Positions 1-64,000 of a stretch of 64,000 nt of DNA are shown piece after piece. Origin of the DNA: Metallyticus violacea (Eukaryota > Arthropoda > Insecta > Mantodea > Metallyticidae); NCBI GenBank assembly GCA_030762175.1, contig CM060833.1, positions 7,257,001 to 7,321,000 of the forward strand. The letters run 5' to 3'. The position numbers and the translations under genes were made by a program. Position 1 is the first letter of the stretch. Every line of letters starts with the position of its first letter. The notes under the pieces were generated by a model. It was not told the DNA's origin, searched no databases, and saw only the letters and a program-made list of their open reading frames with translations.

Positions 1-97
1 TAGCCACCACATAAGCTCATCCCATTACTTTATACATGATACTGAGCTATAATACTACCGTAATATAGGAATATACAAAACTCTGTGAATGCTTATC

Positions 98-188
98 TTA
101 AGTTTTCTGTCCTAGGTTAGTTGCTCCTGCTTGTGGCTTGGTTGTAGTTTGTGTTTGCTCCTTTTCCAGCTGTCGTCCTAAGTATTCC
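98..188 (-). CDS. ATP6V1H: ATP6V1H last exon (residues 455-484, stop)
   Basis: The acceptor CAAATTTAG ends at 189. The exon completes Trp455 and encodes [13 protein letters not shown] followed by a Thr/Gln/Gly-rich tail ending GQKT and TAA at 100-98. Human subunit H ends similarly with WEYLGKQL and a short tail. The 3' UTR runs off the window; no clear AATAAA is visible in the remaining 97 bases. Confidence 0.92.
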
Positions 189-3100
189 CTAAATTTGGAG
201 AAAATAGTAAATAAAAGTATTAAAAAAATTGTTTTAGAGTTACTTGCATTATCAAATAATTTATATATGATTATTATTGATCCCATATTGTGGCATACAC
301 ATAGTTTAGTTTGTTGCAGTGTGTTCATTAATTTTTGCAGAAAGAACGTACATTAAAAAAAAAAAATGCCATTGGTGGTGGTTGGTTGGTTCATGTCAGA
401 AATTTCCAGTAGTCAGCCTTATGTTCTAATCTGATTGTGTTTGGAAATTCATCACCTATTTAGCAAGTCATGGGGAATGCTACAAAAGCGTTAGTTGGGA
501 ATAAATCCCAAATATATAGAAAGATGTGTCACATCTTTCCTCCAGTCCAAAAGCATGCACAGCTGAACTCCATATTATAAAATCCAGGATGTAGAAATTG
601 TGAACCTTGCACTTTGATAACCTAGAAGAATGTACTAAATTTCATAATCTGAGTTAGTATGAAAACAAGAGAGTTTCGGTTTAACAAATTCTCTTTCATA
701 TTTATTGCAAAGCAAAAGCAGATTTGTGGATCCTGGTGGTATAGTGTAACTATACTTGCCTCCTAAACCAAGATCATTGGTTTAACCACAGCCAGGATCA
801 ATGGATTTTTTGGGATAAAAATACTTCCTTTGTAAGGAAAACTATGCCATGGGTCCCATGTTGTAGATTTACAAAATATAAAAGAACCTCAAGCCTGAAA
901 GAAGAGGCTTCAGAGCAAAATTTATCTGCTGTTTCATGCCCTGAATTGAATGGAATGCTGATGACCTGAGATGCTGAGATGTTAAAGAGCATCTGTAAAT
1001 AAAGATTGAAAATGTTTATATAAACTTGATGACTTAAATATTATATGTATTATGTAAACATACTATATATTTGTCCCTTATGAGCTTGACAATGTCCGAA
1101 ATTTGTCTGAATAGTACTTGAATAAAATATTACTACTGCTAATCTAGTAGTTCTTATTTAGATAGTGAAACCTGTAAGGCTATATCTTCACAATGTTATT
1201 ACTGTAATATTTATGAACAAAGGAATCAAGAGCGATGACCAGAGCCCGGAAGTTCAGGCATTTATTTTGATTAATATAGGCAGGCAAAAAGGCACTTGAT
1301 TTAATTAAAATAGGCATTTATTAAAAGTGAAAACAGAGAGTAATATTACTCTTTATTAATGAAAATAGGTATTTAAGATACTTAATAATTTCTTTATCAC
1401 ACAATTAAAGTACTTAAGCTTACTTTTCTTGGTTACAAGCAACAAGATGTTTTTTCAAGGTATCAACTGCCATAGTCAGCTGCTTATCAGAGAGAACATT
1501 TTTCATCATGGAAGAACCTTCTACTGAAGTGATTTGAGCATATTTAAAAAAAAATTTTTTGGAAGTAATCATACCAGTTACAACAGAACATTCACCTTTC
1601 AGGACATCATGGAAATGTTAAGACAAAGTAAATAAATTTGAATAGTCCTGGCTAATGAGCAAAAGATGTGCGCTAGTTTTGGTAGGGTTCATTTTCTGTT
1701 TATGCATTTATAGGGGAATCAGATTAGTATCTAACTACCATGGATGCCCGAGATCGTTAAGGCAAGGACTCTTGAGTGGAAGGTCTGGGGTTCGAATCCC
1801 ACCAGGACCAACCTCGCTGACTGAGGTTTTCTCCAGGTTTTCCTCAGTCCTCATAAAAGGCAAATGCTGGGGAGGTACCCTAAACTTAGGCCTGGAAGTT
1901 TCCTTCCTTAAAATATCCTTTCCCAATTTATCATTTCATCTGTGTATCATCATTGTCCACCTCCTATGGTGCCTCAGTAGTAAAAACGGGCATTAAACAC
2001 CATTAAAAAAAAATAATATCTCTCTTACTTCCATACCGAACATACTGTAGGGACGGTTTATTGCACAACTGTACCGCTCTCATCTTTCTTGCTTACAATT
2101 GTGTGTTATATTTATGCAGCTGAGAAGTCACCCAACCGCCTGTGGTGCCTCAGTAATAAAAACAGGCGTTAAACACTACTCAAAAAAAAAAAAAAATAAA
2201 AGAAGTCACCCTCAACAAAAATTTCCTAGTATTGTCTTGCACAGATCTATACCAGGACATTTGGCCAGACTATTCAAAACTACAGTACTTCCCTCATCCT
2301 CTTTATTAACTGGTATTTGTTTTTGACTGCTTGAAAAGAAATAAATATATAACAAGATTTTCAACAGATATGTTTGTGAGGTGAACATCCCATTTAATTT
2401 TTATAACTTTTTCGCTTTGATATATTAAAATCCTTTATGTGCTTTTTAAAATGTGTAAATAACCACAGAAAAAAATTCATAACGACCCAAAAAGGGCAGG
2501 GGGGGAAGAAAAGAACAGAGAGAGAGCTTTAAACCTTAAAATAGGCAACAGAAGTCAAAAAAAAAAAAGAGGAGAGAACATATATATAATAAATAAATAA
2601 AAAATAAATAAAAATTGGCCCTATCAACCTAAATGTATGGAAACATGTTCATTTCTATTTGACAATAAAATATATCCACCCATATAGAAAAGGCATTTTG
2701 ACATATTATTGGTGGAGGAGATGGGCAGTTGTAAAATGTGACATCCTATTTTTTTTCCTTTTATTATTAGCGCAGAATAACCAGGAACATGATTATTTTC
2801 GTGGTTACATGGACAACCAAGATAAGGGTTGCCAGTATCTGTTTCTTGCTGTGTTGTGAGGGTGGCCATAAAATTAAGACATACAATGGAACCTAATATA
2901 AAAATTGGGGGACGGTGCCATTTGTTCTGATGTACATAAATGTCATAGGTTAGCTTAATTATACATTTGTATGTTTTTAGATTACAGCTTACACATTCTC
3001 TTAATTTTTTCTTTTTCTTTTTTCACCACTAATAAATGAGGTCAAACAATGAGATCATTAAAACATATCTTTTAAAAAATAAAATTATTTTAAAAAATAT

Positions 3101-6100
3101 ATGGAACTAACACAGTAAAGCCATGTCATATGAATAAATTCACGTGATATACGTTGTACTACATGCTCTTATTGCTTCACTACTTGTGTGATATTTGAAA
3201 CTGGTTCCAAATATCACACAAGTAAGTGAAGCAATAAGAGTGTTTAGTACGACATATACCATACGAATTTATTCAAATGAGATCATTGCTTTAACTGGAA
3301 GGGAGGTAGATGTGGCACACATATTATTTAGATTGTTGCAGTACATTCGTATTTATTTGAGGAATGTTCATTAAGAAGAATGACCATAAATTGAGGAGTA
3401 TTTTGCACGTTTGGATGAACTGATTTCCATAAACAGATAAAGGTCTCAGAACAGCTTCAAGCCGTATGTCTTAGAATATTGCTGGACAAAGTGCATTAGT
3501 ATCAAGGGCGATTATGTTGAGAAATAAGAACATTCTTTATTTTGTGCTTCATTCTCAGAACTTTTCAAATGATCCTTGCATATCAGTTTTATTTGAACAC
3601 AGCATATTAAGGTGATGTAAACTTACCAGTTGTGTACCATCAATTTCTGTACTGCAAGCAAAGCTTCATACCGCACATTTGGATCTTCATGTCCTAGAAG
3701 CTGCATCACAAGTTGCTTGCCTCCCAGTTGCTCTATTACACTGTGGAAATAATATCTCATTATTCATTGCTACCAATGGTTTTTGCTATGTAGAAAGTCA
3801 ATAAATGGCTACCAGAAGAATTTAATTTCAACTATGACATTAAGTTATTAGCCAAAAATTAATTTCCCATATATAAATGTGTTGAGGTTATGCAAGTATA
3901 ATCCCTCATTTGCTTTATAACGAGGAAGTAGATCAAGCAAGTGGCACCAACATAGTGCTGTATTACAAGGGACATTCAAAAAGTTTTGCAAGTATTAAAA
4001 CATCCAAGCTAAGGACTGAATTCTAAAACCTATCCTTCAAAATACTCTCCATCTCTCTCCACACAGTTGTAAACAGTGCAACTACTTGTCAAAAGCACAC
4101 ATGGTACTGAGATATTGTCAACAAAGCTTTGAGCAAGGTTCTGCACTTGTTTAAAAGATTTTCTAGCTAGGCAATATTTCACTCTAGGAAACAACCAGAA
4201 GTCGCATGGTGCAAGGCCGAGGCTGTAGGGTGGATGGTCAAGCTACTGAACTTTGGCAACTTCCATTTTCCTCAAATTTTCAGCTTTTGAAGATGCATTG
4301 TCATGCAAAAGCAACAGCCTTGAAGTTCCTGTTTTTGGATGTTTCATTATTTTAATATCCAAGAATGGCAACATGTTATCTGTTTCTGTTTCATATGTAA
4401 ACGATGTGTTTCTACCTTGTAATATATTGCCATTCTTGGATATTAAAATAATGAAATGTCAAGGAAATTTGGAATATACAGAAAGAATACACACGCAGAT
4501 AATTACATCAAAGCTGACAGTTTTAACCCCACAGCGCACAAACATGCAAGTTATTAACAGTTTAACACACTGGCTAATTAACCTACAAATTAGAAAAGAA
4601 GAATATTTTAATAAATAAAAACAAACAGAAGAAACAGCGGTTAAAAATGGTTTTAAAAAAGAACTAGTACACAAAAAGGTACAGAATTACAAGAGATAAA
4701 AATGTATCAAAGAAACCACAACACTTTCAGCAAAAATAGATCAGCTAATTTTTAAAAAATTATCATATCATCCATGGGCTACAAAAAATTTCAGAATACT
4801 CTTAAAGATTTTAATGTCAGGTTGGCATCGGTTAACAGATTTAATGTTAAAAATCTACTGATAGACAATGTTAATGACAGTATTACACAAGAGAAAAAAG
4901 CAGGTATTTACAAAATAAATTATGCAAAAGGTGAAAAAATCTACATTGGAAAAACAAAGAGAAACATAGGCACATGGTTAAAGGAACATTTCAGGAACAT
5001 AAAGTAAAGCAAATAGAGAAATCAACAGTAGCATATCATTTTTGGACAGAAAATCACGACATAGTGAATAAAGCAAAATTATTAAAATCAGTACAAGGAC
5101 CTACAGAACTAGCAACTTGGGAAAAATTCTACATCTACAAATACAAAGACAGTCTAATGAACTTCGACTATGCTGGGGATGAAAACATAAACTACAAGTT
5201 TATCACACTGCCACCAGAGCAGAATACACATTCCCACAGCTTAACGAATTATCTGACAGTTGAATTTTAGCCTGGCTGATGATGGGAACAAAATGTGCTT
5301 AAAACCAGTTCTATGTATTATGACAAGTGTGTAGTTCAACTAAATCATACAATAAAAGGGTTATTCCACTATGATGATGCACCCATGTACTCTTCAATTG
5401 CAGTTGCAAAGTTGCAGAAATGAAGTACATTTTGAAATGCTTCAACATACACCTTATTCACCAAGTTTGCCCTCTAGTAACTTATTTCTCTTCCCAAATC
5501 TGAAAAAAGGCTTGCTAGAGAAAGATTTACCTTAAATATAAATTTTATATCTCATACAGACACTTATTCTGCAGAGTTAGCTAAACTGTGTTATACCTAA
5601 AAGTATAAAAAAATTTAGAATATCATTGAGAGATTATGCTGAAAACAAAACGGGTAAAATTTTTTCCCTTTTTTGGTCTGAGAACTTTCTGAACCACCCT
5701 CATACAATGGAAATATCTTTTTATTTAATGATGTTTAGAACTTGTTAAATGTCCTCGATGCTTAATAAACATTATGTTCTTGACAACAAAAATTGATACT
5801 TACTGTTTGCCTCTGGGATAGTGGCGAACATATTCTCCTATGTCAAAACTAGCCACACTAAGTACCAGGGGGTCTTTACTAGTCTCTAGTAGCAATATTA
5901 GTATTCTAAGTAATTCATAATTTTTTTCATTGAGCCTTGGCGCATTTTCACGCCAAAATTTGGCAGACTTATGGACAGGGCTCCATTCCAAACGTCCTGA
6001 CTTCACTTCTGTTGCATATTCATCAAATGAACTGTGGAAAGAGGAAAAAAGAAAAAGAAATATTAAACATTTGCTTGTGTCTCTTCTACTAAATATTTAA

Positions 6101-9100
6101 TGGTAAATTTTAATTTCCTCGTTTTTTTAAAACTAGTGATACACCATGTGTTGCAAGTTAGAATTACTATTGGTATAAACAGGAAAGGTAGTAAGGCTTT
6201 CTGAATAGGTCCTTACTGTTTGCATGGGGTTTTGCATCTCAACAGTTGGACAAAGTGTACTCTGATTTCGCTTCTTAAAACTGTGGACAAAGTCTTACCT
6301 TACAGCAAATGCTGCAAATGTTTTCCTCCCTCAGCTAAACAAGCATTTTATCCATTAGGCTACCCCCCATAAATAAAAATCACAGATCTAGGGAGAGGGC
6401 TATACATTAGCACTAATCATTATATCTTCATATACTTCCCTAATTATACCCATGGACTCCTCTGCTATAACAGCAGAGGGGTATTCTAGTTGAAACCACC
6501 CTTATGGTCCATCAGCTGATGAAAATATGTCATTTCAGTACCTTTCTTCATTTACCCTCTGCTCATTAAAATTGAATGGATCACGTGACTTACACTAATC
6601 CTATCATATAGAGGGGTTTCTTTTGGATTTTGAGAACACCAATAGCAAATGTTGTGAGGGTTCAAGAACCATTTTGATGGAATCATGCCTAGTGGTTCGA
6701 TTAACCCTTCAGTTACTGATGAACGAAAACCACTCAAAATAATGCATGCATAGTATGAGATCATTCATCAGGTACAATAAACATGTGTATACTTGTAAGG
6801 TTTGAGCTTTAACAATTTTATTGCTGTATGTGCAAAAGATACTGAAAACCTGAACTCGTGCTTTAATTTGTCTTCTATTAAATGTCTTCACGTGTGTTTT
6901 TTGTTTTGCTTTGAATCAATAGTATCAAATTTATTCTCATTCTGGAAGGAGGGAATTACCCAATGAACTTTCCAATTAATTCTTCATGAATGTGATGAGC
7001 TAATTCTTATTTATAACAACATTTACACATGTTGCTCTAAATTAGCTGTTTTGCCATCTTTGTGAATAAATGCAGATGGGTGATTTTCAGAAGTTCAAGA
7101 AAAGGCAGACAGCTATGAATAGGGAGGATAGCCAGCCTTGATTGAGATGCAAAATCCCATGTGAGTAGTGAGGACATAATCTGGAGTCCTGATATAAATA
7201 AGCCATCGGAAAGCCTCTTGCTTTTGATCTCTGATTTTCAGAAAAACCTGGTATAAACTGAGTTAAAAATATTATTCACTTTCAATGGACTACTGATTCC
7301 AAACCCATACATATTGTCAATAGTTTGTATTAAAACAATTTGAATAATATTCTTTATTGTTTATTTGAAAATATTTCAGAAAGCATTTAATAAGCAAGTA
7401 AATTAAATAATGTTACATGCTTTTAAGTAAACCTCTGCTTGATAACTACAGGAATACTGGACAGAAGAAAACTGTAGCAATAAAATCATATAATTATCAT
7501 CTGAAAGCATGATATTAACCAAGTTGATGTGGCATACATTTGGACTATCTTAGAACGTGGTATTAGGGTTTAAGCTAGAAAATACATTTTTTTTTTTCTT
7601 TTGCAAAAATGCACATATAAAAATTATAATTATGAAAAGCTTGTGCAGCATTCCAAATCAATGCACAGAAAGATAAAATGAATTGTGTCGACTATGCACA
7701 CATGCACACGGTAGTGAGCAAGAGAATGTGTTGAATGTGGAAAATTTGTTTCACATGAAAAGAAAAATAGCAAATGTCGATTAATGATCTTTTTCAAAGA
7801 AAGTGACAAACATTTTGATTTTTATTCATTTGTTTTATTTACAGATGCTTTTGGTCTTTTTTTTCCCTCCAAGTTCAGTTTACATGATAAGGGTTTACTA
7901 CTTCCCCAAATAAGCACCAGTGTATAGCAAAAGATTTAACAAAAATTTTCTTGGTTCGTTATTTCTTACATTTCTTATGCCTTGACTGGTGCCACTGAAC
8001 TCCCAGGAATTTACTCTTGTGCACAGAGGGAAGATTAATGGTTCTTCATGGAACTACATTATTAGGTTGGGTCAAGAGAAGAATCAATACTTATAAATGA
8101 TTTCTTCTCAAGTCCAATTTGAATGTAAACTTTTCTGGACATTTGTATTGAAAATTTGTCGCATTTTCTAACAGTTAAGTATCAAAATGGGACTGTGGCT
8201 TAAATCCTGGTCCACAGGCTTTTCATACATGAATTAGAAACTGACAAAAGGTTTGGGGTTCAATTGCAGCTAGGACTACGCTCTCTGACTGAGTTTTTTT
8301 TTTTTTTGATGTTTTCTTCAGTCCTCATAAATGGCAAATGCCAGGTAGATACCCCAAATATAGGCCTTGAACACTTCCTTCCTTAAAAAAAAATCTTTTC
8401 ATCTTTCCACTGCCTGTGATGCCAAGGTAGTAAAATTGGACATTAAACACTATTAAAAAAATGAGAAAATTAATCCATTATTCTCATCCATTTTTCTTTA
8501 TTGGCTGTCATTGTTGCTTACCTTAGGTCTTGAACAGAAGCTTGCAGTTTCTCATTGAGGAACTCAATGTCTGCTACAATGTCTTCATCATCAAACTTTC
8601 GTTGCTCCAGTATGCTCAGCTGCTTTAAGACTTTACACTGCACCATTGCAATGCAGTGTTCCTTGGACACCTGAGGCTCCTCTGGCTTCTCAATTAAGTT
8701 CTAAATAAAAATTATGTATGTAATAAAATCTATCATTCCATCCCAGAACATGGATGCCTTCTGTGAGGAAAGTTTCAATTATCAAGGAGAATTTCAAATA
8801 CATTTATTTCTTGAAAGAGGGCAGAAATATATGTAATAAGCCCATTGCCTCCAATGTATGAAATAGTTATTTATATAAACAGAGTTAAAATTGAGATTAT
8901 ATATGAGAGAGTTGTATACATTTTATGCAATTCTAGCATTATAAATTTGTAATAAATGATGAAAAGTAATTAAATTTTCCTAGCATTCTGTTTTTTAAGT
9001 AATGATGTACTAAATGCTCGATGTAATGGTTTTGTAATAACTGTTTCTAAGATGATCTACATTTGTTTATTAACTAGAATAAGGAAATAGATAGCATGGA

Positions 9101-12100
9101 TGACTGACAATCCTTCAAAAAATATAATGCAAATCCAGATAGCTCTATTGATTCCACAAAACTCAAAAGAATTGTATGAAAAAGAATGTGAAATAGAAGT
9201 CTAGGTCATAAGTTTTCATAAGGCATTACCAGTTCCTACTTGTCACAGTTGTCGATACTTATGACTTTTGACATCCTGCCAATGCATTTGCTGTTTCGCT
9301 GCATATTGGAACCACCAGAGTTCACATTGTCACCTGTCAACATTAGTCGATCCCCACTGAAGATGAGCGAAAGCTCTTGAAACATGTTCTGATAAATTAA
9401 TCAGTTAATAAAGTATAGTGTTACCAAATCTAGACTTCGTTATGTGTATAATGTTAACATATTTATTAAATTATAATAGAATATTGATTAATCACAGAGG
9501 TAAGTTTCCTATATGAGTACAAATTCAGTTTTCTTAGATGTCAAATTAAGCAGTTTACATGGGGCATTGCTTTAAAGGAAGTTACACAGAGAATGCATTT
9601 AAAATAAGCTAAAGATAGCTAACTCTTAATGCAGTAGAGGTTAGCAAAGGCTCAGGAAAGTACAAACTGTACCCATTATGAACCATTCTGATCATTATAA
9701 CAGCATATTTATAATGCTAGGATTGCATTAATGCAGTAAATACAGTTACTTTATCAATATTATCATACAATACCTAAAGTAACATAACTGTTTACTTACC
9801 CTGAATACTGCCAAAATTATTCGTGTCACTTTTTCCTTGACAGAGTCACTTAGAATGTCAGCTAGTATTGGAATGACGCTAAACCTAATAAAAGAATTTC
9901 AATTAATACCTTCCAAAGTTTTAATTAAAGAAAACAGCTTAAGAATGTTTAGAAACTTACTTATTCATTTTTTCGGCAAGAAGAGGGTTGAAAGTCAAAA
10001 CCCAGAGGCAGAATATAAGTTGATACTGTACTTGAAAATTAACCCTTCCTTGAAGTACTGCTAATAAAGTTGAAATTCCATCAACAGCAACAAATGCAAA
10101 ACGATACTCATCTATGCGAAGCATCATCTGCAAACATCTTCCAACAGACTGCATATATTCATTGTTCTGAAAGCAAATGATATTAAAAAGCATTAAAGCA
10201 ATATAATTTCGCTCTTTAAAATTTAATAACTTTACCTCTAGTTTACACAACAAAAATTTCTGCTATTAATGTGCACAATATTACAAAGTTACAGTTTAAA
10301 TTTTTTTCACTTTCTATTTTTATATTTTTTATACTTTGATGTTTCCACTCTGAATTTAGTTGTACTCTTAACATGTTGACATGCTCCTTTTATAATATTG
10401 CAGTTTAATAAATGGCAAAGAATTTTCACTTGTTTTAAATTTAAGTTCTAGAGCAGTGTGGTCCTACAGGTGGTCCCTAGGTCAGAAATTGCCCTCAGGG
10501 CACTTTTCTGTGGCTGGCAAGAAATTAGTTCATGTTTCTTAATAATCTAAAACTGAAGTTTGAGATCAAATGTAGTACCTATATACTAAGTTGAAGAATT
10601 AAGAGTCGGTCCTAATGGTGTGGTGGTTACCATACTCGCATCCTAAACCCAAGATTGCGCATTCAATCCTGGCCAGGACCGATGAATTTTTTCGTGTAAA
10701 AATCCTTAAGTATGACTTCCTTCAGAAGCGAAGTAAAGTCGTGGGTCCTGTGTCACACATTTACAGCACAAAAAAGAACCTCAAGCCTGAAAGAAGAGGC
10801 CTCTGAGGAAAATTTGTCAGGCGCTTCATGTCCTAATTTGAATGGGAAGCTAATGACCTGAGATGTTAAAGAGTGTCCGTAAATAAAGCAAATATTAACA
10901 AATGAAGAATTAAGCAAGGAACAGAAAGGCTGTACTCAGGTAAAAACCATTCCTTTGTCACTTCTGGCTACATTGTAAGTGAACCTAAAAAATTCAGAGC
11001 TTTGCATTCTAGGAATGACAAAGTAACTCTAGTGCAAGGTTGCTTCAGCACGAAGATTAATGTCCACAGAATGGGTTTAAGAATTACAGATAATTTCAAA
11101 CTTCTTTCCTTGTGTCTTCGGTTCTTTAGTGCATATTAGTCACAAATTAGCACAGATGTGTGAACTTAAAATGTGTTAGTTAGCTTGTTATGTATTAACC
11201 ATCAGTTTAAGTACTTCAAGCACACATAAATAAATATAGATTTAAATAGCTGAGGTTTTTACAGTAAAATATAGTATAATATAACAAATTATTTATGAGG
11301 AAAATACTCAAATTTCATTAGTTTTTAACATGTTCAAGTAAGTGGAACTAAACTAGTGAAATTTAAATGATTTCCTCATAAAGTTGACCCTTCAGCACAT
11401 CCTAATATACCTCTAGCCACATTGATGTGGCACCATTTTTATATTAATAATCCCCCTCTTGACGGATTAGCAGCAGCTAGACCTTTTTTGAACTCTCAAG
11501 CACCTCCTCATATCCCATCTATAGATTTAATTTGTCATTTAGCCTATCTGGTTCTCACTCACAATGCATTTAGTTTAGTAATTATCTACAAATTAAGGCA
11601 CTGCAAGGGCACCAGAGGGGCACCGTTCTATGCCAATCTTTTTATGGTTTGCTTTGAAGAGGAATTCAATAAGTCAGAACCTCTTGCACCACTATTATGG
11701 TTAAGTTATATTGATGATATATTCGTGCCTTGGACCCATGGCTTAGAATCTCTCGATCAGTTCCTTATCAATCTTAACTCAAATTTTTCAGTTAAGGTCA
11801 CTTTTGTCTTTCCCAATGCTGCAACATTCCTAGATAGGTTTTGGTATATCTTTAAACAATGACTCTTTTCTTATGTCCATGCTTATTAAGCCCATCAATT
11901 ACAACATTTATCTTCATTTGGATAGGTACCATTACCAACATACCAAAATATCTATTCCTTTCTCTCTTTCAATTCTTGGCCAACATATTTGTAACATGAA
12001 TAAATTCATGTGATATATATCGTACTAAACACTCTTATTGCTTCACGACATATATTGCATGAATTTATTCATATGACTTGGCTTCACTGTGTTAGTTCCA

Positions 12101-13389
12101 TATATATTTTTTAAAATAATTTATTTTTTAAAAGATATGTTTTAATATTTGTAACAGCTCAAACTTTCCAAGGCCAACAATATCCTTACTACCTTTTATA
12201 ATCTCATATCTTCCCAGTGCACAAAAAATTCCAATGCAAACCAAACACTTCATTAACCTTCTTACCACATATGTCTCTGGAATTGAGAGCATCAAACCTA
12301 TTTTGAAAGAATGTCAGGATATATTATTTATGCATTGATCTTTAAGTGGTTTTTTTAAATTTGATACTGCCTTACTTTTAGAACACACTGTAACCTTAAA
12401 AATATATTTTTCTGTAACCTATTTCCATCCAGTCACAGGCTCATATCCTTGCCAATGCCCTAAATGCTGTGCACTAATTATGTCATGTCATTCATTCCAC
12501 AGCCCCAATTTATACAGAGAATTTAAGATTACTTCATTTGCTAACTGTGCTTCTAAGAATGTTGTATATATGTTATATTGTAACCTTTGCAAAGTATATT
12601 ATATTACTATAACTTCTACTATTATTTTACTCCATATGAATAATCATTGATGTTCTGTTAAAACCAAGTCTCTCTTGTGTTGTTACTCAGTGCATGAGTA
12701 AAAACATGCACTGTCCTACTGTAAGGATTTGGATGTTGTATATATTTTAATATTTATTGATGCATTACAGACTAATATACTTAAAAATTTTCTTAGAGAT
12801 AGCAGCTATTTTTTTGTATAAGGCATGTACACTTCAGGTTTAAATCTTATGTGCCAATATTCCCCTTTCTACTTTTGTCATTGTTTTCTTTATTCCCCCC
12901 CCCCCCAATTATTATTATATTTCTCTTTCTATTTTTCCTCCCTTGCCATGTTTCCCCTTTTGCTTATTTTATCTGTTTCTATGCATTACATTACCATTGA
13001 TATTCAATATTTACATTTACCACCTTTTCTGTCTTCTGTCTTTAAAGAACACAAGTTGCTTGAAATGTTTCAGCATTTATTTAGTGTTTTATTAATTTCT
13101 ACTTCTCTAGTTCTTGTTATTTAGGCTACATTCTTCCAAGAGTTACTTAATATTTCATTTTAATTTTTATTATATTTATGTGTTATATACACACAAACAC
13201 ACGCATATGCTCTCCTATAAAAAAAAAAAAAAAAACCCACTAGATAAAACATTGTTAATCTGAATCCTCTACATAATAATAAATGAAAAACACTTCAAGT
13301 TTATGCATATTCTTTTGTATTTATAAAACTCAGTTAATTTAAAAAAATGTTTCTAGTTCATGGATTCCAATCAATGAATATAAATATAC

Positions 13390-13424
<35 letters not shown>

Positions 13425-16340
13425 TTATTAAGTTCCTTACATTTTGCTTTAATTGATCCTTAAGCCATGTCAGGTAAAACTGTAGGTCTGATCTATCCAT
13501 CAACTCCTGACTCCAACAAGCAATTTTAGCAATGATTCTTGAAGTCATGTTCATAATGAACCCATCAGGACGATTCAACAAATTTAGAAAAGGGCCCCAT
13601 ACAGATTCTCTCTTCTTCATGGAGTGCTCACGGAAAATTTCAACCCTTGAGTGATCTTCCTGAAATATTAAGATTAGAAATACGAGTTATACATCTTAAA
13701 TTTGTATAAGGGCTATTCGGTAGACTAGTATTATCATTATAGCCCCTATAAAACTGACTGCATGCACACTTTCTCAGCAAAAACAAAAATTTCCTGCTTG
13801 TTCTTGAAATACTTGAAAGTTTTATACCCACAGCACTCTTAGTCTATCTGTAGTAGTTCGTTTAAGTGCTTGTGTGTTTACATTGCCTCTAAAATTTCAT
13901 TATATCGAATTTTCACAAGTAATATAATGAAATTAAATTTTATATTTGCTTAAACAAAAATACTTCCACAACCTATGAAAAATAGAGGCAGGCTTTGATA
14001 GTTTATGATGTCATGTTCAGTCTGTTTTTGATCGCACAAAACATTTAAAGATAATCGTGAATGCTATGAATTGTAGGGAGATGGTGCACCTTAACAGAGT
14101 CAATACAAGGCTGAGTCAAAAAGTAATCTTAATTTAGATCAAAATTTAGAATAATGTAGTAAAGTGTTGTATTACACACACAAATATGGAATATCTATAT
14201 CCTTCTGCTGGAGGAACAAGGCTTCTTGCAAAATGTGATGTCACCATAACAAGATGGCAGCCCCTTTGGAAACATGCATGAGTGAGGAGCAGCAAGTAAT
14301 TAATCCTTTTTGGGTAGTGAGGGCAAGAAACCAATATATATTAATAAAAGAATGAAGAAGCAATATGGAGATTCATGTGCCATTTCAGCAGATCTACGAG
14401 TGGTAAACTACTACAGCCGGTAAATTACCAAGCTACAGAGATTAGTATGTCTATTGTGTTTACAAGGACCTTCAGAAGTACTCCAACCTTTGCATTGGAG
14501 ACTGTTGGTTATTTTTCCATGGACATTTACTTACAAGAGGAAGCTAGGACAAGTCCATACTGCTTGATGCAGAGAGAGAATTGGAGAAATAGCTGAGCAA
14601 CAACAACTGGACACAATTCCATTCTAAATTTTCTGGATATTTCAATACTAAACATGAGGTCCAACCTAATAAAAATTCAATATTGTTCTCCCCCTCCATT
14701 TAAGGTATCTCTCAGCTCTCAATAAGATTGGATGGAAGAATTAATGCCTGAAAAAGAATGTGATCAACTTGTGGGGTACAACGTTGGATCTCATACAGGG
14801 ACACATTCTGGAGCAAGCATATAAGACCTATTTCCAAGGGAAAATATCAGCATAAGCTTGGGAAATACTGCACAGTCTTCCAGGCAGGAGATTTGCAATC
14901 CTGAACTGTGTTTTAAGAGGACTTGTACCTAAATGTCAACAATGTATAAGGTAGAGTTTAGCAGCAAGAGCATTATCTGATCATCCAAATATCTACAGTT
15001 CCTATCAAAAGTTTGTAACAGAACTTATGGTTAGACTTTGCATACAAAGTGAACGGATCAGCATTATATGAATATATGCACTTTCAAATATAAAACCAAA
15101 TTCTTTGTTTTCTTTGATACTGTCTCCATACCCCGTTTGTTTATACTAACCTGCAGCATGTCATCTATCATTATCAGAATATACTGGATAGTCTGATCTT
15201 TAGAAACATGGCCCAGTAAATTCAGGAATGTCTTTGCACACTGACTTCTATTTTCTTTCAACAGCGACTCCCTGCCAGCACCATCAGCATTGTCAAAGGC
15301 CAAAATGAAAGTGTAGTCTTCTTGAGAAATCATTTGTGACCTGCAATGTTAAGAAGCACGCATATCATCAAAATATATAAATGCAACATTTACCAGAACT
15401 ATTCATAAGTTTGCAGTGCTTTTCCTGTGGCAAACATTTTATTTGATACTAATATGAGATAAACAAAAGACAGAAAGTAATCAGTAATATATTATCCTCC
15501 TGTCTGCTAACATTAGGGCATATTTTTGATTCCCGGCCTGAAGAAATCCATCAGTTTGGAGATAAATATGATGTCAAACCATGAATGTAATTTTTGTTAT
15601 CAAAGGACTCGCAGTTTGATTGAATAAAGTGTGAAAAAAAATAAAAATCTTAAGGTGCAAGATTGGGGGAATAATGGGGTTGTGCAATAACCTCCCAAAT
15701 CCGGTTCCTATATAACTGCTTTTGTTATGTTGGTGCAGTATGAGCATACATTATCATGTCCAGCAGTATTTGATGCAGTCTTTCCTTGAATTGCGCAACA
15801 AGGCATCTCATTTGTTAGCATTAATTGTCAGTAGCTATGGTTTCATTCCTGGGAAGCAATTTGCAGTACACAATACCTTCTTTTTCAGATAATAACAACA
15901 GTGATAATAATGAATAATATCACCAAAAACCAAACACTCTACACTTGAGTTTTGGTCATTGTCAGAAAATATTTTAATAAAAAAAAAAAAACATTAAAAA
16001 AAAAAAAACAATGAATTTAGAAAAAGTTTGTTATGCAAGAGCTGCATAAACTAAGCGAATTCCTCAGCAGTAGAATAACTTTAAAAAAGAATATAAAATC
16101 CAAACTACTGCCTTATTAATTAATTAAATATGTTATTATTATGAAATTGGCATGACAAATTCTAAAGCTAAAAAATAGAAGAAAAACTAAACTATAATAT
16201 ATTACATAGCTCTATTTTTTCCCCTTTAAAATCACTTGAAACTAAGTAAATATAGTGATATTACTCTAATTTTTAAAAAGTAAGGGGAATGAAATCAAAA
16301 TTCTTGCAATCTAAAAGTATTACCAAAGAGAAACCACATT

Positions 16341-16389
<49 letters not shown>

Positions 16390-19300
16390 CAACAACAACA
16401 ACAACAACAATAATAATAGTTATAACAATTATTGTTACTGCTATTATTATTATTATTATTATTATTATTGAGATTAAACCTAAAAATTGATTGCACACTA
16501 TTAAATGAAATATATGAACCCTGATAGACAAAGATACACTGTGTGGGGATTTTTAGTTTATGAATTGAGCCCTTGATATCAAATGTACAATCACTTAAGT
16601 AGAGAGAAATAACAGAAAGAAACCTTGTGTATTTATGAAGAAGTTTATGTGTCAAAAGTGCAATAACATGTTACTATTTATGAACAATTACAATGTACAA
16701 AAAAAATGTAAATAATAATATACAATCAAAAGAAATTTCCAATGATTTTCAGTGGCTTTAAAATTTAATTTAAATTTTATAGTAGTAAAATCAAGTAACA
16801 CAAACGTTTTCTGAAGGTTATTACAGAGTGCTCCTACATTCAAATATAATTTTCATAGACAAATTAGATTAATATTTCAAAGTTGCTATCCTCAGGACAA
16901 TGATTTTGATAAATATAAAACATATGCATCATTATAAATATAGTTTATACACTGAATTAATTTGTCCTTTTATTTTGAAACAGTTGAGAGAAAATTAAAC
17001 ACTAGAGTACTTACTATTAATGGTCCAATTTCCCTAATTTTCAAGAATTATTTTTCTTGTAAATTCTATCTAATATGTCATCTTTAACAAGCTTCACTGT
17101 GTGAGTTCCAACTGAATTTTTATAAAAATTTCTTATAATTTTTTGTAAGTTCTTAAATGAATTATTTTTCTTGTTTTTTATTTAAATGATATGTACTGAG
17201 TTTTGTTTTGAAAAAGCAAATATTGGTGCCAGTAATGTGGTTTTTAAATTTTGGGTTTCAGATAAACCCCGGCTCCTAATGGCCCATTTCCTTACTTTTC
17301 TTATTTTATTTAAATGCTATACACCGAGTTTCCTTGTGAAAAAAACAAATATTGCTGCCACAAGAGTGATTTTTCAATTTTGGGTTTCAAGTAAACCCCC
17401 TTTTAATTATATGGCTTCACTGTTTTCAGAAACTATTTTTCTAATTTCATTTCAATGGCATATGAGTTTCCTTTAAAAAAATTAAAAATTGCAGTCACTA
17501 TTTAAATTTTGGTTATGTATGTCCCAACTCCTAATGGTGCAATTTCCTGATTTTCAGAAATGTTATTATTTTATTTAAATTTATCGACTTTTTTGGGGGG
17601 GGGGAATATATTGGTGTTGTTAGAGCAATTTTTAAATTTTGGGTTTCAGATAAACCCCCAATTCTAATAGGCTGATTTCACTAGTTAATGAGCTCGATAA
17701 ATTGTTTGTAAATTGAATGTTATATGCCAAATTTCGTTGCAAAAAAGTTGTGCCCATTAGAGAGTTAACACACACAATATAGTTCTATATAATTAGGTAG
17801 GGTCAATGCAGATTTGAAGGAATTTTTCGAACATCTATTCATGGGCACAACCAATAGCCACATTCCTTCAGAATTCACTAACAAAAGATAAATTTACCTC
17901 ATATAATAATGGGGTATTTCCATTTGTATAATAAACAATTACATTCAACTATATTATATATACATATTTACAATTCATATATACATTTTTCTACCAAGAA
18001 ATTTTTCAATTCTGTTTGAAACTTTTTTCCTCTTTGACATCTAATTGTTGGTGGCAGTTTGTTATACAAAATTTTACCAAAAATCTTGGATCTCTTTCAG
18101 TAGCTTTTTGTCTATATTTAGATGATAATAATTGTTCAGAGTTTGAGTGCTATAGTTTTGGCAGTCTTTGTTTAGGATCTTGTATTGTTCATCGTTAACA
18201 ACAAACAGAACTATCTTATACACATATAATGATATTATAATTAACATTTTAGATTTTTAAAAATACTTCCACACAATATTCTCTTATCTTATATATACAT
18301 CTCAAACAAAATTTTTTGAGGGTTAGTAGTATATATTTTAACCACATGCACTTCTCCAAACCTAAACTGTATAACAAAAATATGGATAGATTAAATGATA
18401 ATATAATAACTTTAGACTATCTGAATTTAAATATTGTGATAATATCCTTAATAAGTATATACATGTGCTCACTTTGTTACAAGTATATTCTACATGGTAT
18501 TTGAAAGTTAACCTATTCAAACTCACCACTATGGAGTCTGAGAAACTCACCAACAGGGAAATTTACCTATTTTTGTAAATGAGTTTTATTCTTTTCAAGA
18601 TATTAAACATTACATTACATCAAATGATCATTTCATGTTATAGTCTTGTTTTTGTTTTATTTTATTATAACAAAAATATTACTATTAAAACTAATTATGA
18701 AGAAGTCATTTTGCTTATTTATACAAAGCTATAAATATACATTTTAACCATATATTTAAAAATAAATCCAATTTCCATAATTACAAAACAAGATCAGAAA
18801 ATATAAATATAAAAAGACCTAAAGCATCAAAATATGATCTGATATTTGTTTATATAGCATATAAAGCTCTTATGCATTACCAAAAGCATAAAATCAATTA
18901 AGAAAATTGAACATTTCAGAATGAAATACTTATGGGATCAATACATTATAGAATTTAAATAGGAAAAATATGTAAATAATGTGGTAGATATAATATATAG
19001 CCGTTAAGAATTAAAAAGCATTTATAATTAACCCTAAATTTTAATTACATAAAATTTAGTACTATGTAAATGTTTATGTCTATATTAGTAAAAATAAGGT
19101 AAATGTAAATGTATAAGGCAATTTTAAAAAAAATTGTACTTAAAATAATTTAGTGCTAAGTACTGTTTGTATACAATTATAATATCATATATTAAAATAG
19201 TATTGTAAAATTATAGTTACTGTGCATAATATTGCAATTTTACATGTTCAAAAGTCACCTGAAGGGCACATGCTCAAGGAGTTGATATATTAATAAATAA

Positions 19301-22300
19301 ATAAAATAAACAGTATGACAATGTGGTTCAGTAGCACAGGATTTTTCATTCTGGACAAACAAGCCTGGAAGAAGGTTCAAGAAGTGGCCACCCATCTCTC
19401 ACCAAGGGATCATGAATTGTGGCACAAGTGGAGGCCCTTTGCTTTAAGACTGTCAAATTTATGTCGAGGAAATAGTAGAGAAGTTGGACATTAGTCATGG
19501 TTCAGTGATAAACGTCATTCACACATGACAAAAGTTGCTTCTTGTTGAATACCTCACTTGTGCACACCTGAGCAAAAATAGCGCAGTCAAAATATTGCAG
19601 CTTTACCAAGCTGATTCTGATAATTGTTTTGAGTGCTGATCACCATGGATGAATGTTGGATGTATCATTATGACCCTAAGAGTTATTGATTTGGTTTATT
19701 TAGGGGCACTATTTAACATCTCAGGTCATCAGCATTCCATTCAATACAGGGCATGAAATGACTGATAAATTTTGCTCAGAGACTTCTTCTTTCAGGCTCT
19801 TGCGGTTCTTTTATGTGCCATAAATGTACGACACGGGACATGACCCTGAGAGTAAGTGGCAGGGCAAACAGTAGAAGTGCTCATATTCAGCACCATTAAA
19901 AAAAGTGAAGAGATAGACATCATCAGGAAGGTCATGTTAAAAGTTTTTGAGGCTCTCATGGTGTATTTTGACAGATTATGCCTATGAGGTCCAAATAATA
20001 ACTGGAAAATACCAGAATCTCCTGACAAGAATGAGGAGACCATCAATAAAAAATGGTGCAGGAATTTGTCCAAAGGAATTTGTTTGCTGCATGACAATGA
20101 ACCAGCACATTCCTCACATCAGACTTGCATGCGACTGCTCTGACATATGAAAATTTATTCCATACTGGCACCGAATGACTTCTCCTCTTTACTTGCATGA
20201 TGACCCCACTGCATGGCAGTCATTTTCAAGATGATAAGATGATACGAGAAGTGGAGTAGTTCTTCAGTAGCCACAGTGAGAAGTTCTATCGCCAGGATAT
20301 GCACAGCTCATCCATTAGAGGGAGAAATGTGTCAGTTTGTGTGGTGCGGTGCAAATGTGGAGAACCAGAACCAAGACTCTTGGCCATTTGCTCTTTGTTC
20401 ATGGTGATAATACAAACTTTCTCCCCTTTATTAAATGACTGTGTAAACTACTGATATATCTGCAGTGTCTAACATTGTAATAAGTTCTGAACATTTTATA
20501 CATATCAGATCTTTGAAACTGATATTGTAATTTTCAGTCATCACCCATGTACCCCTAAAAGCTACACTTTATTTTCTGAAATTATGGTCTACTGTATTAA
20601 ATTTAAAACTAATTTAGTATCGGAACTAATACAGTGAGGTGATTAATATACTCTTAATTAGTTGGTGAGTTGATTTAATACTCTTATGCTCCTCTTACCA
20701 TTGAATTATACAGAACACGTTTCACAGGCACTTGCTCGCATCATCAGCCGTGAGTTGACTGCTAGATTCATGGATGGTTGGATGGACTTGGTGCAGCTCT
20801 CATGGATATTTTATGAACTTTTGGATTAATTTGTCTCCTCTTGAGATCTTGAAATTCACAACCTTATCTTCATATTTTTTTATAAAAATTTTTCCCCATG
20901 TTACCAGCTTCTAAGAACTATCTACGAATTTCAATAATTTGACTTCCATGTCTATATCCTGTTTATTTCTCCAAAAGTGATGTGCAACTGATTTATCTAT
21001 CTGATGTTTCTCTAGTGTTCCTTTAGCCTAATTCCAATTCTACTTTTTGTTTTGACAATATATTCTTTGTTGCATTCCAAGCAGCTGATTTGATAGATTC
21101 CTGGCTTTTTCTCAAAAAAAAAAAAAAAAAAAAAAAAAATCCAGAAAATACCTGGAGTGTTTGGTATTAGCTTGTCCTCAGTGAACAAATTAAGCCTAAA
21201 TAATCTGCCCATCTCCGAATGACCTTTGGAGTTGGAAAGAGAGAGAGAGAATAAGGTTGTGAACTTTGACATCTCAAGAGAAGACAAATTAATGCAAAAT
21301 TTCATTAAATGTCCACGAGAGCTACACCAAATTCATCTAATCATCAATGAATCCAGGAATCGACTCATAGCTGAAAATGCGGGCAAGGGCCTGTGAAACA
21401 TGTTCTGTATAATTTAATGGTAAATGGAGCATAAAAATATTAAATTGACTTACCAGTTTATTAAGAATATATCATCTATTATGTTCATAAAACTTTTGTT
21501 TTCAAGATTTTCAATCAAACAGAATATTGTTAAAGGTAACAAAAGTACTGCTATGCTTTTAGATCACTTTAGGCACCATAAATTCTGTGTAGACAGCCTT
21601 TAAGTTTTCAAAAAATTGCAAAGCACTTTTTGTTATTTTCATAAAACAAAAAACAAAAGTTACATAAATACTTACTGTAAATATGACTGCCAGTTAACCC
21701 TCTGTGCACGAATTTCAGTGGCCTGTTGCTGCAGAACACTGGTTGCTGCCAGCATATCTGTAATAACCAGCATCAATAAAATTATTTATAAATTATACAG
21801 AAAAGTGTAAAACCCAGTTTATGAATTCCTTTCATTTAAGGTGATTCTAGTATATTTAATTATTTTTTCCTACATGAACTGTTGTTCAGCAACTGACACT
21901 TTTGGGCAAAATTTAGGGTTTTATTAATATTGATGGTTATGGTTAGCCATATATAATGAAGGATGGAGCAATAAGTTATAGTTATAATTTGGTAACAGCC
22001 AGGCTACAAATGCTCTCTGATGCATAACAACAGATATTAGAGTGGATTTGGCTATCTGCTCTAAGCAATAGACTATTGAAGTTCTACGGTGTTTAAAACC
22101 AATAAGTACAAAACTTGAGGGTGAACATTTTTAGCAAAGATTTTGTATAGCCTTGACTGAAGAACATATGAAACTGTAATAAAAGAAAATGTAAGGATAT
22201 CCTGTGGAGCGATCCAATGACCTATAGAATTACTTGAGTAATTTTTTCCACTGAGCATGTGCATGTGTGTTTCCTGCCATTAACTGGAACAAATCATGCT

Positions 22301-25300
22301 AGCTTTCAGCTGTCAGTGTGGATCTGGTAGTACTGAGTTCAATTAAATTACTACAGGTGGTGTGATTTGTTCTGTATTTAATCGGGAAGTGAAATCTTCA
22401 GTACGTATTTTCTATTGCACAATGTATATATATATTTATTGTATGTATATAAATTAATGATTCATTTTTGTTAACTCAGGCAACTAATCAAGTTTAAAAA
22501 AAAAAAAAACAGAATAAAAACTGCGTCAAGTGGCTGAGGTCATTAAGGCATGGATACATGAGCAGGAGGCCTGGGGTTCAATTCCCACCAAGATTGTCCT
22601 TCCTGACTGAGGTTTTTCCAGGTTTTCCTCAGTTCTCATGAATGGCAACTGCTGGGAGATATCCTAAAATTAGGTATGGAACACTTCCTTCCTAAATCAT
22701 TTCATTATGCATCATCAGTGCTCACTACTTGTGATGCCTCAGTAGTTAAAACAGGTGTTAAACATTATTTAAAAAAAATAAAAACAACAACCACCTAAGA
22801 AGCTTTAGATAGCATTGATCATTGTTTTTCCTCCAAAAAACTACTAAGACACGCTTCTTTGTTTAAATAGTACAAGTAGATACATCAAGTTTTAAAAAAA
22901 TGTATACAAATATAACTTGGTTTTATGTGTGAATTCTCCTAAACTATAACATACATTTTCTGTTAAATAATTTTAATGACCTTTAATTTTGCTTATGCTT
23001 GATTAATGTCCTTTATTTTTTGGGTAGTCTGCTGTATAACTCTTTCCGCAAGTTGGTTGAGTCTTGTTGTTTGGTGGTCCCCTAAGTGTGGACCTAAAGT
23101 AAGCTTAACATTTTTAGATTATAATTATATATCATATAAATTTTTGGTTTACCTTTGTTTTGTAAAAAAAAAAAAAATATACATTCGTAAATATATATGC
23201 ATGGACAATTAATACATTAGTATTTTTGAAGATGTATCTCCATGTCATTTTTTAGTCTTCCTATTATTCTCATGGATTTTTTTTGTAACTTAAAAATACT
23301 CCCTACTATTTAAATAAGTTGCATATATAACACTAAGACATGCTTTGCGAACACATGTAATCATTACTCATGAAATTAAACCGGAGGCTAAGGTGCTGAA
23401 AGAATTTCATAACCCAATGGAGCTATCCATTCTGGGAAAAAATTTCATTCTAAAAAAATAAGAAAAACTTAATGAATTTTGATGTTCTCCCCCCCATGGA
23501 CTAACCCAAAAAGTTCCTACTAGAACCATCAGAGACCTGCACAGAAGCACCTTGGAAACCAGCCACCAATCGAGTAGCTGCTTGATGATGGGAGCGAGTG
23601 CTTATATAACACTTAATGGAGTACTAACTCTAAGTAACATGTTTAATACATTAGTGTAGGTTCCCTACTTTTCACATGGTAATATTTCCACATAATACGT
23701 CATATTTTATATGCAAATAAATGAACGCACAGTAAACCTGCTTACTTGTTTCACTATCAATTGATCTTCTGATTTGCCTCATTATGTAAATACCTTATTT
23801 ATCTTTTTTGGTAACATACTCTATTTAAGATTTCCAACTTAACTGCTTGTCTATTATCATGCCTATAAAATTTGAGAACAGTGTTTCTTGAATGTCTTCC
23901 TCTATTTTGAGTTGAATAGAATTTGTAGAGCATTTCTTAATTCAAAATTAATACGTGCTGTTTTTTTTATATTTAGTACAATGTTTAGAATAGAGTAGTA
24001 ATGTTTTACCATTGTTAGAATTGCATTTGCCTTGGTTTCCATGTATGTTGCTGTTTTATCTTTTATTATTATTGTTATATTATGCATATCCTATTGCTAT
24101 TCCCCCATTTTTTGTACTAATTAAAAAATGTCACTTACATATGCTATCTAGTCTCATGATAAATACTGTCACAAAGTTTGCAATAACTTACACAAAATGA
24201 TTTGAGATATTTTATTATTCTAATTACATTAGTTAAATGGGTGTATAATAAATAAAAATTACATATAATTATTTAAAATGACCTCCTTTGGCATGCACAC
24301 AGTCCTCAAGTCTTTGTGGCCACTCATCTATTGAATTACATAACACTTCCATTGGGAAATCTGCATTGCCTTCTGAATAGAATACTTCAAACTTTCAATA
24401 TTTGGATGTTTCTTCTTGCAAGCCATTTCCTGAAGCTTGTATCACAAATTGTAGTCCAGAGAGTTTAGGTCTGAACTTGCAAAAGACCAATCCAAGGTCA
24501 AAATAAAGCCAGGAACAATGGCCTCAAGTCATTTCTGGGTTGTCCAAGCCTTTTTGCTGGGGCTGAATCCTGTTGGAAGCTTCAGCTTTGTGCATGGAAA
24601 TGGGTGTTGAGGTTCTTGACCATTTTCTCCAACAATGTCTACTAGTACACTTTGGCCAATGTTTTAACCCCCTTTTTTGCTAAAATGGAGCTCACACCCA
24701 ACCACACCATAACATATGCAGGATTTTCTGCACAACAACTGCCAAATATCCCATCATTTTGGGCATTGAAAGTCTCCCCAAACCTGAAAATTGTTTCATC
24801 ATTAAAAAGGATTCTTCGATCATTTGGTGCATAACACTGAGGTAAGCATTTTGATTTTTAGAGCCTCTGGTGCTTCAGTTCATGTATGAAGAGCTGTCCT
24901 TTCCAACATTTGTAAACACCAAGTCAAGTCCCAGGTCATTGCTCCATGTGCCAGACATAGACATTGTAGAAATTTTCAGCTCACGAGCCATCACAAACTG
25001 TCTCCATTCTGGATTTCTTTGCACACAACATACCGCCACTACTTTCACCAATTCTGGAGACACACAGTGCATCGTCTTCCTTGCCTGTGGCAGTTTTTCA
25101 CAGTTCCAGTCTCAAGAAAGCAATGGATAGTGCGATACACAAACTCCAGCTTATTTTCAGTTTCTGAAGTATTTTGAAAATTTCATCTGGGGATTTGCTT
25201 ATCTTGGGCAAAGCTACCACAGCTATACAATTTTCTTAATCTCCCCATTCCATCTTGAAAACTAACACAAACAGTTTTCCACTTCTGCAGCTGAACTCTC

Positions 25301-28300
25301 AATGACTGATCACTAGCACCACAATTCAGGAATGCACAGGTTGTTAGAGGGGGAAGTACAGCCATTCTAAAATGTTCTGGCAATATTTATGGTTAAGAAT
25401 GGTCCAAATTTTGAACTCTGTGGAACTTCTTGTCTTATAATCCAGAGATCTGATTTTATTTTTTCTAACCTACCATTTATGTTCTCATGTTTATTTCTAC
25501 ATATTGTGTTTTGTTTTTTTGTGTATGTTTTTTTTACCAGTGTTGTGCCAGTCCTGTCCCTTATTTATTTATGATAATGTCTGGATTCACACAGTCCAAG
25601 GCTTTTGACAAATCAAGATTTTTAAGAAATATCTTTTTATTTGCTGCTGGAGATTTTATACATTAATTACAATTACATTTTTTTTCTTTTAAGCTAATTT
25701 CTATTGCTGCCATTTCACACATCATTTGACTGTACTTTACTGCAACCCATTTCTTTGTATCTTAGTGCATTTTCTATATAAATGGCTACCTTAAAGCTCT
25801 GTACAGAGTTTCTAAATTGTTATGGTGAAACCATATATGAATGAATACTTTATTTCTACTAATTTCTTTTCACAATTAACAACCTGGTTTATATGTAATA
25901 GATCCTACCTTCCTATAACTACATTTTTCAAAATTATCTCCATAAATATCTTCTTCCTTTAATCTAATTACTTTCTTCCACCACTTTCCTCTTATCTTCC
26001 CATGATAATTACCAAATTTTCTTAAAAACTACTTATTGCAACAAAATTGCTATCTGCAAATAATTCATGCTCCTTCTATCCATACTTTAGTTTCTGAATA
26101 TTCAACTATACAATATAAATCCTTTTCTATTTTCCCACATAATGGACGCCCTTGCATTTTCACTTTTAATCCACTTAGCCTATTATTCCTGCTCCACTTC
26201 AAGCAAATCCCTCCCTTCTGCTTCTTTAAAAACATCTACATATTTTTCCTTCTCCCATTCTTTCTTAAATTTCCTACAGTATTTCAAGATACTCTAACCT
26301 TGTAAACTACTCCTTATATCCTGCTTTTAAATCTCATCTATTTTTAGTTTCACTTTATTCCATAATCCTTGTCTATTAATTATCTACTGTCTATCTAAAT
26401 CACTTGTTCCAATCATGAACTATTAGTTAAAATCATATAAAATCTGTGGCACATGCTCTTCAACCAGGCGATCCTGTAAGTGGGGGCACATTTTGTGAAT
26501 TGAGTCTGAATAAATATAAGAACTTTCAAAAAATAAGACATTTTTAAAAAATTCTGTTGGAACTCGGATAGGGAAGCTTGTCAAATGTAAATTATATCTA
26601 ATCTATCGTCTAACACACTCTTATGCTTCACTTACTTTTAGTCGTCAAGTTGGTTGAAGATGGAGAGGATGTTTCTTCGAAACCAGTCCCACAGTATTTA
26701 AAAGTGAAGCATAAGAGTGTGTTAGACGACAGATTAGATATAATTTACATGAATTTGAATAGTTTGTACAACAGAAAAACAGACGCATATTTAATATTTT
26801 TCTTGTATGAGGTCTGGTTCTACATTTATTGCTATATGTGTACAATGTTTCATGGAGTGCTGAGGAATGATATTGCTCATGAAGTGCCCTTCCATGGCAA
26901 AAAAATTGGTGTATGGTATGCCTTAAGTGGAGAAAGAATTATAGGGCCTTCCCCCCAGGCTTGTCAACATAAAAGACAATTATATAATGAGCAAAAGCTC
27001 AGTAAAGACCCTAAATTAAAAAAATATTTTAAAAAGTATTGTAAGATACTTTAGGAAGGTCATAAAAGCAGCAAAAGGCCTCCATTACCAAACATTTATC
27101 AGTCAGCTCAAAAACAAAATAAAAACTACTTGGAATATAATAAAACAAGAACCTCTTTAGGAAATTTGCAATTTTAACTGTTTCTTGTGAATATGTTTTA
27201 TCCCTCATGAACTTTTATATAAGAAATAAACAAAAATTTGTTCAAAATCAAAATATGCATAACAAGAATACTAGACAAAAAGCAAATCTACAACTTCAGC
27301 ACTTTCATGCCATAAAAAAGTTGTTTATTATCAATGCATTTTAATATACAATGCTCTTCCCTCTAGCCTAAAAGCCTTAATAAACAATGACAATTCCTTT
27401 AAATCTGCTCTTAGAAAATACCTATGTAAAAAGGCCTATTATTCTGTAAAGGAATATATGAGTGACAATAGTATACTGCACAACATATCAATGTATATGT
27501 AAATATGTATTAATAAAAGTTGTATGATTGATTTGTCTGTTTTTGGTGTTGGTTGAGTTGTTCTAAGTGTTCTTTTTTATTCTTATTATAATTATTTATG
27601 TAGATGTAGACAAATTTTTGTATATACAGATTGAAAGCTACTGTGGTAATTGCATATGACAAGTTGTATGTTCGTAGGTCTCTGTGACTGCTCCATGAAT
27701 TCACTGAATGCTCCAGGAACTAAACTAAACTAGGCAACCATTTATGTCCCACATTTGTGAATACAATTTTGCCCCCCTTTTGTTTTAGAGAATTAATCAA
27801 CAGCATGCATGATTGTATAAAATATAGTGAACTTTTGTAACAGTGGTGTCAAATATTAACATTTTAAAAAAAATTGAGTCGAAATTGTAACATACACACC
27901 AGTAAAATTCAATAAAATGGAAGACTAGTTTCGTGAGCCATCGCTCCTATCATCACACATTGAGTCGACCAGGAACTGATGATAGGAGCAATGGCTCCCG
28001 AAACTAGTCTTCCATTTTATTGAATTTTAGTGGTATGTATGTTACAATTTTGACTCAATTTTTTAAAAAGCATGCATGATATCACCTTCTTTCAACAAGA
28101 CTCTGCCATAGCTCATAAAGTGAATATTTTGGTGAGAGAAATTGAAAGTGTTTCAGAATGACAGAGCTATTAGTAATGCTGCCATTTGTGGCTCCCTCAA
28201 TCTTCCAATCTAATTTCTTGTGATTTAATTTGTGAGATAGATTAAAAAATATTCACACGTACCATGAAAGAATTGAAACAAAATATCTGCCAGGAAATAG

Positions 28301-30327
28301 CCAGCATTACTCAACATGAACTACAGTTAGTGGTGGATAGTTTTTTTAAAGAGGTGCCAAAAATGTTTGGAGAATGAAGCACTTGTTTCATAAAGCTGAT
28401 AAGTAAACCTTTTAAAATAGTTAAAACTGTTGTATGGTTGTGTCACAGTGCCCTTTACAGTACCTGCAGATGGCAACAGGTGTCACTCTCTCAAAACACT
28501 GCAAGTTGGTTCATGATTCATAAGGTCACTCTTTATAACATTGAAGTGGCTTAAGGAATCAGTTTGCTGGGCATTTCCACCATCTTGAATCAATATTAAT
28601 AGAATAGTTGGACTGAGACATTTCCAACAGAGGTGAATTTATAGCTCGAGAAAGATCCTGCACGTGTTTAAAAGATTTTTCAGCAATTCCAAGATTATAC
28701 GCAATTTCAGGAGTAGTACGCTGCAAGATCTGGACTGTACAGTGCATGGTCAAGGTGCTGGACTTTGACGACTTTCATTTCCTCAAATTTGAAGCGGTTT
28801 TGTGAGAAGATACATTGTTGTGCGAAAGCAACAGTGTTGAATTTTTTGCCTTTGGACACCGCTGCCTCAGCTCTTCAAATAAAGAATTCAAAAATATAAG
28901 TGCCATAGTATTCTCCATTCATTGTAATTCCTTCTGGCATACAGTCAACTACTAATGGTCCTTCATAGTTGAAGGAAATGGTGAAAATTAGTTACCGAGA
29001 ATGAAAATCTTGTTGACAAATGTCATGGCAGTTCTGAGCTTTAATTGGTATTAGCAGTAAACCACCTTTCATTACCAGAACATATAGCTGTCAAAAAAGG
29101 TCATTTAGGACCATTTGGTGGTAAAATGCTCAGCAGTTTTCTTGCACATTCCTCTCTCCTCTTCTTCCCTTCATTGATTAGAGAATATGGAACCCATTTT
29201 ACATAGATTGTTGCAGGTTTAAATGGTCATGGAGTATAGTGTCAATGCTGTCAGATACAGATTTCCATACTTAGCATTTCAACAGTAATATGTCAATTTT
29301 CCTCCACCAAGTTCTTCACTGTTTGGATTGTTCTCTCATCATAAATTTCCAAAGCCAGTCAGAGTGAGTGTTGGTTTTCAAAGTCTCTCTTGCCCTTCTT
29401 CAAATGATGGAATCCATCTTGTAATGATATCAAATGAACACACCTTGTCAGCTGTAACGTCCTCATAGACTTTTTTTGCTCTTTCAGCTAGCTTAGTGTG
29501 AAAATGTGGAATTTAACGTTTTCTTTAGAAATATTCACGATTTTTCACCACCTATTGACACAGGACTTAAATTAACAGACTGTAAGGTAATGCCTATGCA
29601 AGTTTAAACTTGCACTTATGCATATTTTGATAGCTTAAAGTTGCAAGCTACACTAGTTACATTTTACAGACGTTATTGTCCAACAATGGATAGGTTGGTT
29701 GCAAAACTTTTTGAATGCCTTTCGAAATGTGCTAACAAGTTGATAAGTATTATTAACATTGCAGTTCCTCAGATTTAATTTACATTACAATATAATTCAT
29801 TATAATTTCAATGTAAAGAAAGTAAACATTAATGCTTGGTAAATAGCAAAAAATCTTGAATGACAGCTAATGCTTCCATGATCATAGCAACAATGGCATC
29901 TCTGCCTTTTGATGCTTAAATTTTACAGAACGTGTTGTTACATCTTTTGTAACATATTAACAAGCATTGAAGTTCATATGTAAAACAACATAAAACCGAA
30001 AACAAGACAGGTAGGGCAACAATAAGCATTTCTTTTCTAATTTACAAAACGAAAACGGGGACATCTACTTAATGAGCACCTTCTGTTATAATGAAATATG
30101 CCAACTGCTGCTCAGCTCTAATGTTTCGCGAATTTACATAACTTGACAAATTTGTTTGGTTTATAATAAGGAAAGTATAAACAAGAATCTCATTCACCAA
30201 TTCTGAAAGTACTTATGTCAAACATCATTAGGTACCAAATGCAGGTTATTTTATTAGTTCGCTTACCAATTTTTTCATCTGGCAGCGCTGGTATAATGGA
30301 ATTCACGTTAAAGTCGTTTTGTGTCAT
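98..30327 (-). CDS. ATP6V1H: V-type proton ATPase subunit H, ten coding exons
   Basis: Coding exons, 5' to 3' on the minus strand: 30327-30267, 21757-21676, 15340-15151, 13659-13441, 10166-9961, 9884-9800, 8700-8522, 6031-5804, 3740-3627, 188-98. They sum to 1455 nt, 484 codons plus TAA; human subunit H has 483 residues. The joined protein aligns with the family along its whole length: RVNWQSYLQ near residue 40, SQCAKTF and [12 protein letters not shown] in exon 3, ARIIAK-like TSRIIAK in exon 4, [14 protein letters not shown] and YVRHYPRGK in exon 8, and [12 protein letters not shown] in exon 9. Subunit H is a HEAT/armadillo-like cytosolic protein of the V1 sector; it links V1 to Vo and is needed for ATP-driven proton pumping and for inhibiting free V1. 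All donors are GTAAG-like except GTTAGT after exon 3. The alternatively spliced loop of the mammalian protein appears to be absent between exons 4 and 5. No frameshift or stop was seen, so the gene should be functional. Confidence 0.95.
189..728. other. Intron 9, proximal part without recognised elements
   Basis: This is AT-rich sequence between the last exon and a SINE. I see no ORF with family similarity and no RNA gene. Confidence 0.6.
729..1003 (+). mobile_element. SINE B (tRNA-derived), full length but degraded
   Basis: The tRNA-like head begins TCCTGGTGGTATAGTG (box A-like); the box B-like part is degraded (GGTTTAACC). The tail shares with other SINE B copies a CCATGGGTCCCATG segment, AAAGAACCTCAAGCCTGAAAG, then GATGACCTGAGATG and a terminal GTAAATAAA. 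At least six other copies lie in the window on both strands. Confidence 0.8.
1736..2013 (+). mobile_element. SINE A (tRNA-derived), inserted in hAT-like copy 1
   Basis: The head has GAGATCGTTAAGGC (box A side) and GGGTTCGAATCCCACC (box B), then CCAGGTTTTCCTCAGTCCTC, GGCAAATGCTGGGGAGG and a 3' TGGTGCCTCAGTAGT segment followed by poly(A). The paralogous position in copy 2 (about 36318) lacks the SINE, giving an empty site. Confidence 0.85.
2134..2200 (+). mobile_element. 5'-truncated SINE A with perfect 11-bp target duplication
   Basis: Only the 3' end of SINE A is present (TGGTGCCTCAGTAATAAAAA, AGGCGTTAAACACTACT and poly(A)). It is flanked by AGAAGTCACCC at 2123-2133 and again at 2201-2211. 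The hAT-like copy 2 has the uninterrupted sequence, confirming insertion. Confidence 0.85.
3115..3300. repeat. Fold-back (palindromic) repeat, PLE-associated type
   Basis: Long inverted arms meet at about 3207: CTCTTATTGCTTCACT on the left answers AGTGAAGCAATAAGAG on the right, and TTGTGTGATATTTG answers CAAATATCACACAA. A similar arm is found at 11996-12160 together with the flank GGAACTAACACAGT. The centre (TTTGAAACTGG) could be a trace of a hammerhead GAAAC core, but too little is left to call one. Confidence 0.7.
3627..3740 (-). CDS. ATP6V1H: ATP6V1H exon 9 (residues 417-455)
   Basis: The exon encodes [19 protein letters not shown] and [15 protein letters not shown], then two bases of Trp455. 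The acceptor ATTTCCACAG ends at 3741 and the donor GTAAGT starts at 3626. Confidence 0.95.
3968..4335 (-). mobile_element. mariner-type transposase fragment (C-terminal half)
   Basis: Read on the minus strand it gives LLLHDNASS, then [20 protein letters not shown] (the mariner HxPYSPDLAPxDF signature with PD changed to LG) and a degraded C-terminus. It ends at ACATTCAAAAAGTTTTGCAA, which also occurs inverted at the end of the copy at 28540-29725, so this is probably the terminal inverted repeat. The N-terminal half is missing, replaced by a PLE. Confidence 0.75.
4342..5345 (+). mobile_element. Penelope-like element (PLE), degraded RT plus GIY-YIG
   Basis: The reverse transcriptase fragment reads SYVNDVF (normally Y-V-D-D, so a catalytic Asp is now Asn) and [10 protein letters not shown]. 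After frameshifts, the GIY-YIG endonuclease follows at 4774-5270 with [20 protein letters not shown] and LKEHF, then [11 protein letters not shown] in another frame. A hammerhead-like CTGATGA lies at 5276 near the 3' end. The 5' edge is a 30-bp perfect inverted repeat (4342-4371 and 4427-4456), a short fold-back within the RT. The copy is dead. Confidence 0.85.
5272..5313 (+). ncRNA. Degraded hammerhead ribozyme motif in PLE 3' end
   Basis: The core CTGATGA at 5276-5282 is followed by AAAAC (GAAAC consensus, so G12 is A), CA and GTT. Flanking TGG and CTA can pair as a short stem I. Stem II is not convincing. Probably inactive. Confidence 0.4.
5346..5798. other. Intron 8 remainder, no recognised element
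   Basis: AT-rich sequence with a possible transposon end near 5650-5700 (TGGTCTGAGAACTTTCTG). I could not assign it. Confidence 0.4.
5804..6031 (-). CDS. ATP6V1H: ATP6V1H exon 8 (residues 341-417)
   Basis: This is the best conserved exon: [36 protein letters not shown], then [13 protein letters not shown]. The acceptor CTTTCCACAG ends at 6032 and the donor is GTAAGT at 5803. It forms the start of the C-terminal domain that contacts other V1 subunits. Confidence 0.96.
6034..8190. other. Intron 7, mostly unassigned
   Basis: No coding similarity was found. A short tRNA-head-like piece near 6330-6370 (TATCCATTAGGCTACCCCC) may be an old SINE. The rest is simple AT-rich intron. Confidence 0.45.
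8190..8465 (+). mobile_element. SINE A, degraded head
   Basis: A box B-like GGGGTTCAATTGCAGC is followed by TTCTTCAGTCCTCATAAATG, GGCAAATGCCAGGTAG, CTTCCTTCCTTAAAAAA, TGCCTGTGATGCC and ACATTAAACACTATTAAAA. The 5' half of the tRNA part is no longer recognisable. Confidence 0.75.
8522..8700 (-). CDS. ATP6V1H: ATP6V1H exon 7 (residues 282-341)
   Basis: The acceptor TTATTTAG ends at 8701 and the donor is GTAAGC at 8521. The exon encodes [29 protein letters not shown] and [10 protein letters not shown], ending SVQDL plus two bases of Ser341. The spacing and the DDEDI acidic stretch are as in the family. Confidence 0.94.
9215..9440 (+). mobile_element. PLE 3' terminal fragment
   Basis: The segment ends with a hammerhead-type core (9353-9395) and the ATGTTCTGATAAATTAATC terminal region seen in PLE copies elsewhere in the window. 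No ORF remains. It sits in intron 6. Confidence 0.55.
9353..9395 (+). ncRNA. Hammerhead-like motif with GNRA-capped stem II
   Basis: Core CTGAAGA (9357-9363, fits CUGANGA), stem II GAGC-GAAA-GCTC, then T and GAAAC (9379-9383), AT and GTT. The core is complete, but stem I (CCCA against CTGA) does not pair, so activity is doubtful. Confidence 0.5.
9800..9884 (-). CDS. ATP6V1H: ATP6V1H exon 6 (residues 253-281)
   Basis: This 85-nt exon encodes [18 protein letters not shown] and [10 protein letters not shown], matching NIIPVLSDIL and VTRIILAAFR of the human protein. The acceptor TTTTATTAG ends at 9885 and the donor GTAAGT starts at 9799. Confidence 0.94.
9885..9960 (-). other. Intron 5 of ATP6V1H, 76 nt
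   Basis: The donor GTAAGTTT and acceptor TTTTATTAG are both convincing. This is the only short intron of the gene. Confidence 0.9.
9961..10166 (-). CDS. ATP6V1H: ATP6V1H exon 5 (residues 185-253)
   Basis: The acceptor GCTTTCAG ends at 10167 and the donor is GTAAGT at 9960. The exon encodes [26 protein letters not shown] and [16 protein letters not shown], then two bases of Lys253. It joins directly to the N-terminal repeats without the longer Ser/Gly-rich loop of the long human isoform. A 76-nt intron follows, the shortest in the gene. Confidence 0.95.
10604..10902 (+). mobile_element. SINE B with perfect 12-bp target duplication
   Basis: The head GGTCCTAATGGTGTGGTGG is followed by CATTCAATCCTGGCCAGG (box B region), GTGGGTCCTGTGTCACAC, AAAGAACCTCAAGCCTGAAAG and AATGACCTGAGATGTTAAAG. 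Flanks are TGAAGAATTAAG at 10592-10603 and at 10903-10914. This is one of the best preserved SINE B copies. Confidence 0.88.
11268..11385. repeat. Fold-back family C copy 1
   Basis: Inverted arms TTATGAGGAAA and TTTCCTCATAA frame ACATGTTCAAGTAAGTGG. The outer flank, ATATAGTATAATATAACAAA, recurs at 58455 and inverted at 39535. Related copies lie at 35780, 39440, 45195 and 58452. The central ACATGTTC resembles the 3' side of PLE hammerheads. Confidence 0.65.
11415..12665 (+). mobile_element. Second PLE family: RT (YIDDIF) and GIY-YIG remnant
   Basis: The RT reads [32 protein letters not shown] and [12 protein letters not shown], typical of PLEs with a Y-I-D-D-I motif and unlike the YVDD copies elsewhere here. 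After an insertion at 11996-12160 the reading resumes with [12 protein letters not shown], then a Cys-rich linker near 12430 ([11 protein letters not shown]) and [16 protein letters not shown], the GIY-YIG start. Stops and indels show it is dead. It lies in intron 4 against the gene's direction. Confidence 0.8.
11996..12160. mobile_element. Short fold-back element inserted in PLE
   Basis: Contains ATGAATAAATTCATGTGATAT and its inverted partner GAATTTATTCATATG, CTCTTATTGCTTCACG, and GGCTTCACTGTGTTAGTTCC at its right end, which is the inverted form of 3105-3125. It interrupts the PLE frame between the RT and the GIY-YIG domain. Confidence 0.65.
12666..13390. other. Intron 4 remainder
   Basis: Pyrimidine-rich and AT-rich sequence with a C12 run at 12895-12906 and an A-run near 13220. 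Nothing coding was recognised. Confidence 0.5.
13391..13420. repeat. (AT)n microsatellite beside exon 4 donor
   Basis: About 15 uninterrupted AT units lie 20 nt downstream of the exon 4 splice donor. Confidence 0.9.
13441..13659 (-). CDS. ATP6V1H: ATP6V1H exon 4 (residues 112-184)
   Basis: The acceptor AATATTTCAG ends at 13660 and the donor is GTAAGG at 13440. The exon begins EDHSRVEIF, runs through [11 protein letters not shown] and [11 protein letters not shown], and ends WLKDQLKQN, matching the family without gaps. A pure AT dinucleotide tract lies only about 20 nt inside the intron beyond this donor. Confidence 0.95.
14105..14620 (+). mobile_element. mariner-type element, N-terminal remnant
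   Basis: It begins CTGAGTCAAAAAGTAATC and encodes [20 protein letters not shown], resembling the first helix-turn-helix of mariner transposases (x-x-I-H-K-R-M-x-x-x-Y-G-D). Downstream the similarity fades. It sits in intron 3. Confidence 0.5.
15151..15340 (-). CDS. ATP6V1H: ATP6V1H exon 3 (residues 48-111)
   Basis: The acceptor ACATTGCAG ends at 15341 and the donor is GTTAGT at 15150. The exon encodes [22 protein letters not shown] and [15 protein letters not shown], all close to the human protein. It ends in phase 0 after Gln111. This is the start of the helical repeat domain. Confidence 0.95.
15520..15880 (-). mobile_element. mariner-type transposase fragment
   Basis: The minus strand reads [42 protein letters not shown] and [16 protein letters not shown]. 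These follow the mariner order ending in HxPYSPDLAP, with stops between. Both ends are lost. Confidence 0.75.
16341..16470. repeat. Triplet-repeat block able to form a hairpin
   Basis: TAA repeats (16343-16386), ACA repeats (to about 16410), TAA again, a short spacer, then ATT repeats (16443-16470). The TAA and ATT tracts are complementary in inverted orientation. Confidence 0.9.
17020..17760. repeat. Degenerate tandem repeat, unit about 130 bp, five to six units
   Basis: Unit boundaries recur near 17182, 17309, 17443, 17572 and 17715 with TTTTATTTAAAT. Each unit carries a version of TTTTAAATTTTGGGTTTCAG followed by TAAACCCC, TCCTAATGG and ATTTCC. Units differ by many substitutions. It is inside intron 2; no transposase or tRNA feature was found. 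Confidence 0.75.
17761..19320. other. Intron 2, AT-rich stretch without recognised element
   Basis: Composition is very AT-rich with short direct repeats; I see no coding similarity. Confidence 0.5.
19330..20240 (+). mobile_element. mariner-type element interrupted by a SINE
   Basis: The plus strand reads [20 protein letters not shown] (second helix-turn-helix), [15 protein letters not shown] (TMDETWVHHYDPE motif), then after the [14 protein letters not shown], and later [14 protein letters not shown] (the catalytic HDNA-x-x-H). Stops and frameshifts throughout. It lies in intron 2. Confidence 0.8.
19684..19839 (-). mobile_element. 5'-truncated SINE B inside mariner
   Basis: The 3' part of SINE B is present inverted (CATCTCAGGTCATCAGCATT, CAGGGCATGAAATG, GTACGACACGGGAC); the tRNA head is missing. 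It is flanked by ATGACCCTAAGAGT (19670-19683) and ATGACCCTGAGAGT (19840-19853), a 14-bp target duplication with one difference. The duplicated bases encode the DPK/DPE of the mariner motif. Confidence 0.88.
20710..20751 (-). ncRNA. Hammerhead ribozyme motif, PLE family A
   Basis: Minus strand: stem I ACGG/CTGT (one G-T), core CTGATGA, stem II CGAGC/GCCTG with one mismatch, GAAAC, two-nucleotide stem III loop, GTT before the cleavage point. All core bases are intact. Stem III is only two base pairs, as known for PLE hammerheads. Confidence 0.7.
21366..21408 (+). ncRNA. Hammerhead ribozyme motif, PLE family A
   Basis: Stem I ATAG/CTGT, core CTGAAAA (G8 lost), stem II CGGGC/GCCTG with AAGG loop, GAAAC, AT loop, GTT. 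The G8 change without a C3 change should inactivate it. Confidence 0.65.
21676..21757 (-). CDS. ATP6V1H: ATP6V1H exon 2 (residues 21-48)
   Basis: An acceptor TTACAG precedes position 21757 and a GTAAGT donor follows 21676. The exon supplies two bases of Asp21, then residues ending in [11 protein letters not shown] and the first two bases of Gln48. The VNWQSYLQ stretch is a family signature. Phase 1 entry and phase 2 exit fit both neighbours. Confidence 0.92.
21761..22510. other. Intron 1, start, no recognised element
   Basis: No coding similarity was found; a short AT tract lies near 22425-22440. Confidence 0.5.
22524..22790 (+). mobile_element. SINE A, full length
   Basis: Box A side GTGGCTGAGGTCATTAAGGC, box B GGGGTTCAATTCCCACC, then TTTTCCAGGTTTTCCTCAG, CTTCCTTCCTAAATC, GTGATGCCTCAGTAG and a poly(A) tail. 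Sequence AATAAAAAC on both sides may be the target duplication. Confidence 0.87.
23375..23650 (+). mobile_element. PLE family B, 3' end only
   Basis: It shares GAATTTCATAACCCAATGGAG with 49790-49810 and ends in a degraded hammerhead (TTGATGATGGGAGCGAGTGC from 23583). The coding part is mostly lost. Confidence 0.6.
24180..25400 (-). mobile_element. mariner-type transposon, degraded but near full length
   Basis: On the minus strand: [18 protein letters not shown] (first catalytic Asp), [11 protein letters not shown], then [11 protein letters not shown] (SPDLNPLDY motif with the last catalytic Asp), [18 protein letters not shown] and [18 protein letters not shown] (normally WPxRLxxCVxAxGGHF). 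This order is that of mariner-family transposases with a DD-34D or related triad. Several stops. It lies in intron 1, in the same direction as ATP6V1H. Confidence 0.82.
25401..26580. other. Intron 1, unassigned AT- and pyrimidine-rich stretch
   Basis: No recognisable protein similarity; many short T-runs and C-rich pieces around 25900-26340. Confidence 0.45.
26582..26753. repeat. Fold-back element with hammerhead-like centre
   Basis: Arms of about 55 bp are inverted: CTAACACACTCTTATGCTTC on the left matches GAAGCATAAGAGTGTGTTAG on the right, extended to TGTAAATTATATC / GATATAATTTACA. The spacer holds TTGAAGA (26654-26660) and GAAAC (26679-26683), CA, GTC and CCA pairing with TGG before the core. 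Confidence 0.7.
26955..27725 (+). mobile_element. LINE (Jockey/CR1-like) 3' fragment
   Basis: It reads [27 protein letters not shown], then in another frame a degraded WNIIK-type stretch, and later [20 protein letters not shown] and [11 protein letters not shown], the usual C-terminus of such reverse transcriptases. The middle with the RT core is deleted. Confidence 0.65.
27919..27961 (-). ncRNA. Inverted partner hammerhead, degraded
   Basis: Minus strand: GTGATGA in place of CTGATGA (C3 to G), stem II GGAGC-GATG-GCTC, GAAAC, TA, GTC, TTCC. Stem I no longer pairs. Likely inactive. Confidence 0.65.
27972..28013 (+). ncRNA. Hammerhead ribozyme, complete consensus
   Basis: Stem I GGAA/TTCC; core CTGATGA (27976-27982); stem II GGAGC-AATG-GCTCC; GAAAC (28000-28004); a two-base loop TA; GTC with cleavage expected after 28009. 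All invariant core bases (C3, U4, G5, A6, G8, A9, G12, A13, A14, U16.1) are present, and stem III has two base pairs. This is the most likely active ribozyme of the window. Confidence 0.85.
28540..29725 (-). mobile_element. mariner-type transposon, degraded
   Basis: Minus strand: [31 protein letters not shown] (HDNA motif), [19 protein letters not shown] remains and [14 protein letters not shown]. The 5' end, read on the minus strand, begins GCATTCAAAAAGTTTTGCAA, the same terminus as the fragment at 3968. Many stops. Confidence 0.75.
30267..30327 (-). CDS. ATP6V1H: ATP6V1H exon 1 (start codon, residues 1-20)
   Basis: The ATG is at 30327-30325 with A at position -3. The exon encodes [20 protein letters not shown] plus the first base (G) of codon 21. 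The donor is GTAAGC at 30266. This amino-terminal tail is poorly conserved in the family, so the start rests on the frame, the good donor and the match of the next exon. A non-coding exon upstream cannot be excluded. Confidence 0.85.
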
Positions 30328-31817
30328 TTTTAAGCTGTTAATTCTAATTCATAAGCTTTCCTGACTGTCTTTCCTTTCGACAACCCAATTTGAGTCTTGT
30401 GACTACGATGTAGGCGTGCCAACGCTAGTAATTGAACACTTGAACAGCATACAATAACACCAACATGTCTATCTGGGTCACTTCTGGACACAGACACCTG
30501 GATCTTATATTGTGGTCACAGATAATAGTATAGGATAGTAACATGGGGCACTCGAGGGGTACCTGTGTAGCAGACACTTGCTTTACAAATGCTGATTTGC
30601 AGAATCGATCCTGGAGAGTGGAATTGGAGACCTATATGACCTATCACGGATTGGGTTTAGGGAAAGAAGGCAAGAAACAAAAATAAGTTTCGGGCATATT
30701 ATCCAAATATACTAATTAGATTCGTTGTACTTTGCTTTATTGTAAATTACATTACTTTCATTTAAAATATTGAAACGCCTTGATCTGCAAAATATGTGGA
30801 AAATTACGAAAATGCTTTATTAGGGTATCAGAACTCAAGATATTATTCTGTGTATTACAGTAATGAAAAGTGCTTTATGCAACGAATTAACTTTTAGGTT
30901 AATGATGTTTAGTAGCTCAAAGATTTCAGGTTCCACGATCAGCTGTTTTGTTTTGGCCACTGATTATTGATGCCAGTGATACCATACCAATCACAGTAGT
31001 GCACATTGACCATATATGCGTTGAATCGTAAGAAAACCAGAGTACTCTATATGGAGGATAACTTTATTTTGAAACAATATCAGTATTATAAGTAGCGCAC
31101 TTGTTGCTATTTGACCTTTAAATTTTACCTTAAACGTCAGTGCTTATGAAATCGCAGTGTTGGCTATAGTGATTTTCTAAAGAAAACAAACTTTTTTCAA
31201 GATGTAGCAGACGTGCGATTTGCAGCACATTAAATGTATTGTAAGCGCTAACTGTAGACCATAGGTTACTGAATCGTCGTGGCAAATCGTCAATGCTTGT
31301 AGCTGCAATGGAAATACAAATGTAGGATGAGGTCAGTCGATTAAACAATCTTGTAGAATCCTAACGTTATTTGGGAGGTTAAAGACTCCTTGATTTTTTT
31401 TTTTTTTTTTGAATATGTATTGATTTTTTATAGCTCATTATGATTTTTTTTCTATAAGACTGCACTCTGGGGCTGTCTATATTAGATTTTACGATATTCG
31501 TTATTGCTATGCATAACATTAATGTTCTGTTTCAGTGTGATGCAAGCTGGCTGAATTATTTTCACTTATCGTCAGAACGCTCTTGTGAAGAAAGTTCAAG
31601 CCACCATGTGTAGAACGAAAACTTTCTTGGAACTTATATATTATGCACGCCATAGGCAGTATTTTGCTTTTAGTATAAACATTGTCATCACATAGAAAGA
31701 GGTGCACTTCATTCTTAATTGCTGTTTTCTTTGATATAGCTTTTCTTTTTAATTGTAATGTGAGATTTGTAAAAAGGAATCAACAAAGTTAAATACAATT
31801 AATAATAACTAAAAGAC
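30328..31817. promoter_or_regulatory. Head-to-head intergenic region of ATP6V1H and PIGF
   Basis: The start codons of the two genes are 1.5 kb apart on opposite strands and no transposon is recognised between them, unlike almost every other stretch of this length in the window. I infer back-to-back promoters here. I see no unambiguous TATA box; 5' UTR exons for either gene may lie within it. Confidence 0.55.
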
Positions 31818-32525
31818 ATGGATGAAACTCAGAAACTGGTGGTCTTTTATTGTGTTTTTTCATGTATTTACATGTCTGTAGTAATAAGTATTTTTTATGT
31901 CACAGGGCATGTTTACAACATTGGGAAATATTCATTCTTTCCCACTCATGTAATGATGTTCATTGTAGAATGTGTAAAGTATGTTGTTGGAAATTTCTAC
32001 ATAGCTAAATGTAATGAAAGATGTGAAGATAAATGTATAGTCAGTTTTCACAGAAAGAATCCTAACAGAAGCAAGTTCAAAGATGGGATTAAATGTTTTA
32101 CGATTTTTGTAGTAACACTGATTATTTATTTTATAGTTATAGTAATGCTTGGGGCACCGGTGTTTAGTAAGCATGAGGAAACCTTAATGTTAAGTATGTT
32201 GCTATGTGTTCTGACGGTATGTCCAGTCTGCCTGAATCTGGGGGCTGCACCAATTCCTGGTATGCTCTTTGGATGGAAACCTGGAACAGACATGTTGGCT
32301 ACATGGCTTCTGCGATGTATGCAGTTGACTTTGTTTGGGACTTGGCTAGGAGCAATTGTCATTCCACTAGACTGGGATCGTCCATGGCAAATATGGCCTA
32401 TCCCATGTGCTGTGGGAGCTCTGCTGGGATTCCTAGTGGCCAATTGTTCCACTTTGTTCCAAATGTTGCCAAAACTTGTAAAGAAAACTGATGGCAATGT
32501 TAAAGGTAGTCGAAAATTAAAGTAA
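31818..32525 (+). CDS. PIGF: PIG-F, ethanolamine-phosphate transferase cofactor of GPI-anchor synthesis
   Basis: A single uninterrupted ORF of 235 codons with a strong start context (GACATGG). PIG-F is an ER multi-pass protein that stabilises and works with the PIG-O and PIG-G ethanolamine-phosphate transferases late in GPI-anchor assembly. The family signature near residues 175-200 is clear: GTWLGAIVIPLDWDRPWQIW followed by PIPCAVGA (human: [20 protein letters not shown]). About six hydrophobic segments are visible: residues 8-32, 41-62, 92-115, 123-145, 170-186 and 193-212. The C-terminus is basic (KKTDGNVKGSRKLK). Human PIGF has 219 residues and several introns; here there are none, so either introns were lost or this is a functional retrocopy. 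Confidence 0.93.
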   Translation: MDETQKLVVFYCVFSCIYMSVVISIFYVTGHVYNIGKYSFFPTHVMMFIVECVKYVVGNFYIAKCNERCEDKCIVSFHRKNPNRSKFKDGIKCFTIFVVTLIIYFIVIVMLGAPVFSKHEETLMLSMLLCVLTVCPVCLNLGAAPIPGMLFGWKPGTDMLATWLLRCMQLTLFGTWLGAIVIPLDWDRPWQIWPIPCAVGALLGFLVANCSTLFQMLPKLVKKTDGNVKGSRKLK

Positions 32526-32563
32526 TTTATGTATCAAGCATTTTGACATAAGCCTATAATTGT

Positions 32564-32645
32564 AATAAACTCAAATTGATCTCATTGTTGTATATTAGAA
32601 AGTAGAGCTAAATGTGAGCATTCAATAAAAATACAAAAAAAAAAA
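32564..32645 (+). terminator. PIGF poly(A) signals and A-tract
   Basis: AATAAA occurs at 32564-32569 and 32624-32629, followed by an 11-base A run at 32635-32645. The run starts closer to the second signal than cleavage normally occurs, so it may belong to a transcript ended at the first signal, to a retrocopy tail, or be chance. Confidence 0.6.
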
Positions 32646-33005
32646 TTGTGTTGCAATTTTGTCTCAAAAATTAATTTCAAATTTCACCTTTTCAAAAACA
32701 TTTTAGGTTATGCCTGCCATCTTTTAAAGGGCTAGGTGCATGGACAACAAACTGTGGGGTATGTCCTTGTTGCATAACTGTTAGGGCTAGCTCTGAAATA
32801 TTGCACAGTATTTGTTATTTTTTTTTTTTTTTTTTTTATAATTCTTCACTACTTGAAATAGAACAAGTGCAAAGCTGCTAGGGTAGAGAGGTTTATTTCT
32901 GCAGTGCTTGCTCTGCGTTGCCAACCTTCTTTCTAGCTTTATAAAGAACAACAAATGTCTTTTGGTACAAGCTCAAGCGTATTTTTTGTGGTAAAAATGT
33001 CATCG
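32646..33005. other. Downstream of PIGF, no gene
   Basis: Contains a T-run of about 20 at 32818-32838 and no recognised element. Confidence 0.5.
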
Positions 33006-33006
33006 T

Positions 33007-33288
33007 TTTTTTTTTAGTAGTGTTTAACGCATGTTTTTACTGCTGAGGCACTACAGGCAGTGGACACTGATGATACATGAAATGATATATTATGAAAGGA
33101 TATTTTTTTATGGAAGGAAGCGTTCCAGGCCTAAGTTTAGGGTACCTCCCTGGCATTTGCCAGTTATAAGGACTGAGGAAAACCTGGAGAAAACCCCAGT
33201 AAGGGAAGACGGTCCCAGTGAAATTCGAACCCCAGACCTCAGGCTCACGAGTCTGCACCTTAATGACCTCAGCCACCCATAGCAGTAC
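33007..33288 (-). mobile_element. SINE A, full length
   Basis: Inverted features in order: T-run, TTACTGCTGAGGCACTACAG, GAAGGAAGCGTTCCAGG, AGGGTACCTCCCTGGC, GACTGAGGAAAACCTGG, box B as GAAATTCGAACCCC, and box A side as TTAATGACCTCAGCCACCC. Confidence 0.9.
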
Positions 33289-33410
33289 ATATGAAATAAT
33301 TATACATTACAGTTTCATTATTTAACATGTATATGACAGTGAAGTAATTGAAACATTCTAAATTGAATGTTTCTAAAACTTGACACAAATTTGATTTACA
33401 GGGTTTTTAA

Positions 33411-33451
33411 TTAGGACATGTTTTGGAAACCTTCCTTCCCATCATCAGCTA
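33411..33451 (-). ncRNA. Hammerhead motif, PLE family B
   Basis: Minus strand: TAG/CTA stem I, core CTGATGA, stem II with GGAA/TTCC, AAAAC (G12 to A), AT loop, GTC. Loss of G12, the expected general base, should inactivate it. Confidence 0.6.
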
Positions 33452-33732
33452 TTGATTAACTACTTATTAATTTTTGGGTTGCTTGATGTGGTTGTGGCTG
33501 GATTCAAGCTGCTACTTGATCCACATATATTTTCTGAAATATGAATTTGCTGAATTCATTCAGGGGTGGGATGTCAAAATTCATTAATTTTTCTCAGTTT
33601 TTAAGAATGAAATTTCTAAAATGTTCTTTCCTCCAGGTTTCTAAATTTCTTTTTGTTTTTTCTATGTGTTTTAAATAGCAATCTATGTATACTATTGCAT
33701 ATAAGCCTAATTTTTTTATCTGATTCTGTGCT

Positions 33733-33998
33733 TTAATGCCTGTTTTTAATACTGAGGTACCACAGGTGGTGGACACTGATGATACATGAAATGAAATGAT
33801 ATATTGTGAAAGGATATTTTTAAGTAAGGAAGTGTTCCAGGCCTAAGTTTAGGGTACCTCCCCAGCATTAGCCAGTTATGAGGACTGAGGAAAACCTGGA
33901 AAAAACCCCAGTCAGGGAGGATGTTCCTGGCAGGATTCGAACCCAGACATCGCGCTCACAAGTCTGCGCCTAAACGACCTCAGCCACCCATGGCGGTT
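33733..33998 (-). mobile_element. SINE A with perfect 10-bp target duplication
   Basis: Flanked by ATTCTGTGCT at 33723-33732 and 33999-34008, inside PLE family B. Internal features are those of SINE A (GACTGAGGAAAACCTGG, GATTCGAACCC, ACGACCTCAGCCACCC). Confidence 0.9.
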
Positions 33999-34878
33999 AT
34001 TCTGTGCTATCTTTCAACAAATAAGCTAACAAGTTTTTAATATTGCATTTATTTTGTGGTGTTAATTTTGTGCATTATTCTTTGAAGAACTTCCCAAACT
34101 TGTGATGATATTCTGAATGATAAGTGAATCTGCTGTATTTTTAATTCTCTTTAAAATTTCAAGTGTAGAAATGTGGAATGGATTTTTGTCTTTTGAATTT
34201 GTTAATTTTTTTAATATTGTGTTAGCGCTGTATCGGTTACTTATTGCTGTATTGAATATATATTGTAATTCTTTTTCTTGTATTGTTTTTGAGAGTGGGA
34301 TATTAACTACTCTTGTGTTACTCTTTACAAAATTAGAAAACTCAGGAATAAGAGGACATGCACTCTGGATCAAATTATACCTAAACCGGAGAGCACAAAT
34401 AATAGAAATAAAACATTGCAAATTAGGTATTCTAACATTATCACCGGAGTTGAGCAGATTTTTAGCCTGAATTTGTTCACAGGGGTAATAATGATAGATT
34501 ACCTGATGAGAAGAAGCCCGAAACATATAAAATCATCTGTTCAGAATGCAACAAAGTATATATTGGCGAAACAAAAAGAAGATTGGAAATAGACTAAAGG
34601 AATACTAGAGAAACATCATGTACAATCAGGTAGATGAAACAGCAGTTACACATCACGTTTGGAGAGCTAAACATGATATAGAAATGGAAGTCAAATTATT
34701 GAAATTCATAGATGAGGATTTTGGAGCTGGGAATTTGGGAAAAAAGTTTTATAAAAAAATATATGAAGATAAGGTTATGAACTTGTAGATCCAAACAGAA
34801 CATAAATTAATCCAAAAGTTCATAAAATGTCCATGAGAGCTACACCACATCCATCCAACCAACAATGGCAGTTGATTC

Positions 34879-34920
34879 ACAGCTGATGAGTCAGGGAAAA
34901 GCCTGTAAAACATATTCTGT
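34879..34920 (+). ncRNA. Hammerhead motif, PLE family A
   Basis: Stem I ACAG/CTGT perfect, core CTGATGA, stem II CAGG/CCTG, AAAAC (G12 to A), AT loop, ATT. Structure kept, catalytic base lost. Confidence 0.65.
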
Positions 34921-34937
34921 ATAATTCAATGGTAAGT

Positions 34938-35204
34938 TTTTTTAATGATGTTTAACGCCTGTTTTTATTACTGAGGCACCACAGGCGGTGACACTGATAC
35001 ATGAGATGAAATTATATATTGGGAAAGGATTTTTCAGGACATTCCAGGCCTAAGTGTAGGGTACCTCTCTGGCATTTGCCATTTATGAGGACTGAGGAAA
35101 ACTTGGAGAAAACCTCAGTCAGGGAGGATGGTCCTGGCAGGATTCGAACCCCAGCCCTCCCGCTCATGAGTCTGTGCTTTAATGACCACAGCCACCTGTG
35201 ACAG
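34938..35204 (-). mobile_element. SINE A inside PLE family A, 12-bp target duplication
   Basis: Flanks TCAATGGTAAGT (34926-34937) and TCAATAGTAAGT (35205-35216). Carries GGATTCGAACCCCAGCC and TTAATGACCACAGCCACC in inverted orientation. Confidence 0.9.
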
Positions 35205-35384
35205 TCAATAGTAAGTGAAGCATAAGACTATTAAATTGACTCACTAGGTAATTAAGAATATAGTTGCTTCCCTGTTTTTAGTTCTGACAGGAAATTAATA
35301 TTAGTCTGCTATCAGTATGGTGTTAGAAAGGGATTCCCCACAATTATGCAAACTCAAAATTTATGCACATAGTGGTCTCAAATT

Positions 35385-35765
35385 TAGACAGTAAGATCTT
35401 TCAAAGGCATTCAATCCTTCATAACCATCTACTAAATAAATTTAAAGTTATGGAATAAGAGGAAATTCAAATGAACTGCTTACAGAAATATATTGACTAC
35501 TAGATCAATTAAATCAGATTTCGGTATAATTAAGCCTAGAGTACCATAACGATTGGTATTTGGTCCCGCACTGTTTTTGCTCTATATCAATGACTTCCCC
35601 TGCTGTGACAAATAAAATCACATGTAGATAACACATCCCTCTTATGCTGGAGTTACGACTTGAAAGGATTAGAAGAAGGAATTCATGAATCAATAACAGT
35701 AATAATGAGTTAAAACTAAATGCATATTATTTCAGTGAATCAACAGTAATTATACATTAATATAA
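35385..35765 (+). mobile_element. LINE reverse-transcriptase fragment (Jockey/CR1-like)
   Basis: Across frames it reads KAFNPS, YGIRGNSNELLTEIY, IIKPRVP, VFGPALFLLYINDFPCCDK and ADNTSLLC-like remains. These match RT blocks (YGIRG, VPQGSVLGPLLFLLYINDLP, YADDTS). Heavily mutated. Confidence 0.65.
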
Positions 35766-35779
35766 TATTGCAATGTTTT

Positions 35780-35878
35780 AGGGGGAAGTAAGTCAAATTT
35801 CACTGATTTTGTTCCACTTACTTGGACATGTTTCGAAGTAAGTGGTGTAAAATTAATGAAATTTGAGTGACTTCCTCA
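35780..35878. repeat. Fold-back family C copy 2
   Basis: Inverted arms GGAAGTAAGTCAAATTTCAC and GAAATTTGAGTGACTTCC; centre CTTGGACATGTTTCGAAG holds the 3' half of a hammerhead (GAAACATGTCC on the minus strand). Confidence 0.65.
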
Positions 35879-35880
35879 AA

Positions 35881-37133
35881 ACCAGAGCCCGTAAGTTCAG
35901 TCATTTATTAAAAGTGAAAGCAGAGAGCAATATCACTCATTATTAATGAAAATAGGTATTTAAGATACTTAATTTCTTTATCACATAATTAAAGTACTTA
36001 AACTTACTTTTCTTGGTTACAAGTAACAACAAGATGTTTTTACAAGATATCAACTGTCATAGTCAGCTGCTTGTTAATTTTTTATCGTGGGAAAAGAATG
36101 TTCTACTTCCACTGAAGTGACTGGAGCATATTTAAAGCAAACTGTTTTGGAAGGATTAATACTAGTTAGAACAGAATATTCATCTTTCAGAACATCATGG
36201 AAATGTTGATCAAGACAAAGTAGTTTTGAATAGTCCTGGTGAATGAGCAAAAAATATGCAATAGTTTTCTGTCCAGTTCATTTTCTTCATGCATTTATAA
36301 GGGAAGCAGATTAGTATCCCTCTTACTTAACACATTGTAGAGACAGTTTATTACACAGCTGTACCACTTTCATCTTTTTCCCTTATAATTGTTTGTTACA
36401 TCTATGCAGCTGAGAAGTGACATCTGCCACAAACTTCCTAGAGTTGTTTCACACAGATCTGTACAAGGTTATTTGCCAGGAATATTCAAAACTACAGTAC
36501 TTCCCACATCCTCTCTATTTCCTGGTATTTGTATGCCGGCGTTTTTTTTTTTTTGAATGATTTATTTATGGACGCTCTTTAACAGCTCAGGTCATCAGCG
36601 TCCCATTCAACTCAGGGCGTGAAATGGCCGACAAATTTTGCTCAGAGGCCTCTCTTTCAGGCTTGAGGTTCTTTTTTGTGCCTTAAATGCACGACATGGG
36701 ACCCACGGCTTTACTTCCCTTCCAAAGGAAGCCATACTTAGGATTTTTACGCCCCAAAAAAATCCATTGGTCCTGGCCGGGTTCATGTTAGAGATAACTG
36801 TGCATTCTTTTCACTAATGAAGGTTCTGCTATTTAAAGAGCATAAGTGAATGCGTTGAGGAGAAAGTTTTAGATTGCTTGTAAAGATACAAATGTATACA
36901 AAGTTCTCAATAGATATTTTTGTGAGGTGAACAACTATTTAATTTTTACAAATTTTTTCACTTAGATATATTGAAATTCTTTATGTGTTTTTTAAAATGT
37001 ACGAATAATTGCAGAAAAAAATCTATAATGATCCAAAATAGACAACATAAAAACTGGCCCTACCACCCTCAAATGTATGGAAACATTTGTTTTAATCTGA
37101 CTCTTGCATACATCAACCAGATAGAAAAGACAT
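35881..37133 (-). mobile_element. hAT-like DNA transposon remnant, copy 2
   Basis: Homologous to 1238-2703 along its length; minus strand reads YAPVTSVEVE and KHLVVTCNQEKSK. It lacks both SINE A insertions of copy 1 and instead has a SINE B at 36548-36795. Confidence 0.6.
36548..36795 (-). mobile_element. SINE B inserted in hAT-like copy 2
   Basis: Inverted features GATTTATTTATGGACGCTC, AGGTCATCAGCGTCCCATTC, GGGCGTGAAATGGCCGAC, ACGACATGGGACCCACGG, then the head as GGTCCTGGCCGGGTTCATG. The 5' tRNA end is partly lost. The corresponding site of copy 1 is uninterrupted. Confidence 0.85.
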
Positions 37134-37377
37134 TTAACCAAACTTCCACTCTGCTCATAACACATTGCAAATTTATTTTATATTTAACTGTGAAAATTTA
37201 AAACTACATAATAATAACCTCTGTTTTTTTTTTGGGTGCAGTGTAAACACATTGCTCTCATTAAATTGTGGGCATTCTGGGTCTGAGATGCTCGTAGGGT
37301 GCTATTTCCTTGTTGCAATGAAGATGAAGATGATGGTGATGGTGATATGATTATGGTGCACCAGGAGGGTTCTAACT

Positions 37378-37595
37378 TATGAGTACCTAAGTATGTAGAG
37401 ATAAATGAAATGAATTAACGAGGTGCAAATGAACTCAGATTCCTTGGTGCCGTAATGCTATCTGGCATTCACCTTCTCAGGGTAAGGAAAACTAAAAGAA
37501 TCCTTATCTTGATCACTTGATGGGAATTGAACCAGGGTCTCCAAATTAGTAATTGCAAATGCTACCATTAGACCATAGAGGTGGTCAGCACATAT
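37378..37595 (-). mobile_element. SINE C, another tRNA-derived family
   Basis: On the minus strand the head is ATGGTCTAATGGTAGC (box A) and CCTGGTTCAATTCCCATC (box B), followed by a tail not shared with SINE A or B (TTTCCTTACCCTGAGAAGG, GCCAGATAGCATTACGG). Only one good copy is in this window. Confidence 0.7.
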
Positions 37596-37744
37596 AAATT
37601 GTTCTATCGATCTCCTAAATGAGAGACTAAATTTTTGAAAATCCTGTATTTAAAATTCCATAACTTACAGATGTATGTTGGCTAAGCAATTTTAATATTA
37701 ACACAATTAAGAAATGTTATAGGTCAATAATTATGATAGTGATT

Positions 37745-38028
37745 TCATTTATTTATAGATGCTCTTTAACACGTCAGGTCATCAGGGTCCCATTCAATTC
37801 AGGGTGTGAAACAGCTGATAAATTTTGCTCATAGGCCTATTCTTTCATGCTGAGGTTTTTCTATATGCCATAAATCTATCACACGGGACCCAGGCTTTAC
37901 TTCTCTTTCAAAGGAAGCCATACTTAGGATTTTTATGCCCAAAATAATCTACCAACTCTGACCAGGATTGAACTCATGATCTTGGGTTTACAAGGCAATG
38001 ATTAACTAGACCACCAGGACCGACTCGA
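37745..38028 (-). mobile_element. SINE B, full length
   Basis: Inverted tail TTTATTTATAGATGCTCTTT, ACGTCAGGTCATCAGGGTCC, CACACGGGACCCAGGC; head GACCAGGATTGAACTCATG and GACCACCAGGACCGAC. Confidence 0.87.
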
Positions 38029-38039
38029 TAGTTACATGT

Positions 38040-39720
38040 GAGCATTTACATAAGTGGGTCAATTGAAAAGTTTGGTAACAATGAGTTTTTATAACATGCT
38101 CACTTTATTTCTCAACATAGTTTCAATCAATGCCTATACACTTTGTCCAGCAAGGTTTCCAATTTTTCCATCCCATTGGAAAAATAGGATCTGCCAAACT
38201 CTGCCAAATACTTGTTGTCAGCAACTTCATTTGATGAAAATTTCTTCTCATCAAACAACATTTTCAAGTTCAGGAATAGGATGAAGTCACTTGAAGCTAA
38301 ATCCAAAGAATACGGTGGACAAGGAATCAAAAATTGAACAGACTACATAATATATTACTACACTCAAATATACATACTTTATACAAAAAAGAAACTCAAA
38401 TTTATAATGCTGAGTTAAACTTTTTCTTAACTGCTACTGGACCCCAATCTCTGATTCATCAGCAGTCACATACTGGAATTCAAAGAGACTGCAGCCCAGT
38501 TTCTTACTAAAACATTCTCTTTACTTATGTACTGATATACTAATTTAGATTAAAATTTATTTTAATAACTAATATTCCATTTTATTTGCATATTATTCAA
38601 TCCAGTACAAAGTAAGATCTAAAAATAAAATTATACTAATCTTACTTATCCCTTCTAGATATTTTCTTTCTAGAGATGCTGGCTTATAATCTAATCCCAA
38701 TATACACAACTCCAGATTATCAGTGTATTGGTAACTGACAAGGAACTAATTTAAAGCCCAATTCATGCACTTTGTTCATTGTGAGCTAGAGCATTGTCCT
38801 GGCAAAGCAGCACTTTTTATGTGCCAAACTTGGCAGTTTTTCATTCACAATGCATGTTTTAAATGATCCAACAATGAAGTGTAACAGTTGTGGTTCTGCC
38901 TTTTTCCAAGTAATCTATTAGGATTATACCCTGGAAGTCTCCCATTAAAAAAAAAAAACCTGGGCCTTCCTCTTTCCAGTCAACAAAACAGTCCTTGCCT
39001 TCCTTGGCATGCTCTCACCAGCCTTTGACTGCTGCTTTGTCTCTGGAGTGTAGTGGTGGACCCAAGTTTCATCCACAGTCACAAATTGGCTCAAGAAGTT
39101 CTGCAGATTGTAATTAAACAGTGCTAGATACTGTATGAAATGTTCTTTTGGTAAGTCAGCAATTGCAGCACCCAATGTGCATACAGCTTTCTTGTTTCTA
39201 ATTTTTTATGCAAGACATTGTGCATTTATTCAGTTGAGATGCCTGCAGTCTCATCGCACTTTCACTTGGCACTCTTGCATAATGACATAATTGATTTTTT
39301 CAGTGATTTCCTTTGTGGTAACCTCAACTGGTATGCCAGAGCAGCTTTTTCAACTTTTAAGCTTATTCACTCGGAAACAAACAGTCTTCAGTAATGGTGC
39401 AGAGTCTGCATTAACTTCCTGCAGCTCTGCTTTAACTTAATATAACAAGTTATTATTGAGGAATCATTCAAATTTCACTAATTTTATTGAGTAAGCGGAA
39501 CAAAATTAATGACATTTGAGTGATTCCTCAATAACAATTTGTTATATTATACTATATTTCACTGTGAAAATTCCAGCTATTCAAAACTACTTATAAAATG
39601 TCTGCTTTAACTGTTTTGCTGCCCAATCCCTTAAATGGAAATGTTTAATAACAGCAAGAATTTAATTTTTTTTCCATTTTCTACAGCAGATGGAGCACCG
39701 ATCACTTCAGATAGTTGTCA
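38040..39720 (-). mobile_element. mariner-type transposon, degraded, with two insertions
   Basis: Minus strand: FLSQFVTVDETWVHHYTPET, KQQSKAGE, RKARTVLLTG, LCQDNALAHNEQ (HDNA motif), then CPPYSLDLASSDFILFLNLK and YLAEFGRSYFSNGMEKLETL. This is the usual mariner order. An unclassified 420-bp insertion lies at about 38341-38760 between the last two blocks, and a fold-back at 39440-39575 near the N-terminal end. Confidence 0.82.
39440..39575. repeat. Fold-back family C copy 3
   Basis: Arms ATTGAGGAATCATTCAAAT and ATTTGAGTGATTCCTCAAT surround AGTAAGCGGAAC. The right end TTGTTATATTATACTATATT matches 11270 and 58455 in inverted orientation. Confidence 0.7.
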
Positions 39721-40063
39721 ACAATTAACTGAACATCACATAAGCTGAAAATTTGTCTAAAACAATTACATAATTCACTCTTAACAATAGTGTCACTTAA
39801 TGAAATTTCCTGCTACTTCATGGAAATTTACCAGACTTATCAAACAACCTGGTATGCAGGGAATGAATGGGTTTAACAAACAAATGATAGATCAAAATTC
39901 ACCATAGAAATTGAAAATACATCTTACCCTTCTTGGATTTAAAGATGATAAAGAACAATAGCTGATTAGAGTTCGACATATATAGAAAAGATACACATAC
40001 TGACAATTACATAAAAGCTCATGGTTTCAATCCAAGGCAGCATTTAATAGCATTATTTACACA

Positions 40064-40354
40064 ATTCGTTTTATTTAAGGTTGCTCTTTTAACATCTCAG
40101 GTCATCAGCATCCCATTCTATTCAGGGCATGAAACAGCTGACAAATTTTGCTCAGAGGCCTCTTTTTTCAGGCTTGAAGTTCTTTTTCATGCCGCAAATA
40201 TAAGACATGGGACTCACGGCTTTACTTTCCTTTCGAAGGAAGCCATACTTAGGATTTTTACGCCCGAAAAAATTCATCAATCCTGGCTGGGTTTGAACCT
40301 GCGACCTGGGTTTAGAAGGAAAGTATGGTTACCACTACACCATCAGGACTGATA
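40064..40354 (-). mobile_element. SINE B inside PLE
   Basis: Inverted SINE B from TTTATTTAAGG to CACCATCAGGACTGATA, with head GCTGGGTTTGAACCTGCGAC. Flanks CATTATTTACACA (40051-40063) and CATTATATACAGA (40355-40367) are a 13-bp target duplication with two differences. The PLE frame resumes directly after it. Confidence 0.88.
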
Positions 40355-41055
40355 CATTATATACAGATTGATCAATATACCACTTAAAGAGGAAGAGTAC
40401 AGGAAAGAATACATACACATAATAGACACAGCAAAAATCAATGGGTTTAACAAACAAATGATAGATCAAAAAATAAAAAGATTCAAAGAAAATTAAACAA
40501 ATCACTACACTAAGTGATTTAACTAAAGAAAAGATTTATCGAAAATTCACCTATCACCCTTACCTTAATTATAAATTTACAAATATATTCAAGCAATACA
40601 ATATCACTTTGGCACCCACAAATAGATATAGTGTAAGCAAACTGGTAAAGTTAAATAAAACAGAACCCAGACAAAAGGAGGAAAATTCAGGCATATATAG
40701 AATTAATTGCGGAGATTGTGATAAGGTGTATATAGGAAAAACAAAAAGGAATTTCAGTGTTAGACTAAAGGAACACTGGAGAAATATATAATACAAACAG
40801 ATAGAGAAATTAGGAATGGCAGCACACTTTTGGAAGGAAAACCACGAAATATAAAAAGACATCATATTATTAAAGGCAATTCAACAACGAAACAAACTAG
40901 TATATGTGAAAAAATTTATATAAAAAATATGAACACAGACTTATGAATTTTGACATACCAGAAGCAGATAACATATTATATAAGTTCATCAACAGACCAC
41001 CAGAGAGAGCACAGTCACTTACATTTCCCACCTGATCAGATCTGTTAGTTGTTGA

Positions 41056-41096
41056 ATGGTTGACAATGTGAGTGAGTGCCTTACGAAACGTCCCAA
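41056..41096 (+). ncRNA. Hammerhead variant with U3/A8 core
   Basis: Core TTGACAA (41060-41066) in place of CUGANGA, stem II GTGAG/CTTAC, intact GAAAC (41085-41089), then GTC without the usual two-base loop. Stem I TGG/CCA. Same core as in the palindromic PLE. Confidence 0.55.
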
Positions 41097-41115
41097 TTTA
41101 CTTTAAAAGTAAGTT

Positions 41116-43500
41116 GTTAAAAAGTGGAACATCAAGAGTTTTAATGTGTTGACATGATTTTTAAGTAGTTTTACTTTTAGTCAAAATCAAATTTTACGAT
41201 AGTTTCACTGTGTTGATATTCCTGCATTCAGTTTTAATTATTAAAAAAAAACAAAAAAAAGGCAAATGGTGCATTTTTGCAAGATATCAATTTTTTGAAA
41301 ATTTTGAACTATTCAGTAATTACAGTCAGATGTAATAAACACACCTGCCAACATTTATCTGATAATCTGATATCGATAAAAATTATTTACATGATAACAT
41401 TAAGTCATTTAAATTTTTTGCTTCAAATGTGAAAGACAGTGAATCAGCTAAAAAATTTATTACCAACTCTCAGATTGGATATGAAGAGTTTAAGAAGTTT
41501 AATATCAAACTAATATTGAAAGATCATTTAGTGCTATGAATCAGATGATTGCATTAAGAAACTGGCTGGGAGATGCTTTATTAAATCACTTTATGAGAAT
41601 ATTCATCAAAGAGTAAAATATTCCATATGAAGAGTTTCTAAATAGGATATTGGAAGGCTGCACTTGCAAGACACAAAAGAATAATTTGATTATTATGAGG
41701 ACTACAACTATGTACACCCTTTGACAAAAAAAAGTCATCTCTTGAATGCAAAATTCATAAGTCCTACTCAAGACAGCAAGAGGTTTGCAAAGTATCCAGC
41801 AAACTGTAGTCACTGCAACAGTTGTGTTTATGCATGTACTAAAGATGCTCTCTATAAATGTGTGTTCCATTAGCTCTGTGATGCCAGGATTAAGAGTGCA
41901 GGTTTTATTCCTGGCATGAAGCACTTTTTTTAATAAACCTTAGTAACATATTATGACAAACAGTTGCATTTCCATAAACAGCAAGCTTTAAAGTTAACAT
42001 TTATATATAATATAATATGATAAAATTTCCTTCTGCAGTTCTACCTAAATGCAATATGCTGCACATGCATGAAGGACAAAAGAAGGCTTATGGGCACAAA
42101 TTCAAGGAGGATATTGCAGTCTCTCATTCACACTACTGCAGAAATTGCATATAATGTATGCCCCAAAGATTGAGGAGGTTATGCATGCTGAGGGTTTATA
42201 TACCTGATATTGTGTTTATTTCTGTGTGTTTTCACTTTAGAAGATAAATGTTTCTGTTCATGTATTTATTTAGTTATTTGTAAAGAATACATTAGTTTGT
42301 TGTGTGTGCACAGGTAATGCCATAAAACTCAAATGACATGTTAAAGTATAATATGATATTATGATGCTCTGCATATAGTTATAATACCAATAATAAAAAA
42401 ATAAAACAAAAATGTGTGAAATTTGAACCCAGGAGCTTACGCAGAAGAGCAACACCTTCCAAACTGCTCAACCACCACTATGCTACCCTAATATTCTCTT
42501 TCCAGATGCTTGTGATATGCATCCACTGCAGTGTGCATTTGCTGCATGTGTATTGTGAATACAGAGTTTACAAGCATCCCCAAGGTTCTCTGATCAACAT
42601 GTAGAATCTGGGGATGACTTTTTTTTTTGTCAAAGTGTGTTCAGTAAGGCTACGAGGCCGAGGCCACCCAAAATTAGTGTGTTAGCTCTTATGTTTTAAT
42701 TTTTATTCATAAATTTGCTTGAAATAGTGCCCTTTCCTTAAAATACTTAGCTGATCAATAATACACTCAAAGGCATAGCCTGTCTTGTACAAGATTTTTC
42801 AAGTCAATGAGAGAGAGATAAAGTTGGGTCTTTCATTTAGTTTTCCTTATTGTGTTGTGCTAGCCTTGGTCTATATCGCAGGATTTTGCAGAACATGAAG
42901 TCCAAACAGGCAGGTGACATCAAGTTAAAATACAGCATTTTGCTATTTTTTGTTGTATTGTGGTAATTATGTAATTATTTTATTTTAATGTAAACACAAT
43001 TTATTATGCATTATTTTCAAAGCTCTTCTTAAATACCTTTAATCATATGTTAGTATATGTGGGAATGCTGTTCATATGACAAATTCCTATGTCTTAATTC
43101 TTAACTGTATTCCTGCTATTTTTATGTAATTGTTAATTGTAGCAGAATATTGTGGTATCTTACTAGGATAATACAAAAAGGGATGTAAAAAGTATAATGA
43201 ACATCAGGAATTAATTTCAAGAGTGACTTTTGTAAGGAATATCCACAGAACAAAGACTAGAGGACTGAGCCAATATACAAAAGATTTAAGGTTAGTCATG
43301 GAACATGAACTTCTTGTAATACTTCATGTACTTAAATTTAATTATTGCTTATAGTAATAATGCCAGAATTTTTACCATGAAAAAAGTTTTACAGCAACAT
43401 TAGAGTCATTTTCATGCTATATATCCAATAATTTTGACACCATATCTCAGCCTACTGCATTCAAAAAGCCATGCTTTGCCACTCGTCAAGATATGGCATC
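41116..43500. other. Intergenic, mostly unassigned
   Basis: No gene or clear transposon. A tRNA-head-like piece at 42405-42490, read on the minus strand (TAGCATAGTGGTGGTTGAGC, TGGGTTCAAATTTC), may be an isolated SINE head. Confidence 0.45.
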
Positions 43501-43504
43501 TGAA

Positions 43505-43676
43505 TTTTTTTTTTTTTTTTTTTAAGATGGAAACATTCCAGGCCTAATATTTGCCATTAATAAGAACTAAGGAAAACCTGGAAAAAAGCTCAATCAGGGA
43601 AGGTTATTATGCAAGGAATGAAACCCCAGACTGCTGCTCAAGAGACTGCCTTTATGACCTCAGGCACCCATGTAAG
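43505..43676 (-). mobile_element. SINE A, partly deleted
   Basis: T-run, AACATTCCAGGCCTAA, ACTAAGGAAAACCTGG, GAATGAAACCCCAGACTGC and TTTATGACCTCAGGCACCC in order. A deletion removes the 3' central part. Confidence 0.8.
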
Positions 43677-43679
43677 AGT

Positions 43680-45190
43680 GCATATACTTTTATTTTAATG
43701 AAAAAATAGGTTCTTATGAATGTCACTTGCACTATTTTGTGTTCTTACATAATAGATATTAATGTCACGATTTATAGTGTTTCACCAATTTCATTTTACC
43801 TCTATCTCTGAAGATGAACTTTTCTGAAAGGAACTCTAATTATAGCAAACACTGCTAGCTGTTCAAATGGACAGAATGTTTGCAGAACCTGAAAAAAGAA
43901 TTATGGGGATATTTCAAGTGGATAAGGATTATTGGAAAGGCCTTTAATTCTCAATAAATAAAGTTTAAAATCTATGCAACCATTAGGAGACTCATATTTT
44001 CTATATTTTTTTCTTTTTCTTTCTGGAAAGGAATTGAGACTCAACACTCACTATTTTTTGTAATTTAAGAATACACAACACTTTTCAAAAAGTCATCCCC
44101 AAAGCTCACACAGCCAAGCCAAGCAATTTCTTTGGTTTTATTCACATACACCCTTTACAAAAAAAAAAAAAAAAAAAACTCTCAGCACCCAGGCAGCTAT
44201 TTGCCTCTGCACTTCACATCACAATCTGTACAGTTCCTCAAGTTTTTACTTCTCTATGTCCCGTCTTTAACTTCACATGATCCAGATAGTTTAAATTACT
44301 CCGGTAAAAAATCTGCTTTAGACCAATTATATTAGAGTATTTTTTACATTAACATAAAATATATTTAAAGCATAATTAAGTACATCACTTTATAATTTTA
44401 TACAGAGCTGTAAAAAGGATTCTAATGCAAGATTATTTATAAACAATATGGTTTTTTCAGATGTTAATCATCAAAAGTGCACTAAGTTAACAAATTACCC
44501 AAATGAAAGTCTCTCTTTTTCCTTCCAAAATTTATAAGAGATTGGGAAATACATGGTTGTTATAAATCTGAATGAATTAATATATCTTAAGGAGTAATAA
44601 TGCATACTATAAGATTTCTATTATAATTTTATTGAACTTCTGGCTTTTGTTGCATCTTAGCAACATGTTCTACATTATGTGAGAAAAAAGCTCCCCTGCA
44701 ATGCCTTATATACTGTGGTGCGGTATGTTAATATTATTTTTGTTTTTATAAATTTCATTGGTTTTCAAAATATTTTTATTAGTAAAAATTTTTGTTTCAC
44801 TCATGCTAAATGTATGATCTTGTCAAACTGCATATGTGATTGACCTAGATCATGCATTCTGCTACAGCGAATCTACCTTCTGATTCAGTCAGATGCAGCA
44901 TTATGTTCCTGCTTCCTAGTGCTTATAGAATGTACAGTCGGCCATATATATATATATATAGTTTTCACATTTACATTGAATCTGTTATACTCCAGAAAAA
45001 CTGTAGGTGCCTCCAAGATCCTTTACTATAAATAATAAACCCAGTGATTTGTGAGTAGTTTTATAGGATGGTATATTTTTTAGTGAACTTGCAACTTTGT
45101 AACACCTCTATGCATGGGAGGTAGGTATAGATTGTAGTAGGGGTGGGAAAGAAGAGCACATACCTCAATAAAAGAACTTCTTGATAGATG
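43680..45190. other. Intergenic, no recognised element
   Basis: Contains an A-run at 44159-44178 and a short AT tract at 44946-44960; nothing coding. Confidence 0.5.
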
Positions 45191-45194
45191 AATG

Positions 45195-45262
45195 CCTTTG
45201 AAACATGTCCAAGTAAGTGGAACAAAATTAGTGAAATTTGAGTGATTTCGTAACAATAATTT
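45195..45262. repeat. Fold-back family C, partial copy
   Basis: Only one arm is present: TTTGAAACATGTCCAAGTAA, GTGGAACAAAATTAGTG, TTTGAGTGATTTCG. It begins with the 3' part of a hammerhead (GAAACATGTCC). Confidence 0.55.
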
Positions 45263-45531
45263 GTCAAACTTCTTGATACTTTGCAGAAGAAACATGCCTC
45301 ACAAGCCTCTCAAGAAGATAAGTATTCTTCTGATATTATGAGGTGCACCGACATCTTTGCCAATTGGAAGGCTTTAGCCTTCCATGCAGAGCAAATAGCT
45401 TAAATGTATGTGCAAGTGAGAAGAAAGGTGGTAGAAGGTTTGATCTTAGTCAACTCATGAAGTCAATTCATTTAATCCTGAGTCTTTGCTTTATGTTGTA
45501 TGGGAAAATCTGCACCCTTGTGCTTATAAGG

Positions 45532-46898
45532 TGCATTGCAAAATGATATGACCAACTGATGAAATTTTTGATGTATAGAGAAAAACTGAAATCAAATAAA
45601 TGTGAACTTAAGTACATAAAATTATAATACCATTATTGTAGGGTTAGTTATAAACATACATTCATTGCAAATAGGCCAGAAGACAGAAAATAGTCCTGTT
45701 GTAAAATTATAAGACCATGCTGAATACTTTGTGACCTTTGTTGTGATCAAATGCTGTTCTACAGCTGTGGTTGTTATGTTCATGAAGAGTGCATGATTAA
45801 GTAAGTATGGGTCGGAAGGCAGGGTTGTGCAGCTTTGAACAAGGGCATGTTAAGGCCTACAAAGAAGAAGGATTTTCATCTCAGGAAATAGTAAGAAGAC
45901 TTAGCAGGTCACAAAGTGTGATAAATAACTTCCTGAAGCTAGGAAATAATTATGGATTGAAAATGTTGCCTAGAAGACCTCAAAAACGTGCCTCAACAAA
46001 AGAGACAAGTAATCAGAAAACTGAATGCTGAGAAAACTTGCTTGTGATTCAACTGTTAATATTCACAAATTGATGTTATCCTACCTAGTCAGATAAACAA
46101 ACACAATGAAATACAAGAAAAAGAAGCATCCTTGTTTGATAGTCCATTCACAAACAGAGATGGGTTGACTGAGATAAGGAACACATCACTAGGAAGAAAG
46201 AAAGGAAGAGTATTATATTCAGCAACAAAAAGAAATTAAACTTGGGTGGCCTGATGGCTGGACACACTACTGGTATGATCTCAGAAAAGAACAGGAAGGG
46301 TTTTCAAAGCAGCAACAAGGAGGAATGTCTCTGATGGTCTGGGGTGAATTCAGGTATGGAGGAAAACCACACCTAGTGTTGCCTGCAGAACATATGAAAG
46401 TCATATCACACACTGCTTGAAGAGCACCTTTTACCTGTTGCAGAGAGAATTGGAAATTTCAGCAGGACAATGCTACCCTCCACACTTGTCAAATCCACAA
46501 GGGAATGGTTTCGCTGCAAAAGTGTTAGTATCATGGAAAAATCCACCAATTCCCCGAACCTAAACCCTATGGAGAATCTTAAGCAGGTCAGTTTATTGCG
46601 ATGGGAAGTAATATGTCAATGTACAGGAATTAAAGACCTATTAAATCTGCATGAATGAAATTGAACTGTCTGTTTTACAGAAGTTTGGAGTTGTTCGGAA
46701 AAAGGGTTCATTTATAGGATATTAATGACAAGTGATCTTATCATTATGCAAGAGATTGATTTTTGTATTTGGCTTGGAAAGTAATGCATTTTTTTGCAAC
46801 TAATCAAATTTGAAATACTTAAGTTAAAATTTATTATTTCAGTTTATCTCTCTTTTCATGACAAATTTCATCAGTTGGTCTAATCATTTTGCAATGCA
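45532..46898 (+). mobile_element. Tc1-like transposon with inverted ends, inactive
   Basis: Terminal inverted repeats begin TGCATTGCAAAATGAT and continue with GACCAACTGATGAAATTT at both ends (45532 onward and back from 46898). The transposase start reads MGRKAGLCSFEQGHVKAYKE and SRSQSVINNFLKLGNNYG (Tc1 HTH), then shifts frame; further pieces give KLNLGGLMAGHTT-like and SLMVWGEF remains and NLNPMENL (normally SPDLNPIEN). Frameshifts make it dead. Confidence 0.85.
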
Positions 46899-46899
46899 A

Positions 46900-48910
46900 C
46901 CGAATGTATTCAATTTCATTATATGTTTAGATACTAAGAGATCATGGTTCTGGAAGTATTTCATATAAATCTCAGAAAAAAAGTACTAGTTTTGAAGGCA
47001 AAAATGTATTGGACATGTGGCATTTGAATAGCCACAAGATAATTCAAGGCAGTCAAGTATCAGCCAATTGCAATACTGTTTGTTTTTGTTCTGGGTTTGG
47101 TTCTATTTTATTTTGTTTTGTAGGTCATGTTAATATTAACATAAGGAAGATCCTATACAATTATACAGTACTTTGATGGCACGGACCTTACAGATTTACT
47201 GCAATTGTAATCTTATAAAATAAACCCACATTTCAAGAGAGCAGTGTTTACAGCACAATGTGATTCACATACATGTGCAGAGAGTGCAACATGATTCACT
47301 TTTGCTTGAGAGGGTTTATGAGATTCTGATGGTTTTGGCTGTTGGCCTCCAGACTCTCCTAATGCCTGCTTCTTTTGTTTAATGACCTTTCTGATTATAG
47401 ATCATGTTAGCCATTTGCTAGTAGTGTCCATTATAAATTCTCTGTCTAACATTTCAAAACCACTTGGCCCTTTCCACTATCTTAGTTGTCAGGGGATGTA
47501 TTAAGTGCTATGTAAAAACTGGGGCTTCTGAAAACTTTCATGCTGCATTTAGACATTCCTGGATCTGTACTGTGCCTCTAGCAACACAGTTGCAATCTAC
47601 ATGACATGATGTCCATTGCTTTTAACAAAGAACTCAAGGATAAGAAATCCTTCAGTATCATTGAATTGGTAAAAATGTTGACCAGCAGAGGGCACGTAAT
47701 ATATTGCTTTATAACAATAAACTTTAAAATGGCATATTTTATAAATATTTTTAAAGTATTGAAATATATTAATGAAATATATACAGTTTTATTTCTCCCT
47801 TCACAATACTGCTTTTTATATATATATTCCATGAAGGGCCTGGGCTTGCTGCTGCATCCTCTATCTCCATCTTGCAACATTGTTTACAGAGTGCAGTGTT
47901 GCAAAGAGATATGTAATCGGCATTCCACACCTCACCAACCTCTACAAGGCAGCTTTTATGACCCATGGATGCTACATCTCTATCTGTTAGCTACTCAATT
48001 GTTATAATGATGAAATCTGCTCCATACCTACCTATCTAGAAAACTTTTAAGCAGGTACTGGGGAATGAACCACGTATTTCCTGGCTAGCAGTCAGCAATG
48101 CTAACCACTTGACCACTAAGAAGACAGTATTATATATGTATATGATACATACATAAATCTATATATAATATACTTTTTACTCTTCTTTTGGCATTTTCAC
48201 TTGCCAGTGATTGGTCCTTACAAACTATATAAATGATTCACACTTAGCACCAATAGCTAACAGGATAGGTGGTCAAACAATCACTTAAAGTTCCATCTGG
48301 TGTGATGCTAAGGTAATACCTGGATGTGAAATGGCTGGTAATTTCACAGGGACCTGTTTTCAGAGATATAGAGTTCTTTAATATTTTGTAAATATATATA
48401 ACATTTAAATATACAATAAGGGAACATTCAACTTTATGTCCAAACTTTACCTGAATTTCCATATTCACAAAAGATCCACAAGTATTGTAACACAGAAAAA
48501 ATGGGCTGCAGGGGCTCAAAATGCCCAAATCCTTTTGTTAGAAAAACTTAATTTAAAAACCCACTTAATCATGAGTAGACAAAATAGATTATGAGAAGTA
48601 AATGAACAGCACCTTCTGATTAAATATTCTTGATTTGTACAAAATATATTCCAAAACTATCACCAGTGTTTGCAATGCCAGCAAATATTGCCTACATAGA
48701 GTGTAAACAAGTAGAATATGATAAATGCACTCAATAAATGTGCATGGTTCAAACTATTATATGAATTGCAAGCCTTATCTATGACAGTCAATTTTGTTTC
48801 AAAGTTTGTCATTAAAATTATTTTACATTTACACTTTTGTAATCTACAGTTAATAAATGCTACATTAATGTTACTGTTTTGGTAGCACTAGTACTTTGCT
48901 AGCCTGATTT
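46900..48910. other. Intergenic, mostly unassigned
   Basis: A tRNA-head-like inverted piece at 48050-48125 (GGGAATGAACCACG, GCTAACCACTTGACCAC) and an old SINE B-like tail at 48296-48380 are the only hints. The ORF at 47606-48007 shows no family similarity. Confidence 0.45.
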
Positions 48911-48914
48911 TTTT

Positions 48915-49168
48915 TTTAAACAGTGTTTCATGTCCGTTTTAACTACTGAGGCATCACAGTTAGTGCACAATGATGATACACGAGATGAAATTATAACCTG
49001 GAAAAGATTTTTTGTAAAGGAAAGAAGAGTGTCAGAGTGCCAAAGTTTAGGGTACCTCTCAGAAATTTGCCATTTATAAGGAAACCTGGAAAAATCTGCA
49101 GTCGGGGAGGATGGTCCTGGTTGGAATCAAACCCCAGACCTACCACTCAGCCACCTGTAGCAGTGCTA
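48915..49168 (-). mobile_element. SINE A
   Basis: T-run, TTTTAACTACTGAGGCATCA, AGTTTAGGGTACCTCTC, GGAAACCTGGAAAAATCTGC, GGAATCAAACCCCAG, CACTCAGCCACCTG. Box A region shortened. Confidence 0.85.
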
Positions 49169-49314
49169 GCCTGTACTTCCTGCCCAATTCAACTGATGTA
49201 TTCCCTAAAGATTCAAAGATGTTTATTTAAATTGTACTTGGGAAGCCTTTGATAATGGAGTGGTAATATATCCTATTAGAATATATTAAATGTATTCACA
49301 CTTATTCCACTTAG

Positions 49315-50035
49315 AAAGATACAAATTAAAAAATTTCACTATCATCCAACTTACTACAACAAATTCAATAGGATATTCAAAGAAAATGGCATAAAGTTAG
49401 TCTCAAAGAACAAATATAACATCAAAATTTTGCTAGGTTCCATGTAAAAAGACACCCTTTCAATAGAACAGAAATCAGGAATTTATAAAATTAAATGTGC
49501 AGAATGTGATTAAAAATGCATTACAAAAAAAAAGAAGGGAATTTAGAATTTTAAACATTTTCTTTTAAAAATTATACGGAACTATCACAGTGAAGCTAAG
49601 TTATATGGTTAAAATCATTTGAGATATGCAGAAACTTAGAGAAAGTAAAACTTCAGGAATGTTCATCTAAACAATTTGATAAATCAGCAGTGGCAGCTCA
49701 TTTTTAAAGCAAAATCATGACATTAAATCAGAGTTAAATATGGGGACTTTTTTTAAATTCTTAGTATTAAACCAGAGGCTAAGCAACTGAAAAAACTTCA
49801 CAACCCAATAGAACTGTTTGCTTGGGAAAAAGTTTTCATCCTGGGATTTAAAAAAAAAAAATAATGTTCCATCCACACATGAATTCAGAAAATTCCTATT
49901 TGAAATATCAGAGACCTTCAGATTCAGCCATAACATCAATTAGTTGTTCAACAGTGATGATGGAAGTGATTGTCCCCAAAACAAGTCCTAATGTTGTATA
50001 AATGCAGTTAGTATGAACACATTTAATAAATTCTA
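49315..50035 (+). mobile_element. PLE family B, degraded
   Basis: Linker-like FHYHPTYYNKFNRIF and GIKLVSKNKYNIK, then SGIYKIKCAECD (GIY-YIG start) with stops, a 75-bp fold-back-like insertion at 49555-49630 (GGAACTATCACAGTGAAGC), FDKSAVAAHF, and a hammerhead at 49949-49991. Confidence 0.7.
49949..49991 (+). ncRNA. Hammerhead motif, PLE family B, degraded
   Basis: GTGATGA core (C3 to G), stem II GGAAGTGATTGTCCC with mismatches, AAAAC (G12 to A), AA, GTC, CTAATGTTG. Inactive. Confidence 0.5.
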
Positions 50036-50690
50036 AAAGGATATATTCAAATATAGACTTCTAAACCTAGTGCATTTCTTATCCTTGAATAATCTTTGTA
50101 ATGTCTAAATTTCTAGTACAGTTTTGACACAATGTCATACATTTCCTATAATTATATTATTCTTTTCTATTTTTTCTTTATTTTTAATCAAATCAATTAT
50201 ATTTTCAATTAATGATGACATATAAAAGAAAACACATTTTTTCTTAAACTTCTTAGAAATGCTTAAACCATATTGTTCTGTGCTGGTCAATAATAAAGCT
50301 CATATAGACTGTTTCACAAATATATATTGTAAGAATCCCTTTTTTTATTAATATTCTTATTTGCTTTAAAGAATATATTGTAAACAGTCAATTCTGATTA
50401 ATGCGCAATATTAAAAATAAAGTAATTGGTTTAATTTTAAAGTACAAATATGCACAAGAAAAATTGTGATGATAGTTTTGCCTAAATAGAGCTGTTTTAA
50501 AAAAATTCAATGCACTATTTTCATAGCATGAAGTATAACAGAAAATATCTAGGAAATATATTGGTTCCTATAACAAATAGCTTGTTATATATGGATCAGT
50601 CTTTAATGTTACTCTCAGAGGTGCTCTATATGGTTGCCATTCTTCATGAACAATCTTAAAACTGAGGCATCAGTTATTGATTCCTTATAA
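50036..50690. other. Intergenic, no recognised element
   Basis: Very AT-rich without similarity to the other repeats. Confidence 0.5.
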
Positions 50691-51770
50691 GGATTATAGA
50701 AGGAAAGGATGTTTGCCAAAGGAAAACTATACTTGAAAGCAATAAAAGCATGTTGAGAGAAAATATCAGAGATGCAAATAAAATAGTTGAAGAGAATATA
50801 CCTGGCAGGAGTTGAGGTTAGGATGCTTTATGCAGTAGAGATCTGGATTGTAGAGGAAGGGTGCAGAAATATGAACATGATTAATGCGAACTTTTGCAAA
50901 AAAATGTTTTGGGCTTGCCTAGAGGAAAATTTTGGAAAGAGTATACAAATATTGGTTTAGAATTAGAAATTCAGATGAGCAAAATAGCTTACATAAGTGT
51001 TTGAATGTTCAGGAAAGATTAAATCAAGGATAAACTTGGTTCAATAGATTTTTGAGAAATCTGGAGAGCTAGAGAATCATTAGAAAATAGTTTCTAAATA
51101 GAAATTATGTTAAGAATTGAATATATTGAAAGGCATGATATATACACCAGTTTTAATTTTAAAAGTTCATTGAGCATGTATAGAGATTTGAAAGCAGTAT
51201 ATAGTTGGGCCTGGTGGTGTAGTGGTTACCATACTTGCCTCCTAAATCCAAGATTGTGGGTTTGATCCCAGCCAGGACCGATGGATCGGCACAAACTTCC
51301 TTTGGAAGGGAAGTAAAGCCGTGGGTCCTGTGTCGTACATTTACGGCACAATAAAAAACCTCAAGCCTGAAAAATGAGTAAAAATTGTTGGCTTTTTCGT
51401 GCCAATGCAAAATAAATACAAATATATAAATGCAAAGCTGATGACCTGAGATGTTAAAAGAGTGTCTGTAAATTTAAAAACAAAGAAAAAAAAAATCAGT
51501 ACGGAGTAGAGCGGATTGTGTTGAACAGTGTGATAAAACCAGGTTGAGGTTCTGCATGGGCTAGAATGAGGGTTATAAAATTGAAAGGGCCAAGAGTAAG
51601 GGAGGATGCAGAAAAATGGCCACTTTCAAAAGGACAATTATTGGCACATGTTGTTAGAATGTGAAAAAACCTCAATTCTTAGAGAGAAGCTAGAAATGAA
51701 GAAGTGAACCAATTTGCCTACAGAAATTAGGGGGGGGGGTGGGGATAAGCATAAAATAAAGAAAGAACAT
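50690..51770 (+). mobile_element. LINE (R1/Jockey-like) C-terminal fragment, split by SINE B
   Basis: Reads EVRMLYAVEIWIVEEGCRN and NANFCKKMFWACLEENFGKS before the SINE. After it come CMG-NEGYKIERAK remains and HMLLECEKTSILREKLEMK, the usual His/Cys-bearing C-terminus of LINE RT proteins. Confidence 0.65.
51205..51485 (+). mobile_element. SINE B, well-preserved head, internal duplication or insertion
   Basis: GGCCTGGTGGTGTAGTGGTT, GTGGGTTTGATCCCAGCC, GTGGGTCCTGTGTCGTACAT, ACCTCAAGCCTGAAAAATG; then an A-rich segment (about 51380-51430) not found in other copies, and GCTGATGACCTGAGATGTT. Confidence 0.85.
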
Positions 51771-53160
51771 ATAGGAAATAAAAAAATTATTAGGTAAAGT
51801 AAGGGCTATAAGTGAACAATGAAAGTAAAGAAATTTATAACACAGCAGATTTAAAGTAAAACAGAGCCTAATAGTTACATGACTACGATGTTAGAGGCTT
51901 TTGGCCTCCTGGGATATCGACAACTTAGTGTACTGATCTGTGAATTGATCGATTAGATAAAGTATTATAAACATTTTGAAATATTTTGGATAATAATAGT
52001 TTTGATAGTGTTCAATTTTTATATATTTTGTATGTTTGTTTACAGGTAATAGAGCAATTTAAAATAAAGAAATTATTAGTGTAGTAATTGTAATTAATTC
52101 ATTAAAATAATGGTTTGTATATAAATTTTTTTTGGGGGGGGGGATCAGGGCCTGGTCTCTTGGATATTCCAGTAGGTAGCAATTGATGAACTGGGAACTG
52201 CTAATCAAATTGAAATATTTGGACTTAAGTATTTAGAATTAAAATATTGTAATCATTTAGGATGTTATAAGGATTGCAAAACAATAAGCACATGGGACTT
52301 TTATGCTCTGTTAATTATTATTAATTCTTATTAAACTATTATCTGTGATAATGAAGGGTTCCTCTTTTAAAGGCAATGAATATAGTTCATGCACAGTGGG
52401 TCATTGCCTCATTTTATATGCACTGCCATGCAAATCAATGGATTAAAATGGGAATTTCAGTCTGCCCAATTCCTTGGTCGAAAACCTTTTAGATTTCATA
52501 TTCAGACAATTATAAGCTATTACTGCTCATTAATAGACATGTAATTATTGCCTTTGTATATTGTTATAAAATGGAGATTTATACAAATTTTCTCATATTT
52601 TTATGGCATAAAAATACATAGAGAGATAAAGTAGATATGTCGCTGAGAGATATGATCAACCATCACTATTTCAATAGCTCTCAAGTCTTAACTTGCTTTA
52701 AACGGACACGCAAAGTAACTTAACCAAATTCAAGAATCTGTTAAATGCAAAACTCCCCTAATACACACCAGAATTTCAAACAAAACTCTTCTTTTCCAAT
52801 GTTTAAAAACATGCTAATTTCTTTGTTTGACAGTATAATGGGCACCATGCAACAAAATAATTTTAGTTCTGCTCTGAATGGTGTAGTATACAGATGTACA
52901 ATAATGAAGTTTTCTAATATTCCACATTTGGTTGAAGGGACAAAACAAGAAAAAGGCTGTTATATGAGAGGGATGAATATCACATAAAAGTAAAATAAAT
53001 ATAATATACTATAATATTGTTATTATATTATTTAGTACTCATTGTTCAATCCTGAGTATGGGCACCTCTTATGTGGGAGGTTTTGATTACTAACAAGAAT
53101 TTAGTTATGTTTCTACAGAGCACAAGTGTGACAGGGAGTAAGCCCTTTCATTACTAGAGC
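51771..53160. other. Intergenic, no recognised element
   Basis: Contains G-runs at 51730-51740 and 52132-52142. The short ORF at 52745-52987 has no recognisable similarity. Confidence 0.45.
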
Positions 53161-53164
53161 AAGG

Positions 53165-53378
53165 AACTAAAGTATTACTTGGATGTGAAATTACTGATAA
53201 CTTCATCCAATGGCCTCTTTTTTCAGGTAATGAACTCTTTAATATGCCATAAATCTTTTGACATGGAATCCATCACTTAAAATCCATCCTGATGGACTTG
53301 CACTTGAGATTTTATACTACTACAGGTTTGAACCCATGAGGAGAGTGTGCTACTCCTAGACCAATGAGGTATTATCAT
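53165..53378 (-). mobile_element. Old SINE B-like copy
   Basis: Aligns loosely to inverted SINE B: GGATGTGAAATTACTGATAA, TTTTTCAGGTAATGAACTC, AATATGCCATAAATC, GACATGGAATCC, and a head remnant GTTTGAACCCATGAGG. Strong divergence suggests an older insertion. Confidence 0.55.
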
Positions 53379-53379
53379 A

Positions 53380-54530
53380 TTATTTGATATTATCATTGGG
53401 AAAAGCATTATGAAAACACAGGGAAAAACTGGAAATATTAACTGCAAAGAATCTGGTTACAGGTGTGTCAGTCAAGGTGGAAAATGTAAAAGATGCTGAA
53501 AATTTACTAAAAAAAAACATTTTGGTAGTATTTAGGAGGAAAATAAAACTCTTGCTCTAAACAGAGACATACCTTCCCTTAACAATATTGCAAATTACCT
53601 TTTGTCTAAGTTTTACAGAAGCTGAAAATAATCAACTAAGAATTTAAAATGAAAATCTTGAAAAAAAAAAATATATATATATGAATACAAACAGCAGACA
53701 TCAACTTTTTTTTATAATTGTACGAGTTAAAAATGCCTCAATGCTTAAATAAAGGAATTTTTATCCATTAATGTATATTTAGAAGCAAAAATAATTCTAG
53801 ATATTACAATTATTGAAATTAATACAAAAGGTATAATTGCTGCATTCATGTACCCAACCAGCTTACTTTGAGTTGGTAACATTGGGGTGTAATTGTGTGC
53901 CACATTTTTCTTAGATCCTGTGTTAGTATACAAGCAAGAAAGATTCTCTGTCTGGATGCATCAATAATATTTTAACTTCAGTCATTAACACATGACTTAT
54001 CTTTTCACCAGATAAGACCCTCCATTTTGTAACACTGTAATAAAAAAACTGACAATCAAACATTATTATAACTAAATGTGATATACTCTAGCTATAGAAT
54101 CAACTATCAAATTCCTCCAGATCTTCAGGCAACATTAAATGATTAATTATAAAAATATTGTATCAAATTTATTGCATTATTGCATATTTGAATTACTATA
54201 TGTAAAACCTTTATAATGTCTAAATCTTGTTAACAATTGATATGATGATAATGTAACAGTATAGCTTGTTGCTATAAGAACTATGTTATTAGGCAACATT
54301 AAATAAAGTTATAAATTTAAAAAAATAGTTTACTGCCTTTTTTGATACTGAATGTTAAGATGAGTATGGCATTGATATCTTTGCACTAAAATTTCCACAG
54401 TTGTTGTGTGCCAAACTCTCCTAATCCACAATTAAATACTGATTTGCCACCTTATCAGTTAAGATATTTTAATATTAGGCATGCATTTGTATCTGCTACA
54501 TAAAAATAATGATATTAAAATAAATTTTAA
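53380..54530. other. Intergenic, no recognised element
   Basis: AT-rich, short AT tract at 53672-53682; no coding similarity. Confidence 0.5.
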
Positions 54531-54534
54531 AATT

Positions 54535-55380
54535 TCCACTATTTACATTCTTAATTATCTAGCGAGTCAATTTGACATGTTTATGCTTCACTTACTGTTG
54601 AATTATGCAAAACTAGTTTCCCAGGCCTGCATCCTCAGTTGCGAGTCAACTGTCCGATTCGTTGTTGGTTGGCTGGACTTGGTGTAGCTCTCGTGGACAT
54701 TTTATGAACTTTTGGATTAATTTGTCTTCTGTTGGGATCTCAAAGTTCATAACCTTATCCTCATATTTTTTTATATAATTTTTTCCCATATTCCCAGCTC
54801 AACAGGTCAATCTATGAATTTCAATAATTTCACTCCCACTTCTATATCATGTTTATCTCTCCAAAATAGATGTGCAACTGCTGATTTCTCTAACTGCTTG
54901 TACCTGATGTTTCTCCAGTATTCCTTCAGCCTGGTTCCAATGCTTCTTTTTGTTTTTCCAATATATACTTTGTTACATTCTGAACATTTGATTTTATATA
55001 TTCCTGGCTTCTTCTCCTCAGGTATTCCATCATTATCACAACAATTGAGCAGATTTTTTAGGCTAAACTTGTTAACTGGGGACAAGGTAATCCCAAATTC
55101 TCGAAGTATTTTTTGGAATTTTTTGGTGACCCAAAGATGGTAAGTGAATTTCATGGGGAAAAATGTCAATATACTGGAATTTGACATATTCAGAGAAGAT
55201 ACCCATGCAGATAATTATGTAAAAAAACAAGTCACAATCCAATACAACAAAAATTTGCAATAATCAGCTTCCTCGCATTCAGATTAACAAACCAACGAAT
55301 AGACAAGACAAAATGCAAATCTGAATACCAAAAATCGTAGAAATATCACAGTAAAATGGCTACATGATCTAAGAATAAGT
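54535..55380. mobile_element. PLE family A, minus-strand GIY-YIG copy joined head-to-head to a plus-strand RT piece
   Basis: The minus-strand ORF (55187-54807) is nearly intact: linker YHLWVTKKFQKILREFGI, SPVNKFSLKNLLNCCDND, GIY-YIG domain PGIYKIKCSECNKVYIGKTK, RSIGTRLKEYWRNI and AHLFWRDKHDI. A terminal hammerhead lies at 54607-54642. From about 55165 the plus strand carries an RT piece in opposite orientation (EFDIFREDTHADNYVKKQ), which is then interrupted by the 2.3-kb palindrome. Confidence 0.8.
54607..54642 (-). ncRNA. Hammerhead motif, PLE family A, with compensated stem I
   Basis: Minus strand: stem I GCAA/TTGC, core CTGAGGA (fits CUGANGA), stem II reduced to CAGGCCTG without a proper loop, GGAAAC, TA, GTT. 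Core is intact, but the short stem II may limit activity. Confidence 0.6.
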
Positions 55381-55520
55381 TACTGTATACCTGTTTACGG
55401 AATGTCTGAATTCACACTGAAACTTTTGTTAATCTCATTTTGATTTCAAGTAAAACACTAAAAATCATGTCGTCACATTAAAACTCTCTTTAAGTTTCAC
55501 AAACACGCTTATAAAAGTAA

Positions 55521-55568
55521 TTTTGGTACATGTTTCTTGAGGTACATTCCTCACATTGTCAACCAAAA
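55521..55568 (-). ncRNA. Hammerhead variant (U3/A8 core), left arm of palindrome
   Basis: Minus strand: stem I TTTTGG/CCAAAA (6 bp), core TTGACAA, stem II TGAGG-AATGTA-CCTCA, intact GAAAC, AT loop, GTA. Bases 3 and 8 are U and A instead of C and G. All other core bases fit. Confidence 0.65.
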
Positions 55569-56556
55569 CGACGACTGAGGAGTCAAATTCAGCAAGGTAT
55601 GTATGTTGCTATGTTTGCTCTGGTGGTCTGTTAATGAACTTATACTTCCGGTATATCAAAATTCATAAGTTTGTATTCATATTTTATGTAAATTTTTTCC
55701 CATATATTAAGTTCTTTCGGATGTTGAATTGTTTTTAGTAATGTTATGTCCTCCTCTATTTCATGATTCTCATTCCAAAAATGTGCAGCCACTGCTGATT
55801 TCTCTACTTGTTTGTGTCTAATATTTCTCCAGTGTTCCTTTAATCTTATCTCCAGATTTCTCTTTGTTTTTCCTATGTATATTTTGTCACAATCGTTGCA
55901 ATTAATTCTATATATATCTGAATTTTCTTCTTTCTTCTTTTTTTTGTTTAATTTTATTTAGATTCAATAATTTACCAACACTATATCTGTTTATTGGTGC
56001 CAGAGTAATGCTATACTTTTTGAAAATTTTTTGGAATTTATGGTTAACATAAGGGTGATATGTGAATTTTTGATAAGTGTTTTCTTTAAGTGAAGAACTG
56101 AGTGTAGTGATTAGTTTAATTTCCTTTTTATTTTTAAATCTTTTTATTTTTTATCTACCATTTGTTTGTTAAATCCATTAATTTCTGCTGTGTGTATTAT
56201 GTGTGTGTGTTCTTTCCTGTATTCTTCTTTACTGAGTGGTGTATTAACTAGCCTATATGTCATACTATTGAATGCTGCTTCCTTGTGGGGTCTGGGGTTG
56301 AAACCTTTTGCTTTTATGTAATTGTCGGTATATGTGTCCTTTCTGTACATACCAAATTCTATATTTTTATTCCTTTTTATTATCCTTAGGTCCAGAAAAG
56401 GTAAAGTATTATTAACGTTGGTTTCCATAGTGAATTTTATGGCTGGTTCTTGCAAGTTCAACAGTTTCAATGCATCTTCCATAAATCTATCTTGTACAAT
56501 GGTAAACACATCATCTACATATCTGTACCATGTTTTGAATATGTATATATGTATAC

Positions 56557-57027
56557 ATGTATACATATAAGGAGCCTTCCCATACATATATGTATATATG
56601 TATACATATAACGAGAGCCTTCCCATACATATTCAAAACATGGTACAGATATGTAGATGATGTGTTTGCCTTTGTACAAGATAGATTTATGGAAGATGCA
56701 TTGAAACTGTTGAACTTGCAAGAACCAGCCATAAAATTCACTATGGAAACCAACGTTAATAATACTTTACCTTTTCTGGACCTAAGGATAATAAAAAGGA
56801 ATAAAAATATAGAATTTGGTATTTACAGAAAGGACACATATACCGACAATTACATAAAAGCAAAAGGTTTCAACCCCAGACCCCACAAGGAAGCAGCATT
56901 CAATAGTATGACATATAGGCTAGTTAATACACCACTCAGTAAAGAAGAATACAGGAAAGAACACACACACATAATACACACAGCAGAAATTAATGGATTT
57001 AACAAACAAATGGTAGATAAAAAATAA
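56557..57027 (+). CDS. PLE reverse-transcriptase C-terminal half, right arm
   Basis: Open frame from IFKTWYRYVDDVF (catalytic Asp pair present) through NTLPFLDLRIIKRNK, FGIYRKDTYTDNYIKAKGFN, NSMTYRLVNTPLSKEE and NGFNKQMVDKK to a stop. The palm motifs before YVDD are missing, so it cannot be a working RT. The left-arm copy (56626-56144, minus strand) differs at only a few residues. Confidence 0.8.
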   Translation: MYTYKEPSHTYMYICIHITRAFPYIFKTWYRYVDDVFAFVQDRFMEDALKLLNLQEPAIKFTMETNVNNTLPFLDLRIIKRNKNIEFGIYRKDTYTDNYIKAKGFNPRPHKEAAFNSMTYRLVNTPLSKEEYRKEHTHIIHTAEINGFNKQMVDKK

Positions 57028-57203
57028 AAAGATTTAAAAATAAAAAGGAAATTAAACTAATCACTACACTCAGTTCTTCACTTAAAGAAAACACTTATCA
57101 AAAATTCACATATCACCCTTATGTTAACCATAAATTCCAAAAAATTTTCAAAAAGTATAACATTACTCTGGCACCAATAAACAGATATAGTGTTGGTAAA
57201 TTA

Positions 57204-57575
57204 TTGAATCTAAATAAAATTAAACAAAAAAAGAAGAAAGAAGAAAATTCAGATATATATAGAATTAATTGCAACGATTGTGACAAAATATACATAGGAA
57301 AAACAAAGAGAAATCTGGGGATAAGATTAAAGGAACACTGGAGAAATATTAGACACAAACAAGTAGAGAAATCAGCAGTGGCTGTACATTTTTGGAATGA
57401 GAATCATGAAATAGAGAAGGACATAACATTACTAAAAACAATTCAACATCCGAAAGAACTTAATATATGGGAAAAAATTTACATAAAATATGAATACAAA
57501 CTTATGAATTTTGATATACCGGAAGCAGACAACATATTGTTTAAGTTCATTAACAGACCACCAGAGCAAACGTAG
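57204..57575 (+). CDS. PLE GIY-YIG endonuclease domain, right arm
   Basis: 123-residue open frame: [19 protein letters not shown] (G-I-Y is D-I-Y here; YIG present), NLGIRLKEHWRNIRHKQ, VHFWNENHEIEKDI and ELNIWEKIYIKYE. The domain nicks DNA in active PLEs. The lost Gly of GIY and the frame break from the RT suggest a dead protein. The left arm has the same domain with a one-base slip in an A-rich stretch. Confidence 0.8.
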   Translation: MNLNKIKQKKKKEENSDIYRINCNDCDKIYIGKTKRNLGIRLKEHWRNIRHKQVEKSAVAVHFWNENHEIEKDITLLKTIQHPKELNIWEKIYIKYEYKLMNFDIPEADNILFKFINRPPEQT

Positions 57576-57615
57576 CAATATACATACCTTGCTGAAATTG
57601 ACTCCTCAGTCGTCG

Positions 57616-57663
57616 TTTTGGTTGACAATGTGAGGAATGTACCTCACAAAACATGTACCAAAA
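57616..57663 (+). ncRNA. Hammerhead variant (U3/A8 core), right arm of palindrome
   Basis: Same as the left-arm motif with stem II GTGAGG/CCTCAC (6 bp), but AAAAC instead of GAAAC, so G12 is lost. Stem I TTTTGG/CCAAAA is kept. Confidence 0.6.
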
Positions 57664-57914
57664 TTACTTTTATAAGTGTGTTTGTGAAACTTAAAGAGAG
57701 TTTTAATGCGACGACATGACTTTTAATGTTTTACTTACTGTATACCTACTGATTCTGTTAAAACTTTGCTATTCTTATGCTATACTTTATTATTGTATTA
57801 TGAATTATTTCAACTAATGTTTTACCTTTATACACACTTTGTTAACTTTAGTATTTGACAATGTCTGAAACTTGTGTACATGAGTGTATTTACAGCAATA
57901 AATTTTTTATTATT

Positions 57915-58445
57915 ATTATATTACATAAAAGATCTGGTCAACAATAAGAAAATAGAAAAATTCAAAAAACAAAAAAAAAATAAAAGACATCACCACACTT
58001 AAAGGCTACAAAGGGAAACATATGTGCAAGAAACCACATACAATTCATGTTCACACAAAAAATTCCAGAAGATTTTTAAAGATGTAAACATCATTTTGAC
58101 TCCAGTAAACAAATGCAGTTTAAAAACCTAAAAACCAACACAAAAGCCAAAATTCTGCTGGAAAAACAATCAGGCATTTACAAAATCAGTTGCAAAGATT
58201 GCAATATGAAATACTTGTATATAGGCAAAATGAAAAGAAAATTTATCCTACAGTTCAAGAAACATATGAGAAATGTAGAATATAAACACATGGAGAAATC
58301 AGCAATAACATACCATTTCTGGGCCCAAAAAAAAAGTTCCAAAATTATTAAAAACTCTTCAAAAACCTATAGAATTAAAAGTATCAGAAAATATATTCAC
58401 AAACAAAAACAAAGAAAATTTATAGATTTAAATACCAGGGATTTT
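57915..58445 (+). mobile_element. PLE 3' fragment with GIY-YIG
   Basis: Linker remains before 58110, then KQSGIYKISCKDCN, YLYIGKMKRKF and MEKSAITYHFWAQ in one frame (58113-58460). It ends at a fold-back family C copy rather than at its own terminus. Confidence 0.75.
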
Positions 58446-58451
58446 CACAGT

Positions 58452-58690
58452 GAAATATAGTATAATATAACAAATTATTTATGAGGAAATCACTGAAATT
58501 TCACTAGGTTTGTTCCACTTATTTGAACATGTTCTGAAGGCTGTTGCCTTCATAATCAGCACGGTTCCACTGTCAGTTTCCCCTCTCAGAATGACATCTT
58601 AATACAATGCTGGGAAGCTGACAGTTGAACCTTCAAAACATGTCCGAATAAGTGGAACTAAATTAGTGAAATTTGAGTGATTTCCTCAAA
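58452..58690. repeat. Fold-back family C copy with two hammerhead remnants
   Basis: Arms TGAGGAAATCACTGAAATTT and GAAATTTGAGTGATTTCCTC enclose two inverted hammerhead remnants. Minus strand 58521-58563: CTGATTA core, stem II GAAGGC-AACA-GCCTTC, AGAAC, AT, GTT. Plus strand near 58618: CTGA, CCTTC, AAAAC, AT, GTC. The best-preserved copy of this family; it shows the family is PLE-related. Confidence 0.7.
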
Positions 58691-58751
58691 AAAAATTGCA
58701 AAATTGTTTTTGAAAGATGTATGAAATCCCTACCAATGCAGCATTATTCTA

Positions 58752-59042
58752 CTTTTTTTTTTTTTTTAGTGGTGTTTAATGCCCGTTTTTACTACTGAGG
58801 CACCACAGGCAGTAGACACTGATGATACATGAAATGAAATGATACATTGGGAAAGGATTTTTTTTAAGGAAGGAAGCGTTCCAGGCCTAAGATTAGGTAC
58901 CTCCCCGGCATTTGCCAGTTATGAAGACTAAGGAAAACCTGGAAAAAACCCCAGTCAGGGAGGACGGTCCTGGCAGGATTCGAACCGCAGACCTCCCGCT
59001 CACGAGTCCATGCCTTAACGACCTTGGCCACCCGTGGCGGTA
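58752..59042 (-). mobile_element. SINE A, best preserved copy
   Basis: T-run, ACTACTGAGGCACCACAGGC, GAAGGAAGCGTTCCAGG, TACCTCCCCGGCATTTGCC, CCCCAGTCAGGGAGGAC, box B as GCAGGATTCGAACCGC, box A side as TTAACGACCTTGGCCACCC. CpG sites are retained, suggesting a young insertion. Confidence 0.92.
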
Positions 59043-59434
59043 CTTTATTTTTGATTACCTAAATTAAAACTTGTACATTTATTTAGTTAAAATTATATTT
59101 TGTGCCATAACGTGAGATAATACATTTGTTGCCTTTCAAGAAATTTTATACATTGCTGTTGTTACTACTATGACTAAAAAGATGGCATTAGCTAAAGGAA
59201 GATTGGCTTTGAGTGTGGTGAGAAGATGGCTGTATTTAGCACCTATAATGAATTTACAATTATTTGAGAGAATCTACTGCGCTTAGGTCGCATCCTATTG
59301 TATACATGGTATAGAAATTTGGGAGTTAGTGGATGAATGGATTTATTATTCAGATCTTTTTGTAAGATAATATTAAGTGCTGACAAAGCACCGCTAATGC
59401 TGGTTACATTTGGGTGGAGTTCGAAATAAGGGGC

Positions 59435-60300
59435 AAACTATTCATAATGAAGCAAGGGAGGAAACAAGAAACTTAAAGAATTTGACGAAGCAGCAAAATC
59501 AGGACAACTGAAATGTTTAATATCAACAAGTCATTTACATGTAACAAATTACTGAGAAATATTGAATCATACTGTATCCAGAATAAGCAAGATACTACAG
59601 CTGGTGAAAAATCTCTGAACACTCCAGGGAAAAAGAGGCCACATGCTGAGGAATATAAATTCCATTATGGTGATTTTGATACACCGTTTCAATTGAAATG
59701 TAATTCTGGACTTTTATTTAGCTCAAAAGAAAGTTCCAATTGTCCCCAAGTTATTTGCAACAAATAAGGAAAAAATTTATTTTCCATGGAGGAAAAAGAT
59801 CCTAAGGAAAAGATTGCGCAATTTGAGCTTCAAATAAAAACGGCATGGAGGCAAGAGAAAATTGCTTTTTTGAAAGTGCAGACATAGTAAACTAGATAGA
59901 GAGAAAGACATCTAAGAGCTATAAATGGATAAAGAAATGCTGAGAGAAATATCATTTACATTGACGAGTCCTGGGTGGACAACAATTGTAATTCGGAAAG
60001 TGCTGTAGTGGCAAAAGTACAAACAACAGCCCCTTGAACATCCTGATTCTTGTAAATGCAGCCAGCAATGAAGGTTTCATACCTGGAACTTCTTTCATAT
60101 TCAAATGGACTTGCTAGCAGAGATTATAATCGCTAAACCAATGGAGTAAATTTTAAAAAAATCGGAGAAGAAACTGTCACCTAATATACCATATCACAGC
60201 ATACAAAAAAATAAGCCCCGTTGAAGTATGATGTAAAGCAAGAAATGATAACTTGATTGAAGAACAACAATATTTCATTAAATAAATTGTACTTGTGGAG
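59435..60300 (+). mobile_element. DDE-type DNA transposon remnant
   Basis: Reads NIIYIDESWVDNNCNSESAV (first catalytic Asp in YIDE), NAASNEGFIPGTSFIFKW and KAPLKYDVKQEMIT-like, NNNISLN. This follows an IS630/Tc1-related family with ...APSKYxxKKEMIxWLxxNNI. The N-terminal region (59513-59767 ORF) is open but not recognised. Confidence 0.65.
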
Positions 60301-60334
60301 CTGTAGAGAATGCAGTGATAATATATCCTACACT

Positions 60335-60728
60335 AATGTATTCAACATGCTCATACTAAATCCACTTACATCAAACTATGTCATGTTTTGGAAGTAATCG
60401 CTTGCATCATCAGCTGTTGACAGACTACTGTTACTCAAAATGGTGGCTGTATACCTGGTGTGTCTGATGGTTTTAGTAGGAACTTGCAGAGTTCATCCAT
60501 AGGAGGAAAATAAAAATTCATTACTTTTTCTTATTTTTTAAAATGAAAATTTTTTCCCAAGTAGATAGTTCCATTGGGTTGTGAAGTTGTTTCAGTAGCT
60601 TAGCCTCAGTTTTAATTTAATGCTTTTTGATCGAAAAGTGAGCTGCTACTGCTGACTTATCAATCTACTTAAACCTAATATTCCTAGTATTCTTTTCTCT
60701 GAATTTCCAAGTAAACTGGTTGGGTAAA
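60335..60728 (-). mobile_element. PLE family B 3' end
   Basis: Minus strand: remnants EFREKNTRNI-like, KSAVAAHFSIKKH, KQLHNPMELSTWEKIF and MNFYFPPMDELCKF, then the hammerhead at 60379-60417. The coding part before the GIY-YIG domain is missing. Confidence 0.65.
60379..60417 (-). ncRNA. Hammerhead motif, PLE family B, degraded
   Basis: Minus strand: CAG before core CTGATGA, stem II AAG/CTT with flanking mismatches, AAAAC (G12 to A), AT, GAC in place of GTC. Inactive. Confidence 0.5.
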
Positions 60729-61449
60729 TGAATGCAGAAATTATATCTATTCTGGAGTTTACATTTACCAGATAATCACATGTTGAAAATTTGTTTAAAC
60801 TATCAAGAAAATAATTTGAATAATTCATGGATAGGAAAGATCAGGGAATCAGAAATGGCCTTGGAGATTTGTGAGCAGGAAGTGAGAAGGAGATTTGAGG
60901 ATTACACAAACAATTTACATGCACAAATCAGGGAAAAAAGTTTGTTAAAGTTTTATACAGAACGAATATCAGACTTTCATGGAGAGCTGTATATAGAGAT
61001 GTGTGGAAACAATGAAAGAGAAAGGATTGTATGGTTTCGCTTAAGAGTATAGAATTTAAGGGGCAGCAGGGAAAATATCCTGCATGGAATTTGTTCTATT
61101 TGTAGAGAAAGTGAAGATGCAATACATATTTTGAGTGTAAAGAGCCTAACAAGTGGAAAATTAATCTGATTTGGGAAAAATGGTTGAACAGTAATAATGT
61201 AACAGAATATTTTTAAGGACAAGGGGCAAGCCAAGACTCTCGGAAAAGTCTTAGTAGAAACTGAGGTAAATTGGAAGAGGGAAATTGAAAAAGACAATAA
61301 CATAAGAATAAGGATGGAAGAGGCAGTAGGTAGTTTGTAAGATGGATTGATAGTAGCAGTTTGGATGGAAAAGGAATCTTATTCGCTGGAGTTTCCTAAC
61401 TGCTAATGTCTGTGGATTACAGTTTATGGAATTTAAAATTAATTTATTT

Positions 61450-63376
61450 TTTAAAAGGATTCTATATTTGTCTGATGTGTTGGAAAGTGTTATGGAAATA
61501 AACAGGGTTAGAATTCACAGACATTGCTTATTTTTTGTAATCTACTTAAATAAAATATTTTACATAGAATTATAGACTTCACATGTACTTGTATTGTCAT
61601 TAATATCAACATTTTATTTGTGTTTCTTGCTTCTTTTTGTTTGTGTGTTTTCTTTTTTATGAACTTTTCTATACCAGAATGTTATTGAACATATAAACAG
61701 GTTTTCAAGAATAAAGATATTATTAACATGCTAAACTTCGACTTAGCATTTTCCCTTCCAATACTTTTATGGATAGAATTTTTCCTGTGTTAGGAATAAA
61801 ATAAAGAGATGAATGAAACAAAAGATCGACTTGATAAAGCATGAATTGTTTACATTTTCAAATACACAAAGTTTCTGACATGCATTTTGTTTTTCCTTTC
61901 TGCAGTTTAGCAATACATGTATATGTCAGATATATAGAGGCTGTCTTGATAACAGTATGAGGCTTCCAAAGCCTTGTCATAATATATAAATTTTAGCTTG
62001 TATGAAGTAGGCTGAAATCTACATTTTTACAATTGAAATATATCAGAATGTACTTGTAAAATCATATGGACAAAATTATTGATTTTATTATAAACCATTT
62101 GATTTCATCAAGTAGTAAATTAATAATTTCTGCTTTGTACATGTGTAAAATCATCTCCTTCTGCAATTCTATTTCTCTAATCTGCAGCATTAGTTTTAGT
62201 GTTTTAATAAGATATTTGTGTATCTTTTAACTTTCTAAGTATTAATTGCTTGTTGAAGACTGGAATGTTCTTAAATTAACCAGAATTGACTGTATTTAAT
62301 CTTAGGTGCGAGCAAATGTTCCTATTTACAGTTCTGATATACAATAAAAAGTTTATATTAAAAATAACCACTTGTTCCCCCATAATAACCATATTTATCT
62401 GTAAGTTATTAAAATTCTGTGCTCATTTTTGATAATGTGTACATTTTTACAAATTATTCAAATGCATTAAACAAAATGTTACCACTTTTTTGGTTTTAAA
62501 TAAAATGTTTTGGTCAATATGCTACAACAAAATGACAAGAGTTATTATTTGGAATACCAAATGTATAAGAAATGTTCTTTCATTGAAGCCATTTGAAAGT
62601 TATAGGATATCTCATTAGAAATACTCCACTATCTTTCATCTCTCTTGTTTATGCACATAGTGCAATAGCAAACAAAAAACACACTGATTGTTCAAGACTG
62701 AATGTTTTAGACAACTGAAATTTTAATACACAGGATTATTTCCTATAGAAGAAATTATCTGTAATGTATCGTTAAATGTCTGAAAAAAATTTTGTGACTA
62801 TTTTCATATTCCAAATAAAATTATCAAACCACCAATTAGTATAATCACAATCTTTTTATTTCTCCTATAGTTTTCAAGATTTGTTCAATGTGAACATTAA
62901 AAGTAGCATTATATATATACCTACCTACTTAAAAACAAATGGATAATTTCAATCAAATTATAATAGACTCCTTAATTTTAATAGTTGGTACAAGCTTTCT
63001 CAAAAAATAGTCTCAAGCACATTAAATTCTCCCAACTCACCATTTATACTATAAGCTTTAAGGATATACATATATTTTATATATATTTATATTTAAGAGA
63101 TCAATACTGTAGAATTGCTAGTACTCTTTCACATTGTAAATATTAAATGACAAGACCAAACCAAATTAAAACTATAAAGCGTCTAAAACTATAACTCATA
63201 TAACTTATTAAAGAACAGTTTTTTTTAAACAATAACCTTTAATTTAGCTGTACATTTCATTTATAGAATAAATCACAGAAATTAATATCAATCAAAATAT
63301 TAAAAAACGGTACGGCAATAAAATTCAGAGAATGGAAACAATTTAAGCATAATGGAACGTAAATATATCACTATCA
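61450..63376. other. Probable 3' UTR / intergenic of the downstream minus-strand gene
   Basis: No recognised transposon over 1.9 kb, unlike the rest of the intergenic region. Since a minus-strand terminal exon ends at 63377, its 3' UTR would extend leftward here; the length is unknown. Confidence 0.4.
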
Positions 63377-63593
63377 TCACGACTTGTTCCGCCGAGGTAA
63401 GGTGGACGCTGAAATGGCAGCAGTGTACTTTCTGGTAGGAATGCCCGACGACATGGCTGCTACAAGTTCTGGTGATGCTGGACTACTCCGTGGCTTCCAT
63501 ACCCTCGTCATTGGCAGTTTCGAGCCCGTTAGAGTTGGCTGCTGCCTTTCCGCCAGAGATACTCGTTTCCGTTGACTCCATGTGTCAGTCGAA
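63377..63593 (-). CDS. Last coding exon of an unrecognised gene
   Basis: The acceptor ATTTCGCTTTGCACAG ends at 63594; the frame runs 72 codons to TGA at 63379-63377. GC content is visibly higher than the surroundings. The product is Ser/Thr/Pro/Arg-rich and probably disordered: TDTWSQRKRVSLAERQQP near the start, KPRSSPASPELVAAM in the middle and ASTLPRRNKS at the end. RKRVS and RRNKS could be phosphorylation sites. I do not recognise the family. An opposite-strand ORF overlaps but has no splice logic. Confidence 0.5.
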
Positions 63594-63882
63594 CTGTGCA
63601 AAGCGAAATAAATACGTTAATACTGGAATATAAGAAAACTGCTTCAAAAGTTCGGTAAATATGTATATATGCGAAATTTCATTATGTGGTAACACAGTTG
63701 CCAAGCACTGAAATGAGACGCACAGTTAACGCTGAAAGCTAATAACATTTTCACTCAGTTTTAAAAATGTGTAATTTCTAAAAGCTTGTTTCCAATTTCT
63801 ACACCACGATTAAATATTCAGTTTTGCGTCACATTCCAGTAAGATGGCAATTCAAAGCTGGCAGGCAATTAAGTTATATTAC

Positions 63883-63917
63883 CTTGAAATTGGCGAAGAA
63901 GAACATGACAAAGCAAT
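63883..63917 (-). CDS. Putative 35-nt micro-exon of the same gene
   Basis: The acceptor AAACTTTCAG ends at 63918 and the donor is GTAATA at 63882. It encodes IALSCSSSPIS plus two bases of Ser and joins in frame to the exon at 63593. A Ser-rich content fits the neighbour. The donor is weak and the exon short, so this is tentative. Confidence 0.3.
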
Positions 63918-64000
63918 CTGAAAGTTTATTGGAGACGGGCAGATGGTCCAAATTATGAGACTCAACCAAAAATGGCAGAACGCAATTTGTGCGATAGTTC

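Follow-up and report, generated by a model that had tools for sequence, protein, structure and literature searches.

How did a protein-less, palindromic insert of 255 bp that carries a hammerhead motif come to stand where it does, and did the ribozyme have any part in its arrival? In the original prediction it was a non-autonomous, ribozyme-only derivative of a PLE, moving as an inverted dimer and forming a compact analogue of retrozymes. The locus bears on a wider matter, as the mechanism behind inverted PLE copies is unsettled, with a self-priming proposal set against extension of both target strands, and very short dimers hold outer ends, duplication and junction within a few hundred bases, which makes them clean footprints for separating the two models. 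The PLEs of Adineta vaga described in the main text of PMC3846280 typically have an inverted pLTR, mostly head-to-head and with palindromes at the junction; there, an optional 31-bp tail is seen on one inverted pLTR, the described cases have duplications of 8 to 10 bp, and it was from the palindromes that this 2013 paper inferred self-priming. The protein of a lizard PLE cleaves and extends both target strands in vitro, has two internal start sites whose spacing equals the tail, and inserts in vitro without hammerhead cleavage (PMC11167929). In the main text of the latter paper the word “inverted” occurs a single time, of a blocked primer, and “head-to-head”, “palindrom” and “target site duplication” do not occur; both-strand extension is not tied to inverted copies there, and our coverage of the wider literature is incomplete. 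We analysed the insert within its window, the whole 64-kb stretch of DNA, which is AT-rich (G+C 33%), holds numerous retroelement relics and would be animal, probably arthropod, and we find it likely that the insert is a head-to-head pair of severely 5′-truncated PLE 3′ ends (pLTR plus hammerhead) produced by a single retrotransposition event.

The insert spans 27814-28068 and is a real insertion, with a target duplication on either side. Its parts are:

27802..27813, no strand: left target-site duplication AGCATGCATGAT, from exact repeat comparison
27814..27861, sense minus: one-sided “tail”, by position the RNA 3′ extension of the left arm
27862..27963, sense minus: left arm, PLE-type 3′ end (pLTR), including a broken hammerhead at 27923-27956
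27964..27969, no strand: GTCGAC, a self-complementary hexamer at the junction between the arms, from sequence comparison
27970..28068, sense plus: right arm, PLE-type 3′ end (pLTR) without tail, from sequence comparison
27972..28013, plus strand: minimal type I hammerhead motif, complete in its core letters and predicted to be cut after 28009
28069..28080, no strand: right target-site duplication AGCATGCATGAT, from exact repeat comparison

The predicted 12-bp target duplication is indeed perfect, and the two copies of AGCATGCATGAT, a direct repeat, are its sole exact occurrences within the 64-kb window. The inverted arms of nearly 100 bp are likewise present, 27863-27955 and 27977-28069 being 92% complementary over 93 nt with a 21-nt spacer, and ungapped comparison finds 6 differences over an 89-nt stretch; the stretch between GTCGAC and TGATGA differs far more from arm to arm than the remainder of the arms. 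There is a one-sided tail, as had been claimed, though its length of 52 nt is one choice among several: the left side exceeds the right by 48 to 54 nt according to where the arm ends are placed, and the value of 48 nt presupposes a 2-nt length difference in a T run. The RNA fold of 27802-28080 has a z of −22.7, with none of 200 shuffles equally stable. The G+C content of the insert is 32%, and no second copy of the 255-bp unit was found within the 64-kb window. An ORF for RT and GIY-YIG endonuclease is absent, and because 255 bp is too short to fit one, the insert can be a PLE fragment at most.

That removal of the insert restores the surrounding reading frame is correct as arithmetic, but trivially so, because 255 + 12 = 267 is divisible by 3. 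The identity of this frame as a transposase is unsupported, since comparison of the right-flank frame (28069-28374) with Pfam and PDB gave no credible match. The same frame holds several stops, as well as a 10-residue stretch with an FQQD-type motif that we take to resemble mariner-like transposases.

The plus-strand hammerhead motif agrees with its description in every letter. It is laid out as GGAA-CTGATGA-TAGGAGCAATGGCTCCC-GAAACTAGTC-TTCC, with the core letters CTGATGA, GAAA and GTC, a 4-bp stem I (GGAA/TTCC), a 5-bp stem II (GGAGC/GCTCC) and a stem III of 2 bp closing a 2-nt loop. The word “intact” suits the core letters and goes too far for the rest, as an unpaired UA lies opposite C at the base of stem II, and Rfam at its gathering score reports no hammerhead in the insert. 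Because of this UA/C irregularity, self-cleavage is a prediction and an uncertain one. Permissive Rfam scans gave one cut-off Hammerhead_II match (10 bits, E 8.8, where the gathering score is 37), and we infer that the miss reflects the limit of those models for so short a stem III; matches of the scans to hairpin families such as MIR7533, all below gathering scores, reflect the palindrome and were set aside. The hammerhead that had been claimed for the other arm, in opposite orientation, is present only as a broken copy (27923-27956), with G in place of C3, no 5′ strand of stem I and a shorter stem II; in vitro, the C3G change by itself was enough to abolish the activity of a PLE hammerhead (PMC11167929). 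In folding predictions, the lowest-energy fold of the plus-strand 42-mer (−10.8 kcal/mol) is not exactly the hammerhead, stems I and II of which alone give −8.4, and a transcript of the whole unit would form a −133 kcal/mol hairpin in which the hammerhead is buried. The motif is unlikely to be a chance find: a scan for motifs of PLE geometry found none with an intact core in 200 simulated 64-kb windows (first-order Markov), and 71 core-deviant motifs across the 200 simulations, against 4 motifs in total in the real window; with looser geometry, 60 simulations gave 3 intact-core motifs against 1 in the real window. Scans of phage DNA and IMG/VR returned nothing relevant, with no contigs for two motif patterns and one 34-base match (E 0.9) to one cyanophage present as two records.

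The window also holds PLE relics. When three window PLE frames were compared by tblastn with the window itself, RT or GIY-YIG relics were found at 4.4-5.2, 20.8-21.2, 33.6 (weak, E 2.5e-4), 34.0-34.8, 39.9-41.0, 49.3-49.5, 54.7-55.2, 55.6-57.6, 58.0-58.3 and 60.6 kb. Two of these frames match Pfam GIY-YIG (E 1.8e-5 and 8.2e-5), the better of them being:

57021..57575, plus strand: GIY-YIG endonuclease frame of a family B PLE (Pfam PF01541, E 1.8e-5)

Downstream of the endonuclease relics the architecture of the insert’s hammerhead, CTGATGA...GAAACNNGTH, recurs, with a hammerhead or relic at most about 165 bases from the tblastn match in 10 of 12 flanks; the other two flanks (49.5 and 58.3 kb) have no hammerhead of their own, and that at 58.3 kb runs into a family C dimer. 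Hammerheads were scored in rows chosen by eye, 14 in number with four from inserts, of which 13 were counted; the plus-strand row at 58.6 kb was struck, because in alignment its CTGACAG falls upstream of the other arm’s core, so that only the 3′ half is kept. The short stem III layout is common to all 13. Stem I reaches at least 4 bp in seven, in several letter combinations (ACGG/CTGT, GGAA/TTCC, GCAA/TTGC and TTTTGG/CCAAAA are examples), and this variety supports the hammerhead fold. The core is free of deviations in three rows (20.8 kb, 54.7 kb and the 255-bp insert), and the insert is the sole one of the 13 in which, in addition, stem I reaches at least 4 bp and stem II at least 5.

The family B relics at 41060-41094, 55527-55562 and 57622-57657 show C3 to T and G8 to A together, in all three copies. 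The 3-8 core pair belongs to the hammerhead structure. As the two changes co-occur, the family B combination is by its letters a natural compensatory variant that would retain the 3-8 pair. A paired double change at these positions rescues the hammerhead (PMC11167929).

The parent PLE of the insert’s exact family is not in the 64-kb window. With three of the four family A pLTR rows the right arm aligns above chance, over the hammerhead and the sequence on either side of it, with scores of 35, 36 and 38 (simulated means 18-20; 1, 1 and 0 of 500 simulations as good), part of the score being the hammerhead core itself. For the left arm and the same three rows, 2, 7 and 4 of 500 simulations were as good. 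The fourth row, which was joined from two halves, aligns with neither the right arm (211 of 500 simulations as good) nor the left (486 of 500). The insert’s PLE family is probably related to, yet not identical with, the families of the window.

The window contains six further inverted dimers of PLE type, which range from 96 bp to 2.3 kb in length and differ in their junctions:

11235..11382, no strand: family C dimer, left-arm tail, AACATGTT near the junction
20646..21474, no strand: family A dimer of endonuclease fragments and pLTRs, a hammerhead or relic on each arm, arms 82%
35785..35880, no strand: family C dimer joined at ACATGT, neither arm with a tail
39438..39600, no strand: family C dimer, perfect 12-bp duplication TCTGCTTTAACT at 39426-39437 and 39601-39612
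55440..57745, no strand: family B dimer of RT-endonuclease fragments and pLTRs, hammerhead relics on both arms, tail confined to the left arm
58421..58686, no strand: family C dimer, left arm with tail and hammerhead relic, right arm with the 3′ half of the hammerhead only

All seven dimers, the 255-bp insert included, are head-to-head with RNA 3′ ends outward. The duplication TCTGCTTTAACT at 39.4 kb directly adjoins the left arm, and its score is reached by 2 of 398 random place pairs; the 58.4-kb dimer has a candidate 11-base duplication with one mismatch (CAAAGAAAATT / CAAAAAAAATT), which 71 of 398 random pairs equal or better, and the search found no target duplication for four of the seven dimers. 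Family C also has a single copy at 45182-45274 beside its four dimers, and its link to PLEs comes from the hammerhead relic of the 58.4-kb left arm and from GAAACATGTC in the single copy at 45.2 kb. Its tail matches that of the endonuclease-bearing 41.0-kb copy in some comparisons only (0, 9, 14, 36, 364 and 440 of 1000 simulations as good for six B-C tail pairs), and as judged from these alignments the link between the B and C tails is carried by some pairs only. The family B dimer at 55440-57745 is probably young, because its arms are 95-99% alike.

Two observations stand beside this series. At the centre of the family B dimer there are ATATGTATAC-type repeats. At 34027-34839, back-to-back PLE fragments, minus then plus, come from different ORF parts and recall LINE-type twin priming; this candidate eighth pair (34.0-34.8 kb) has no inverted repeat and was excluded from the counts.

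The outer ends, compared by family and judged by eye to about 5 nt, are not scattered. In family A, TTAAGAATATA or a near variant is the stopping point of all four ends, which come from three insertions. In family C, three insertions supply four no-tail ends, which stop at about TTTCCTCA(TAAA), the tails of two insertions share the terminal TATTTAAATCTATA, and the 39.4-kb insert has one full tail with its other end mid-tail. The family B dimer has in its left arm the tail of the 41.0-kb copy, and its right arm stops short of the tail. Across the dimers, the tail differs between the sides in five of seven (11.2, 39.4, 55.4 and 58.4 kb, and the 255-bp insert) and is on neither side in the remaining two (20.6 and 35.7 kb). 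Compared with five other PLE tails, that of the 255-bp insert matched none of them significantly (72 to 498 of 1000 simulations were as good); homology to the other PLE tails of the window is unsupported by this comparison, and the label “tail” stands here on position only.

A single event at both target strands could have produced the insert. A PLE RT-endonuclease would have cut the two strands with a 12-nt stagger, of which the stagger is observed as the duplication and the enzyme is supposed, and both freed DNA 3′ ends would then have been extended on PLE RNA, the left arm from a distal start site (hence the tail) and the right arm from a proximal one (no tail). Both cDNAs would run past the hammerhead core, end within a few nucleotides on its upstream side and be joined at GTCGAC, where two like cDNA 3′ ends could have annealed. 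Because both arms retain sequence upstream of the cut, the template RNA was not cut by its own hammerhead, and neither arm was copied from a linear RNA with a 5′ end produced by that cut. The ribozyme appears to be a passenger of the pLTR in this insert, and the insert, having no protein, is probably a dead end. Priming on both strands leads one to expect a duplication outside, RNA 3′ ends outward, a tail chosen independently on each side and truncations that meet centrally. The second perfect 12-bp duplication, at 39.4 kb, supports it for the insert. Derivation from a PLE and an insertion event with target duplication, two parts of the original prediction, are supported by the duplication, the arms and the PLE relatives in the window. 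Against this explanation, a single template does not explain the divergence of the arms between GTCGAC and TGATGA, and the shared truncation point and the junction palindrome are predicted by self-priming too. The absence of the parent PLE from the window, the unmatched tail, the share of the core in the alignment scores, the unaligned fourth family A row, the dimers for which no duplication better than random was found and the two endonuclease flanks lacking a hammerhead also count against it.

Self-priming gives the same PLE origin to the insert by another route, in which the palindromic end of one strand folds back and copies itself into a head-to-head inverted repeat, and we hold it to be possible but rather doubtful. 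Self-complementary letters are found at the junctions of up to three of the seven dimers, namely GTCGAC in the insert, ACATGT at the 35.7-kb junction and AACATGTT near the 11.2-kb junction, provided that the left arm there lost about 14 nt; the palindromes at 35.7 and 11.2 kb are both the stem III letters ACATGT, and it was such palindromes at inverted junctions that led to the fold-back proposal in the main text of PMC3846280. However, a strand that copies itself should carry the tail onto both arms or end randomly, whereas the sides differ in five of the seven dimers and independent family C inserts have their no-tail ends at one and the same site, and the 39.4-kb junction is non-palindromic by eye. 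Because the outer ends recur by family, we favour dual-strand priming over the 2013 proposal. It is improbable that the insert belongs to a ribozyme-only family that propagates as an inverted dimer with PLE enzymes supplied in trans. It does lack a protein, one arm keeps all core letters despite the divergence of the arms, and the pLTR alone was judged sufficient for trans mobilisation in the rotifer, in the main text of PMC3846280; yet there is no second copy within 64 kb, the opposite-strand hammerhead is broken, the full transcript would bury the hammerhead in its −133 kcal/mol hairpin, and the related short dimers vary in length and junction, as single events would. The claim of a ribozyme-only element moving as an inverted dimer is unsupported for the same reason: the six window dimers, unlike one another in length (96 bp to 2.3 kb) and in junction, look like one-off PLE products rather than copies of a fixed unit.

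Two readings would take the insert out of PLE retrotransposition altogether. A DNA transposon of foldback or MITE type, with terminal inverted repeats and a coincidental hammerhead, would account for the long inverted arms and the target duplication, but is very improbable. Target duplications known for DNA transposons are shorter than 12 bp. Moreover, the left arm is not terminal but some 50 nt from the duplication, complete hammerhead letters occur in none of 200 simulated windows, and PLE-linked relatives of like layout stand in the window; the reading was dropped, as the repeats are not terminal on both sides and the tail is one-sided. A metazoan retrozyme copied from a small circular RNA, cut and circularised via the hammerhead, we consider the least probable origin. 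The insert does fall, by size and by its G+C of 32%, within the 170-400 nt and under 50% G+C given for retrozymes in passages of PMC7229834, and like metazoan non-LTR retrozymes as described there it is small, non-coding and hammerhead-bearing, those elements being possibly PLE-mobilised. Unlike it, they are tandem and have classical hammerheads and circular RNAs (same passages), and the type I hammerhead attributed to them in passages of PMC7761336 has a stable helix III. The insert has a minimal PLE-type stem III (2 bp, loop of 2 nt) and an inverted layout with no tandem or head-to-tail repeat. On this layout, an inverted pair only with no other copy in the window, the retrozyme reading was dropped, and the phrase “compact analogue of retrozymes” is unsupported, there being neither tandem layout nor stable helix III.

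What the insert does share with EN-containing PLEs is a minimal pLTR hammerhead, inverted head-to-head pLTRs with an optional one-sided tail, and a short target duplication, here a perfect one of 12 bp. Its closest counterparts in design are Pen2a, Pen5 and Pen6 of Adineta vaga, for which the main text of PMC3846280 describes the same head-to-head pLTRs, palindromic junction, optional tail on one arm and short duplication. Those copies flank ORFs or captured DNA, whereas the 255-bp insert has nothing between its arms; and hammerheads go unmentioned in that main text, while the insert carries one. The Poseidon PLE of Anolis carolinensis (PAc) likewise has a minimal hammerhead in its pLTR, its internal RT starts define the tail, and its cleavage and extension of both strands predict the insert’s layout; it was studied as a full element in vitro, unlike the insert (PMC11167929). 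By its letters, the insert is an unusually short example of a structural kind already known, and its hammerhead is well kept in sequence.

In LINE-1 twin priming, both target strands prime on the element RNA and an inversion results. The two pieces there come from different parts of the RNA, whereas in the 255-bp insert both come from the same 3′ part. One might ask whether short pLTR RNAs, needing little beyond a pLTR and its start sites, live as non-autonomous parasites of PLE enzymes, inserting by priming on both target strands and spreading as ORF-less head-to-head dimers of varying length. The window would then hold five such dimers (the 255-bp insert and four of family C), and we regard the idea as unlikely.

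Other features of the window lie apart from the dimers. A PIG-F frame was recognised:

31818-32525: PIG-F (GPI biosynthesis) frame, 235 aa, Pfam E 1.1e-28

An inverted pair at 45532-45623 and 46807-46898, 83% alike and 1.2 kb apart, has CTGATGA...GAAA letters in each member but lacks the stem III layout of PLEs. Another repeat, some 270 bp long and dispersed, has nine full or partial copies in the window:

1732-2013, 8248-8472, 22527-22784, 33006-33288, 33732-33997: copies of the dispersed repeat
34937-35204, 43549-43672, 48901-49149, 58744-59043: the remaining copies

One of these copies splits a PLE end at 34.9-35.2 kb.
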